Shown here piece after piece: positions 1-64,000 of a stretch of 64,000 nt of DNA (positions are counted from its first letter, which is position 1; every line of letters begins with the position of its first letter). The notes under the pieces are model-generated. The model worked only from the letters and a program-made list of their open reading frames with translations. It was not told the DNA's origin and searched no databases. The stretch spans positions 1 to 64,000 of the forward strand of contig JAKSYS010000131.1 of assembly GCA_022925895.1 (NCBI GenBank). Reading direction: 5' to 3'. A program made the translations under genes and the position numbers. The DNA is from Fragilaria crotonensis. Its lineage: Eukaryota; Bacillariophyta; Fragilariophyceae; Fragilariales; Fragilariaceae.

Positions 1-1435
1 AAACGTCAGCGCACAGATGCTTCTGAGAGCTCGCTTGCTTGTCTTGCGGACCCGTACTCTCCCTGTGGAAATTGCGTACAAAGGACAAGTCATCTCCTCC
101 CATTATGTAAGAAATCTTCGTACGGAAATCTCCCTTGATCGACATCGCACATTTTTGAAGCGCAAGTATAAATGGTCGGACCGCAGTTGGGAGGACATTG
201 CATGGGATTCCTTTCATCTCTGTGGGGACCGCACTTCACCGACGAATACGGCGTTTCGCTCAAAACTTGTGCACAATTGGCTTCACTTGGGTACCCGACG
301 AGCTAAGCAAAGCAAAACTCCTTCCGATCATGTATCTACATGCCCCATGTGTGACGATGCTGAAGACTTCCAACACTTTCTTACGTGTCCCTCCCCACGT
401 GCTCTTCGTATCCGTTATGACGCTACGTCCGTTCTTCGCAAACAACTGGGCAAGACTCCAGGCACAACGGCCCTATACCGTGCTATCCAAGCATGGACAG
501 CTGCGCCGGATGAACCTGTTCAAATTAGTCCTGGGGCCCGAACCTATGCGACCTCGGTAGACGATGCGATCACCAGTCAAACAAGGATTGGATGGACGCA
601 TCTGTTCCGCGGATTTGTTAGTACCGCGTGGGGAGCTGTCTATTCGCACTCTGACACAACTCCGCTGGAAGTTAGGTACACCGTGGCCATTCCTCGTCTG
701 GCTAAGGTCATCGGCGCACTGCAGGACTACTCTTTTGCCCTATGGATTGGACGGAATACGATTCTTCATGAACAGAGTCAGCACAGCACGGCCATTGTCC
801 ATGCTCAGTTGAATCATGATATCACTCAGATGTACAATCTCAGCCCGAGTCTCTCAGATCACCTTCGGAGTTACTTTAGTCGCCCGTTGGAATCTCGCTT
901 GCTCCAATCCCCTTGCCAACGCCTACGCTGGTTACGCCTTGTTCGGTTAGCGACATCCCATGCATCTTCCACGGGCTCGAGTCAACAGCTGATATCTTTA
1001 TACTTTCCGTTTGTGGAGGCTGACAGTGCACATCCTGCTCCACCGTCTCCTCTTCCTACCAAGGGATCGGAAGGGTCAGACAAGGCCTGCTCCTCAACTA
1101 CATCTCCGGTCCGACAACAATCCACGATACTGTCCTACTTCATCAGTACTACTGGCCACAACTCGTCAAGTACTATCTGTGCGTCTCCGCTCCTCCCAAC
1201 ATCTCCAGTATGTACTGTACCGCCTTCACGGCTTCCTACCGATGGCTCCCGCCAATCTGCTTCCGACATGACTGCTTCAATCCAAGTATGAGTAGCCATC
1301 TTTTGAAAAACCGGTCTCCGGTTTCACAATGTTCCCCTCAGTCCCTAACCAATTCGCCCGCCAAAACTGGCCAGCACCATGAAATGCCGCCGCCTAGAGA
1401 TAGACGTCTGATAAACATGGCTAGAAGAGATTAGT
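1..1435 (+). mobile_element. 3' part of a LINE (non-LTR retrotransposon), cut by the window edge
   Basis: The coding part is the C-terminal end of a LINE polyprotein; 1292-1435 is then its 3' UTR. The right boundary is placed where Harbinger transposase coding sequence starts (about 1436), because the LINE end directly abuts truncated transposase codons. This suggests the LINE landed in, or recombined with, the transposon. No clear poly(A), poly(T) or target duplication was found at this junction, so the boundary is approximate. The C-terminal half resembles the LINE fragment at 45017-46372 more than LINE1 to LINE4. Confidence 0.6.
2..1291 (+). CDS. LINE polyprotein C-terminus with zf-RVT-like zinc motif (partial)
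   Basis: The frame is open from the left edge (base 2) to a stop at 1289-1291, about 429 codons, so the true start lies outside the window. Around 340-395 it encodes CPMCDDAEDFQHFLTC, a C-x2-C...H-x4-C zinc motif of the kind found downstream of reverse transcriptase and RNase H in many LINEs (zf-RVT type). It is followed by a W/R-rich block (IGWTHLF, WIGRNTILHE) that is also seen in the other LINE copies here. The last 130 residues are Ser/Pro-rich. No RT or RNase H motif is left inside the window. The long undisturbed frame suggests a fairly recent copy. It could instead be a full LINE ORF continuing to the left; only the adjoining sequence would tell. Confidence 0.7.
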   Translation, partial: NVSAQMLLRARLLVLRTRTLPVEIAYKGQVISSHYVRNLRTEISLDRHRTFLKRKYKWSDRSWEDIAWDSFHLCGDRTSPTNTAFRSKLVHNWLHLGTRRAKQSKTPSDHVSTCPMCDDAEDFQHFLTCPSPRALRIRYDATSVLRKQLGKTPGTTALYRAIQAWTAAPDEPVQISPGARTYATSVDDAITSQTRIGWTHLFRGFVSTAWGAVYSHSDTTPLEVRYTVAIPRLAKVIGALQDYSFALWIGRNTILHEQSQHSTAIVHAQLNHDITQMYNLSPSLSDHLRSYFSRPLESRLLQSPCQRLRWLRLVRLATSHASSTGSSQQLISLYFPFVEADSAHPAPPSPLPTKGSEGSDKACSSTTSPVRQQSTILSYFISTTGHNSSSTICASPLLPTSPVCTVPPSRLPTDGSRQSASDMTASIQV

Positions 1436-2069
1436 ATATGAATATCCTAAATCTCTCGCCATTTTTGGAATCGTTCGTTGATGGAACGGAGAAGAATTGC
1501 GAAAAGGCACCATACGAAGTTAATGGAAGTATCTTTCACAGATTTTTGTGCTCGTTGATGGGATCTACCCCCCCTACTCAAGATTTGTGAATGGAATTCA
1601 GATGCCTCTGACCGAGAAGGAAAAGAGATACACACCATGGCAGGAGTCGGCAAGGAAAGACATTGAACGAGCATTTGGCGTACTGCAATGCCGGTTCCAG
1701 GTGATGTCACGCCCTTTTCTGGGACACTGCCTGAAGAAAATCAGTATGGTCGTCTCATCATGCTTGATAATGCACAATATGTGCGTTTCCGACAGAGTCA
1801 TGGATGGCGATGTATATGCTAGGTACAATCCTGCAAACAACGCGACGGAAGAAGAGGACGGAGATGTCGTAATTGAGTACGAAAATGGGGAGGAAACTGC
1901 ACCGCGCTGTACCCAAATTGGTCTTGGCAATGTCAACAATCCGAACGTTGTCGAGAACATTTTGGCACGACAAAATCATTGGCGTGAAGTCAATGATAAA
2001 GCGGAACATGCACGCCTCCATAGTGCATTGCGAGATTTGAAAGGAAGTACTACTAGGAGACTGAAATAA
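1436..2069 (+). pseudogene. Harbinger-family transposase (Plant_tran / DDE_Tnp_4 like), C-terminal half
   Basis: From 1441 the frame reads NILNLSPFLESFVDG...PYEVNGSIFHRFL, a close match in pattern to plant Harbinger transposases (D-I-N-x-L-x-x-S-P-F ... V-N-G). At about 1545, inside a TTTTT run, the reading moves to another frame that continues VLVDGIYPPYSRFVNGI, then ARKDIERAFGVLQCRF, which contains the catalytic Glu of the DDE triad, and ends at 2067-2069. The family is usually 350-450 aa; only about 205 residues remain, so the first catalytic Asp is lost. One frameshift plus the 5' loss make it inactive. The neighbouring minus-strand Myb gene supports the family call. Confidence 0.75.
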
Positions 2070-2122
2070 TATAGTACTACTAGCCATGCAATTATCTCGA
2101 TAGTACTCGGAACATGTACGTT

Positions 2123-3863
2123 TCATTGTTCAATATCACCTGCTGACTCGTTGTCACTTTCGTATTTGCCCTCACGGATTTGCTGTTGGTTTGTCAGACT
2201 TTCGTCGTCAAAACAGGTAGCACACCACCAGATAAGTTCTAAGCCCCTCTTCTCGTAACAACAGGGATCGCAAACAAATTGTTTGCACCGACGGCACTTG
2301 TGAGTGCTGGGAGTCTGCTTGCACTCAATGCACAAAGCCAGCAACGACTGTGCTGGGACAACTCCTGCTGCAGATTCAGAGAACTGGATTGTGCTGTCTG
2401 TTGCCGTCTCACCGGATTCCACTGCTGCCTCGCCGGTTTCAATGGCATCGCACCACTTGTCCTCGCCCTCATAGTCCCTACCGTTTCCGTCCTTACCATG
2501 CTGATCACTAATTTTTTCTTCCGCAGCCTCCTTTGTTGGACCCTTTCGAGGATCGTGGTTAAGTTCGTTTGCCTTGCTTGCTGCTAATTGGTCCTCGTCA
2601 TCTTCAATCTTCTTCATCGTTGCCAACGCCAGGTCATGCTGGCCACACGTTGCGTAAATGGAAGCCATCTTCATCCATTTCTCGTGAGTCCTCATCCTCA
2701 ACTCATCCTGCTTGGTTGAGGTAGTGGCCTTCAACACCGAGACTAACTCCCTCGTTGCAGATGACATGTCGGCCATCATTTTCTCCTCTTCTGCATTTCT
2801 GGTATCAAACGAATCTGTCAACAAACCAGGTGCTACGGACGACAGAACTCCTGCATCCTCCAACTTCTTAATTAATTTGGCTTTCTTCATTCCCATTGGC
2901 CGTTCCATGTTGCTTCCTTGCGGCGGTGCACTATTATTCACCAGTGTGGCCTTCGTCTTCTTGTGTGCACTTTCGGGGATGCACCATTCTTCGTCGTCAG
3001 CGCTCATACTATGCGACGTATCAAAATTGCTGGATTGTGGAGACAATGCTTTTGCGGGAGGCAGCACCATTGGATCAAACTTCGGCAACTTATGAAGTAC
3101 AGGTACACACTTCACGAATCGAAAAGTCTCACCAGTCTGAGACTTATACAAATGCACTCGCCTCCTTGATGTATTTTTCTTCGTTCCAACCACTTTTCTG
3201 CACACCTTTCAATTGCCGGTAGTGCTTGTTCCAAAGCTGCACACTTTTACTGATTCTCTTTTTCCACCTCTGCTCAATTGAGTCTCTTGTCCAATCATAA
3301 ATGTTGTGTCCTATGACTGCCAACTCTTTCTCTTGCAACAAACAGAATTTCTCATGCACTCGCATCCAAAATGTTTCGCTCTTCTGCCCGACACCCCTGA
3401 TAGGATCAACTGTGACATGGACGAATGCCATAGCAATCAAGTAGTCTTCATCTTCTGAGTAGTTTGCGAATTTCTTCTTACGACCAACTGCTGGCATCTT
3501 TGCATGCTGTCCCTTGTTGTTGTCGTTCTTCTTATTCTTCCTTGGTCCGTCAGCATCTGATTCGCTGTTGTCAACGGTGCTAGTAGTCCGTGCCTTCTTC
3601 TTGCTTCGGGGAGCGCGTTGCGGCAGACGAGGAGCTGATGTAGGAGTTTGTTCTTCGTCAGCGTCTGATTCGCTGTTTTCACTGGTACGTGCTGTCTTCT
3701 TGTTCCGGGGAGAGCGTCGAGGCGGAGGTGTTGTTTGAGCTCGTTCGTCAGCGTCTGATTCGTTGTCGTCGTGGTCACTAGTAGTAATACTAGTAGTAGG
3801 TGCGTTCGTCTTGTTGGTTCGGGGAGAGCGTCGAGGCGGAGGTGATGTCGGGGTTCCAGGCAT
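2123..3863 (-). pseudogene. Harbinger accessory Myb/SANT-like protein with C-terminal zinc-binding domain
   Basis: Translation is taken from the ATG at 3861-3863 (MPGTPTSPPPRRSPR). The first 150 residues are three degenerate repeats of a basic PPPRRSPR-type motif followed by acidic NESDAD patches. Then comes a trihelix/SANT domain: NYSEDEDYLIAMAFVHV, FWMRVHEKF, RDSIEQRWKKRISKSVQLW. The frame breaks at an AAA run (3150-3152, TTT on the coding strand) and resumes one base over as LYKSQTGETFRFVKCVPVL, matching the usual continuation of this family, so a one-base gain is the likely cause. Near the C-terminus is a Cys/His cluster (CIECKQTPSTHKCRRCKQF, CDPCC, CATCF) resembling a B-box or FYVE-like zinc module, which standard Harbinger Myb proteins lack. 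A 120-residue charged region joins the two domains. Confidence 0.65.
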
Positions 3864-3949
3864 GGTGATTTGTTGGAAGGTATCAGCAGGAGTGTGCTGT
3901 GTGACTAGGAGGGTGTGTGGTGGATACACGCAGCTTGACGCGAGAAATG

Positions 3950-4033
3950 CAAATGTACCCCCCAAATGTACATAGGGGTCAGATTTCGAAAATCTAGCCA
4001 GATTTTTGAAATCTGACCAGGGGGGTATATTTG
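3950..4033. repeat. Nested palindrome (foldback) at the right side of the Harbinger remnant
   Basis: An outer inverted repeat pairs 3950-3963 with 4020-4033 (14 bp, one mismatch). Inside it, 3977-3995 pairs with 4000-4018 (19 bp, one mismatch, 4-base loop). C- and G-runs flank the arms. It may be a terminal or subterminal repeat of the neighbouring transposon, or a small foldback element. Confidence 0.6.
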
Positions 4034-4051
4034 TGACCCCCCCCCAAATGT

Positions 4052-4546
4052 CAAATATACCCCCCTCATAGAGAATGCTTTTTTGGAAAAAAGTTGAAAT
4101 TTACTCAAATATACCCAGGGGTGTTTAATTAAGGCGATCCGGCCGGCGCGCCTTCTGACGCCTTAATTAGTGGATTAAGGCGCGAAATTTGGGTCCATAG
4201 AAGGCGCAGCGGAAGGCGCAGGTAGGTTTCTACTGGGCTACAGTACTAAGGAAACGATTGACAGTACAGTGTACAGTGTATACTGTAGTACTGTGTACAT
4301 AAGAGAGGTGGTTTCTCGAGTAAGATATTGACGTACAGTGTGTACGGTAGTATGTTAACTGTGTAGAAGCTACTCTAGTATGATATTCACGTATGATGCC
4401 AACGGTAGTATGTTAGCAGCGTAGATTGTACGTGCCTTTCAGAAGGCGCGATTTTGAGGTCTTGAGAAGGCGATCCAGCTGTTGTGCCAGGCAGGCGCCT
4501 TAATTAAACACCCCTGAATATACCCCTCCATAGAGAATGCTCTTTT
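4052..4546 (+). repeat. Direct repeat of about 33 bp split by the hAT MITE
   Basis: The first copy is 4052-4084 (starts CAAATATACCCCCC, ends TAGAGAATGC plus T run). The second copy starts at 4106 and continues after the MITE at 4525-4546 (TAGAGAATGCTCTTTT). The two copies were about 54 bp apart before the insertion. This provides an independent check of the insertion point. Confidence 0.6.
4116..4516. mobile_element. hAT-type MITE, 401 bp, complete
   Basis: The ends are perfect 21-bp inverted repeats beginning CAGGGGTGTTTAATTAAGG; the initial CAGGG is the classical hAT terminus. The element is flanked by an 8-bp target duplication, AATATACC, at 4108-4115 and 4517-4524, the length diagnostic of hAT. 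There is no coding capacity. Inside, the hexamer AAGGCG (or CGCCTT) occurs about nine times in both orientations, crowded toward both ends; repeated short subterminal motifs are known transposase-binding sites in hAT elements. The perfect ends and perfect duplication point to a recent insertion. The autonomous partner is not in this window. Confidence 0.9.
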
Positions 4547-4902
4547 ATAAGATCTTCCAACACTCTGTTATCTAAGAATCTAAGTAGTAGTGCACTCGTG
4601 CTAATTGTGCAGTGTGCATTACGATTTATTACATTGAGAACTACGAGGTTGTGAGTGTAACACAGCACACGTTTGAGAACGCAAACAAGTTGCTATTCTT
4701 GACCACCTCATTGTCGTATTAACGTTTCGTCTCGCGTGTACGGACGACTCGAGAATACGAGTGGTTCATTGTGTTGCCAACCATCTTGGCGGAGTACTAC
4801 CGGTAGTCTGTCGGAGTTGATCTGATTCGAAGGTCTTGGAGACCAACGCTTCAACTCACGTGCATTCTCTTTACTTCCAGTAAAAGATAACACTTGCTTC
4901 GG
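4540..4902 (+). promoter_or_regulatory. 5' flank of LRR gene A with conserved proximal block
   Basis: Blocks shared with other LRR copies are seen: GAGAACTACGAGGTTGT, CACACGTTTGAGAACGCAAA and ATTCTTGACC (also upstream of B at about 39548-39640), then GTAGTCTGTCGGAGTTGATC, CTTGGAGACCAACGCTTCAA and CTCACGTGC (E-box core CACGTG) ending at the CTTGCTTCGGATGG start context. Conservation across paralogues suggests promoter/5' UTR function, although shared ancestry alone could explain it. Confidence 0.5.
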
Positions 4903-6290
4903 ATGGAGCATAGTGGCATTGCCGATGACGTTGCGAAGGATTCTTCAAGTGCTGGAATCCAGGAGCATGACTTTGCTGAAGAATTCTCATCGGATTTGCC
5001 AAGCATGGCCATGCCGTCGTCGGCACCTTCTGGTTCCTCTCCGTACGCTTCGTTTTTCTTACCATCAGCATCAAAGGTTGACGACCATGATGATCGCGAT
5101 GTTGCTCATGGTGCTAGTGATAGCGCTGGTATTAAGAAATTGGAACATGCACTACCGAGTGAACCAATGTCTACAACAGGGCTAGAGGTGATAGACTCGT
5201 CGGAAAGGCCTCCGCCAGTTTATGCAAGCAATCGCGAAGTCACTCCCGGAGCCTTTCCCGTAGTACCATCATCTCACAACCCTACCTCAAGTCAGACATT
5301 AAGGTCTCGTCCAAGAAGGTCATCCTTCGGCCGAGAGTTGACGAATGAAGAATCGAGGCAGGACGATGGTGTGCCAAACTCCGCAGGAGCATATGCTGGT
5401 TGGAACGACAGCGCTCGCGAGGCAACGGAAAGTGGTTTGTATACTGTGGAAGCATCACTAGTATCGGATGGAAACGATGATGAAACGACGATTGTTGCTG
5501 AGGCCAAATCCATCACAGTACCAACGTCGATGGATTTTAGCGTGCGGTTTTGTTGGTGCGGTGGTTGTTATTGTTGTACTGGTCGTTCGACCACAATCTG
5601 CATCAAGCAATTCGTCATTGACGTCGCCCACCCCGGCACCGATCATTTCATCACTGGCGTTCCCAACCCCGGCGCCGACCTCCTCGACGCCGGAGCGAAT
5701 TGCCTGCAACTTTCTTTCCATTCCAAATGTGACAAAGTGTCGATCGACATTTGTGTTTGACACTCAAAACAATGCAAGCGACAAAACAACTGGTTTCACA
5801 ATTCCGTCCGAGCGTCCGAGATTGGTGTCTTGACACAGTTGACGGCCTTGTATGTCGACGGGGAGGCGTTGACTTCCACCATTCCCAGTGAGATCGGACT
5901 CTTGACAAAGTTGAAGCATTTGCTTGTCTCCGGCAATTCGTTGGCTTCCTTTATTCCCAGTGAGATTGGACTCTTGAAAGAGTTGCGCGCGTTGTCTTTC
6001 TCCTACAATACTTTGACTGGGGCGATTCCCAGTGAGATCGGACTCTTGACACAGTTCTGTACTTGGACTTCTCTGAAAATTCGTTGAATTCCAGTATTCC
6101 CAGTGAGATTGGACTCTTGATGCAGTTGTAGTTGTCGTATTTGTATTTCTTCAACAATCAGTTGACTGGAACGATTCCGTCATCCCTCTGCTCACTCCCT
6201 TCTCCCCCCTCTATCAATATCAACGATGGAGAAATCACATGTGTGTCAGGTTGTTGTTCATACTTCCAAAGTGAAAGAATGAATGGATGA
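4903..6290 (+). pseudogene. LRR single-pass membrane protein, copy A (decayed)
   Basis: The start at 4903 (MEHSGIADDVAKDSS) aligns with the MENRG...DDV starts of the other copies. About 205 residues of Ser/Pro-rich hydrophilic N-tail read cleanly. The frame then shifts near 5505-5520, where the usual RMKWYQRRW is damaged to QYQRRW, and continues in another frame with the membrane helix WILACGFVGAVVVIVVLVV, a Pro/Thr-rich stalk and the Cys cap ACNFLSIPNVTKC. A second disruption near 5805-5825 precedes about four LRRs (IPSEIGLLTKLKHL...), with further damage near 6050 and a TAG near 6128. The C-cap (IPSSLCSLP...GEITCVSGCC) is still recognisable. At least three frameshifts and one stop, so no full product is expected. 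The role in intact paralogues is unknown; by architecture it would be an outward-facing LRR ligand-binding or adhesion protein. Confidence 0.8.
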
Positions 6291-7379
6291 AGGGGCAGCA
6301 AGGCGCAGGGTCGTGTTTGCGGATATTCGAGTTTGACTTTTGAGGGATCGGCGGAAGCAAGAAACGGTGGGATCAGTCGGATGGATTTTGGTGGCGGATG
6401 GTTTGATGGCGTGTGTGTGATGGGATTCGTGTTTGTGTGGAGAGTTGATGAAAGAGAGAGAGAAGAGAGAATGGGAAGGATGGGTACTGGGTACTGAATA
6501 TTATGTACAGTACGCCGAGGACAAGTCCTCGTGTTGCAACAAGCGAAAGATGATGGCCTCCATGACCGGGCGGGCGGCCTGCGTTTTGAGTCTGCAACGT
6601 TCGTTAGCCACGGCTGCAATTCAGTGACAGCTGTGTCGATTGCATTCTGCATCATGTCGAACTCCATGGATGCATGCTCGTTCTTGGATTATTTCCGGAG
6701 AATCTACGTTGCAATAACAGTCTGCTACTTGCGCGTAGGAAAAGTCGACTTTTACACAATCCACCGTGGGTTAGAATAATGAGCTTTAATCTAGATTAGC
6801 AGACAGCAAACCCCGCTCCAAGCAAGCTTGCTGATTCAGAACTCGAATGACGTGCAAGTCAATCCCTATCCATGGAAAAACATGGATCGTATTATTGAAA
6901 GCATTGCAGCAGAGACCAGATCCCTGAATCAGCCGGCTGCCCTGCTCTCAAACGACCCAGGTAACAGCTGTAGTGAGCTGGCGGCCAGAGATGATAGTCC
7001 GTTGGAGTTGTTGCGCAACCTCAGCAAACAGCTCGAGGCGGCGAACATGACGTGATGTTGGAAGAACCGAAACAGTGATCCAAGGAACAAGGAATAAGTG
7101 AACGACGGACCTCAAAACGGAACTCGGCACGGCAGCTCGCTTGGAATTACGTGAATCAGCGAAAAGGCTAGCATTGTCGGAAACAATCGTTCGACAACGT
7201 TTGGATGACAATACGTCGGAGTGCCATTTTCCACAGTTTGCCATCATGTCAGGTTCCGCCCAAAGTCAGACGAAATGATCTAGCATTGTTTGACTGTACC
7301 CCAGTTAACAATCCTGGGCTTTCATTTCTGCAGGAAGACCGTCAAGAAACTGTTCGACTGCTGAAAGCCCACGACAGTC
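6291..7379. other. 3' flank of LRR copy A and intergenic sequence without a recognised gene
   Basis: 6291-6490 matches the 3' flanks of copies B, C and D (GGTCGTGTTTGCGGATATTC, GAGTTTGACTTTTGAGGGAT, then a GTGTGTGTGATGGGATTCGT-like tract). 6500-6550 resembles 50590-50640. A 75-codon frame at 6828-7055 (MLIQNSNDVQVNPYPWKN...) and one at 7205-7486 have no recognisable features. Pre-insertion, 7379 was continuous with 21471. Confidence 0.6.
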
Positions 7380-7393
7380 AAGGCCCCCTTCAA
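7380..7393. repeat. Target site duplication of LINE1, left copy
   Basis: AAGGCCCCCTTCAA here is repeated at 21457-21470; the last A is ambiguous with the adjoining A run. The 13-14 bp duplication brackets the minus-strand LINE1. Confidence 0.85.
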
Positions 7394-7601
7394 AAAAAAA
7401 ACCCCAAATCTAATTTAACGTGCTGCCGCTGTGTTCAGATTAAAAACACTCGACCCACACGGCTAGACACTACCGTGTACCAGTAGCGGCCAGCATAGTA
7501 TACGTCCCTCCAAATTACTTACTTGAGCTTCTCGAAATAATGTGTGATCGCTTTAACTCCTTGTATGGCCTTTGCCTTCGCACGTTTGATACTCTGTTTA
7601 A

Positions 7602-10600
7602 CTATCGGACCATAAACCGATAACCAGTTTTGTTGTATGCCACTGTTTTAGATAAATGCTCGGTGAGATCTCGGTGCAACAATTGTCGAACGCTAGGCTC
7701 CATTTGAGGTCGAAGATCGTACACGTCGGACAGCTGTCGCTCAATTTCTCTTCGCTCTGCTTGTGCCTGCAGTCGTGAGTCCGCTCCGTGTAGGGCTTTA
7801 TTCCGGATCGCCCAGATAAGGAACCATTGTTTCCATATGGAACTAATGATTGCAATTTGCCATCTCTGACCTGTTTGCCGCTTCGTTTCCGTGGACTGTG
7901 CCCGTCGAGCATAATATTCATCTTGAAGACGACTCCATTCGCTACTAAATCGTCCCAACAAAATGTGCTCCCAGCCTATTGCGTTTTGTTGGAAAATGAC
8001 ACGCCGAAGTGCTGGAGAATCTCCTCCGCGGGATTGAACGGTAAACACAGTTTCACTGTGTGGATGCAAGCACCACTCTCGAATTGCTCGAAGCAGGAGT
8101 ACCTGCAAATGTGGCATCGTCCCGAGCCTGGTGCATGTCACTTCCATTGTCTTGAGGAACGAATTTCGCCACGACGTGTGAGCGTCGGATGGACAACACG
8201 GGATATGCTGCCAGCTTTCGGCTACGCTTTGACAACTTGGGCAACGATTGCGTCGTTGATCTGATCGATGGAGGTGAAGATTCGTCGGAAGAATACCGTG
8301 AACCAGTTTTACCAGAAATGTGCGTTTCTTCAGATGGCGTCAGGCGCTGAGCCATGAGCTTTCCAGTTAATCGCTGCCATGGTTTGTGGTGACCAGGAGT
8401 GTCGCTCCTGCATATGAGCCTGTAACGCGGGCGCAGTTGCCTGATATCGTAACGCTGCTTCATAATGGGCTGTGACTGTGCCCGATGGAAACTCCAAGTG
8501 AACCCCTGCCCATTCGGTAAGGAGCACGTCTGGCCGGGCGAACCCAAATCTCTTTGATATTGTGATGCTTGCGCGTCAGCATCAACGTTCAACTGGGCCA
8601 ACAAGGATAGATGCCGATATGGGATATCACGATCTTGGTGGCCTTTAACATGCTTCAATTTTAACTCTGGCATTTGTTGAAGAAGAACCTGAATTCCACG
8701 AATAACGTCCCAATCTGGGAGAGTTGGGTCGAGCGGATGGGTCTTGATCTGACGCTGTGCGCCGCCGATAAAAGTACTATCAACGCCGGAGTGCTCTTGT
8801 TTGATATTCCGCTGAAGTACAGTGTCGATCAGACTCTGACTGTCCGTGGCCACAACTCCATACCATTGATCGTGTTTACCTGTAAACTCAGCCAACCTGC
8901 GAAGGAAACACAAGAGGGACAATAATCCATAACTTTCAGAACGATAGGCGTTCGGGCAGAACTTCTTGCAGGGCCCATGCCTTGTGCGCATCGTTCGCCT
9001 CTATCGGTACTCATCGTCCAACCAAAAGCTCCTTGCTCTTGGTTCCAATCTGAACCATCACTTACTGCACGAGCGCCGTGTTCAAGAGCCATTGCTACTG
9101 TGAAGGGGTCCTCAAACATCTCAGTGTGGCGCAGTAATTCTGACTCCCATTCCGGGAGTGCCGCAACATATTGTGTAAACGTTCCTGACATCGGCGGATC
9201 ATTCACTTCTAAAACATAACTCTGTTGGGTAATTGTCCAGCTCCCAGGCGTAGATTGCACTGCGAACATCGGAACTGCGAGAGTTGGGAGCTCGGCCCAA
9301 TCGCACGAAACTGCAGTTTCTTGGAAGGTTCGGTCGAAACCAAATTGCATTTGATATACTGATCTTGTATCAAGACCCACAATCGACCTGACCACCAATA
9401 TGCGGGGTGCCGCTGCCGGAGTTTATGAAGTGGTAGAACCCAATCACCCAAGGGTTGGATAAGGTCGTCAGTGCTTGTACTCCATAGCCTGTTAGCTTTC
9501 TTCCAAAGTGCCCACGTGGACTCCGACGGTCGTTCTTGATAAATTGAGGTGCCATGAGTATAACTACTGAGCCGAGAGTGGTTTCCCGATAGCTTGTTAG
9601 AATCCAACCGCTTGCCACTCACAGGTTATGTCCGATATTGTAACAACATTCAAATACAGTCGGCAATAATTCAACTTGCAGATCTCGGTAGGAGTAAACT
9701 TCCTGAAGATTGAATAACATCCATGATGCAAACGTCGTGTAGACGCTGGAGCTCCGGCAAATACGGAGTATCTAGGCGGAGTTTAGCGTTAATGGACGCC
9801 AGAAAATCCCGGAGGGACCGAATCCATTTCGATTCTAAATGCGGTAGGGGTTCTTGAACGTGCTCCAGGATAGGGAATGATACGCCGACTTGCGCCTGAA
9901 ACCACGAAACAGCGATCCAAGTAACTTTCCTGCGATGGAATTATTCCTCCACTGGCGAATAAACATCATCGCCTGGGAGATGCCTTGTTGGACCACCAAT
10001 GACCAAAGCTCGCTCCTCCCAGAGCTAAAGGGCCATAAAGAATGGCTCGCTTGGTATGACGATTAAATCCGCATCTGGGAACGATGATGGACATGGCCTT
10101 CCTTTGCACTCGATCAAGACATTGAGGCGTGAGGGAAGAACTTGCGAGAGGGTAACACACGGCTGGGAGGTAGTATGCAAAATAATACGTCCATGCCTCT
10201 GATCGATTGAGCGGTGTAACCCATAGGAAAGCTGTGATGGAATCGCTTTTCTTTTTCAATTGTCGATATTGTTCTCGCTGGGTTCCAGCCGGATCCTTAT
10301 AATGTCCCAGTGTCTTGTGCGCTGTGTATGCTGAGAGCAACTGTAGATGTTGCGCCGAGTTCGATAAATGATCTCGAACTTCGATACAGACGTCGTTTGA
10401 GACATGAGATGGTACTAAGACAGGAGCACCAGTTATGGAAAATTGCCATTGGAGAATATGACTCGAACACTTGGATAATTCGAGAGCGCCACCACTTGCG
10501 TGCAATAAATCGGTCCAACATTGAGCGTTATCTTGAGCTTGCGAGACCACTTGTTTAACGGTCTCGCTAGATCCGTCACTTCGAAATGCATTAGTTTGTC

Positions 10601-11474
10601 CGTTACAATCGTCTACGAAACCAATCATACCCAATCGCGCGGTTACACTGCCACATGTATCCCAATACATCGCTTCCGATGCTTGAGTATCGTAGCAATC
10701 GAACAACGTACTGGAAAGAAAACACCAGATTGCGGGGGAATTAGCACTTCCCTGGCCTGTACCGTAGATTGGAAAAGACTCTTCGTGATGATAGCTGGTC
10801 GGGGATATTCCAAGATCGGTCCTCACATGAAATTCTGTCTTTTCCAAGGTCGAAGCGTTACTCACAGTGACTGGTGCAGGAACTCCATATTTTTGACTAA
10901 CCGTCATCCCTAGATTAGGAATGATCCGATCGTAACATGCAGTTGCATCGTAATTCGTGAGGACCAAAGGTTTGCGAGTAGCCCTTGAGATTTCAAGTTG
11001 TAGCTCTTCTATAAACACGGGCTCCGTTGCATTTCGATACGGTCGAGACCCAAATTGTCCTTCATTCAGAATTCGTAAATCTTCCGCCTGGTGCATAGCT
11101 GCTCTCCACTTAATTCCGAGGAACAAATTGAAATCCGCCTCATAGATATGGATAACCCTGGTGCGATGCAAGCGCACGTTATCTGAATCCTTGAAAAGGA
11201 TGGTGTTGATCACTTTGCCATCGCTGAAATGAATAACCTCTCTCCAACGCATAATTCAGGAGATCTAGCCGCAATTGGCGTATTGCCTGTTGTCGAAAAT
11301 TCAGTTCGTCACGTCTCTCTATAAACTCTGGTTCCAACTCTTCATCTGATACATCCGACGAATAGGAATGCCGTGCGATAAGCGTTTTATAATGTCCAAG
11401 ATGCATGCCTGAAGGAGATGTTGTAGTAGATTCAGACCATAAACGCAGTTTGGCGCAGAAATCGCCGTCATCGA
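7602..11474 (-). pseudogene. LINE1 reverse transcriptase - RNase H - zinc region
   Basis: The longest clean stretch (11252 down to 9966) has RT motifs: NYDATACYDR (motif A), FPIYGTGQGSANSPAIW (motif B) and GFVDDC (motif C; Val replaces the common Ala of FADD) near 10,610. Downstream, in shifted frames, come the RNase H core AVSDGSDWNQEQGAFGW, ATDSQSLIDTV and VKGHQDRDIPYRHL...LNVDAD, then CPSCQSVAESWQHIPCC (zinc motif, about 8,200-8,250) and a C-terminal block with HGADSR and EREIERQL patterns. At least five frame changes break it. Sequence 11253-11474 completes the RT N-terminal linker up to LRLWSESTTTSPSG. Confidence 0.8.
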
Positions 11475-11476
11475 TA
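11475..11476. repeat. TA target duplication, left side of the Plavaka-like element
   Basis: TA precedes CATCAGAAGGTGGG here and follows CCCACCTTCTGATG at 20047-20048. Keeping one TA copy restores the LINE1 codons ...RPTIDDGDFCAKLRLW, which match KPTITEEEFRGKLRVW of LINE2. Confidence 0.85.
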
Positions 11477-11490
11477 CATCAGAAGGTGGG

Positions 11491-12009
11491 TTTTTGTATC
11501 ACTGACAATATATGTTAACTATTTGTTAAGAAATTGTAATATGTTGCTTGAAGTCACGTATATGTTATCACTATTTGTATGTATTTAGTCATTCTATACT
11601 GCGACATTTCTCAGAGTCATATACTGTGGCAAAATATATTTATATTAAACCAATGTGTGTTACCTAGTAGCATCTATGCGTATAACTTACCTTAACAGTT
11701 GCAAATGTAACAATGTTTCTCTAAACATTTTTACTTTATACTGAATACATGTGGTAAGAGTATCGCATGTGGCTCATTAAATTGTTTGTTCTGAACAGAC
11801 TCTAGATATTCATACGCCATATACATTTAAGCCATGTTTTTACGACCATCCATTGTTTGGTATTGGTTTGCGAAATTTTCAAGCTTTTGGTTTTGGGGGA
11901 GACGAGCATTTTATGAACCAACCATTTCTTGTCTCCTTCCAAATATACGCTTACGTGGGAACAAAATTGTGATATTTTGTCTTAACTCCACACACTCTCA
12001 TCCAACAAG
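11491..12009. repeat. AT-rich left subterminal region of the Plavaka-like element
   Basis: No gene is seen. The region contains ATATGTTAACTATTTGTTAA, then ATATGTTGC, TATATGTTATC and similar repeats that recur, inverted, at 19740-20032. Such repeats usually serve as transposase binding sites. The transposase promoter must lie in the last part. Confidence 0.55.
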
Positions 12010-15000
12010 ATGGTAACACCTGATCATTGTACGGTTTGCAACAAGAGTTTCAAGAGACTTTTGCACCACCTTAATCAGAGTTTGGCATGTAAATCTCATT
12101 ACATGGCAAGTGACAAAGCAGCAACAACAGTGCCCTCCATTGTATCAAACATCGGCCACGTGAAAACCGGTAATTTGTTGCAAGGTGGTACTTCTCGCAC
12201 TTTCCGTCCAAATTTGAGTTCTCCTTTGTCCGATGGATTGCTTCCAGTATTGGAGAGTGGGGAATTGCTGGAAAGGCCGACGATGAGCTGCGTGTTGAAG
12301 ATGTCAACGAAGTCGATGACTACATTATGTTTGACGACGACGGTATTCCCGAGCAAGGCGATGCTGACGATCAAGACATTTCAGAAACTGAATCGGAGGA
12401 AGGTCCTGATCTCAGCGTTTTGGATTTGTACTTAAAACTGTTCAAGCTGCGAGCAAACCCGCTCGGTCTTGCGCGTTTTCTCGGGAGGAAAGAGTCCAAA
12501 TTGAGTTGTTGCAGCTTCTTAGGGATCTGAAGTGTCCTCTCAAAGCATTCACCCTAGTACTTAAGTGGGCTGCTAAATCAAACGGGAGCGGCCATTCATT
12601 CCGTGAGGGATTTCAACCAACTCGTGAGAAGGTGATCGCAAATTTATTTGAAAGGTACAACATGAAAGGATTAATCCCGAAAGAGAAGAAATTGTACCTG
12701 CCTTATACACAGAGGACCGTCTCGTTGATATTCTTTGACGCCAGTGAAGTATTCGCATCGCTACTCTCATGTCCCACGCTCAATCAAGATGGGAATTATT
12801 TCTTTGACAAAGCAAAGGATCCATTTGTTGCACCAGAAACATCATCCCACGTGGGTGACATCCACACAGGCCGTTGCTACAGAAAGACATACGACGCCCT
12901 GATTAAGAAGCCTGATGTCGACATGCTCCTCCCCTGTATCATGGCAATGGACAAGACATACATCGACATGGCAGGCAGACTCCAGATGGAGCCAATAACA
13001 ATCTCTCATGGTCTTCTGAACCACTCAATACGTCGGCTCCCAATTGCCATGCGAATCCTCGGATACATCAATCACAGCACCCCCCGCCCATCTCCCTTCA
13101 GATTCCGAAATAGATGCCGAGTTCAATGCACCCGCTGACTTGCCAAAGGGGACCGCCCGTGTTGAAGACCCGCTTCGGTGCCCCAAAGACGTAAGTTGGT
13201 CAACGTTAATCCTGAACGAGACACACATGCAGATCCAGTTCATCCTAGAGGAATCCGGTTTTTTGAGATTACAGAATCATGGTTTCCGATGGGATCTTAG
13301 CTACAATGGAAAGATCCACCCCGTCGTGTTCCACCCGTATGTACCCTTCATCATCGGTGACACAGAGGGGCACGACCGTCTTTGTGGTCACTACACCGCC
13401 CGATTTTCACAGATACAACAGCTTTGTCGCATCTGCGAATGTCCCACGTACTTGAGTGGTTATTCCAAGTCCAACTTTCGCCACCGTGTTCCCAAAAAAA
13501 TCGATGCTCTTGTGAGTAAGGGCCACACCGTTGAGCTCCAGTTGCTGTCCCAGAACTATCTTAAGAATGGATTCGCTGAGGTTAGGTTTGGTCTCCACAA
13601 TCAGCGCGGAATATTTGGAGCCTGCCCAGGCGAAATGCTCCATTTGATTTCCCTTGGTTGGTTTAAATATTGCCTGCAGGCCTTCTCAGCCCAAGCTGGT
13701 CCCAATTCAAACGCATTGAAACAATACGATGTGCTGTGCGCTAAGTTGGGCAGATCATTGTCCAGACAGAGCGATCGCGACATCCCCCGAACAAACTTCC
13801 CCAAGGGGTTTTCATCAGGATCCAATCTGATGGGGCACGAGATGACAGGGTGTCTTTTAGTCACATTATTTGCACTGCACACCACCTACTTCCGAGGCAT
13901 CTTCGAGGTTGGGAAAAAGGTAGCTGTAGTAGGGGATGACCAGAGGTTTCGTTATGAAAACCACATTCAAGATTGGATAGGAGTTGTTACATCTCTCCTG
14001 GTGTGGCACCAATGGATGAAACAACCGATGATGTCAAAGAAGATGGTCAAGCGTTCGCACACCTGCTTGCAGTGGCTGATGCGTGTTGTCGCCGAAGTGG
14101 CGCCCCGTCCAGGAGCAATGGGAAACAATACGATCAAGACGCACTTGGTACTGCATCTGTGCGAAGACATCCTTGACCACGGTGTTCCCGACAACGTGAA
14201 CAGCGCCTACGCTGAGTCAGCTCACATCCCACTCGCGAAGGCGACATCCCGAAACACACAGAAGCGAGCCATATCCTTCACAAAACAAGCAGCCAATCGC
14301 TATACTGAAAATTTAGTCATTTCACTCGCTTCTACAGACGTAGAGAATGACGTCAAACGCAACGTCGACAGCAGTGCAGCTGACGTTGACACCCCGCTCG
14401 ATGGTAAGGGTGGTCGTCGTTTTACCTTGCATGGGAGGAAGGCAATGAACGCGCCACATTTCGCTGGACTCGCCCGCGCTCCGGAGACAACTTGGAGATG
14501 GCCCATCTTTCGCACCGAGTAACGGCCTTTCTGAGTCGACATTGCCTGCCCAAAATGCCGAAGGGAGAGCTCCCATGCTTCACGTCCTTCAACGACGAGG
14601 ACGGCAACAATTACCGCGCCCATCCTTGCTACGACGGCAAGGCATGGAACGATTACGCGATGATCGAGTGGGAAGGGTACCCACAACCCGAACCGGTGTT
14701 CATCCACACGTTCGTTGACCTCCGCGGGCTTCCGAAAGGAGACTCCATTGACATCAACTCGAATGGACAGACAAAATTGACAGCCGGGTTGTACGCCGTC
14801 GCCCACTCCTTCAATCCAGTTGACGAAGGTGACCTCAACACACCGAACACCCTCATAGGTCATTATACCCCACATTTCCATTCCTTTAACGACAGACATC
14901 CAACCCTCTTCCTGGTGGATGTTGAGTCCATAAGGTCACCGGTACTAGGTATTCCAGATGTTCAATTTGGAGTGAAACCTCCAATGAACGAGCGGCATTA

Positions 15001-15398
15001 CCTGTTCCTGATCCGTCGCAAAGCAGAGTGGCCCCGTGCGTGGGATTCCCTCATAAACAGGTGCCACCATGATTTGGAACATGACGTCGACGATGACACC
15101 TGGTTTGAAGAGGAGTATGAGAAAGACGAATTGATCAACCGCCTGCCAAGTGGTAGGGGAAATTTACAGTGTCAAGACCCCAGAAGACTTCGCTGCGGAG
15201 GTAGCCGCGGAAAAAGCCGAAAAGGTTGCCACCAAGAAGAAGAAGGAGCACGCCGCCGCAGAGAAAGCATCCGCGAAGGCCGCGAAGGCCGCCGAAAACC
15301 CAGGCAAGAAGTCGAGTGCCCCAGCGTCCACCGCACAACGTTTGGCGGGAAACTTTAAACGCAAACGGGTGGCCCCAGCGAAGACGGGTAAGGGGTAG
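12010..15398 (+). pseudogene. Plavaka-like transposase
   Basis: It starts MVTPDHCTVCNKSFKRLLHH, a C2H2-like zinc finger as in Plavaka-type transposases. An acidic linker follows (DDGIPEQGDADDQDISETES), then KCPLKAFTLVLKWAAKS, the catalytic-region pattern CIMAMDKTYIDMAGRLQMEP ... LPIAMRILGYI, HPVVFHPYVPFIIGDTEGHD with LCRICECPT (zinc pair), GEMLHLISLGWFKYCLQAF, and a C-terminal domain NYRAHPCYDGKAWNDYAMIEW. The Lys/Ala-rich tail (AAEKAEKVATKKKKEHAAAE ... GNFKRKRVAP, about 15,150-15,398) is likely nuclear targeting. The reading crosses frames near 12,270, 12,480, 13,090 (C run), about 14,440-14,490 and 15,150; no convincing GT-AG introns explain these, so they look like frameshifts. Family identity is by pattern only. 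Confidence 0.6.
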
Positions 15399-15478
15399 CC
15401 AGTAGGCAGTCCCCCAAGTGTTGTCAGCTAGGAAACTCCCGCAGTAGTAGTAGAACCAGTAATCAAAGTTGAACATGT

Positions 15479-16751
15479 TTACTTTTTTTGTTTCTTCGGT
15501 ATCTTGTATCGTCCACCAACCTCCAGGTCAGCGAGTTGCACCTGCCAGCCACCGAAAGTCAAGCTGTCACCGGCTGAACGTCCATCTCCCTTCCGTCCAC
15601 CCACGCAGGGTGTTCCGGCACTCACCGCCACGTTTGGTTTTCGAGAACCAAAATGCAGCTCACCACCACCGCCACCAACGGCTCCGTCCTCCCGCCCGTC
15701 CGCACGGGACGGCGAATCACCAACATCACGCTCCCGTTTGCCAGAACGGAATCGCCGCACGGCATCGGAACCTTCCGAACACAGCGGCAGCCCGATGTCA
15801 AGGAGCTCGACAGCCGCCTCCTCAGCAGACGCCAACCCGCCGGCTTGCCAACCGGGCTCCGTGGCCGCGGCACCCCGGCTTCAACCCGGGCTGCCCTCCG
15901 GCGGGGTCTCCTCCTCTCTCTTTTGTCGCTTCCTGCTAGCTCTCTTGAGCCAGCCGGAGAGGCGCCGGGGACAGTAACCGGCAGCACACGAGGCCCGTCC
16001 AGCCTTCACAATTTTCTCCTTTGCAGCCGTGAACGTTCCGTAAAGATGGTTCCGGAAGGAAGAGTCCCTCCCCCTGGTCACAAACCCGAATTCCTTCCCA
16101 TCCGGACAGGAAACAGACGTGCAGTGTCGGACAACTCTGCCATCCCAGCTGATGGCCACACCATGGCCAAGCTTCACCGCCATGCCGTGGAACTTGGTTC
16201 TTCCATCTGGTCTTACGCCGTGTACGTTGGGGAGAACGAAGTACCAGTTCTCCCCACAGCCCGGCACTTCCTCGGTCCACAAACTGAAACCTTGCGAGGC
16301 GTCGTTCACGTCAAGTGCGACGAATTCCCGAGTTGACGCTCATGTCCACGGTGTACCCAACCCGTTGGCGACGTTCCAGCATCTCCATTCTCTCCCGAAG
16401 ATTCTCACGCACGTTACCGCGATTGTAGTTGACGACGTCAACGTCACAATTGTCATCGTCACCGTCATCGTTGTCGTTGTCGTCGTCACAATCGACAACG
16501 TTCCCATCACCAGCACCCCCGCCGTTGACCGTCGGAAGGACGACGCCGTCCATCGGCGAAACCGGACTCAAACCGGAGTTCCCCTCGGTGTCCCTTACAA
16601 CGGAGTACACCTGCGGGAAGCAACGACTCCCAAGGATCGCCAAGTCAACCTTCTTCTTCCCAGCCTTCTTCGTCCCAACCTTCCGTTCCCCATCCCTCCC
16701 GTCCACGACCACCTTTCCCACAGCATCAACGCCACGTCGATCGGGCGACAT
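15479..16751 (-). pseudogene. Second gene of the Plavaka-like element, function unknown
   Basis: Convergent with the transposase. On the minus strand an upper part (16751-16311) reads GKVVVDGRDGERKVGTKKAG, KKKVDLAILGSRCFPQVYSV and a strongly acidic run (DCDDDNDNDDGDDDNCDVD), then NLRERMEMLERR. After a frame change, 16309-15881 reads ENWYFVLPNVHGVRPDGRTK, FHGMAVKLGHGVAISWDGRV and FGFVTRGRDSSFRNHLYGTF, ending in KRASRKRQKREEE (basic, NLS-like). A third segment down to 15479 is Gly/Ser-rich with KIPKKQKK at the end. I do not recognise a family. The compact globular block with conserved-looking G/D/W residues suggests a real protein. At least two frame breaks are present. Confidence 0.45.
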
Positions 16752-17109
16752 CGGGCTCTCTCCTGCTTCCTGGCAGGTGAAGGCCGCGCAATGCCTGTTC
16801 CAACCTCACAACAACCAGCCACAGAGGATGGTTGTCGCGAGCGCGCTCTCCAACAAAGACAATCAACACGCAATCCTGGCGTGGACTATCTATTTGTTGA
16901 AAAGTCAGCGAGAACTATCCGCGGCGATGATGATGTTGCAACAAACAACCAAAACAAGAGTACTTCATGAGAGTACTCTGTCATCAGATTGTGCTTTTTT
17001 GGTGTCACCATTCACCAAAGGTACTAAAAAGCAGCAAAATCGACGTACTGTAAGTACTATGGCGAATGTAGGGCATTTTGCACCTGGGACTTCTTTCCAA
17101 GACCTCTAA

Positions 17110-17879
17110 ATGCAGCATATATATGTTATTGATGTATATAACATTGAATTACGTTATATACACATCCATCGATTATAATAAAATTATGTATTTAGTTAAA
17201 TGAAAAAGTAATTACAGTACATAGCATTTTCATGTATAGATGATACATTCGTTTCCCAGGACAGGACTACATACTGGTACAGGTACACTATACTGCACCA
17301 GTGTAGCAACAAATCAGTACGAACACAAAATTTAATGCTTGCTCAATACATGGATGTACATATATATGTAATTTACATCATGTATGCATACGCACCGACA
17401 CCCTTGAATGATTACCAAGAACTAGCTGCCGGTATAAGAACACTGGTGTTGCATACTCCGAGTACGACAACTACTGGTAGTGAAACAAGATTGCGAGTCC
17501 GTCAACGCAAAAACAAGACTGCAGTGATCATCATGTCATAAATAATTTTATAGTCACACATATTCATACAAGTATATAAACGGAAAATGTGGGAAGCTAA
17601 ATAGTGAACATGTAAGTGCATTTAAAAAAATAAACGACTTGCACATGTTTTGTGAATATAAGTAGTAAGCAATACATTTTTGTATAAGTCATGTACAGGT
17701 AGAAAATGAACAAACAGGGACAACTCATACAATTTTGAAAACTGGTGGGAGATTCAAAATCCCAAATTCATCACCCAAAATTACAAGTCGTCTCATACTT
17801 GCTGCAAATTGATACAACCACTGAGACCGCTATTCTAACCCTTGCTTGCTTCTTCTTACATTTTGATTCATTCGTCCTC
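17110..17879. other. AT-rich spacer between genes of the Plavaka-like element
   Basis: No gene recognised. AT-rich with TATATA tracts (17117-17165 and 17350-17400). It should hold the promoters of the diverging genes 15479-16751 (minus) and 17880-19614 (plus). Confidence 0.5.
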
Positions 17880-19614
17880 ATGCCGAAAACATCTCCAACT
17901 AAGCAACCTTCAGTGGCTAGTACTCGGACCACGCCTCCACGCGCGACCAAGACCAAGACGAAGAACGCCGAACTTGACACACCGACAACAAGAGCCAAGA
18001 GGAATGAGATGGCGGCACAGCAAAAGGCTGAAGCTGCTAAAGCTGCTAAAGCTGCTGCTAAAGCAGCTGCTAAGAAAGCAGCGGCTAAATCTGCGGCTAA
18101 ATCTGCGGCTAAATCTGCCGCTAAATCTGCGGCTAAATCTGCAGCTAAATCTGTTAAAGCATCGACGACTGCAGTTAACCCGGACCCACCAGTGCAGATC
18201 GCGACAGCAGTTAACCCAGACCCAGTGCAGATCACTGCAAAGGGACGCAAACGACGTGTTGTTCCTCCTCGTGGTAAGAAGAAGAGGAGGAAAGTGGCAC
18301 CAAAAAAGGTGGTGGTGGTGAGCAGAAGGAGCGCTCCTGAGGAAATTGATGACTCCTCTTACTCAGTTGAAGAGGTTGACGATGAAGAGTTTGAAGAGGT
18401 TGACGATGAAGAGTCCGAATCAGATGATGACAGGGAGGATGAGGGGAAAAGTAATGCGGGTGATGACAACAACGTGGTGACACATGACATGTCAGATGAT
18501 GACGACTCTGTTCTCAGAATGGATCAGTTTGTTAGAGATGTCGGAAAACAGCAATGGATGCAAGACGACGTCTTGGTCAGGAGTTGAACCACTGTGCCCA
18601 GGAAGGCGCGGAGGATCCTCCAGATGACAATGATACTCCAACGGCGAAGAAGAAGGTGTCGTCTACGCATGTTCAGCACGATGATTGCGATGACAATGAG
18701 TCCAATGCGCCGCCACGAGAAGAGAAGCACGTGAGAAATCGAATTGTGATATACGTCAAAAACGAGTTGTTCCGTCGATGTAAGTTTGTTAACAGTCCAG
18801 TAATGTTCGAAGGGCGTTTCGAAAGGTGCTTGAAATCGAAAAGCCAAAAATCATTTCCTTTTTCAGTTGACATACGAAAATGTTTCAATACAGCGTTGAA
18901 CCAGAAAAGGAGTACGTGTGAACAAGCTGGTCTCAGAATTGTTCGGGCGCAATCAATAAGGATTTCAAAAAACGCGGCGAAGACTTCTTCACGTTTGAAG
19001 AATTCTGTAAGCTTAGGACAGCAACAACAGACAGGGAGAAAAGGGCCTTCTTCTTCTTCTTCAATAACTTCTTGGAGTGTGTATGTGGTGCAAATGCGTG
19101 GAGAATCGCGAAGAAAACAATGCTTGTATCGGAGGCGCGGCACAGCGACAATTCGAAAATGGTAACAACAAGTGACGAAGCGTTTGGATTGTTGCTGATT
19201 GACAACTATTTGGAAAAATGGAAAACCGGCACGGAGTTGGTTGACGAAGACAACCCAACGGAAGCAGATGATGGGCAGAATATGACGACGAAGAAAACAA
19301 AGAGACAAGCGGGAAAGTACACTGAAAAGAAAAAAGGAACCTGCAAGTATGGTGGGTGGAGCGATGACGGAATAAGACAGTTCAATGCACTGCGCATAAT
19401 GGTTAAAGAGAACAGGGCATGCCCGCAGTCAAAAGACATGGAACGTGAGCTGCTGGCATTCTGCAGGACACGGGCAGGATTGAAGAATGCCCGTGGCGAT
19501 GAGCGGCAAGAACAGCACGACGGTACTGGTGCTGACAACAATGCATTGGAAACAGCGGTAGCAAAGGTACCTGTGGAGGCAGCATGGGACTCGGATGACG
19601 AAAATGAGTCGTAG
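17880..19614 (+). pseudogene. Third gene of the Plavaka-like element: H1-like Lys/Ala tail plus conserved-looking C-domain
   Basis: ATG at 17880 (MPKTSPTKQPSVASTRTTPP). Residues about 45-95 are AAKAAKAAAKAAAKK followed by five to six AAKS repeats encoded by near-identical GCTAAATCTGCG units, like the tail of a linker histone. Then a basic patch (GRKRRVV, GKKKRRK) and a long acidic stretch (EEVDDEEFEEVDDEE) to the first stop at 18585. The gene continues in other frames: HVRNRIVIYVKNELFRRC, a GTAAGT at 18780 that may be an intron donor, AINKDFKKRGEDFFTFEEF, NNFLECVCGANAWRIAKKTM, and last KKKGTCKYGGWSDDGIRQFN with a final acidic tail to 19614. The C-domain is compact and probably functional in intact copies. 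A role as a DNA- or chromatin-binding partner of the transposase is inferred only. Confidence 0.5.
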
Positions 19615-20032
19615 TTGCTTGTGATTGCGACAGCTGCTGCTGGCAGCCATAGTTCATTAAATGCATTAAAATGGTGAATGTTATGAAAACAAATGGCTAG
19701 GTTGATACAATGTATGCTGAAATGAGAACACCGCAATGCGCCAAGAACAAATATATATGGTGACTTGGCAAAATATATGTCCAAGGTATAGCATGATATC
19801 GCCATATGTGATTTTTTATAACTATTTCATTTAAACAAATATGTTGACAAACTATTTGATATGTAATAATATGTGTCACATTGTGAATACAATATTGCAC
19901 CTAAATTGTGAAAAGATACAATATATGTTTGAGACAACATATGTGTTAGCCACTTAACATACATGTGCAGAACTTGCGATAGGGATGTCATTATCCGGTA
20001 ACAATTCAAAGCTTAAAAAATAGTTAACATAT
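19615..20032. repeat. AT-rich right subterminal region of the Plavaka-like element
   Basis: No gene. Many ATATGTT/AACATAT-type repeats (for example near 19752, 19839, 19867, 19921, 19940 and 20028), mirroring the left end. Confidence 0.55.
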
Positions 20033-20046
20033 CCCACCTTCTGATG

Positions 20047-21456
20047 TAGTTGGTCGGATGTTTTCTTCGACCGCCTTGTGAGCATACCGAAGGTGATTGA
20101 GAAGCAATTGAACGTTCTCTTCGTAACCTGTAGTGTCGAACGTGCCCCTTAAAAGTTGTTGCTGGGCCTCCCCGAAACCAGTATACCCCAGCAAATCGGC
20201 CAATGGGGAGACTGTGAATGGAGTCCCGTGCGCTTGTCCGAAATGAAGTCTGTTCCGTTCTTGAAGAAGACGAACAATCTCCGTGGAACTTCGATTTGTT
20301 GCCATTGAGTACAAGCTTTCGGATCATCTCCAGAATGTAACGGAATTTCTAACCGAACTACCCCACTACTATGATTTTTCCCTCTGACGTTCCGCAGCTT
20401 ATTTGTCACGGCTTTGATATCTTCGGCTTTTGCAATCAGCGCAATCGTTGGGCAGTTTCTCTGTCGGAAGCGCGTGTTGATGTTTCAATTCTTGGATTCG
20501 CTGCTGACGTTCTGTTCCGCGAGTATTAAAACTTTGTTTAACCAGAAGACGGATATTGCTATTTGCCGACCGAAGTAACCGAGAACAGTGGCGTTGATGT
20601 GTTGGGACTTCGTCTTCGGAAACATCATAATATACTCCTGGATAATCCTGCGTGATCCAGATGGGTTCGAAAAGCTGATAAACATTTCCTCAAATATTGC
20701 ACTCGTTGCCTTGCTCGTGACAATTCAGAGACCATGCCGGCACGCCGAACTGAGGATTTTGCTTCTGCCGCCAAACCGGCCGCTAAAACATCTCGGTCCA
20801 ATCGCTCTGCAAATTGGTGCCGATTGCCGGGATACGTTAATCTCCTACCTCTTTGAAATGCATTATGGGCCAACAAAATTCATACATAGTGTCGATATAT
20901 GCGGTAACCTGATGTATATTGTTTGCTTTGAACATTCGTCTGTTAGGAGGCGCGAGATTGGGAGTTGGACTTCGAACAATTTATCCGTATCAAAATCGAT
21001 AGAAAAATCCTCGGTGATCGGATGATAACCTGACGTTAAATGCTTCGTATCCCATCGCAGTTAATGCTGCTCCAAGACGAGGGCTCCCTAGGGCATAATC
21101 TAGACACTTGATCCTCTGGGTATGTCGCTGGAACATGGGATGAATGGCGAGGAGCTCAAATTAATCAGCTGTAATTCGCCTGCGATAAAGCTCAGACCAT
21201 CAGCATCTGTGCCAGATGCTTCGTTAAAATCACCGACCAGCAAGATATCGGAACCCGCTCGTTGATAAGACCGCAATGCTAGCAATAGATCTCGCCGGAA
21301 AGCAGATCGGGGATTGGTAACAGGATCTTGAGATTGCAAGAGGAGACTTCGATGCTGACTTGACACTGTTAGCGTCCCTACATGTCCTCTCTTATCGACT
21401 GGTTGATATGCTGACACAATAACAACTTTGATTCCGGACCTGCCTGAGAATTCTTG
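20047..21456 (-). pseudogene. LINE1 endonuclease and linker region (5' part, truncated)
   Basis: Upstream half of LINE1, separated from the RT by the DNA transposon. On the minus strand: VVIVSAYQPVDKRG, VTNPRSAFRRDLLLALRSYQ and DILLVGDFNEASGTDADG (endonuclease/exonuclease/phosphatase fold, GDFN catalytic motif), then HQFAERLDRDVLAAGLAAEA, and NRLHFGQAHGTPFTVSPLAD down to ENIRPT at the TA junction. The first catalytic Asn/Glu strands are missing because of 5' truncation at 21456. Several frameshifts. The same blocks, intact, lie in LINE2 at 33,200-31,900. Confidence 0.8.
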
Positions 21457-21470
21457 AAGGCCCCCTTCAA
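21457..21470. repeat. Target site duplication of LINE1, right copy
   Basis: AAGGCCCCCTTCAA, identical to 7380-7393. Confidence 0.85.
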
Positions 21471-22032
21471 GTCGGCATGGCCATGCCGTCCATCTATCCA
21501 AGCTGACAAGAAACGAGAAACATTTCTGTCCTGCTTACACTTTTCAGAGAACTAAATCAAAATCTAATGCGACTGTATGCTGTCGATCTTGTACTTCTTG
21601 ATCATCATCACATCGGACCCCACCAGTTTCTATCCTTTCTTTTCTTCACCAACGGATATTGACGACTTCTTGGAGCTCTGTTGCAATTCGTCGAGTGTCG
21701 ATAGATGATTTTTGACGACAATCTCTGATGTTCCGACACACACTGACAACGTCAAGCAAGAAAGTCAAGGCTCGGAACGATTCGGTCAGACTGCTGATGT
21801 CTGATGACTGATGACGCATTTCTGTCCAGACAATACTTCTCACAAACAAACTCGACGTAAACTCAAGGCCTTTCACTCCATTCTCTGTAATGAAGCAAGT
21901 GCAATAGAACTGAATGAGCTCGATATGCATCGGCCGGCTGAACGAATCGCATGGAAGTTGGTGTGTAGGATGAGATCAGAGTGGAGTCCATACCCGTACT
22001 GTAGTACTGTACTCCTAATTCCTTAAAACGTT
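21471..22032 (+). other. Conserved distal 5' flank of an LRR gene unit
   Basis: No gene. Blocks here (GACAACGTCAAGCAAG, GACGCATTTCTGTCCAGACAA, CTTCTCACAAACAAAC, CACTCCATTCTCTGTAATGAA, GCATCGGCCGGCTGAACGAA) recur in the same order at about 51490-51730 and 62290-62510. It is therefore the distal flank of LRR unit G, whose gene fragment now lies at 38904, about 16.5 kb away because of later insertions. Confidence 0.6.
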
Positions 22033-22037
22033 GAGAG

Positions 22038-22061
22038 CCCGTCTGTGTCCCCATTTCGAGC
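22038..22061. repeat. Left arm of 24-bp inverted repeat
   Basis: Exact reverse complement of 38523-38546, 16.5 kb away. Candidate terminal inverted repeat of the MULE-type element. Confidence 0.7.
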
Positions 22062-22475
22062 GCATCAAGCCAGCTAATTATTTTTACACTGTACAATTAA
22101 ATACTATTAAAGTACTATATGGTCTATGTCATACAATTGCCGTTTTTTTACCGTTTCATTTTTTTGACTATTTGACTTACGGTTGTGAGACGTTATTTAA
22201 TACATGTGTTACAACTGCCTCAATGGAATCTTGCATGATGTGATATTCAAAAAAGTTTTGTGACTTGGATCTATCATCCTCTGCTCTTGTTGTCATTTGT
22301 TTTTTGGCGCGGGTTCTCTCATCACAAAACTGAGAACAAACAAACTAAGCAACACAACGCACACACAACAACGCACACACAACAACACATCACGATCAAC
22401 ACAGCACACAACAACAATTGATCGACTGCGGGGCAACCATTGTGAAGGAGGGGCACACGAGCTACTTCACTACTA

Positions 22476-23625
22476 ATGGATCCATTTGTCCTCAGTCGCA
22501 TTACTGCTCTTGTTGAGGTGAATAAACAATGGGTCACTGAATTTCTTCCTATAGAAGTTCAGCATGTTGAAGGGCAGGTTTGTGAGGACGAAGTTCAGGT
22601 TGTTGGTGAGGACAAAGTTCAGGTTGTTGGTGAGGATGAAGTTCAGGTTGGTGACAGTGAAGTTCAGGTTGGTGACAGTGAAGTTCAAGTTGGCGACGGT
22701 GATGAGTCCATCAGGACTGTTAATCTTGCTGACTTCATTGGGACCGGAATGCGTAGCAATCGGGATGACAATTGCAAGCACCTTCGTCAATATCTGCCTC
22801 GTCGCTTTAATTCCAACAGTCCCTCATCCCGAAAGAGCATGTGATCCCATTTATTGCAGTGGCATGTGCCCAGGCAGGTTTCAAAGTGGCATCAAAGGTT
22901 GGGAGAAGGCATCGATAAACTGCGATTCTTTTGTCAGCACTCTTGAGCTCATGGCGACAAGAAGGATCTTTTGAGGAACAAGATTGATGACAACGACAAT
23001 GACAATGATAATAACGACAACAACAACAACAACATCAGCCAGTACAAGTCTTCCGGTCGTTCGTCAAAACGCATTCGCCCCTCAGCAGCAAACAAGGAGT
23101 CAATATGTCCATTTGCATTCTCACTATATTGGGAACCAAATGATGGCCTTAACGGCAACGTTGCTGGACGCTGGTACTTTTGTGCGGATGGGACAGAGTG
23201 TAAATCCATGAAGGTCACCAAAGGAACCTGCTGATGTCCGATTGTCGTATCACACTGTGCCGCAATTGGAACTTGAGTTATCTAGGCAATGCATTTCACT
23301 GAATTCAGAGCCTGCAATTGTGCAGGCTCTGATTGTGGAGCAAACTGGCATCTCTCTTTCCTCTGACCAGCTGAGGAGGTGTGCTGGCACACGAAAATCA
23401 GGTCGGTCCTGGTGGCAGTACTGCAGTGGACTTAGGTCAATCACCAGCTGAAAGACTTGTGCACTACTTGCGCAATGAGGAAGCCTTGATTACATTCTTC
23501 TTGTACGACAATACAGCCACCCGGCTTCTCACTATAATCAGGACTGGGAGGAACAGGGGATCCAGTTCTGAGCACAATCATTATTGCTCACGTGAGACTG
23601 ATGCTTCAACTCTTTCCTATGCTGA
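22476..23625 (+). pseudogene. MULE-type transposase N-terminal region (FAR1-like zinc domain), frameshifted
   Basis: Starts MDPFVLSRITALVEVNKQWV. Residues about 35-75 are imperfect repeats of VQVGDSE/VQVVGED type encoded by GAAGTTCAGGTTG units. After the first stop (22842) further coding is recognisable in shifting frames: IPFIAVACAQAGFKVASKVG, LRFFCQH, an Asp/Asn-rich tract from (GACAAT/GACAAC)n at 22984-23037, then CPFAFSLYWEPND...GRWYFCADGTEC...GTC with a following H, the pattern of FAR1/WRKY-like zinc domains in MULE transposases. QSPAERLVHYLRNEEALITF then leads to the catalytic core. A one-base loss in an A run near 23636 joins this part out of frame to the core. At least four frame breaks. 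Confidence 0.55.
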
Positions 23626-24730
23626 ATCGGTGAGAAAGCTCTTGGTCTTAGTGGGAATACAAAGCTGCTCCTTGGTGCAGCTTGGGCATCAAAACAGCAG
23701 CAGCGAATCTTTGGTATGTTTCCGGAAACACTGTGTGCCGATGTTACCATGGGAACCAATGCTGAGAAACGGCCCTTGCTTGTCATGACAGCGAAGACTT
23801 CTGAGAACCGAATTGTCCGTGTGTTCCAGGCATTTCTACCATCACAATGCCGCTGGATTTTTGATTGGTGCTTCCGTGATGCATTTGTGCAACTCCATGG
23901 AAGTACCTCTGTTGAGCGGAATCAAATTATTTTGACTGATGGCGATCTTCAGATGTATTCCCCCCTTGTGGATCTTATTGGCGACCGTGGTAGTCCGTGG
24001 CGGAACAGTAAGCATATGTGTGCAACACACACAGTGCCAAGACCTGCTAGACCTGTCATGGGGCCTAATCTTTACGTAACTCCCCCAGGGGCCTTCACAA
24101 ACTTTCACCAAGATGGTAAGCATAAAATGTTATGATGCAGGCGCACTACGTATGCCCACACTGACAGTTCACGGTTTAGGTTTTGGGACAGTCGATTCAG
24201 GGCATCTTTGCCTATCTGGTTATAATGAAGTTATACTGCTTCGTAGATTGCCTAAGGGGCACGACACAAATGCAATGCTCAATACTCTTGGTGATGATGT
24301 TTTCAAAACTCCTCATTACAATGAGGAACAGGTAAGGATTCCACAAATAATTCCTTGGAGAATTCAGCACTGTCCGACTTTGAAGTCCACTTTAGTCTCC
24401 GTTGTTGTGCATCATCACAGGAAGGAATGAAGTTATGCAAGTGGCCAAGCAGCGATGAAATCATGCAAATGAAATCACTAAAGTAAGTATTTATGACTTC
24501 TCATTCCTCATTTCAGCGTGTCAACTAACACTTTTGTCTATCATAGCTATTGCCCAGTTGTTCTGGTATTGGGACCTGGTGAACATTTACACATCGGGAA
24601 GGGTAGGTTACACGCATTTCAAAAGCTTGGGTTGGAGGCACTGGCAAAAGATGATTGCCATTCATATCTGAGGAAGGAAATTTTAAGGAAAAAGAAAGTG
24701 GTACGAGATCCTACACAGTACAAGAAATGA
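23626..24730 (+). CDS. MULE transposase core fused to JmjC dioxygenase domain (spliced, four exons)
   Basis: Exons 23626-24115, 24180-24331, 24421-24482 and 24547-24730 give one open frame of 295 residues. The introns (64, 89 and 64 nt) all have GT...AG ends and keep the frame. Residues about 1-35 (ALGLSGNTKLLLGAAWASKQ, FGMFPETLCADVTMGTN, EKRPLL) and ILTDGDLQMY are the first and second Asp regions of a MULE transposase. Directly after SKHMCATHTV the protein continues GPNLYVTPPGAFTNFHQDGF, GTVDSGHLCLSGYNEV and, after the third intron, VLGPGEHLHIGKGRLHAF: the His-x-Asp...His iron site of a JmjC 2-oxoglutarate dioxygenase. The third catalytic residue and C-terminus of the transposase are absent, so transposition activity is unlikely. 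No start codon belongs to this frame's upstream end. The last codons run into the tandem repeat. It could be a captured host gene (Pack-MULE) or a designed fusion. Confidence 0.65.
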
Positions 24731-24893
24731 CACGGTAGTACGAGATCCCACGCGGTAGTACAAGATCCCATACAGTACAAGAAATGACACGGTAGTACAA
24801 GATCCCATGCAGCAGTAGTACAAGATCCCATACAGTACAAGAAATGACACGGTAGTACGAGATCCCATGCAGCAGTAGTACGAGATCCCATAC
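24697..24893. repeat. Short tandem repeat block, left piece
   Basis: About five imperfect units built from GTAGTACGAGATCCCATAC and CAGTACAAGAAATGACACG. The same units lie at 37094-37210. The two pieces were one array until LINE2 entered it. Confidence 0.8.
24875..24893. repeat. Target site duplication of LINE2, left copy
   Basis: GTAGTACGAGATCCCATAC, 19 bp, identical to 37094-37112. Since this lies in a tandem repeat, part of the identity could be due to the repeat itself, but the position exactly at both LINE ends supports a true duplication. Confidence 0.8.
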
Positions 24894-25024
24894 AAAAAAA
24901 AACTGAACTCTAGATTAACGTACTGCCGCGGTGTTCATACCAGGAACACTCGACCCGCACGGCGAAACCTTGCCTTTCACTTCAGACAAGCCCCCGCTTC
25001 CATGCACTTTCATGCATCCTTTAC

Positions 25025-28000
25025 CTATGGTACCAGTGATATCAGAAACTGTCGAATAGATCTTGTGCCGGCTCGGATCCTCGTTGCCACTCGTTTCAAA
25101 TCCGCTTTGATAACTGGTTCATGTATAGCAATCCAGTTTTTATTAACCCAGTTTGGGCGATCATAATGCTCCGTTACCTCTTCATACATCAGGTCTTGCA
25201 CTGCGGTGCTCAACTGCGCCTTGAGGTCATACAGTTCCCTCAACTTCCTCTGTAATTCTCGTGTCTCTACCTGCGCTCTGGAGCGTTCATCAGCCCCATG
25301 TAAATCTTTATTCCGGCTTTCCCATACTACCCACCATTGTTCCCACAGCAGCCCGATCATTGCAACTTGCCACCGGTGTCCCGTTTGTTTCTTTGTCGTC
25401 TTTTTGGTATGTGCGTTCTCATCTGCTTTCTGTGCGTAGAAAGTGTCTTGCAGGTCACTCCATTCGTTGCTGAAGCGCCCTAGGAACAGTTGCTGCCACC
25501 CCAATGCGTTCTGTTGTTTGATCAAACGGTGGACATCGGACGGATATGTTCGGAAGTCCAGGATGTAGTCATCGGTATCATGTTGAAGCCATCCCGTCAA
25601 TGCGTCGCTCAGCACCCGTTTAAGGAGCGGCCTCGTGCGGAGGGAGTCGCATTTCTCAGCCACAGCCGTTACCGCCTGAGCTCGCCAAGTGGCGCGGCTT
25701 TCGTGTGGACATTTCAATATGTGGCTCCAGTCCTCCACAGCGGTGTGGCATAGAGGGCACTGATTTCTTAGTAGATCCCCTCGATGTACGTTTTTACATG
25801 TCGGGAGAATTCCATGGACCAGTTTCGTATAGTGAGTCTTCCTCTTGATTTTCTGCCTAAGGCTCGCGCCATGTGCTGTCCAATTTACGTTTTTCATCTC
25901 TGTGGTCGACCACCCGTATCTCTCCTGAATATACTTTGCGAGACCCGGCTGTGTCGCTTGGTAGCGTATGGATGTTTCGTAGTTTTTGGTCGTGCTCCCA
26001 TTTGGTGTGACCAGATGTACGCCCGCTGTCTCCGTGAGGAGTACTACTGGTCTGGACATTCCATGCTCGCATTGGTATGTTGTGGCCATCAAATCGGCAT
26101 CGACATTTAGTTGAGCCAATAATGGAAGACGATCGTATGCCTTTTTTCTATCCTGATGCCCTCGAACGTATTGGAGTGTAATGCCAGGGCAACGATGGAG
26201 TTCTGTCAGAATGCTACTCAACAAATCCCATTCGGGTCCTTTCACATCCAGATCTTTCACTCGTTTCAATTTGTTGTATAAAGTCCCGTCCGTTGCCTCG
26301 TCCAATGGTTTGACTGTGATTGTTTCTAGCAAGCTCTGGCTATCTGTTGCCAAAATTCCGCGCCATGGTTCCATTTGGGTCGTGAACTCTGACAATCGCC
26401 GAAGGAAACAAAGTATGGCTAACATGCCGTACGCTTCCGCTCGATAAGAGTCGACCTTCGCGCCTCGTGCCGGTCCCATTCCTCGTGCTACCCGATCCCC
26501 CAAGTCGGAACTAATCATCCAGCCATACGAACCTTGATTATCTGTCCAAACGGACCCATCACTCACTGCACAGACTCCATGGGACAAGACATCGCTTACT
26601 GTAAAGGGATCTTCGGAGAGATCAACCTGTTGAAGCAATTCAGCTTCCCATGGGGAGAGCTGACTCACATATGCATCAAACGTAGCTGCAGGGCGTACTC
26701 GAGTCTCTGGGAAATCCGTTGCTGCACTATTGGTCAAATTCCACAATGTTGGTGCAATGAGTTCCACCGCGCTAGGCGCTGAGTGTGATGGTAAATTTTC
26801 CCATGTTCGGTACTGTGTTGTTTCTTGGTATACCCACGGGCTGACAGTCTGGATACAGCGTGTATATTCCTCTCCTTGGATTCGAACCCACAAGATTGTA
26901 TCGGATCCGCAGAGTTCCTCGTGTTCGAAATATGCTTGGTGTTTTTGTCGTTGTAGTGGAGTTGGCAAGATCCAAGGGCCTAACGGTTCTCGCAACTTTC
27001 CATCTGCGTCGCTCCACAGCATCTTACACATTCGCCTCCATAACTGCCACTCGGGTGAGGACGGACGTTCTTGATAGATTACGTTTCCATGAGTACGGCT
27101 GCTGACCAATGATGGGAATCCCATCCACTTCGTTTTATCCAAGTAATCTCCTGTAATGACTGTGATATCGGCCAGCGTCACTGCCTTCAGGTATAAGCGA
27201 CAGTAGTTGAGTCGTCGGATCTCGGCGTTGGTGAACTGCTTTGACTCTAAGATAGCATCCATTAGGTGATAATCGTATCGTCGCTGGAGCTTTGGGATAG
27301 ATGGGGCATCCACTTGCAAATACATGTTTGTCTCTGCGAGGAATTCTCGTAGGGAGCCAATCCATTTAGACTCCAAGTGTGGTAATGCCGAGTGGACTTG
27401 CTCCAAGATTGAGTACGATACTCCGGTCTGCTGTTGGAACCACGACAACGCGACTCGGAGAAGTTTTCCTGCAGTTGACTTTAACCTCCAATGCCTTACA
27501 AACATGATAACTTGGCCGACTCCCTGCTGAACATATAAGTGCCGAAAATTTGCGCCTCCCAATTCCAAGGGTCCATATAGGATTTCCTTTTTTGTGTTCC
27601 GATTATACCCGCATCTTGCTACTATGATGGTCATCGCCTGTCGCTGGATAGTCTCGAGTTGTTTCTTTTTTAAGGAGGAGCACGCAAGTGGGTACCCAAC
27701 ACTCGGGAGGTAACATGCGTAATAATACGTCCACGCTTCCAATTTTGTCAGAGGACATGTCCACAAGAACGCAACTGCTTCGTCACTTTTTCGTTTTAGT
27801 TGGCGGAACTGTTCCATCTGATTTCCGATGGGGGCCTTGTAATGGCCAAGAGTTTTATGGGCGTCATACACTGATAGCACTTTCAAGTTATGGACTTCGT
27901 TTGTTTGACGATCCGTGACTTGAAGTTTATCTTGGAATTTTTCATGAGAGGGAACTAGTACTGGTGCTCCTTGGCCCGAGAACTTCCATTGCATCACATG

Positions 28001-28179
28001 ACTCGAGCATTTTGACAATTCGAGAGCTCCACCACTTGCGGTGAGTAGATCACTCCATTCTTGAGCATTTTTCTGAGTTTGGGTAAACAGCTGTTCCACC
28101 GTTGCAGTTGACCCATCGGACGCAAATTGGTTTGTTTGGCCATTACAATGGTCAACAAAACTAATCATTCCCAGTTGGA
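25025..28179 (-). CDS. LINE2 ORF3, C-terminal part: end of RT, RNase H, zinc motif
   Basis: Uninterrupted over more than 1040 codons downstream of the nested LINE3. It opens with QLGMISFVDHCNGQTN: RT motif C, where the second catalytic Asp is His (LINE1 has FVDD), so this copy should be RT-dead. The thumb region follows, then RNase H (AVSDGSVWTDNQGSYGW; YRAEAYGML; LATDSQSLLETI; YVRGHQDRKKAYDRLPLLAQ with LNVDAD), giving the D-E-D-D set, then CPLCHTAVEDWSHILKC (zinc motif, about 25,720) and an RNGLHGAD-like block and the GTRSIRQF terminus. The coding sequence upstream of LINE3 is at 31049-33896. Confidence 0.85.
28162..28179. repeat. Target duplication of LINE3, left copy
   Basis: TAATCATTCCCAGTTGGA is repeated at 31031-31048. 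The first T is ambiguous with the LINE3 T tail, so the duplication is 17-18 bp. It lies in the RT codons QLGMI of LINE2. Confidence 0.9.
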
Positions 28180-31030
28180 GTGGAAAAGCGAAAACATCAC
28201 AGCGTTTCTCTGGAGTAACCATTTCACTCGCGAAGAAGCTTGGACGTTCTATCGCTCATGCTATGTTCCAGCCGTTGCATATCCCTTGACATGTTCTTTT
28301 CTTTCGCAGTCGCAATTAAAACATATCCAATGTAAGGCAATGGCTATCATCACTGCAAAGTGCGGTTTTAATCGGAATACCAAAACGGAAGTGTTGTATG
28401 GACCCAAGAATTTGGGCGGAGCAGAATTTCGTCATCTCATCGTCCAGCAAGGCATCTCTCAGACCTTGTATTTCCTTCGGCATTGGCGGTTGGAGTCCAC
28501 CATTGGCAAGCTATTGAAGTCTACAATGGCTTGGACTCAATTATCAGTCGGCATGTCATATCCTATCTTGGAACGAACTCAGGATTCACTTCCTCACCTC
28601 GAAGCCAAATGGATCGGAAGTCTTCGGCAATTCCTCGGATCAATCTCCGCCTCAATATATCTTGACGACTCGTATGTTCCGCAACCGCAAAGAGAGAACG
28701 ACATATATCTTATGGACGCAATTGTCCACTCAGACCGATTCACACCGACAGAGATTCGAAAACTGAATTATTGTCGCCTGTATCTGCAGGTTGTCACACT
28801 ATCGGACATAACGAAGCCGAACGGACATGAACTCGACCCAAGCATGCTATTAGGGCGATCATCATTGATGAGCTCGCGCACACGATGGCATACCGTGCAT
28901 CAAGATCGACCGTCAAACAAGGAATGGAAGTTGTGGCAGTCGGCCAACCGTCTTTGGAGTGATGAGAAAGGACGATTACTCAGAGCCTTGGGAGCGTGGA
29001 CGCAGCCTCTTTCCAAACGAAGGTTTCAATCCTTCGGGTATATTCACAGCCGCTCCTTATTCGCCTCACCGCAGACAACACTTACAGTACATCGTCATGT
29101 CGGTCATGATAGATTTCGTCCATCATCTTCGGTAACATCACGGACATATGCCCAACTGCCAGAACAAGCGCGATCTGCAGAAGTCAGCGCGGAGGAGGGT
29201 GGCTATTGGAAACTTCATGGTACTCCATCACAGACTATTTGGAAGCCGGTCATCCCACGTCGGCTACGGCCACGTTTGAACTGTTCGTTAGCACTCTTGA
29301 ACCATGGGAGGCCGAACTCCTGAATGATGTCATCTCACGTTGACCCATTTACACTTTGCCTGGAGTTAACGCCCGGTTTTCGAGCGGTCAGCGATGGTTC
29401 CGTGAAGTTAAAGCGACACGGGTCTTTCGGGTGGGTCATTAGTACTTTGCGAGGAGAGCGAATGGCCACAGGTATGGGTCCTGCCAGAGGACGATCACCA
29501 AATCCTACAGAGCAGAAGCATGCGGCATGCTTTCCTTCCTCAGATTCTTACTTCGGATCAAGGAATTCACTTACATGCATGAACCCTGGAGAGGCGTGCT
29601 GGCCACCGATAGTCAAGGAGTCCTTGACACGTTGCAAGAGGGTGATCGAGATCCTCAAGAACAAGAAGTTCCGATTGACTTGGATCGCGGAGAAGTTATT
29701 CTGGATTGCCTTCGACCAGATTGGGACATTCTTATCGAAATTCAAACGGCATTAAAACAATTGCCTCGCGTCACTCTTCAATACGTCAAAGGCCATCAAG
29801 ATGACACGACCCCTTACCACTCCCTGGATCTCATGGGTCAGCTCAACGTGGACGCCGACACTCAGGCTGGTATATACAATCATGAATTCGGAGCATATCG
29901 AGGGAACGTGCTTATGTCCCCTCAGGCACGAGCCCATTTACATCTTCCAGACGGGACCGTCACTAGTCGGTATTCTGAAGTGTTGCTGCACGAAGCCACC
30001 ACCAAACCTTTACTTGATTATATCCAACGCAGGCAAGGATGGGACGCATCAACCCTCCACTCCATTCACTGGGATGCACATGCATTGGCCATCAAGAAGA
30101 CTACCGTTCCACATACCCATTTGGTCAAGCTTCTTCATCGTATGTTACCCACCCATGCGCAGTCGAACAAGTTCGACGGCGGTTCCCAACGTGCCCGTTA
30201 TGCGGCTCGATTAATGAAGATTTCGCTCACATTCTTCGCTGCGAGCACCCCACTCGCGAACGATGGCGCAACGAGTTTTGTCAGCCATGCGTGACCTTCA
30301 TATTCAAACCAACACGTCTCCTCGGTTGGCGACTTAATGTTAGCAGGTCTACGCCAGTGGTTTCTCTCTTCGGCAGTCGACGACCCGACGATAGCATCCG
30401 AGTCTTATCATCCGACTCTGCAATCTCTTCTACGCCACCAAAGTCACATCGGATGGGACCAGTTATTTATGGGAGATTTTTGCAGCGAGTGGTGTGTGCC
30501 AACAGCGATACCTCGCAAATCACCATTGCGCAACTGAAGACCTAAGCCGGATGGGTTTGACGTGGCAGGCTAGCATCATCCAGTTTTGTTGGCGTTGGTA
30601 CACCTTTGGAAAACACGCAACCAAGAAGTTCACGGTCATGACGAGGAACGCAGAGGCGATAAGACGAGACGTTCGATACCAATTGGATAACATCTATCGA
30701 CATCGCAGTATGTACGAGACACAAGTTCAACGGTTACTGCATCGAGATGCAAGCGACCATGATCAGCAAGCACTCAGTGTCACTAAGAATTGGTTATCGG
30801 TGAACCGACCTATTTTCCAAGAGAGTTACAGGAGGGTCAAACAGCGAGCTTTACGAGGCATGCGTTCCATTCGGGATTACTTCGGTCATGGCTGACGCAA
30901 GCACCCAGAATATTTGTGTTTGTACTGGTGGCTACTATACATCCCAGCGTAGTGCCCACCCGTGCGAGTCGTTTGCCTCCTGTCATGGGCTTTGCGGCAG
31001 CACGTTAAATAGATTTCGTATTTTTTTTTT
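28180..31030 (+). mobile_element. LINE3: 5'-truncated LINE inserted in LINE2 in opposite orientation
   Basis: 2.85 kb on the plus strand. The 5' end is cut in the RT region just after motif C; the 3' end carries the family terminus (GCGGCAGCACGTTAAATAG at about 30,995-31,013) and about 10-11 T. The 17-18 bp duplication on both sides proves insertion into LINE2. Same family as LINE1, LINE2 and LINE4 but divergent in sequence. It is more damaged than the element it sits in. Confidence 0.9.
28181..30895 (+). pseudogene. LINE3 RT end, RNase H and zinc region, frameshifted
   Basis: Starts WKSENITAFLWSNHFTREEA (RT thumb), continues AMAIITAKCGFNRNTKTEVL, and stays open to about 29,020. After that the reading moves between frames near 29,020-29,300, 29,330, 29,500, 30,160, 30,300 and 30,500. 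Recognisable parts: RNase H (RAVSDGSVKLKRHGSFGW; GVLATDSQGVLDTL; YVKGHQDDTTPYHSLDLMG with NVDAD), zinc motif CPLCGSINEDFAHILRC, IGWDQLFMGDFCSEW, and the terminus RALRGMRSIRDYFGHG at 30,895. It has about six frame breaks in 2.7 kb. Confidence 0.8.
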
Positions 31031-31048
31031 TAATCATTCCCAGTTGGA
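31031..31048. repeat. Target duplication of LINE3, right copy
   Basis: Identical to 28162-28179. Confidence 0.9.
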
Positions 31049-33896
31049 CCTCGGTCGGATTCTCGGAGGATCCCACGTACGATGCCGGAGCGGCAACTTG
31101 GTCGTACCCATCGAGTAACGCGCTTGATAGCATGCACCATATGGCCGGGGAGTTTGCACTCCCTTGGCCTGTGCCGTAGATCGGGAAAGAGTCCTCGTGT
31201 CGGTAGCCTGTTGGTGCCAGGCCCAATTCGGTGCGAATGCGATATTCTGCATTTGCAAGTGTTGAAGCGTTGGTCTGTGTGACCTCCAGCGGGACTCCGT
31301 ACTTCCGACTGGCAAGCATCCCAACATTTGGTATGATTCGATCGTAGCATGCCGTAGCGTCGTAATTCGTTAGAATAACTGGCTTCCTGGTTGCCCTCGA
31401 GATTTCGCACTGTAACTCTTCTATAAATACTGGGTCCGGAGCGCTTCGGGCCGCCCGTGATCCATATTGTCCATCATTAAGGGAGTTGCTATCTTCGGCT
31501 TTGTGCATCGCTTCTCTCCACTTTACTCCTAATGCGAGGTTGAAGTCCGCTTCATAGATATGAATCACTCTGGTGCGGTGAAGGCGAACATTATCGGAAT
31601 CTTTGAACAAAATTGTATTCGCAATTGTTTGCCATCGACGATACGAGTATCCTCTCTGCAGCGCATAATTAAGCATGTGTAGATGTAACGCAAACAATTC
31701 TTTCTGTTTGAGATCAAGTTCGTCACGTTGTTGCTTGAATTCCTCCGTGAGCTCATCATCGAATGCGTCCGTCGTGTAACTGTGCCGTGCGATCAGGGCC
31801 TTGAAATGGCCGAGATGAAGCCCGGATGGGGATGTTGTCGTAGACTCTGTCCAAACTCGGAGCTTGCCTCTAAATTCCTCCTCCGTAATGGTCGGCTTCG
31901 AGGGATTTTTGTAGATGTCCTGTACTTTTTCCAGATGACTCAACAGACGTCGCACATTACTTTCTAATGCTGTACTATCGTACGCTCCATCTAATATTTG
32001 CTGTCCATGAGCGGTTGCTCCGTCGAATCCTAATTCGGTGGCTAATGGCGGTATTGTAAACGGTGTGCCAAAGGCTTGACCAAAATGAGTGCGATTTCTT
32101 TGCTGCAGCTGGTGTAGTACTTCGGTAGGTACGTCGATTTGGACCCAGTCTGTACATGCTTTAGGGTCGTCGCCCTCGAGCCTTGGAATTTCCACCCTCG
32201 TGACCCCTTGTCGGACCTGTTTTCTCCTTACATTTGCCAGTTTCCTGAACATGTTGTTGATATCCTCCGCTTTCTTGATTCGTCGCAATTTCATTGCTGT
32301 TTTATGATCCGCCGATTCTATAGAATTCTCAAGATGTGCGATCTTCCGTTGGAATTCTTGGTCTCTGCGTTCCGTACTTGTCGCTATGAGGTCTTTAATT
32401 TCCTTGTCAATGACTCTCATTTCACGCGAACATGTCTGAATGGTATCGAGGAGGTTGAACAATGTGTCCAACTTCGCAATGTCACCACGGAGGACTTCTT
32501 GATGATTCAATCCGGTTTTCAGTGCTGTGAGTTGTTTTGCAAGAATGATCTTTTTTCTGCGTGCCTGTGCTAATTCGACTGACCATGCGGGTTCGAAGAA
32601 TTTTGGAAGATCTTTTTCTGCGTTCAAACTTGCGTCTAAAACATCGCGATCGATGCGTTCTGCATACATATGGCGATTTCCAGGAATTAGGAGGCGGGTC
32701 GAGCGTTCAAACGCATTACTCTTAGTAAGCAATTCGTGCTTCCTTCGTATGTATGCGGTTACTTGCTTATGGTTGCGCGTCGATAATTCCCGTTTTGTAC
32801 GATGGACGAGCGTCTGAGTCTCGGACCCAAACAGCAATTCTGTGTTGAAGTCCATAAAGTATCCCCGATGATCTGTTGCGATCTCCATGTTAAACGCATC
32901 ATATCCGGCATGAATAATTGCGTTGCATACAGAGGGGCTCGCGAGTGCATAATCTAAACGTTTCGATCCTCTTGCATACGTTGCTGGTGGGGCAGATGAA
33001 TGGCGGATTGCCATGACATCCATAAGCTGGTGGTCGCCTGCCAATTTAATCATACCATCGGGATCTGTGCCAAGGGGTTCATTGAAGTCGCCAATAAGTA
33101 AGATTTCATAACCCCGGGATTGGTAATCTGTCAACCATTTTGATAAATCGCGGCGGAACGCAACTCTTGGGTTCGTTACTTCGTCTTCCGAGTTTAACAG
33201 CAGACTGACGTGTTGTGCTGCCACTGTGATCTTACCGACTACACCGCCTTTGACAATGGGTTGATACGCTGAGATGATTGCAAGTGTTCTCCCGGCCTGT
33301 CCTTGGTATACTTGGCTTGACCACCGACCCCACTTGTCTCGGTCTTGCTTGCATAAACGGCCAGTGAGCGAGCCCACGGTCATGACCATCGTGCCTCCTG
33401 GTTTAAACTGAGTTTGGAATGGAATTGGTGACGTACCCATAACAAGACGGCTTCGTTCCCAGTGTTGATGTGCTGTGTCGAACATGATTTTTCGTACGGA
33501 GGCTTGTGTCGTGTCCACATTGTGTTCTTGACCGCAGAAGACATCCGCTTGTATCTCTTTGAGTGAACGACAGACCGAGTCAAATTTGCCCCCTTTTGCA
33601 TCGAGTTGGAGACCATTGAGGTTTATTGCATATACTCGCGTGATGGCTGCGGTTTTTTGTTGACGTTCATCGCCCCAAGGGTTATTGTCCCGACTGTTAG
33701 CCATGCTCAGTTTCGTTGCTCGTTCCACATACTGTTCTACTTCTGGTCCGCTGTGGCGTAACATGAGGTTCCGCCATTGATCTTGAGCTCTCTGTAAAGC
33801 TGTTTGGGTTTCTGGGTTGATACCTGGTGATGGTGGTGGAGTCGTTCGCCGACTTCCTCCATCTATGCTATCGCGAAGCCTATGCCACCTGTTCAT
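31049..33896 (-). CDS. LINE2 ORF3, N-terminal part: endonuclease and RT motifs A-B
   Basis: Start ATG 33896-33894 (MNRWHRLRDS) overlaps the ORF2 stop by 4 nt (ATGA), suggesting stop-restart translation. Residues about 85-320 are an AP-endonuclease-like domain: YAINLNGLQ, DVFCGQEHN (catalytic Glu), ISAYQP, EILLIGDFNEPLGTDPDG (GDFN), RLDYALAS and ATDHRG (terminal His). After a helical linker with SPSGLHLGHFKAL comes RT: NTILFKDSDNVRLHRTRVI, LTNYDATACYDRIIPNVGM (motif A Asp) and FPIYGTGQGSANSPAIW (motif B). The frame is open up to the LINE3 insertion, which separates it from motif C. About 950 residues, all clean. Confidence 0.9.
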
Positions 33897-36241
33897 GAGT
33901 CCGCCGCCCCAGCTGGACCCGTTTCGAATGTGTATTGGGGATCCAGGGGAGCTGGCGGAGTAAAACTCGAGTTCCTGCTGTGTGCTTGTGCTAGCGAGCG
34001 GGTATTCATGTTGGTGAATCTTGGGGTGACCGCATCCGGAGTTGGTGATTGGGTCAGTGTGTCGTTGTCGGAGTGAATATCGTCTGTTTCGGTCGCTTCA
34101 AAGCGATTGTTCAAATCGACACAAACGTCCGCTTGGGGTGAAAAGTCATATGCAACATCATCATGATGTGTCTCTGTCTCGACTTCATCATCGTTATCGT
34201 CGTCAATGGTCATATCACCAAGGACTGATGACTCTTCGAACTGGTCAAAGAGCATCGAGGCATTATCCTGCTCACTATGAGGATGGGGAAGTGTGACGCC
34301 TTCTCGAGTTCGCTTTGGTGGTGGGGATCGGATCATGCCTTCTGCTGAGGACTCTGTCGTTAGTAGACCACTCGTATGGTAACCGCTAGGCCTCATATTT
34401 GTACTCTGGGTTCCGCCTGGTATATGAGTCAAAGGTTGATGTACTTGTGACGCATTCCGAACTGCTATGTCCTGGGCCATTAATCCAAATAGGCGTGCGA
34501 GTTCTTCCCTGATATCCGTCATCGAGCTCGTTAGAAGGCTCACATTCTCTCCCGACGCTACCAGATGCTCTCCGATTTGTTCAAATTGTGTTGCGGTGTT
34601 GACTTGAATTGCAGACAAGCTTCCCGAGATTTTTCCTTGAGTATCCACTGATTCCGCTAATTGCTTTACCACTTGCTGCAATTCTGACTGGACTTCTTCA
34701 ATCTTTTTACTAGTATCTGTCGCAAAGGTCTGGAACTTATCTTCGAGGGATTCCAATTGTTTCGATGCTGCTCGCCCTGCTACTTGCAGGGATTCCAGCT
34801 TTTTCTTCTTTGTTGCGACTTCCAATTCTTTGAGTTTGGTTTGGTATTTGGAGTCCGATGCCAATGTTAGAGATTGCGTGGATGCTGTACTAAGTTCGTC
34901 AGTACCCACAGATAGTCGGCCTTCGAGACTGGACGAGTCGTCTTCGCTTACTTGTTGGTGTTCCTTCGATGTGTCTGAAGAAGGCTGATCTGACAACGCA
35001 GGCGGAGTCGTCCATGCGTTGTTTACATGCTTTGTCTTAATCTTCTGTGTACTGCCTTTCTGCTTTTTGTCCTTTGTTGATGACGAGAAAGGTGGCTTTC
35101 CCTGATACGTTGGTAGTTGTTGCCATACGTCAGCTGTATATAAGGTATCCATTAAAGAAACATTAGAATCAGCTGCCGTTTTGATATGTATCTCATCTGG
35201 GAGATCAAGTACGCTGTCCCTGAATCGTGCTTCCCGATGACTTGGGGGCGAAAGCCTTAATCGATACAACCTCAATTCTTCCTTAGCTTGTTCATAGTAA
35301 TGTGCCGGTACTAGAAGATATGCCTTTCTCTCTTTTGTTCCGTTGACGACGTCACACAGTGCTGATGATTTATCTGGGAGGGTTAGTGTTCCTGCCCATT
35401 CGCGTGTTGATCGTTTGATGATACTACCGTCATCACAATACTCGATGCGCTGCTGGTCTAAGTGGAAAATGACTGGAGCCAAGTGTAGCGCTTTCACAGA
35501 ATGCAACCATTTTTCATGAAAAAGGAATTGATTATTGATTTGAGCATCCGTCATTGCGCTGAAAGCGTGTCGGAAGAAAACTGCTGTTCCCTTGCCTTGC
35601 AGGACGTGTAACAAGGCTTGACACACAGGTGTTACATGACTCGCCATTGGACCCAGGTGTGGAATTATCTGTCCCATTGGTGTCTTCTTGTACCTTTCAA
35701 TATCAAAGTATGGTGTCGCTTCCGGCATCAGACTTCGAATATATTGAGTGTAACGATGTGTCGACGTGGTATTTGGCGCCTTGAGTAAGATGTATCCTGC
35801 AATAACAGATTTCCCGCCTGTACTACTCGAATTGGAAACCTTGATTTCGACCTGGTTGTCTTTCAGTTGCTGTTTCTTTCCTGGACCGTTTTGCCATTTA
35901 ACTGGATTGTCTGTAAAGCTTAGTCGGACACCGAATATAATTTGTGATGTCGTGTGGATGAATGAGATTTGGGGGGAGATATAATCCCGGAGTTCCGTTC
36001 CTGTCAACTTGGATATGGTCGAAAATGTTTTCAGATCTTTGCTTTCCCACCTGTACAACATACCATCGTCGTCGTCAAGTACCGCAGAGAGTAACATTTG
36101 AATTGCCTGATTGAGAGTTTGTTTATCGGTTTCGTACTGTTGGATGCCACCAGGGGGCTTCCACCTTAATGTCAAACGATGGGTACCGTCATTGACTGGA
36201 ACGTTCTTGAACGGTTTCAACCTCAGAGTGCATCTGACCAT
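33893..36241 (-). CDS. LINE2 ORF2: coiled-coil protein, function unknown
   Basis: 782 residues, uninterrupted, from MVRCTLRLKPFKNVPVNDGT. Residues about 1-330 form a folded-looking domain without a family I recognise (contains YIRSLMPEATPYFDIERYKK and FFRHAFSAMTDAQINNQFLF). A Ser/Lys-rich linker follows. Residues about 455-590 are a strong coiled coil (KLKELEVATKKKKLESLQVA ... IEEVQSELQQVVKQLAESVD). The C-terminal 180 residues are acidic (DDDNDDEVETETHHDD) and Ser/Pro-rich. By position it is the nucleic-acid chaperone/assembly ORF of the LINE, like ORF1 proteins elsewhere, but no RRM or CCHC motif is seen. Its start lies inside the end of the ORF1 region (53-nt overlap) and its end overlaps ORF3. 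Confidence 0.8.
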   Translation of the reverse strand: MVRCTLRLKPFKNVPVNDGTHRLTLRWKPPGGIQQYETDKQTLNQAIQMLLSAVLDDDDGMLYRWESKDLKTFSTISKLTGTELRDYISPQISFIHTTSQIIFGVRLSFTDNPVKWQNGPGKKQQLKDNQVEIKVSNSSSTGGKSVIAGYILLKAPNTTSTHRYTQYIRSLMPEATPYFDIERYKKTPMGQIIPHLGPMASHVTPVCQALLHVLQGKGTAVFFRHAFSAMTDAQINNQFLFHEKWLHSVKALHLAPVIFHLDQQRIEYCDDGSIIKRSTREWAGTLTLPDKSSALCDVVNGTKERKAYLLVPAHYYEQAKEELRLYRLRLSPPSHREARFRDSVLDLPDEIHIKTAADSNVSLMDTLYTADVWQQLPTYQGKPPFSSSTKDKKQKGSTQKIKTKHVNNAWTTPPALSDQPSSDTSKEHQQVSEDDSSSLEGRLSVGTDELSTASTQSLTLASDSKYQTKLKELEVATKKKKLESLQVAGRAASKQLESLEDKFQTFATDTSKKIEEVQSELQQVVKQLAESVDTQGKISGSLSAIQVNTATQFEQIGEHLVASGENVSLLTSSMTDIREELARLFGLMAQDIAVRNASQVHQPLTHIPGGTQSTNMRPSGYHTSGLLTTESSAEGMIRSPPPKRTREGVTLPHPHSEQDNASMLFDQFEESSVLGDMTIDDDNDDEVETETHHDDVAYDFSPQADVCVDLNNRFEATETDDIHSDNDTLTQSPTPDAVTPRFTNMNTRSLAQAHSRNSSFTPPAPLDPQYTFETGPAGAADS

Positions 36242-37001
36242 TTTCTGTTTTGTTGTCCTGACTGTTGTTGTCTTCCATTTGGTAATCTTCCTCCTCTTCT
36301 TCGTGGACTGTTAACACTTGAGGTAGTTTGAAGCTGGTTTCATTGTCTTCGATACCTTTGGATTGCTTAAGTTGGTTATGAAGCTCCTTGATTGCACCTG
36401 GCCGGGATATTACTATGCAATTGTGTACTCTCGTGCTCCTTTGGTGGACTTTTATCCCTACGTCTGCCTCGTTCAGGGACATCAATCCAGCATTCTGTGT
36501 TGTTTCTGTCCTCGTCTTCCATGGACCATCCCTGTCTTGGAGGATTTTCCACTCCTTCAATGATGCAAGGTATCCACTTGGAGGATGCTGGATCATAGTA
36601 TGCCACATAGATATGGCTATAGTTCGTCGACCATTCTTGCAGCTTCTCGAAATTTCGAACTCTCTATCCAAGTGGTACATAAATTGATACCAAATCGCTG
36701 TGCACTTCAAGGTTTAACGTCAAAGTTGTTCCAGACGTCTTCAAATTCACTGCAATCTTCATATCCAAAAACCTAATTCCAAATATCTCGCCCAACCAGT
36801 CGGCGTTCCACCATGTTTTTGGTAGCGATTTGCAAGTTCATTCCGACGACTGCGTTCACTGTCCGTAAACCAATCTGGTCCATCTGGATATGGAATATCT
36901 TCCCACTTGTCGCAATCAAACCCATACACTGAGTGCTCTACCTCCTCGAAGGTAGGGTACGCTGGGGGTGGCGGCATCGCCGCTTCGTCGGTCATGGTCA
37001 A
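36189..37001 (-). pseudogene. LINE2 ORF1 region, small acidic protein, frameshifted
   Basis: Begins MTMTDEAAMPPPPAYPTFEE at 37001, about 90 nt from the element's 5' end, and continues VYGFDCDKWEDIPYPDGPDW, GTPTGWARYLEL. After about 36,770 the likely protein continues in a second frame (FLDMKIAVNLKTSGTTLTLN, then YVAYYDPASSKWIPCIIEG) and returns near 36,420 to IKVHQRSTRVHNCIVISRPG and the acidic tail VHEEEEEDYQMEDNNSQDN, ending at 36189. At least two frame changes and an in-frame stop. No family recognised. Alternatively several tiny ORFs are meant; comparison with another copy would decide. Confidence 0.5.
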
Positions 37002-37093
37002 TCAACGGTTGGTAGCGCAACGATTTCCTAATCAAGCTACGTACGTACGGACTGCGGACAGACCGAACACTCGTAAAACTAATTTAGAAAATT

Positions 37094-37112
37094 GTAGTAC
37101 GAGATCCCATAC
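37094..37112. repeat. Target site duplication of LINE2, right copy
   Basis: Identical to 24875-24893 and directly at the 5' end of LINE2. Confidence 0.8.
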
Positions 37113-37210
37113 AGTACGAGTACGAGAAACGGCACGGTAGTACAAGATCCCACGCAGCAGTATGAGATCCCACGCAGCAGTAGTACGAGATCCCAGACAG
37201 TACAAGAAAC
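37094..37210. repeat. Short tandem repeat block, right piece
   Basis: Continues the units of 24697-24893 (GTAGTACGAGATCCC, CACGCAGCAGTA, CAGTACAAGAAAC). Confidence 0.75.
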
Positions 37211-38220
37211 AAACGGTAGTCCCATACAGTACAAAAAGTGGCACAGTAGTACAACAAGCCGCGCCAAAATGAAATGAAGTAACAGCAAGCATCAACAAAA
37301 CAGTAACAAACATCCATCACAAACACCGCAAAAACATCATTGCACAACTTACCTGACTCCTCTGAACTGTGAGCGTTGCAGAAACAAGCAGTCCCATACA
37401 GTACAAAAAGCGGCACAGTAGTACAACAAGCCATAAAAATGAAATGAGTAACAGCAAGCATCAACAAAACAGTAACAAACATCCATCACAAACACTGCAA
37501 CAACATCATTGCACAACTTACCTGACTCCTCTGTGAACTGTGAGCGTTGCAGAAACAAACGGTAGTCCCATACAGTACAAAAAGCGGCACAGTAGTACAA
37601 CAAGCCGCGCCAAAATGAAATGAAGTAACAGCAAGCATCAACAAAACAGTAACAAACATCCATCACAAACACTGCAACAACATCATTGCACAACTTACCT
37701 GACTCCTCTGTGAACTGTGAGCGTTGCAGAAACAAACGGTAGTCCCATACAGTACAAAAAGTGGCACAGTAGTACAACAAGCCGCGCCAAAATGAAATGA
37801 AGTAACAGCAAGCATCAACAAAACAGTAACAAACATCCATCACAAACACCGCAAAACATCATTGCACAACTTACCTGACTCCTCTGTGAACTGTGAGCGT
37901 TGCAGAAACAAGCGGTAGTCCCATACAGTACAACAAGCCGCGCCAAAATGAAATGAAGTAACAAGCATCAACAAAACAGTAACAAACATCCCTCACAAAC
38001 ACAGCAACAACATCATTGCACAACTTACCTGACTCCTCTGTGAACTGTGAGCGTTGCAGAAACAAACGGCAGTCCCATACAGTACAACAAGCCGCGCCAA
38101 AATGAAATGAAATAACAAGCGTCAAAAAACAGTAACGAACATCCATCACAAACACCGCAAAAACATCATTGCCCAACTTACCTGACTCCTCTGTGAACTG
38201 TGAGCGTTACAGAAACAAAA
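37198..38220. repeat. Satellite-like tandem array, six units of 153-177 bp
   Basis: The landmark GAGCGTTGCAGAAACAA recurs at 37371, 37542, 37719, 37895, 38049 and 38202 (GAGCGTTACAG in the last), giving periods of 171, 177, 176, 154 and 153 bp. Units contain ACAACAAGCCGCGCCAAAAT, AACAGTAACAAACATCC, CATCATTGCACAACTTACCT. The shorter periods come from small deletions in the right-hand units. Long minus-strand reading frames across the array (Cys/Phe/Tyr-rich) are by-products of the repeat, not genes. Confidence 0.9.
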
Positions 38221-38522
38221 TGCAAAGTGGGGAACAAAGGAGAAGAGTAGGAGGGACAAGAATGGTAATGGGGCTGGTTTGAAATTTGTGTGTGTTTTGT
38301 GTGAAGGACCCACAAAAATGCTAGTAACATCCTCGAACTTGAACAGCACATTTTTTTTCAAAAATAGGGAAACCAAGATTCCTATGCTGTCGCAACATCG
38401 ATCGATCTGTGATTTAGCCGTTAAAATATATTAATATAAAAGTATACATGTGCTATATTTTTTCCATTCACATCATAAGATATATCCCTTCACTATGAAG
38501 TTCGCTTTGAAATGCATGGACG
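38221..38522. other. Unassigned 300 bp between the tandem array and the right inverted repeat
   Basis: AT-rich with an A/T tract (38340-38470). No gene seen. It would be the right subterminal region of the MULE-type element. Confidence 0.4.
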
Positions 38523-38546
38523 GCTCGAAATGGGGACACAGACGGG
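38523..38546. repeat. Right arm of 24-bp inverted repeat
   Basis: Exact reverse complement of 22038-22061. Confidence 0.7.
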
Positions 38547-38551
38547 GACTC

Positions 38552-38903
38552 ATACTTGAGTGCACGACCCGTATGAATATATGTGTCCTACGAACTCGAG
38601 ATTGTCGATATACAGTAGCACAGTATACCTCCAGCACGCACCAGCACACTAAACTTTTGAGGACTGGAAGGGTCGCACATCGCAGCAACCATTGACTTCA
38701 TTGTTGTATTTCCTTTTCGGCTCTCAGACGGGATGAGACGAGAATAGGAGTGGTACAGTAAATTGTTTGCAAACACTAAGGAGAGTGCTGGGAATAGTCT
38801 GTCAGTGTTGATCTGATTCGAGGAACAACTTGGATGTCAACTCTTCTAATCCAGTACTACTACTCCAATACCCCAAGACCAATATATATAAATCTTGTTT
38901 CGG
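38552..38903 (+). promoter_or_regulatory. 5' flank of LRR fragment G
   Basis: Contains blocks shared with other LRR copies (GAGGACTGGAAGGGTCGC, TTGACTTCATTGTTGTATTT, CTCTCAGACGGGATGAGACG, AGTCTGTCAGTGTTGATCTG) and a TATA-like ATATATATAAA at 38882-38892, 12 bp before the ATG. It is continuous in origin with 21471-22032. Confidence 0.5.
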
Positions 38904-39185
38904 ATGGAGAATCGAGGTGCTGCCGACGACATTGATGACATTGTCAAGGATTCTTCACGTGGTGATGGCATCCAGGGAGCATGACTTTGCTGAAGAATTT
39001 TTGTTTCATCTGCCAAAAGAAGCACGGTCACGTCGTCCGCTCCATCTGGTTCCTCTCCTTATTCTTCGTTGCCGTTGCCATTAGCGTCAAATGTTAATGA
39101 CAATGACGGTCGTGATGATTCTCATGCTGGTAGTGTCAGTGGTAATCAAAAATTGGATCATACAGACAAGCACTGTGTCCGGTAG
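38904..39185 (+). pseudogene. LRR membrane protein, N-terminal fragment G
   Basis: ATG 38904 (MENRGAADDIDDIVKDSSRG, then DGIQGA and a stop). In the following frame SAKRSTVTSSAPSGSSPYSS and LPLASNVNDNDGRDDSHAGS are recognisable up to a stop at 39183-39185. It then leaves LRR homology altogether: no membrane helix or LRR follows. The fragment together with about 250 bp after it (GGTTGTCACGAACGAATGAG..., a repeated GAGAACAGTTTGAACTT) is nearly the same as 60070-60540, so both derive from one already broken copy. Confidence 0.75.
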
Positions 39186-39686
39186 GTGGTTGTCACGAAC
39201 GAATGAGAACAGTTTGAACTTCAACTAGAATGAGAACAGTTTGAACTTGGTTCGAAGAAGAAGCAAAAGTACAACTACTCCAGGAGAAATGGTCAACTAA
39301 GAACACGAGCAAAGAACAAGAAGTTGATAACGCAGAACAATGTATGGAGTGAATCTCATCAAAGGGTCATGTCAAAACGAGAGAAACCGAATACATGCAT
39401 CAAATGCGAACCACACATTTTTACCATTCCGAATCATTGTTTCTAAAAATCTGCGGTGCCTTCATTGTTCGCCGCTCGCCGCACACGGACACAGCTCACC
39501 GCTCTCTTCATGCTTTCTGCAACTAGAGTATTGTGCAGGAAGATATTGAGAACTACGACGTTGTAAGTTGAAAGTACTAGGAGTGCATCACACGTTTGAG
39601 AACGCAAACAGATATTATTCTTGACCTCATCAGCTCTCAGGCAGGACGAAACGAGAAAAAGAGTCGTAAATTGTTTGGATACTCTA
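39186..39686 (+). promoter_or_regulatory. Distal 5' flank of LRR gene B
   Basis: 39440-39686 matches 56715-56965 upstream of copy D (GCCTTCATTGTTCGCCGC, GAAGATATTGAGAACTACGA, GTGCATCACACGTTTGAGAA, TTGACCTCATCAGCTCTCAG, GACGAAACGAGAAAAAGAGT). LINE4 now separates it from the proximal part at 41213. Confidence 0.55.
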
Positions 39687-39700
39687 GAGGAGTGCTCAGA
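39687..39700. repeat. Target duplication of LINE4, left copy
   Basis: GAGGAGTGCTCAGA, identical to 41199-41212. Copy D has a single, uninterrupted version of this site (AGGAGAGCTCAGAGTATTTC near 56970), an empty-site paralogue. Confidence 0.9.
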
Positions 39701-41198
39701 AAAAAAAAAACACAACCTCTAATTAACGTGCTGCCTGCGTTACCTGGAGTACAACCAAGAATCGACCCGCACGGCTACATACAAGTTCGAAAGAAAACTT
39801 GCGGGTAGCGTGTTTTTGTTGCCACTTGACAAGAGGGATTAACCGGTTTCTGCCCCCCCTGTCGGTTCCAAAGTATGTCAGAATAGACCGCATACCTTGA
39901 ATGGCTCGTTTCGTTGCCCGTGTCACGCTATCGAAGACAGCCGTTTCATGAACGGCTAACCAATTGGACATGTGTATATTGCCTTTCCCGACATGAGTAT
40001 GCTCTGGTTGCGCAAACACCGGTGACATGCTCGGCTCCACCTTGTTCTGTTGTGCGTACACTTGATGAATTCGCCGCTCCAATTGAGTCCGTTGAATGCG
40101 GCGCTGATCGTCCGCGTCTTTGCCGTGAACTATGGAGTTTCTATGTTGCCATAATTCGCGCCATTTATTCCAGATCGTGGTGCTGATTTCCACGACCCAG
40201 CGATCTCCAGCCGACGTGGGTTCGAGTAGTTGTCTTTGTTCCAGGTAACAGCTTTGAGCTGTGGCCCATTCCATGCTAAACCGAGCGCTAAACAAATGTC
40301 GCCAGCCAATAGCAGTTTGGGTATCAGTGATGGGCTTGAAAACTGAGGGGTATTCGCCGGTGGGCATGTGGTCTCCATGAGCAAGCCAATCCTGAAGACA
40401 TCTAAGAAGATAGTCTCGGAGTCGTGGCGACGTGTGGAGCTCGTCGCAACGGGTGCGAAGGACCCCAACAAGCTCCCTCCGCCAGGTTTCTGTTTCGGGG
40501 CATCGGAGGAGATGATCTCGGGTTTCTTCAACCGCATTGCAACAGGGACATAAGGGAGAAATATTGCTGTTATATCGATGCTGGACTCTGTTGGTTGGAA
40601 GGATATCGTAGACCAATTTAGTAAAATGAACGTGATGAGATCGTTGACGCCGCAGGGCTTTGCCATGAGCCTCCCAGTGAATTGTCGTAAAAACTGCTGG
40701 AGTCCATGAGAACCGTTCTTGCAAATACGAAATGCTCAGAGGTGCTGTATATGCTTGTCGAAGGGCTTGGTCATATCGTGACGTGACCGTTCCTGTGGGC
40801 AAATGTAAATGAACTCCCGTATGTCGTAGGAGGCGCGCTCGAGGTGCAGGTTCTGGATGTCTTCTCTGATGGGTTGAAGCCAGGTGATCGGCCTCGATGT
40901 TCAGCTGTGCCAATAATGGAAGTTGGCTAACCGGTTTATCGTCGTCTTGATGGCCTTTGATGTGCTCGATCGTCGTCGCCGACCAAGTTATCTTAACCGT
41001 GTGATAAATTTCGATAAGGACGTCCCATTCTGCAGAGAGAGGATGGAGATAAACTTCGGCGGGGTTGACCCTGGCGGGTGTTGTGCTGGTATTCATGGTG
41101 GGAAGGAATGTGTGGACCTGGTGTACAACTGCTTTGTTGTCGCACGCCATGTGTCCCTCAAACGGGAGTGTCCTCATGGTGTACTCTGTGATGTGGTG
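39701..41198 (-). mobile_element. LINE4: 5'-truncated LINE in the upstream region of LRR gene B
   Basis: 1.5 kb on the minus strand with a 14-bp duplication. The 3' end has ten A on the plus strand (T tail in sense) and the family terminus GCAGCACGTTAATTAGAGGT. Its single open frame suggests it is young. It pushed the distal promoter part of gene B about 1.5 kb away. Confidence 0.9.
39723..41198 (-). CDS. LINE4 RNase H end and zinc region (5'-truncated)
   Basis: Open from the truncation point to the stop, about 490 codons without a break. It enters inside RNase H (GHMACDNKAVVHQVHTF; EHIKGHQDDDKPVSQLPLLA with LNIEADHLA), followed by GVHLHLPTGTVTSRYDQALR, the zinc motif CPCCNAVEETRDHLLRC, IGWRHLFSARFSMEWATAQ, WRELWQHRNSIVHGKDADD and the end block AIQGMRSILTYFG. 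Being truncated it has no RT or endonuclease and cannot act alone. The sequence differs enough from LINE2 to be another subfamily. Confidence 0.85.
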   Translation of the reverse strand, partial: HHITEYTMRTLPFEGHMACDNKAVVHQVHTFLPTMNTSTTPARVNPAEVYLHPLSAEWDVLIEIYHTVKITWSATTIEHIKGHQDDDKPVSQLPLLAQLNIEADHLASTHQRRHPEPAPRARLLRHTGVHLHLPTGTVTSRYDQALRQAYTAPLSISYLQERFSWTPAVFTTIHWEAHGKALRRQRSHHVHFTKLVYDILPTNRVQHRYNSNISPLCPCCNAVEETRDHLLRCPETETWRRELVGVLRTRCDELHTSPRLRDYLLRCLQDWLAHGDHMPTGEYPSVFKPITDTQTAIGWRHLFSARFSMEWATAQSCYLEQRQLLEPTSAGDRWVVEISTTIWNKWRELWQHRNSIVHGKDADDQRRIQRTQLERRIHQVYAQQNKVEPSMSPVFAQPEHTHVGKGNIHMSNWLAVHETAVFDSVTRATKRAIQGMRSILTYFGTDRGGRNRLIPLVKWQQKHATRKFSFELVCSRAGRFLVVLQVTQAAR

Positions 41199-41329
41199 GA
41201 GGAGTGCTCAGAGTATTTCCGGTAGTCTGTCGCAGTAGATCTGATTAGAAAGCTTGGCGACCAATCTCTGGTGCTGCAGGAATCCAGGAGAGTTACTTTG
41301 CTGAGGAATTCTCATCTGTTTTGCCAAGC
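41199..41329 (+). promoter_or_regulatory. Proximal 5' region of LRR gene B with lost start
   Basis: 41199-41212 is the right LINE4 duplication. GTATTTCCGGTAGTCTGTCG and AGTAGATCTGATTAGAAAGC match the region before copy D. The stretch that encodes MENRG...DDV in other copies is deleted here: sequence passes from CTTGGCGACCAATC straight to TCTGGTGCTGCAGGAATCC, which corresponds to an internal position (SAGIQE) of copy A. Confidence 0.55.
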
Positions 41330-42931
41330 ATGGCAACGTCGTCGTCGGCACCTTATGGTTCGTCTCCCTACGCTTCGTTATCGTCGCCATCCGCAGCAAA
41401 GGTTGATGATCGTGGCGTAGCTCATGGTGCAAGTGTCGGTGATACCAAGAAATTGGAACATGCACTACCGACTGACCCAAGAATGCAATTACCCGCCGGG
41501 TTTGGAATGGTAGAGTCGATGGGAAGGCCTCCATTTGTTTATGCAAGCAATTCCGACGTTGGTCCTGGAGCATTTCCCGTACGCACGGCTCGCAGCACAG
41601 CAGCAAGTCGCACCTTCAGGACTCCCAGTGGTTCGTATGATTCCCCGAAAGAGTTTGCTACTGAAGAATCCAAACAGGAAGATGGAGTGCCAAACTCCGC
41701 AGCTGCTGGAATTGATGTGTATGCAGTGGAAGCCCAACGTGTACCAGATGGAAATGAGGATGGAACGGTGTTGGTTGCCGAGGCCCAATACGTCAGCAGA
41801 ATGAAATGGTACCAACGTCGTTGGATTGTTGCAGGTCTTGCCTTGTGTGCGTGCGGTTTTGCTGCTGCGGTGGCAGTGGCGATGGTGGTACTTTTAGTTC
41901 GTCCACCATCTGCGGCTAATAGCAGTTCTTCAGCGCCTCCAACCACGGCCCTAATAACAACGGCGCCCGCAACTCCCGATCCAACACCGCCGCCCCCCAC
42001 GTTCGCTCCAATTGCGCCCATATCACCTACCCCGAAACCAATCAGCACGGCGTTTCCCACACAGGCACCAACTTCGAGAAGGCCCACCACCACCTCGAAA
42101 CCGACCCCCTTCTTGACGCCGTTTGGAATTGCCTGCAACTTTCTTTCCATTTCAAATGTGACCAAGTGTCGATCGACATTTGTGTTTGACTCTGATTATG
42201 GCGTCACAACGACTGGTTCCACCATTCCCAGTGAGATTGGACTACTGACGCAGTTGACGTATTTGGATGTTGAGAGCAATTCGTTGAGTTCGACGATTCC
42301 CAGTGAGATTGGACTCTTGACACAATTGAGGAAATTGGATATCTCAAGGAATGCATTAACTTCAACAATTCCCAGTGAGATCGGACTCTTGACACTGTTG
42401 ACGGAGTTGGATTTCTCCAACAATCAGTTGACTGGGACAATTCCGTCATCCCTCTGCTCACTCACTTCTCTCTACGGGAATATCGCTTTCGACGATGGAG
42501 AAATCACGTGTCCGACGCCGTTTGGAATTGCCTGCAACTTTCTTTACATTCGAAATGTGAGCAAGTGTCGATCGACATTTGCGTTTGACTCTGATAATGG
42601 CGTCACAACGACTGGTTCCACCATTCCAAGTGAGATTGGACTTCTGACGCAGTTGACGTATTTGGATGTTGAGAGCAATTCGTTGAGTTCGACGATTCCC
42701 AGTGAGATTGGACTCTTGACACAATTGAGGAAATTGGATATCTCAAGGAATGCATTAACTTCAACAATTCCCAGTGAGATCGGACTCTTGACACTGTTGA
42801 CGGAGTTGGATTTCTCCAACAATCAGTTGACTGGGACAATTCCGTCATCCCTCTGCTCACTCATTTCTCTCTACGGGAATATTGGTATCGACGATTGGGA
42901 AATCACGTGTGCGTCAGATTGTTGTTTCTGA
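41330..42931 (+). CDS. LRR single-pass membrane protein B with duplicated LRR module
   Basis: 533 residues from the first ATG in the frame (MATSSSAPYGSSPYAS). An in-frame TAG lies upstream, and the ancestral start is deleted, so this ATG is the best available start. Residues 1-157: Ser-rich hydrophilic tail. 158-164: MKWYQRR. About 165-190: membrane helix (WIVAGLALCACGFAAAVAVA ...). About 191-262: Pro/Thr stalk. Then two successive modules, each with Cys cap (ACNFLSISNVTKC), three LRRs of 24 residues (IPSEIGLLTQLTYLD...) and C-cap (IPSSLCSL...GEITC). The Arg-rich sequence before the helix predicts N-in, LRR-out (type II). No signal peptide. Likely extracellular recognition or adhesion; no enzymatic domain. 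LINE4 lies upstream and a copia element downstream, so expression may be altered. Confidence 0.75.
   Translation: MATSSSAPYGSSPYASLSSPSAAKVDDRGVAHGASVGDTKKLEHALPTDPRMQLPAGFGMVESMGRPPFVYASNSDVGPGAFPVRTARSTAASRTFRTPSGSYDSPKEFATEESKQEDGVPNSAAAGIDVYAVEAQRVPDGNEDGTVLVAEAQYVSRMKWYQRRWIVAGLALCACGFAAAVAVAMVVLLVRPPSAANSSSSAPPTTALITTAPATPDPTPPPPTFAPIAPISPTPKPISTAFPTQAPTSRRPTTTSKPTPFLTPFGIACNFLSISNVTKCRSTFVFDSDYGVTTTGSTIPSEIGLLTQLTYLDVESNSLSSTIPSEIGLLTQLRKLDISRNALTSTIPSEIGLLTLLTELDFSNNQLTGTIPSSLCSLTSLYGNIAFDDGEITCPTPFGIACNFLYIRNVSKCRSTFAFDSDNGVTTTGSTIPSEIGLLTQLTYLDVESNSLSSTIPSEIGLLTQLRKLDISRNALTSTIPSEIGLLTLLTELDFSNNQLTGTIPSSLCSLISLYGNIGIDDWEITCASDCCF
42115..42912 (+). repeat. Tandem in-frame 399-bp duplication inside LRR gene B
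   Basis: 42115-42513 and 42514-42912 are nearly identical, both starting GACGCCGTTTGGAATTGCC. 399 bp is exactly 133 codons and covers cap, three LRRs and C-cap. The LRR part differs at only a few bases, so the duplication is recent. Confidence 0.9.
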
Positions 42932-43110
42932 ATCTGCAGCGGCTGAAGTGAAAGAATGAATGGATGAAGGCAGCAATGAAAAAGGCACAGGAGACGGGTC
43001 GTGTTTGCGGATATTCGAGTTTGACTTTTGAGGGATCGGCGGAAGCAAGGAATGGCGGAATCAGGCGGATGGATTTTGGCGGCGGATGGTGTGATGTGTG
43101 ATGGGATTCG
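42932..43110 (+). other. 3' flank of LRR gene B up to the copia insertion
   Basis: Matches 3' flanks of A, C and D (GAATGAATGGATGAAGGCAG, GAGTTTGACTTTTGAGGGAT). It resumes after the copia element at 50546 (TGTTTGTGTGGAGAGTTGAG). Confidence 0.7.
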
Positions 43111-43309
43111 TGAAATTAAAGTTGGTTCACTTCGGTGAAAAAGTAAAATTATAAAGATAAATCTATTCTTCAAACTCCGAACACGAGTAGTGGTTCGCTC
43201 GTATCCGGTATGTATTGCACGATCAGAATTTCACAATGAAATTCCGATGACCGATGACTTTCCCGATGGGTCAGCGTTTTAAACCTGACTCAGCCTCGAT
43301 TACGTCACA
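43111..43309 (-). repeat. 3' LTR of the copia element
   Basis: 199 bp, TG...CA ends, matches 50341-50539 with one difference. A purine-rich run (on the minus strand) lies just inside it. Confidence 0.9.
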
Positions 43310-43340
43310 CTCCCTCTCGCGCCCGTCGGGATGGGGGAGG

Positions 43341-45001
43341 TCACCAACCAAGTACCGTACGACGATGTCGTTGCAAGGTTTCTTCGTTCAGCGCCTTCGT
43401 TAGAAAATCAGCCGGTTGCTCATGCGTACTTATCGGATGAATGCTTATTTCTTTCCTCTCCACGTAATCTCGGAAATGATGTAGACGCACGTTCAGATGT
43501 TTCGTCCGCGGTCTGTATTTGTGGATTTTCGCCATTTCTAGCGCCCCACTGTTATCCTCGAATACGTGGCAGTGAACCCTCGCTTGTGGCGCACTGATGG
43601 GGAAGCCTCTTCGCTTCATTTCCTTCAAGAGTTGCATGATCGGTATCGCATCTCGCAATGCGTAACTCAATCCCGTATATTCGCTCTCGGTGGATGATAA
43701 CGCCACTTCCGTTTGCAACTGTGACTTCCACAGGAGAGGACAGCCTGCGTAGTTAATTATGTAACCATGTCGCGACCTCGCCGTATCGCGGTCATGTGCT
43801 GCCTCCGCTGGGTCCCAATCGCCACAGAAACTGGCGTCGACATATACTTCGAGTTCTTTGTTCGCCAATGGTCTCATGATTGTTCCCATGGTTCGCGTGC
43901 CTTTCAAGTACCGCCCCAACCATCTCACGGCTTCGCCGTGCTCGATCTTTGGGTCCGATACGAAACGTGCACATTGATGGACAGCGTAAGAGATATCGCT
44001 TCGCGTTGCCTTTTCAAGGTAGTTTAATTTTCCTATAACGGAGCGATAGTTGAACGAATCGTCGAACGACGGGGATTTAGAGTGTCGTGCGAAGCTTTGA
44101 AGATGCTGCAGGTGTCGATCGGGTGTTGATTTTATCATCGTCCAGTCGCAGGTCCTGAGAATCTGATCGATGAGGTGGGGTTGCGTTAAGTGTATCGTCC
44201 CATCTTGCCTCCTGTCGATGTTGACTCCCAAGAAATCCGCTAGGTCGCCTTCAACGGTGATCTGAAGATTCGCTTTAGTTTGCAACTCCTTGATGATCTT
44301 TCGATCTCTTTTGTCAGTCCTGCCAACAGACTGTCGTCCGTGTACAGAACATACAGCGTCTTTCCTCGATAGAATACGCACTCGTCGACTTTTGATTGCT
44401 TGAAGTTAAGTTCGTTCACTAGTTTCGAAACAAGGAATTGATTCCAGACTCGGCCCGCCTGTTTCTGGCCGTAGATGTTCCGATGCAGCTTCAGAACGTA
44501 GTCCTTCGGGTCAGAGTCGCACTCGAGGTCTATCCCTTTTGGTATCTTCATATAAAGTGTCTTTTCAATCGGCGCCTGAGCGAATGCCTGCACGAAGTCG
44601 ATCTGCTTCGTGTGCCATCCGTGGAGAGCGGTGAGAGTCAAGAGCATGCGCACCGAGTTCCATGATGCGACGGGCGAATACGTCATGTCATAGTGTTCAC
44701 CTTTTCGCATCCTGGATCCATCGATATTGAGTCGCGCTTTGTATTTCTTAATCTCTCCTGTTTTCGCATCTCTCTTTCGTCGCATCTGCCAGACTGCCGG
44801 TAAAACGGTTTGGTCGCTGGGGACCTCGGACTTGTGTACGACGGTAAAATTACCATTTTCGAACTGGTCCGTCACCTCTTTCAGCATGCTCGATTGGAAC
44901 TCCTCGCTGTCCTTTTCTCGCATTGCTTGGTGGTAGTACATTGTGTCTGGATCTGACACAGCTTTGAGTGCTAGTAGGGGTTCGTCCCAGTTGATCTCGT
45001 C
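43341..45001 (-). other. copia pol part: reverse transcriptase and RNase H
   Basis: Part of the copia fossil. Recognisable RT patterns (KARLNIDGSRMRKGEHYD, IDFVQAFAQAPIEKTLYMKI, LHRNIYGQKQAGRVWN, YVLYTDDSLLAG) and RNase H patterns (EVYVDASFCGDW, ALSSTESEYTGLSYALRDAI, KHLNVRLHHFRDYVERKEI). It is typical of Ty1/copia elements in order and motif. Confidence 0.85.
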
Positions 45002-45016
45002 GTTGTCGGGGAACAT
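45002..45016. repeat. Target duplication of LINE5, left copy
   Basis: GTTGTCGGGGAACAT, 15 bp, identical to 46373-46387. Confidence 0.9.
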
Positions 45017-46372
45017 GACAGCAAAGCAGCAATACAACGAGTGCTCCGCCATACACGACATGGCCGTCCACAACGGAAGCAACCCAACGACACGGATCTT
45101 ATGACCATCATCACTTCCAACACTCGAGATCTCAAACGTCCCATAAAGATTTCATGGATCAAAGGACACCAAGATGAAAGCATATCCTACGATCGCCTCC
45201 TCTACGAGCACGTCTCAATATCGACGCTGATTTCCTTCAGACACCGCCATCGCGGCAAATTGCAGCCCATAGAAAGAACCGATCACCATCCAGAACAACA
45301 GATGTCAATCTCCAAAATGGCACCAGGATCCAAAGTCAAGTTGACGCATGTATACGATTTCACGTCAACGGATACCACCTGAGACAATACATGCAATCTA
45401 GGAACAAATGGACAAAACATGGGACGAAATTGACTTCGATCCTTCGGAGCCCATTTCAAGTCCTGTCCTCATCTCAACAAACCTCTCACATGAAACACGT
45501 CCATGACCAACAACCACTGGGCAAACGCCTCAACCGAATCGCTCCCATCCCCGATCCCACCCTAGAGCAGTGTCCATGCTGCAAACACCGGACCGAGGAT
45601 CAACGTCATCTACTAACGTGCACAAGGAACCCGGACGCAAAAGACGCAATGTACCCTCAGAAAAACTATTATGACAGCCGATGACACCCACCCCTCTACC
45701 TGATAGTCGAAGGCATTCAACATTGGATCGACCACCGGAACAACCCTTCCAGCCAGCAACACACTCGTATCCACCGCATCTTCACGATCCCATCCGTTCC
45801 GCCATTGATTCCCAAGCACGCATCGGATGGCGTCACCTCTGACAGGCTTACTCAGCTCAGGATGGATCACACTAGCAAGCCTTGACATGCGCCAACACAA
45901 ACCTGAGCCAAAAACAGGGCCAACAGAATCCGCAAGTGCCTCATTGCAATCCACACCCACCCGCCAACTCTGGCTCGCCAGGAACGCAGTTCTCCACGCC
46001 GACACCGAAGCCACAACCACGGCTATAGCTCGCACAGCAGAACAGATCGAAGTCAGCTACTACCACAAGACCCCAACTTCTCCGATTCGACGATCGTCAC
46101 CTCTGCGATCGCAACCTTCAACAGCTTATGACTGGATCCTCCACAACTCGCAGACGATGGCTCCGACTCGTCAAATCCTCCGCTACAACACATACCCAAG
46201 ACGGCACACGACAGACATCGATACAAAGCTTTTTCCCAACGATACAGTAATCGGCGAGCACAGTAGTAACTAAGTTCTCGCGAGCCCACGCTCGCCGGAA
46301 CGGGGTACACTCTGGGGACCTAACGGTCCACAGACGGTGACAACCCTCAATAATTAGGTTTTATATATATAT
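45017..46372 (+). mobile_element. LINE5: 5'-truncated LINE with (TA)n tail inside the copia element
   Basis: 1356 bp on the plus strand between perfect 15-bp duplications. The 3' end is TTTTATATATATAT (46359-46372), not a T tail, so it belongs to another LINE group than LINE1 to LINE4. Coding remains: WIKGHQDE (end of RNase H, near 45,150), zinc motif CPCCKHRTEDQRHLLTC (about 45,570), LWLARNAVLHAD (about 45,970). The last parts resemble the LINE at 1-1435. Several frame changes are present. Confidence 0.85.
45041..46273 (+). pseudogene. LINE5 RNase H end and zinc region, frameshifted
   Basis: Three reading pieces (45041-45382, 45391-45684, 45827-46273) in changing frames carry the end of RNase H, the zf-RVT-like zinc motif CPCCKHRTEDQRHLLTC and a C-terminal block with RQLWLARNAVLHADTEATTT. 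No RT is left. It cannot encode an active product. Confidence 0.7.
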
Positions 46373-46387
46373 GTTGTCGGGGAACAT
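46373..46387. repeat. Target duplication of LINE5, right copy
   Basis: GTTGTCGGGGAACAT, identical to 45002-45016. Confidence 0.9.
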
Positions 46388-48421
46388 TGCCACGTAGCAA
46401 AAGATCTCCCCTTCAACGTCGTGCGACGTCAGATCTGATATCTCCGTCGTCATCGCTTCGATCAACCGCGGTGCAGGCCTGGCCTTTCGGCCTGACCTGG
46501 TCGTTGTTTCGACCATAGTGTTGTCAACCTCCGTCGAAGCACCTTCCTCGTAACGGGGTATCGGTGGGCCGTCGCCCCCGACGTTCGCTGCAGCTCGTAC
46601 CCTTGTGTATCGCGGGTCCGTTGTTTGTGCCTGCTCCTTTGACTTTCCCTGACTTCTTTTCCGTTTGTTTGATCCCGGCCGTTGCTCACGCATCGCGGCA
46701 CCGGTGATCGTTGTCATATCCTTAGCTGGTTTCGACCTGCGCTCCTTGGAGTCCGACTCCTCTGAGCGACAAAGCCTGCTCGGATCTGCCACATTGATTT
46801 CGTGGTGACGTCTTTGACGGTATCGAACGTTGGGTCAAAGCGACATGGAACTGTGGGCTAACCAGTCCAGTCTCTCGACTCAACACAAGCGATACGCTTC
46901 TCCCGTGTTGTGGGGATTTGCCCAGGTAGATGCCTGGTTTGGATCGGTGCCTCCATTTGTGGAACGGTCTCTGTCCTTGGAGTTCGTTTTCAAGACATAC
47001 GTCGGCGACCCAAAAGGTTTCCAGTGTTTGGGGTTGCTCGAGACTTTGGTTCCCGCGAATATATCGATTGGAGTTCTCCTGTCTCGATCCTGGAAGCTCG
47101 GTGTGTTATTCACCGCTTCGTTTGCGTTTCGTATCGCGTAGGGCCATAAGTTGGCGGTGACGCTGTCCTTCCATCGCGAACTTGCGTGGATTAGCATCGA
47201 CCTCGCCAATTCCTGTAGCTCCCTTATTCGCCTTTCGGCATGGCCGTTTTGGTGGTGGGCGTTTACCCCTGCAAAGGTCATTCCTTGTTGGTCCTTTCTG
47301 CACGCCTCCATCCATTGGTGGGCTTTGAATATGCCGTTGTCGGCGTGGTAGTTCGAGATCCGGACGCCATGGCGCTGTGCGAATGCCTCGAAGGCCTTCT
47401 TGCCTTCTATCGTCTCTTCAGCCGAAGCCGTCTTTTGCAGGTAGACGAATCCGAGTCGGCTAAATTGATCGACAAACACCGTTGCATATTTGTATCTCTT
47501 CGTCGTCAGGAACCCTGTCATCTGCGCGATTAAACCTGGTGTCGGAGAGACTAGTTGGTCGACAGATACGACGTGTCCGGGTCGTTGGGCCATTTCACCC
47601 TCCTTCCCTAGTTTGGATGTCTTGCCTCGCCATGGTCGCCGTGTTGCCTTCGAGTAAAGGCACGCCGAACATGTTGGTATCCTGCAGGTTGCAAGTCGTT
47701 TCGGGAGTATGCCTTGCTTGGCCATCTCTTGTAGCTTGCGCATCGAGATGTGGCCGTATTGATGGTGTAGCATCAACAGCTCGGCCAGGTCGCTCGGTTG
47801 TCGGTCTTCCTCGTCGGTTATGACGTTTATTTCTGACGTGGGCTCCGTTGTGTTTCCTCCCTCTGAGGCCGTTGTGATGGGGCCATTTAAGGAGAAGTCG
47901 ACGGGCGTCGCTCTAGCGGATTCGTCGGTTTCGGTCGTTGTCGGAGGGGGCGTCCATGTTTGTTGCCATGGAGTTGCCTCGTCCGACGGTCGTTCCTCCA
48001 CATCGTACGCGTCCGCTTGCTCGTCTTCGTCGTCGGAGATGATTCCACTTGGTAGGGCGATAGGATCTGACATTGGTTCGTTCAGATCGGCCTCACAACA
48101 GAACGCCTTGAAGTTCCGATAACCTGGAGCCAACATGAACGTCGCGACGTTGTCCCGTTTTCCCAGTTGAATTGTTTTCTGGTGTCGTCCACCGTCCCAA
48201 AACATGACACACTCGTTGCCATCGGTGCGCTCTCCGCACTCGCGCTGGTGTCGCTTGTGGCGTGCTTGCGTCTGGGCCCAATGTTGCGGGCTGAGCAATC
48301 GCACTCTGCCATCTGGAACGTAGTACGAATTTGGGATTTTGAATGTCGTGACAATTCCTGGTCGTCCTCCCAACTCCATTTTAACGTGCCGACCTTGATG
48401 TTCGTTGTTCTGGATCCCCAA
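46388..48421 (-). other. copia pol part: integrase region
   Basis: Part of the copia fossil. GAG-pre-integrase zinc pattern (LHHQYGHISMRKLQ ... CRIPTCSACLYSKATRRPW) and integrase core patterns (VVSVDQLVSP, NYHADNGIFKAHQW, HHQNGHAERRIRELQE), followed by the usual acidic, low-complexity linker toward the reverse transcriptase. Confidence 0.85.
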
Positions 48422-49097
48422 AACCTTTCACAATCCGATTGCTTGGTTCGAGTGGTCCGTCGAAATCATCTGGGTCGTGGGATATGCACGCAGAGCATCG
48501 ATTATCTATTCTACGAGTTCTGAATCCGTATCGAAACGCACCTCCCTCTCGGTCGATATGGTCGCGTTCGCCTGCATTGCCAAGACTGCGGACATCGCCA
48601 TCACCTTGCACGTGGTGCGACAGTGTCGATGCACCACGCCTCGTATTCGGCGTCGTCTCGTTCCTCTCGGCGTGGCAGCGATGCGTTCAATCCATTCGCC
48701 TACCACGTTTGCCAACCGTGTCGCCTCTTTCGATCCTCTCATCCACCAACCTGGAGGCTTGCGTTTCCTCCTTCTGATCGTTGGTGATTGAGGATCGACG
48801 CGATCAATACGATGAGCAGTTGGATCGGAATCCTCGCGGTTCGCAACGCTTTAGTTGTTAGGTCGCAGAGGGCTGGTTCGACACGCTCTCGGATCGTGTG
48901 TCCGATTCGCTTAATTGTTGTGAGTAGTAGGGTGGGTTGAGGCCATTGCATAGTTATCGTCAGCACTAGTAACGTTATCGTTAATAACGTCGTTGCCAAA
49001 GTCGCGGCCCACCCTCCCCGTCAATCACTGTTTTCGTCGGATACTTCATGCTCAGCGACCTTCTGCTCCATCTTTGCAACATAGGCCTTCGCAATCT

Positions 49098-50317
49098 TCA
49101 ACTTCTTGACAATTCCTTTCTTGTTGTCTTTGTTGTCGGAGCTTGCGGTTCTCTTCGTCGCATGTGTTTCCGAGTTGGGTGGTGGTGCACCTCCGCGGCA
49201 GTCCTTGGGCTTGTGTGCCCTCCATTTTCACAGGTGCCGCCGGTGTCCTTGCCACACCAGTAGTAGGTGAATTCCTTGAATTTGGCTACCTTCTTCTCAC
49301 CGGGCTTTGGTGGAGGCCAGTTCTTAGGGTGTTCAGCCTTTCCACCATCCTTGCCCGATTGTTTGGTCCGCTCTCCGGTCTTGCTTTTCCCTGTGGACGC
49401 ACTTTTCTTTCCCATCTCGATGGAGACCTTTTGTTCAGGTTCTTCATTGTGGAGGTGAGCTTCGCTTCGAGAGCGACGATCTTTTCCTCCGCTGTGGGGG
49501 CGTTCCAGGTACCTTTCTCGACCATGGCGTCGTACTTGTTCTTCGCCGATATCATCAAGTCGTCAGGGGATATTTCGTTCCCCTCCTCGTGGTCGTCCTG
49601 CTTGCGAGTGAGCCAAGCTCTGAACGTCTCGTCGCTCACTGCACCATAACCCTTGAAGAGGTTGATGAGAAGGTCGGAGGTTGTCTGGTTTCTCGCCGAC
49701 AATGACTGGATGAGGAGCTTGACGTATTGGTTGAACTTTCCGATATCGCTGTCGATGGTGATGATGTATGTGTCCAACGTCGACAACTTGGTTCGGATTT
49801 GATTCGTTGTCGCGTTCGTGTCCAAGTGACTCTCGCGAATCACAATCTTCAAGAGGGCCACTCCACTGTTGTACCTGGCGCCATCGATCTCGACCTGGTA
49901 CTGATCTGCCCAGATCATGACCTTCTTCTTCGCCTCGCTCGTTAGGGAGGCCATGAGGCATTGGTACAACATGTAGGTGTCTTGTGCCTTGCGAACTTGA
50001 GATCCGATGTAAGTCCTCTCGGATTCGATGACTTGCTCTAACGTGATGGTGCCGTAGTTCTCGAGCATGTTTTCCTCGTCGGGGATCTCTTCTCCGGGAT
50101 TCGTGGTGACATTGAGAATGCCGTCCATCCATCCCATTTCCATAGCGCGGTCTTGGACTTCGCGTAGGAACTGGAAGAGTCTGTCGGCATCACATGGGAA
50201 TGGGTCGTCGGTGACCGCGCGAATTCCCGATCGATAGATCTTGTGATGTTCCGCCCTTGAGTAGTCGAGGGGGCCATCGACGGCTTGAGCCGGAGCCAAA
50301 GCGAAGTTAGCAGCCAT
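49098..50317 (-). other. copia gag-like part
   Basis: Part of the copia fossil. Gag-like protein beginning MAANFALAPAQAVDGPLDYS near the 5' LTR, with helical capsid-like sequence and a C-terminal region with a Cys/His pattern (YYWCGKDTGGTCENGGH) in place of a standard CCHC knuckle. The span 48422-49097 between gag and integrase should hold the protease; I could not identify its active site. Confidence 0.7.
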
Positions 50318-50340
50318 TCTAGCTTAGCGCAGAGGAAGCG

Positions 50341-50539
50341 TGAAATTAAAGTTGATTCACTTCGGTGAAAAAGTAAAATTATAAAGATAAATCTATTCTT
50401 CAAACTCCGAACACGAGTAGTGGTTCGCTCGTATCCGGTATGTATTGCACGATCAGAATTTCACAATGAAATTCCGATGACCGATGACTTTCCCGATGGG
50501 TCAGCGTTTTAAACCTGACTCAGCCTCGATTACGTCACA
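50341..50539 (-). repeat. 5' LTR of the copia element
   Basis: 199 bp, one difference from 43111-43309. It begins TGTGACGTAATCG in element orientation. Confidence 0.9.
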
Positions 50540-50545
50540 GATTCG

Positions 50546-52183
50546 TGTTTGTGTGGAGAGTTGAGAGAGAGAAGAATGAAGGATTGATACTGGGGACCAT
50601 GTACAGTACTCCGAGTGCAAGTCGTCGTGTAGGGTGTAGGATATATGAGTAAGGAGGATGCATGGATTACATTTAAGTGGTTAGACAATCCCAATAATGT
50701 GGAGAATGCCAGATCATCATTCCGGTCCTTGCATTGAGGGTGCCCTTCTTGATGGCTTGCTTCTGCATCGGTGTAGAAAGTGGTATCCTCTTGTGTGTGC
50801 GAGTGAAGTGTATGCTCGTTCTGTCAAAGGCAGTGTTCAATCTTCTGATGCTTTTCTGCAATGGCTGAAGCAATGAAGCCATACGATGCGTGTAACAACA
50901 AATGAGGGAAGGTACGTTTTGTCATTGGGGCCACCTTGAATAACAAGATACGCAAATAAAACAGATTCGAAATGCAAGTTATCATCTGAAGTACTAAAGT
51001 CATGTTATAAAAAAGCCCCGAAATAACACCGTGGCATGAAGCATTGAAGCGCTCCATCCCTTTTCCAGAGTTCTCTGTCAGCCGTAATGACCAAGCCTTG
51101 TCTAACCGTATCGCAATATCCCTGCGCTCTAATTTCCTGCTAAAAAAGGCGTGCGAGGATACCTAGTTCGAGTCGGCATGGCAAATCTCATCCATCCAAA
51201 AAGCTGCTGATTCAAAATAGCTTCGTCAACTCCAATGGCATCCTTCCATCCTTTTTCTTGCTTGCACTTGCATTCAAAAAAATAAAAGAACCATATGAAA
51301 TCATTGTGAATAATGTTGTCAACTTCGTAATTTGTATTTGATAATCGTCGGACCCCTTTCCATCCTTCAAATTCGTCACAACCGGATTTAGTAGACGCCT
51401 TCTTCCTGAGTCTCTGATGCTGTTTATCGAGTCTCGATGGATCAAGGTTCTGACAAGAGTCACCTCTTTTCAACGGCTTTGTCGAGCCTGTTCAAGATGT
51501 GGCAGATCACCATGACAATAATGTCAAGTCTACGATTTGGTCAGACTGGACTGATCATGACTCATGACTGATAACGCCTTTCTGACCAGACGAAATTCCT
51601 CACAAACAAAGCTGATATACTAAGCGCAAGCCTTTTTCTTCATGAAGCAAGCGTAATTGAAAGTCGAAAGTGAATGAGCTCTCGACATGAACAAAAACGA
51701 GATACATCGGCCGCCCGAACGATGTAAGCGGTTGACATGGTGGGCTGTTTGCGCGGCGAGATCCGAAGTCGAGTCTTGACTCTGGACCCAAATGACACGT
51801 GCTTCGTACTGGTACCAGTACAACGTACATGGTACATGGTACCGACGGTCGATGATCCAAATGGCACATGCTCACATGCTTGATATGTATATATCATATA
51901 TGGATGCGTATACTTCTGCTGCAATACACCATTTGTTTAGAGAAATATATATATTTGGGACTATATATCTATATGTATGAGCATTGTCCGTACAATTGAA
52001 GGGTACGGATCTGGACGCAGACCCACTTATGTACGCGATGGGAGATTGACAATTCAGCCATATACTGTACGTACGCATGATACACATGACATATGATCCG
52101 GATCATCATTTCTGTGAAAACATTCTTTTATCCATATGTATATATATATGGAATGATGCATTAATTGTGCTTTGTGCGTCAAG
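50546..52183. other. Intergenic region between LRR units B and C
   Basis: Starts with the rest of the B 3' flank. 50690-50990 is related to 55780-56080 (shared GCCAGATCATCATT, AGGGTGCCC, TATTCGAAA-like blocks), so it belongs to the duplicated unit; short minus-strand frames there (MQKQAIKKGTLNARTGMMIW) are not recognisable. 51300-51470 resembles 56300-56490. 51490-51730 is the distal LRR flank block also seen at 21480-22020 and 62290-62510. No gene recognised. Confidence 0.55.
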
Positions 52184-52483
52184 ATTTTGAGAACTACTGG
52201 TAGTAGTATGGCATACGACGTGGAGTGTATTATTAGACAACAACTATAGAACCTTTTGCGGACTGAAAGCGTCGCTTTCCTTGACCTCATTGTTGTGTTT
52301 ACTTGTAGGCTCCTCAGACAGGACGAGACGATTGATAGTACTCGGAGTAGTTGTAAATTGTTTGAGTACTCTAGAGTTGATTTGATCCGAGGTCTTGGAG
52401 ACCCAATCGCTTCAAATACTTCGACGCTTCAATTCACGTGCACACACCCCACCAAAAGCACCGATTTATAATTCTTGCTTCTG
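52184..52483 (+). promoter_or_regulatory. 5' flank of LRR gene C
   Basis: Shared blocks: TTGAGAACTACTGGTAG, TTGACCTCATTGTTGTGTTT, CTCCTCAGACAGGACGAGAC, then AGTTGATTTGATCCGAGGTC, TTGGAGACCCAATCGCTTCA and TTCACGTGCACAC (E-box core) and CTTGCTTCTGATGG at the start. Confidence 0.5.
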
Positions 52484-53945
52484 ATGGCGAATTGGGGCAG
52501 TGCCGACGACGTTTTTGCAAGGAATCACGACGTTGCTCCTGGAGCATTTCACGTACGCTCATCTCGCAACACTGCCACAAGTCGGACCTTCAGGTCTCCA
52601 ATACGTCCGTATGTTTCGCCCGGAGAGTTTGCGGATGAAGAATCTAAGGTTGACGATGAAGTACCCAGCTCCGTAGCTGCTGGAAGTGATTTGTATACTG
52701 TGGAAGCACAACGGGTTCCCGATGGCAATGAAGATGGAACGGTTATGGTTGTTGTCGAGGCCCGCTTCGTCAGCAGAATGAAATGGTACCAACGTCGATG
52801 GATTATTGCTGCACTTGCCTGTGGTTTTGTTGGTGCGGTGGTTGTTATTGTTGTCCTCGTCGTTCGACCCCCATCTGCGGCTTCTACCAGTTCTTCATTT
52901 ACGTCCCCTCCCACCGTCCCAATTACAGGCGCGCCCTCAACCCCGGAACTAACAGCGGCGCCCCCCACTCCGGTTCCATCTGAAGACGCGCCTTCCACCC
53001 CCGAACCAACCACGGCGCCTCCAACCACGGCCCCAATTACAACGGCGCCCGCAACTCCCGATCCAACACGGCCGCCCCCCACGTTCGCTCCACTTGCGCC
53101 CATAACACCTACCCTAAAACCAATCAGCACGGCGCAACCCACACAGGCACCAACTATGAGAAGGCCCACCACCACCTCGAAACCGACTTCCTTGACGCCG
53201 GTAGCAATCGCCTGCAGCTTTCTTTCCATTCCAAATGTGACAAAGTGTCGATCGACATTAGTGTTCGACTCTTACAATAACGGCGACTTAGAGAATCGCA
53301 AGATACCAACTGGTTCCACTATTCCCAGTGAGATCGGACACTTGACGCAGTTGACGTTTTTGGAATTCTTCAACAATTCCTTGACTTCTGCAATCCCCAG
53401 TGAAATCGGACTCCTGACGCAGTTGACGGAATTGTCGTTCCACATGAATTCGTTGACTTCGACGATTCCCACTGAGATTGGACGCTTGACACAGTTGACG
53501 ATTTTGTCTTTCTCCGCCAATTCGTTGACTTTCACGATTCCCAGTGAGATCGGACTCTTGTCAAGATTGGTGGGTTTGTCGTTCTGGGTCAATTCTTTCA
53601 CTTCGACAATTCCCAGTGAGATCGGACTCTTGACACAATTGACGATCTTGGATTTCGGGAATCAATTCGTTGACTTTCACCATTCCCAGTGAGATTGGAC
53701 TCTTGACACAATTGACGGCGTTGGATTTCTCCTACAATGCATTGACATCCACCATTCCCAGTGAGATTGGCCTCTTGACAAAATTGACGTGGGTGGGTTT
53801 CGCCAGCAATCAGTTGAAGGGGACAATTCCGTCATCCCTCTGCTCACTCCCATTACTCTACTCCTCTATCTTCATCGACTGTGGTGAAATCACATGTGCT
53901 TCAGGTTGTTGTAAGGATGGTTTTACTGATTCTTCCTGTGGCTAA
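52484..53945 (+). pseudogene. LRR single-pass membrane protein C, one frameshift
   Basis: Start at 52484 (MANWGSADDVFARNHDVAPG). Compared with copy F about 100 residues of the N-tail are missing between DDV and NHDVAPGAF. Membrane helix WIIAALACGFVGAVVVIVVL after MKWYQRR, a long Pro/Thr stalk of about 125 residues with repeated APSTPE/TTAPPTTAP units, Cys cap ACSFLSIPNVTKC, then seven LRRs and C-cap with CGEITCASGCC, ending SSCG at 53943-53945. In the fifth LRR (about 53,655-53,668, GGGAATCAATTCG) a net one-base shift breaks the frame. Without that break the protein would be about 485 residues. A sequencing error cannot be excluded, as the rest is clean. Confidence 0.8.
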
Positions 53946-54780
53946 AGTGAAAGAATGAATGGATGAAGGCAGCAAGGAAAAAGCACAGGAGACGGGTCGT
54001 GTTAGCGGATATTCAAGTACAATAGTTTGACTTTTATTTTAGGGGTCGGAAGCAAGGAATGGATGGGATCTCAGTCGGATGGATATTGGCGGCGGGCGGT
54101 GGAGGTGTGATATGGGATTCGTATTTGATGTGTGGAGAGTTGAGAGAGTGAATCGGATGGGTATTAGTTCATTGTTCATTGTACCTGGTACTACAGTACT
54201 GCATATTTCTATGAATGAATTGGTCTGTCACGTCTCGTACTCTAGTACAAGTACCGGTACTCCTGAGTTCATTGTCCTGCCTTCACGAAGAAATGCTTAT
54301 GGTTGCCTTACTATGGTACAGTGCCAGTACTAGTAGGCTTGCCAGAGCCGATGCACTCTCTCTTTCCCTTCCAGTGCTCACGTGTGTCGACAGTCGTGGT
54401 TCATTGACGTTGACCTGCTTGCAATAATATCGACACATCGATGATTATGTGGCGATCCAAGATGCCTCCCGTGTCACGTGTTCAGTGGTACAAAATGCAG
54501 AATCTTCCGATAGAACCATTGGCCATTCGTACTTCATGAATTGGGGTCCTGGCGAGTGCTGCCAACTGGCTGCGTAAGGTTCTTCTTAGTGGTGGCGTCT
54601 TCCCCCCTTGTTGAATTTGTCCTTTCTCTAATTCTCAATATTACATTCCACGACCTTCCTGTCTGGCACCGCCATGGTATAGGTAGAGAAGATGGTGTTG
54701 ATGAGAAGATCAAAGGACAACAGTTTCCTTTCTCCCCTGGCTACTGACTACGAGCTGTGAGATCTAACCCGATGATATCG
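53946..54780. other. 3' flank of LRR gene C and intergenic sequence
   Basis: 53946-54170 is the conserved LRR 3' flank. After 54170 nothing recognisable; small frames only. Confidence 0.5.
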
Positions 54781-55260
54781 TGGTGGTTGAATACAAAAAT
54801 CGACTTGTATCATGCCTGCCCGCATATGCCATTTTGGAATTGATTGCACATCTGCTGCCTGTCAAACTTGTTGTTGTTGAGGACTGTAGATCGGGCAACC
54901 GAATGTGTGGAAAATGTCTCAGTACTCGTCGATTCAGGTTCGTCATACATTGTAAACGGGCAGATGGTTGGAGAGACAACCTGTCTCTTGTTTGATTTTT
55001 GCTTGGAGACGAGGACCTTTTGTTTGCCGCCTTTTGCGCATGGTAATTTAATGCGGATGATGGTCTTGTCAGGTAGGTTCTTTGTGATTGCCTTGAGACA
55101 CTGTGTGTTGGCCTTCATGACCATTGTCGTTGCTTATTGCTCGTTCTGTAGTAGATCACGGAATTCGTTTTGTTCAGCTATCACATTGTTTGAAAAATGG
55201 GCGTCGACTATATCTGATGCTTCGACGGTGTCTCGCATCTGATTGACGAAACACATTGTC
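54781..55260 (-). pseudogene. Fragment of an unidentified coding sequence
   Basis: On the minus strand QMRDTVEASDIVDAHFSNNV and, after a stop, MVMKANTQCLKAITKNLPDK, TIIRIKLPCAKGGKQKVLVS, VVSPTICPFTMYDEPESTST, FDRQQMCNQFQNGICGQA. The codon pattern looks like old coding DNA, and the final C-x-F-x-N-G-x-C could be part of a zinc motif, but I do not recognise the family. It may be a transposon relic. Confidence 0.3.
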
Positions 55261-55550
55261 TGCATCGAATTCTTCCGTGGAGTAGCGTGTTATGGTGTTA
55301 TGGTGACTCCCCCTTGCATGCTTCGCAGTTTCGACGTCACGAAGGTTTTCTTTACCCTCGAGCTTTTCTGTCGATTTCGAAAAAGGTGCATGTACTATGA
55401 AAGGCGACTACATGTGGTGATCGAGGAATACTGTTGCGTGTTGCTGCATACCAGAAACCGATGGATTGTCGGTACAGGCATGCCCTTGATGATGTGACCG
55501 ATCCATCCTTGTCCTGGGACAGGATAATGGATATCATGTTTGGTGACGGG

Positions 55551-55574
55551 ACACATACACACACACACACACAC
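55551..55574. repeat. (AC)n microsatellite
   Basis: CA dinucleotide tract with one interruption (ACACATACACAC...). Confidence 0.9.
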
Positions 55575-56690
55575 ATGAACCTGCTTGGTATCATTTCTTG
55601 ATCGCCGTGACCGGTTCCGATGGGTTTTGCTCGCCTGCCGTACTAGATCCAGGCCGAACACTGTGTTACTACTTTTCGCGACAATCCACCAATCTTGACT
55701 CTTGACGGAAAAGGTTTCAGCCTTGACCATGCACTGGATCCTCTATTAAAAGGGGGACATGCCCAAGAGATGGCGTCAATGTGCCAGATTATCATTTCTT
55801 CAGCGTGGGTTGCATCGAAGGTGCCCCTTACAATGGATGCAGCGTCGGTGTGTAATAGTGGTCTCCTCTTTTGTGCAGGATTGAGGAATCAATCCATGCT
55901 GCATGAAGTGCAATTGGAACAGTAGTCATCGCCTGGTCGGTGGAACGTTGAATAGTTACATACACGAACAAAACATATTCGAAACCCAAGTTGTCATCAC
56001 TTCGATCAATAGTATTATAGGTATACAAATAACAAAAACCAGAAAACGCATGCTGTCATGAGGCAATAAATGACTCCACAGTAGGGAGAAGAAGCCCTAT
56101 AGCACCAAGGACATCCTGGCAACTGACGGAGTGATGATCGTATACTTCACTCAAAACGTTCATGAGCCCTTAGAATCGCGACAATAGCCCTCTTCGTATA
56201 CCGCGACTAGTACCTCTTCCTTCTTTGAAACAGCATTGTTCCAGGAAGGATGCGATTGGCACTAGGTAAGCGGTAATTCAATCTCTGCTTGGGTCTTTCA
56301 ACTCCACATGGATCTCAACTTGAACTCTTTGTGAATAAAGTTGTCGATCATGTAATTTGTATCTGATAATCGTCGGACCCCGACTCCGGTCAGTTTCGAT
56401 CCTTGAGTTTGCCATTGACTCATCACCCACTCCAACGGATTTAGACGTCTTCCTGAGGGCTCGACTGCAGTTCGTCGAATCTCGGTGGTTGAGTCTTTTG
56501 AAGCAAGCGCAATCCAAAGAGTGAATAAGGTCGAATCTTCTGACGGTTCGGCTTGCAAGAGTTGGCGGGCGATCTGGCGAGGACACGAATACATCTACAG
56601 TATGACTGTACCAGGTACCATTCGTTACATTGTTACATAAGATGTCTGTAGACTCGATAGGTTATGGAGCGTCCCCCTATACTTTAGTAC
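55575..56690. other. Intergenic region between LRR units C and D
   Basis: 55780-56080 is the counterpart of 50690-50990, and 56300-56490 of 51300-51470. Minus-strand frames (for example 55395-55730, SVKSQDWWIVAKSSNTV) are short and interrupted. No gene supported. Confidence 0.45.
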
Positions 56691-57104
56691 CCGTATAACG
56701 AATCAATGGTATTCCCGAATCATTTTTTTCTAAATCGAATCTGCCGAGCCTTCATTGTTCGCCGCACACCCATACGCCCATACACATGTCAGCTCACCGC
56801 TCTCGTCATACTCTGGTAGTGTTGTTCAGGAAGATATTAAGAGCTCCGAGGTTGTAAGTACTCTAGGAGTGCATCACACGTTTGAGAACACAAACAGTTA
56901 CTATTCTTGACCTCATCAGCTCTCAGGCAGGACGAAACGAGAAAAAGAGTGGTATATTGTTTGGATACTTTGTAGGAGAGCTCAGAGTATTTCCGGTAGT
57001 CTGTCGCAGTAGATCTGATTAAAAAGCTTGGAAACAGCGCTAACTTTTCTACTACAGTACTCCGATACGCCAGCACAAGCACCAGTATCGAAATCTTGTT
57101 TCGG
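56690..57104 (+). promoter_or_regulatory. 5' flank of LRR gene D
   Basis: Contiguous version of the flank that LINE4 interrupts in copy B: TTCATTGTTCGCCGCACACC, AAGAGCTCCGAGGTTGTAAG, GCATCACACGTTTGAGAACA, TTGACCTCATCAGCTCTCAG, GGAGAGCTCAGAGTATTTCC, GGTAGTCTGTCGCAGTAGAT. Start context TTGTTTCGGATGG. Confidence 0.55.
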
Positions 57105-58513
57105 ATGGAGAATCGTGGCAGTACCGACGACGTTGTTGACGTTGTCAGGGACTCTTCGCTTGATGCCGAGGCCCAACACCTCACACCATGGTATCAACGT
57201 CGTTGGATTGTTATTGGTCTTGCCTTGCTTGCGTGCGGTCTTGTTGTTGTGGTGGTTGTCCTCGTCGTTCGACAGCCATCTGCATCTAGCAGTTCTTCAT
57301 TGACGTCTCCTCCCACGGTCCAAATTACAGGCGCGCCCTCCACTCCGGAAGTAGCAAAGGTGCCCCCCACTCCGGTTCCATCTGAAGACGCGCCTTCCAC
57401 CCCCGAGCCAACAACGGCGCCTCCAACCACGGCCCCATCCCCAGAGCCAATTACAGATGCGCCCATATTTCAACCAATTATTGTCCCAGTTTCGCTAGCG
57501 TCCCCGACGCCGAAACCAATCAGCACGACCACCTCGAATCCGATCTCCTCCTTGACGCCGGAAGCAATTGCCTGCAATTTTCTTGCAATTTCCGAACATG
57601 ACGAAGTGTCGATCGACATTGAGGTTTGACTCTAGAAATAATGCAAACGACAAAACGACTGGTTCCACCATTCCCAGTGACATCGGTCTCTTGACTCAGT
57701 TGACGTATTTGGATATCTCAAGAAATGCATTGACTTCCAAAATTCCGAGTGAGATTGGACTCTTGACAAAATTGACGTTGTTGTGGGTCTCCAGCAATCA
57801 GTTGACTTCCACAATTCCTAGCGAGATCGGACTCTTGACAAAGTTGACGGAGTTGGATTTCAGCGGCAATTTTTTGACTTCCTTTATTCCCAGTGAGATC
57901 GGACGCTTGGCACAGTTGATGGCATTGGATTTCTCCGACAACAGATCATTGAATTCCACAATTCCCAGTGAAATCAGACTCTTGACGAAGTTGACGTGGT
58001 TGGATTTCTACAAGAATGCGTTGATTTCCACCATTCCGAGTGAGATTGGACTCTTGACACAATTGCAATTGTTGGATTTCTATGGCAATTCGTTGACTTC
58101 CACCATTCCCACTGACATCGGTCTCTTGACGCAGTTGACGTATTTGGACTTCTACAACAATTTGTTGACTTCCGCAATTCCCAGTGAGATTGGACATTTG
58201 ACGCAGTTGACGGTGTTGTCTTTCAGCTACAATGCGTTGACTTCCACAATTCCCAGTGAGATTGGTCTCTCGACGCAGTTGACCTGGGTGAATTTCATGA
58301 GCAATTCATTGACATCGGCTATTCCCAGTGAAATCGGACTCTTGACACAGTTGACATACTTGTCTTTCTCCAACAATACATTGACTGGGACAATTCCGTC
58401 GTCCCTCTGCTCACTCCCTTCTCTCTACGGGGGGGGGGAATATCTGGATTGACTGTGGTGAGATCGCATGTGCTTCAGGTTGTTGCTGGGATCCTTTATC
58501 ATTCTGTGGCTAA
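57105..58513 (+). pseudogene. LRR single-pass membrane protein D, ten LRRs, two homopolymer frameshifts
   Basis: Start 57105 (MENRGSTDDVVDVVRDSSLD). The Ser-rich tail is almost gone: WYQRRW follows after about 30 residues. Helix IVIGLALLACGLVVVVVVLV, then a stalk with PTPVPSEDAPSTPEP and TTAPPTTAPSPEP. In the Cys cap an extra T (run at 57589-57591) shifts the frame: ACNFLA...PNMTKCRSTLRF. Ten LRRs follow (57,660-58,400), the largest number in the window, one of them with 25 residues. In the C-cap a run of ten G (58429-58438) puts the end out of frame; nine G would give NIWIDCGEIACASGCC to the stop at 58511-58513. Both breaks are single-base homopolymer changes, so they could also be assembly errors and the gene could be intact. 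Confidence 0.8.
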
Positions 58514-58740
58514 AGTGAACGAATGAATGGATGAAGGCAGCAAGGAAAAAGGCACAGGAGACGGGTCGTGTTTGCGGATGTTCGAGTTTGACTTTTGAGG
58601 GATTGGCGGAAGCATGGAATGGTGGAATCAGTTGGAAGTATTTTGGCGGCGGATGGTGTGATGTGTGATGTGTGATGTGTGATGTGTGATGTGTGATGTG
58701 TGATGGCATTCGTGTTTGTGTGGAGAGTTGAGAGAGAGAA
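58514..58740 (+). repeat. 3' flank of LRR gene D with heptamer microsatellite
   Basis: Conserved 3' flank. At about 58659-58706 the heptamer GTGATGT is repeated six to seven times; copy B has only two units at the same place (43090-43104), so this tract expands and contracts. Confidence 0.75.
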
Positions 58741-60069
58741 GAATGAAGGATTGGTACACCTTTCACCATCACGTCCGCCCATGAGACAGATGTTGCCTTT
58801 CCGACGATACTGTCCTTGTATACTACCAGTACTGTCGCTCGTGTATTGACTCGTACTTTGCATATATAAAGGCCTGATCGTTTCTCATTCACGAGTTCAC
58901 GAGTACAAGTACCCTGGTAACTACAAGACACTGTCCCTATTGTATGAATACGGCCGTACCGAATCCAGAGGCATTCGACAATCAACAGATTCAAGTCGAA
59001 GACACAACACACTGATCTTTGTGGAAAGTGTCAAGAAAGTTAAATATATGATGACTCTTCAAAGCGTGCGCATCTTTATTTCTGACTGTAGTAGAGTAAG
59101 GGCGTACTCCGGCCTCCCGAGGAGGACCAGGGGTACATATTTGTGGTGGCTGCAATTCAATCCCGAGTTGCGGTCTCTCGTGTGAGTCTACTAGAGTCGA
59201 GAGTAACCCACCGATACACCAATCGCGGTTTTGTTTTTGTTCCTTCATATGGTTGTCTGCGACACGAGTATCGACTCCGCCTATACCTCGCACCCATTCC
59301 AATGGCTTTCCGCGGAGGAGTGATAATTAGCAAGTCGACGGGGCTGCTCTGTGCGTGATGCATCAGGAGGCGGAGTTGTCGTCGACATGAATCGGCATGG
59401 AGTTGCCGCTATGATGAAGCTGGTGATCAATGGCAACGGTGCGATGTCATCAGTCGGTACTGCATCGAGAGTGTGTGTGGTGCGAGTGCGAGGATCCCGT
59501 GCTTGGCGACAAGAGTCGATTTCGGAGCTGCGGTAAAAGTGGTACGCAACTCTGCGCTGGTGCTTGTCCGATAGGGCTGATAGCCAAGGGCCCAAGATTC
59601 GTCCCACTACCTGCTTGAGCTATTCGTCGATCTGGGCGTATAGTTCACGTGTCGGTTGAGGTGGCTGGAGCAGGTATTCGAAAGGGTGTGTGACCTGCCT
59701 TCCGCCTCCAGGTGGTTACGCACGTCGCAGAGTAGTGTGGCGAGGAGCGAAGAGTGATAGCACGAATTCGGAGATGAATATGTACCAATATGCACGTCCG
59801 ACTCAGCATTGTGAGTGGCCAAAAGCAGTACCTTGGTCTGCCTCCATATTGTTCGTCGTCAGTCAAGGTCGACTCGTAGCCATGAACCATGATCGAGTGC
59901 AAATACTACCTGAGATTGAGTGCTTTGTCGGATTTGGCTGGGTGGTGATATTCCCTTCGAATCCTGGCGACACTTGAATGGATAACCCATGACCCTTTTC
60001 CATTACTGTGCCCGCCTCAAAAGTGATACTCCTTCTCGTTAATTTGCTTGCTCTTGCCCTTGGTGCTTT
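58741..60069. other. Intergenic region between LRR units D and E
   Basis: The 59100-59990 stretch is slightly more GC-rich and has overlapping minus-strand frames (59281-59607, 59607-59822, 59645-59902) with coding-like pieces (HLEAEGRSHTLSNTCSSHLN), but none belongs to a family I recognise and they break each other. Possibly an old transposon piece. Confidence 0.35.
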
Positions 60070-60084
60070 CATGTCGATCTGCCG

Positions 60085-61155
60085 ACGACATTGATGACGT
60101 TGTCAAGGATTCTTCACGTGGTGATGGCATTCAGGGAGCATGACTTCGCTGAAAAATGTTTGTTTCATCTGCCAAAAGAAGCATGGTCACGTCATCCGCT
60201 CCGACTGGTTCCTCTCCTTATGCTTCGTACCCGTTGCCATTAGCGTCAAATGTTAATGACAATGACGGTCGTGATGATGTTCATGCTGGTAGAGTCAGTA
60301 GTAATCAAAAATTGGAACATGCAGACAAGCACTGTGCGTGGTAGGAGGTTGTCACGAACAAATGAGAACAGTTTGAACTTCAACTAGAATGAGAACAGTT
60401 TGAACTTGGTTCGAAGAACAAGCAAAAGTACAGCTACTCCAGGAGCTATGGAACGCAGAACAATACATGGAGTGAATCTCATCAAAGGGTCATGTCAAAA
60501 CGAAAGAAACCGAATACATGCAACAACTGCGAACCACACATTTTACCTGGGTTATGAATGATAAACTAGAGATGGCAAGGCCTCCTGTTATTTTTCGGAC
60601 ATTCAGGTCTGCAATGACTTTGCACTCTCACCAAGAATCCAAACCGGAAGATGGAGTATCAAACTCCGCAAAAGCATTTGCCGGTGCGCAAGACCGCGGT
60701 TACGTTGCAGCTGCAAGTGGTTGTATACTTCGGAAGCCCAACGGGTAAGGGATGGAAACGAGGATGGAACGGTGATGGTTACCGAGTCTCAATACGTCAG
60801 AATGAAATGGTACCAACGTCGTTGGATTGTTGTGGGTTTTGCCTGTGGTCTTGTTATCGCAGTGGTTGTAATTGTTGTTCGTTGGCTTCTACCATTCCCA
60901 GTGTGATCGGACTCTTGACACAGTTGACGGCATTGGATTTCTCTTACAATTCGTTGACTTCAACAATTCCCAGTGAGATTGGACTCCTGAAACGGTTGAC
61001 TTGTTTGTCATTCCAGGGCAATGCGGTGAAGGTGACAATTCCGTCATCCCTCTGCTCACTCCCTTCTCTCGTCCCTATCTGGATTAACTGTGGAGGAATC
61101 ACATGTGCTTCAGGTTGTTGTTTGGATGGCTCTGTTTGCTCTTTCTGTAGCTAAG
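60085..61155 (+). pseudogene. LRR membrane protein E, broken fragment
   Basis: N-terminal piece 60070-60345 (codons for ADDIDDVVKDSSRGDGIQGA, then SAKRSMVTSSAPTGSSPYAS) is nearly identical to fragment G, including its stop and the following 200 bp. A middle piece (about 60595-60890) has QESKPEDGVSNSAKAFAG, then VRDGNEDGTVMVTESQYVRM with KWYQRRW and VVGFACGLVIAVVVIVV. It then jumps, with stalk and Cys cap deleted, to two LRRs (IPSVIGLLTQLTALD; IPSEIGLLKRLTCLS) and the C-cap CGGITCASGCC ending at 61154. Multiple frames; not functional. Confidence 0.75.
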
Positions 61156-61229
61156 GCAACGAATGAATGCGCAATGCTTACAATGAACGAATGAATCTAA
61201 AGAAATGAATAGATGAAGGCAGCAAGGCA
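61156..61229 (+). other. 3' flank of LRR fragment E
   Basis: GAATGAATG and GATGAAGGCAGCAAGG repeats as in other LRR 3' flanks. Confidence 0.5.
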
Positions 61230-62142
61230 TTAGTTTGATGTCGGAAATGACTGGTGGGTACAGACCGAGATTTGGCGGCAGATGTGGGATTCTTTAATCT
61301 TTCGGCATGGTCCAGCAATGATTGACAACTGTGGTATGACATTCACGTCAAGAAATATTGATGGCGTGCCAAACTCTTTACCAAGGACGACGACCCAATC
61401 GGAAGTATCCATGATTGTGCTGGTGTCTTTGTCTTCCTTCACTGCATCTTCCGTTATAGGCAGCATTACTTCAGAGACCCTTCCGCCGGCGTACAGCCGG
61501 TTCCTTGTCGCGACGCTCGCGTGTTTGGCTGTGACAAATCTAGCCTTGGATCGGTGCTCATGTTTCCCATTCAGATTGTGCCCCTTCTCATGGTCTTGGC
61601 TCGGAAAGGGAATCCTTTCCACCCAGAGTGTCGTTGGATATGCCATACAATGCAGCTTGTTTCCTATCGATGGGGGGTTCTTATTGTTCGCATCTTTTCT
61701 GGGCCGGGATGGATGTTGTTTTCAGCAACGCCGGAGGGGTGTGAGCAAGTGTGCCATTTGGACCTCATTGGCAGCAGTAGCATTTTGCATTTCGAGATTT
61801 TCCATCATTGAGTGTGTGCCAAGTGGTAGCGGGGCTTGAAATGGACGACCTGATCCATGCGTTGTTGCCGTGGGGCCCACATGCCAGGAGATACTCAAGA
61901 CGCTGCTTGGCGTAGCGACCAATGTCGACGTCAATCACACCGACGAGGACACAAATGAGAATGAGAGTAATCCACGTTTGTAAAAAAGAAACAAAAAAAA
62001 GCTCCTGGAAATCGGAGTCTGTGTAAGCTGAGATTAATGGTACGGCGGCTGATGTTGCATTGTTGTACCTCACTTCCAAGGCAGAGCCTTGTTGGGGTTC
62101 TGAAGTTCTTGGTGGGGGAGGCGGGATGTCGGTTACAGTCAC
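61230..62142 (-). pseudogene. Possible minus-strand gene with one membrane segment, unidentified
   Basis: From 62142: MTVTDIPPPPPRTSEPQQGS, a short tail, then a hydrophobic segment FVSFLQTWITLILICVLVGV at residues about 50-70, open to 61765. A second frame continues from 61934 (ENLEMQNATAANEVQMAHLL), has a stop near 61722 and reads on to 61230 with YPTTLWVERIPFPSQDHEKG, FVTAKHASVATRNRLYAGGR, SEVMLPITEDAVKEDKDTST. An intron or frameshift would be needed to join them. No family recognised. The frames could be chance. Confidence 0.25.
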
Positions 62143-63097
62143 ATGACTTGTGGCGACAGTAGTTTTATGAACAGGTCTCGTCTTTGGAGCTTGCCAACGC
62201 TTCTACTTGCTCGTGAGGAAAAAGGAGATTGTGGTGAACAATTCCCGTAGGAGCGACGTTCAATGAACTCGAGCCTTGCTTCAAGTGGCAGATCACACTG
62301 ACATTACAGTAACAACGTCAAGTAAGTCAAAAGTCAAGAAGGATGCCTTTCTGACCAAACAATTCTCCTCACATCATTAACTTGACCGTAACGCAAGTCA
62401 CCCTTTCACTCCATTTTCCTCATGTTGAAGCAAAGCAGAATCGAGAGAAGTGAATCAGTTCGACGATGCATATAATACATAGTGGCCGGCCGAACGAATT
62501 ACGTGTTGTGACGATGGTTGTTTGCGAGACGACGAGACGACCCATTCGGCGAGTGGGCAGTGGACAGCTGACATACTCCGTTCTCGCCGTAGCAATCTGG
62601 TATGTGGTACTACCACATTCCACATACTCGTACCACATACCATACACCACATGTCTGCACAATTCATTCTGTCAAAGGTACGGAGTTCTCCAGTTCAAGT
62701 ATGGTACTAGTACTAGTACTTGAGTACCCGTACGATTCAATTCCTGTGATGCGGATCATTTTTTGTGCGCAACCTGCTTGCCTTCCTTTCACGCAGACAC
62801 AAGCTCTTCGCTCGCATTATGCACTGTGGGAGTACTCCAGAATCCAGAGTGCGAGCGAGGTTGTGAATACACCGCAGCACACTTTGGGGGGGACTGAAAG
62901 AGTCACTATCTTGACCTCATTGTTGTACTCACTTGTCAGCTCCAAGGCATGACGAAGCGAGTATACGAGTTGATACTTGTTTGGATACTCTCGTAGTGCT
63001 CGGAGTGAAGTCAGAGTTGATCTAATTAGAAAACTTGGAGACCAATCGCAATCGCTTCAAGATTTCAACTCGCGTGCGTACTACAGTCTTGTTCCGA
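62143..63097 (+). promoter_or_regulatory. 5' flank of LRR gene F
   Basis: 62290-62510 holds the distal block shared with 21480-22020 and 51490-51730. The proximal part has TTGACCTCATTGTTGTACTC, GAGTTGATCTAATTAGAAAA, CTTGGAGACCAATCGCAATC and TTCAACTCGCGTGCGTAC; here the E-box of A and C reads CGCGTG. Start context GTTCCGAATGG. Confidence 0.5.
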
Positions 63098-64000
63098 ATG
63101 GAGAATCGCGGCAGTGTCGACGATGTGGATGACGTTGTCAAGGATTCGTCACGTGATGCCTTCCAGGAGGAGGATTTTGTTGGAGCATTTCCGTCCGAGT
63201 CGCCAAGCATGGCCATGTTGTCATCGACTCCGTCTGGTTCCTCTCCCTACGCTTCGTTACCGTCGCCATTAACGATAAAGGCTGATGATCGTGACGTTTC
63301 TAATGGTGGTAGTGTCAGTGGTACTAAAGAATTGGAACATGCACTACCGAGTGAACCAATGCCTTCAACCGAGCCTGAGATGGTAGACTCCTTGGAACGG
63401 CCTCCAGCAGGTTCTGCAAGTGTCACAGCAAACAATCATGACGTTGCGCCCGGAGCCTTTGCCGTCGTACCATCATCTCGAAATACTGCCACAAGTCCGA
63501 CATTACGGCCTCGCCTAAAACGTTTGTACGATTCCAAACGAGAATTGACGAATGAAGAATCCAAACAGGATGAGAGTATAGCAAACTGTGCATCCGCCGG
63601 AAGCGGTTTGCATGGTTTGGAAGCCCAACAGGATCCCGATGGAAACGAGGAGGGAGCGACGATAGTTGCTGCGGCCCAACTCGTCAGAACGAAATTGTAC
63701 CGACGTCAGTGGATTTTTGTCGGTCTTGCCTGCTATTTTATTGGCACGGCGGTTGTGATTATTGTACTCATCGTTCAACCACAATCTGCATCTAGTAGGC
63801 CGTCATTGACGTCTCCCACCCGGTCACCGACCTCCTTGACGCCGGAAGCAATTGCTTGCAACTTTCTTTCCATTTCAAATGTGACAAAGTGTCGATCGAC
63901 ATTTATGTTTGACTCTGATTTTGGCGACACAACGACTGGTTCCACCATTCCCAGTGAGATTGGACTCTTGACACAGTTGACGTCTTTGGATTTCTACGAC
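63098..64000 (+). CDS. LRR single-pass membrane protein F, open to the window edge
   Basis: ATG 63098 (MENRGSVDDVDDVVKDSSRD) and an unbroken frame of 301 codons to the last base. It has the fullest N-tail in the window: about 205 Ser/Glu/Pro-rich residues (SPSMAMLSSTPSGSSPYASL, HDVAPGAFAVVPSSRNTATS, KRELTNEESKQDE). RTKLYRRQW precedes the helix IFVGLACYFIGTAVVIIVLI. A short stalk (SPTRSPTSLTP) leads to the Cys cap ACNFLSISNVTKC and FDSDFGDTTTGSTIPSEIGL, the first LRR, cut by the edge. Basic residues before the helix predict N-in/C-out. It is the best candidate for a functional member here and shows what N-tail the other copies have lost. Confidence 0.85.
   Translation, partial: MENRGSVDDVDDVVKDSSRDAFQEEDFVGAFPSESPSMAMLSSTPSGSSPYASLPSPLTIKADDRDVSNGGSVSGTKELEHALPSEPMPSTEPEMVDSLERPPAGSASVTANNHDVAPGAFAVVPSSRNTATSPTLRPRLKRLYDSKRELTNEESKQDESIANCASAGSGLHGLEAQQDPDGNEEGATIVAAAQLVRTKLYRRQWIFVGLACYFIGTAVVIIVLIVQPQSASSRPSLTSPTRSPTSLTPEAIACNFLSISNVTKCRSTFMFDSDFGDTTTGSTIPSEIGLLTQLTSLDFYD

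Follow-up and report, generated by a model that had tools for sequence, protein, structure and literature searches.

A MULE transposase fragment spliced in frame to a probable JmjC-like segment in the diatom Fragilaria crotonensis

Within a window of 64,000 nt (the whole stretch of Fragilaria crotonensis DNA analysed), we see that the front half of a MULE-type transposase runs, through a single spliced reading frame, into a second half that is probably JmjC-like; a locus we are inclined, with slightly better than even confidence, to interpret as a dead, deletion-derived MULE remnant that holds an intron-bearing JmjC-like fragment. An earlier note on this DNA, which described a MULE core and a JmjC domain joined in one frame, is partly confirmed: the spliced join, its introns and the transposase front half are true, whilst the sequence makes a JmjC identity of the remainder plausible but does not establish it. 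That account left out the apparently broken transposase frame upstream, the minisatellite in which the frame ends, the inverted repeat bracketing the locus and the LINE lying inside it.

The spliced frame starts at position 23626, crosses three introns and reaches a stop codon at 24728-24730, encoding 295 residues that include FPETLCADVT, LTDGD, FHQDG and HIGKGRLHAF. Read directly from the window sequence, the introns lie on the forward strand at 24116-24179 (64 nt, GTAAG...TAG), 24332-24420 (89 nt, GTAAG...CAG) and 24483-24546 (64 nt, GTAAG...TAG), and the claim of one frame continuing across three GT-AG introns of 64, 89 and 64 nt is borne out. When dinucleotide shuffles of 24037-24727 were spliced under a GTAAG donor rule, none of 2000 was open, and on this test we reject the idea that the introns are chance gaps; looser donor rules leave 61 of 2000 shuffles open for GTA (~3%) and 289 of 2000 for GT[AG] (~14%). 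Of 732 stretches taken from elsewhere in the window, long ORFs included, 104 are likewise open under the GTAAG rule and 245 under GTA. The splicing pattern is well supported given the strong donor consensus, and otherwise moderately so. Codon scoring with eleven ORFs of the window as the training set gives positive values for both halves of the frame (0.105 and 0.107 bits per codon), and values at or below zero in every frame across the junction region (24000-24105); at the far end, the last ten codons and the stop lie inside the minisatellite.

The transposase half (23626-24036, forward strand) corresponds to the RNase H-like core of MULE/ZSWIM transposases, but to its first two Asp regions only. 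Taken alone, the 137-aa first half passes the Pfam cut-off for PF21056 (ZSWIM1-3 RNase H-like; 33.2 bits against 27.2) and falls below that for PF10551 (MULE; 23 bits against 27.6); with the whole 295-aa frame as the query, the scores are 30.8 and 20.8 bits, respectively. The match takes in both Asp regions (ADVT and LTDGD), with alignments that end at profile positions 113 of 128 and 80 of 99. There is then a stretch, SKHMCATHTV, which we take to resemble the C-x-x-H stretch of MULEs, past which the frame departs from the transposase family. No complete D-D-E triad is found: the third acidic region is absent, with the frame passing out of the transposase shortly beyond LTDGD and the C-x-x-H-like stretch, and the earlier remark that the third acidic residue is missing at the junction agrees with both this exit and the incomplete Pfam alignments. 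Scanning all six unspliced frames of the window with a SWIM-like pattern of our own gave no match; by this one pattern, neither the zinc finger nor a displaced C-terminal half of the MULE was found there.

Working upstream, the N-terminal part of the transposase would occupy 22478-23632 (forward strand), where three-frame translation and codon scores suggest an open frame that shifts several times. The codon scores over 22478-~23632 also switch frame, noisily and with near ties at 22560-22785, and three pieces of the stretch give no Pfam match above cut-off. The upstream transposase frame thus appears to be broken several times, as judged within this copy rather than against an intact relative, which makes an intact fusion gene unlikely; we reject such a gene on the partial domain matches together with the upstream breaks. 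The idea that the locus yields a working transposase-dioxygenase fusion protein can call upon the open, 295-residue spliced frame, but has to contend with a transposase core and a JmjC domain that are each only half there, a broken frame upstream and a stop codon within a minisatellite; we regard it as extremely improbable. Whereas the junction had previously been offered as either a deletion or a true domain swap, a working swap is now disfavoured, because the upstream transposase appears frame-shifted and the window, scanned with the SWIM-like pattern, did not yield its C-terminal half.

From 24037 onwards, the frame is divided between the remainder of a first exon (24037-24115), which is in frame with the transposase and holds FTNFHQD, a second (24180-24331) and third exon (24421-24482), and a fourth (24547-24730) that holds the distal His (GRLHAF) and has its 3′ end in the minisatellite; all are on the forward strand. 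These exons are stop-free, unlike the transposase front, but the segment lacks the front of a JmjC domain. The iron ligands of an HxD/E...H set are found as the motifs FHQD and RLHAF, and a Thr is present three residues before the first His; the position of the 2-oxoglutarate Lys of KDM2/7, however, aligns with an Asn, and the two His are 96 residues apart versus 72 in KDM2/7. Both the Lys and the Thr of JmjC domains serve in 2-oxoglutarate binding. Diatom proteomes contain many predicted proteins with FHQDG-x-GTVDSGH-like motifs that are labelled JmjC.

To score this resemblance we took, as two blocks, the segments that surround the iron ligands in PHF8, KDM7A and KDM2A. With both blocks in order, 3 of 100,000 shuffles reach the score of the JmjC-like half, a value that is somewhat flattering, since the KDM2/7 family was picked after the sequence had been seen; as single blocks, HxD gives a p-value of 0.00062 and the distal His one of 0.039. 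The two-block score is 38.7; tiling the other ORFs of the window into 255 pieces, a scheme that leaves out some ORF ends, gave no score above 17.0. Searches with whole families or structures point the other way: at E up to 10, neither the 158-aa half nor any of three shorter versions of it hit a Pfam family, phmmer found no match in the PDB and, for a shortened query, only three irrelevant matches (E 0.4 to 0.82; no JmjC), and hhalign against a three-sequence KDM2/7 profile aligned the distal His block only, with 22 of 300 shuffles scoring equally well or better. The proposed JmjC iron-binding set, FHQDG and HIGKGRLHAF, is thereby upheld as regards its motifs and by a strong two-block result, but not by family profile, PDB or hhalign. 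The second half might instead belong to some other, or lineage-specific, protein with motifs that resemble JmjC, as the empty Pfam and PDB searches, the hhalign shuffles and the unconserved 2-oxoglutarate Lys would allow; against this stand the two-block result, for all that its family was chosen post hoc, and the fact that T-x-F-H-x-D and G-x-x-H-A fall in register with KDM2A and PHF8. We give this reading some weight whilst thinking it unlikely, and hold the second half, from its motifs, to be probably JmjC-like. It has no second copy in the window, matches at 37.1 kb being minisatellite and a weak match at 40.0 kb falling within a LINE ORF.

Both halves lie inside a 24-nt exact inverted repeat, with its left arm at 22038-22061 (forward strand) and its right arm at 38523-38546 (reverse strand). 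This is the longest exact inverted match in the window (60 Markov resamples reached 22 nt at most), it extends outwards to 28 of 30 identical positions, and it encloses the transposase, the JmjC-like exons and both tandem arrays in the orientation expected for termini; we infer that it is a candidate for the terminal repeat of the element. Subtracting the outer LINE leaves a bracketed unit of 4310 nt (~4.3 kb). No 8-11 bp target-site duplication lies beside the repeat, there being only two 5-nt matches within the 37 and 41 nt that surround the two outer ends. An inverted repeat that encloses both halves lends further weight to the transposon setting proposed earlier; no MULE-type target duplication was found. 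Rearrangement could also have brought a piece of a MULE next to a host JmjC gene in decay, as chance neighbours, with the inverted repeat unrelated to either, as might suit the missing target duplication and a window crowded with nested mobile elements; that the window's longest inverted repeat encloses both, in a terminus-like orientation, argues against this, and we consider it unlikely. The second-longest exact inverted repeat (21 nt; 4116-4136 and 4496-4516) has its arms ~400 bp apart and resembles a small inverted-repeat element.

The minisatellite that terminates the frame occupies 24697-24894 (60-nt unit, ~3.3 copies) and, as seen by BLAST of the window against itself, continues at 37094-37254, on the other side of a 12.2-kb LINE (24895-37093, reverse strand) that sits inside it and splits the 4.3-kb unit. 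The LINE is flanked by an exact 20-nt match, GTAGTACGAGATCCCATACA, at 24875-24894 and 37094-37113, part of which could be the array itself because the flanks lie in repeat array. Its ORF at 31005-34097 matches an endonuclease (PF03372), with reverse transcriptase (PF00078) below cut-off; two further ORFs (25025-28255 and 33893-36310), for which Pfam gives nothing at E up to 0.01, are given to this outer LINE by position and resemblance. A second LINE (28180-31030) is nested inside the first, with an 18-nt direct repeat, TAATCATTCCCAGTTGGA, at 28162-28179 and 31031-31048. LINE-like 3′ ends at 24870-24990, 39690-39800, 7370-7480 and 30940-31055 (sense) share a GTTAAT/GTTAAA motif followed by poly-T; poly-T instead of poly-A is unusual for LINE tails. 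The second tandem array (37205-38219, unit ~175 nt; from self-BLAST and the sequence) carries GAGTCAGGTAAGT on the minus strand of its units, reminiscent of a recurring splice donor, as well as a repetitive open frame of 169 aa.

Several other elements are seen in the window. An ORF at 1524-2069 matches Plant_tran/DDE_Tnp_4 and is presumably a Harbinger-like transposase; another, at 12410-13138, matches the Plavaka transposase (PF18759, 34.5 bits), and after it comes a long ORF (13020-14522) that hits no Pfam family. Pieces of a Copia-like retrotransposon (RVT_2, GAG-pre-integrase) lie on the minus strand at 43341-50323. Related ORFs are found at 41249-42931, 52472-53692 and 57000-58452, of which the first matches leucine-rich repeat families and the others are similar to it.

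In the account that we prefer, as the simplest to fit, a MULE copy would have carried part of a JmjC-like gene, located downstream in the same orientation, in a unit of ~4.3 kb before the later LINE. A deletion or capture near 24037 may then have removed the C-terminal half of the transposase along with the front of the JmjC-like gene, the remaining parts being joined with the frame kept by chance, a one-in-three event, after which the copy would have decayed and, later still, been split by LINEs. Such a copy could move only with transposase supplied from another, and would no longer yield a working transposase or dioxygenase. Retention of the introns favours capture or inheritance at the DNA level over an RNA copy. 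In favour of a dead MULE we count the Pfam matches, the spliced frame, the iron-ligand blocks, the bracketing repeat, the lack of a SWIM-like match in the window and the upstream frame changes; against a dead MULE holding a JmjC fragment we count the missing target duplication, the empty Pfam and PDB searches, the hhalign shuffles, the change of Lys to Asn, the spacing of the His pair and frame breaks that are themselves deduced.

A related possibility is that the transposon family itself carries, as an accessory gene, a JmjC-type enzyme that counteracts the silencing of the element's chromatin, and that the sequence once lying between transposase and enzyme is gone from this copy. Transposase and then enzyme do lie on one strand inside one inverted repeat, the JmjC-like exons are stop-free where the transposase front is not, and precedents exist in SET and TET/JBP genes (PMC12730594) and a ParB-methyltransferase (PMC12477816). 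Saying this, a second copy was found neither in the window nor in the virus and prokaryote collections searched, and the front of the enzyme is incomplete; we consider the proposal improbable. Slightly more doubtful is its extension, that a MULE lineage encodes its own JmjC-type dioxygenase, perhaps stripping silencing marks from the chromatin of the element, and that this locus derives by deletion from an element with two genes.

Searches for relatives of the JmjC half gave 7 pattern matches in virus contigs and 19 in prokaryote genome contigs, none of which was confirmed, and an alignment of the query with human JmjC segments gave likewise 19 pattern matches and none confirmed; the MULE half had no match in virus contigs, and motif patterns had 0 matches in virus and genome contigs. 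As the collections searched consist of viruses and prokaryotes, this absence says little about algae. In the literature, judged from titles and the starts of abstracts, we recognised no report of a MULE with a JmjC domain. JmjC proteins of diatoms have been described, including a SET-JmjC gene model (PMC3145265). PMC12730594 deals with the TET/JBP genes that DNA transposons of fungi carry and also names MuDR and Harbinger elements of Phytophthora that bear SET genes; the word JmjC occurs in it 0 times. PMC12477816 reports a ParB-methyltransferase protein in an Ectocarpus Sola element, and giant Ectocarpus elements with accessory genes and transposases that are often pseudogenised. Chromatin enzymes in DNA transposons are, then, already known; a JmjC within a MULE would be a new form of this. 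SET, TET/JBP and anti-silencing cargo mean that mobile elements can manipulate host chromatin, and a MULE with a JmjC would, if true, extend the activities borne by transposons to demethylation or hydroxylation, of histones or otherwise. A single broken copy is a hint, not proof, that MULEs may pick up or carry chromatin enzymes; the locus does supply exact sequences (both halves, the junction and the inverted repeat) for a genome search.

Set against known systems, the second half shares with KDM2/KDM7 (PHF8, KDM7A, KDM2A) the T-x-F-H-x-D...G-T block and the G...H-A block, but its identity to the first sequence is 20-26% when aligned with gaps, the His-His spacing is wider, the Lys is replaced and no database match was found. 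With MULEs the locus shares the RNase H-like core with its first two Asp regions, and the 24-nt repeat at its candidate ends falls within their 14-500 bp range of terminal inverted repeats; it differs in that no third acidic region, SWIM-like motif or target-site duplication of the usual 8-11 bp was found (PMC6446971). The MULE-Diatoms group has terminal repeats of 123-124 bp and SWIM, its target duplication being entered in the same source as 'No TSD and not indicated' (PMC6446971), whereas here we see a 24-nt repeat and no SWIM-like match. Pack-MULEs, described there alongside MULEs with additional ORFs, have lost their transposase genes (PMC6446971); half a transposase is kept here, but an intron-bearing, host-like gene fragment between inverted repeats is common to both. 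The elements bearing SET (Phytophthora MuDR/Harbinger), TET/JBP (fungi) and VANC (Arabidopsis) are gene families across many elements, in contrast to our single broken copy, yet all, like the locus as we read it, place a chromatin-type enzyme within a DNA transposon; TET/JBP and JmjC proteins are, moreover, both Fe(II)/2-oxoglutarate dioxygenases.
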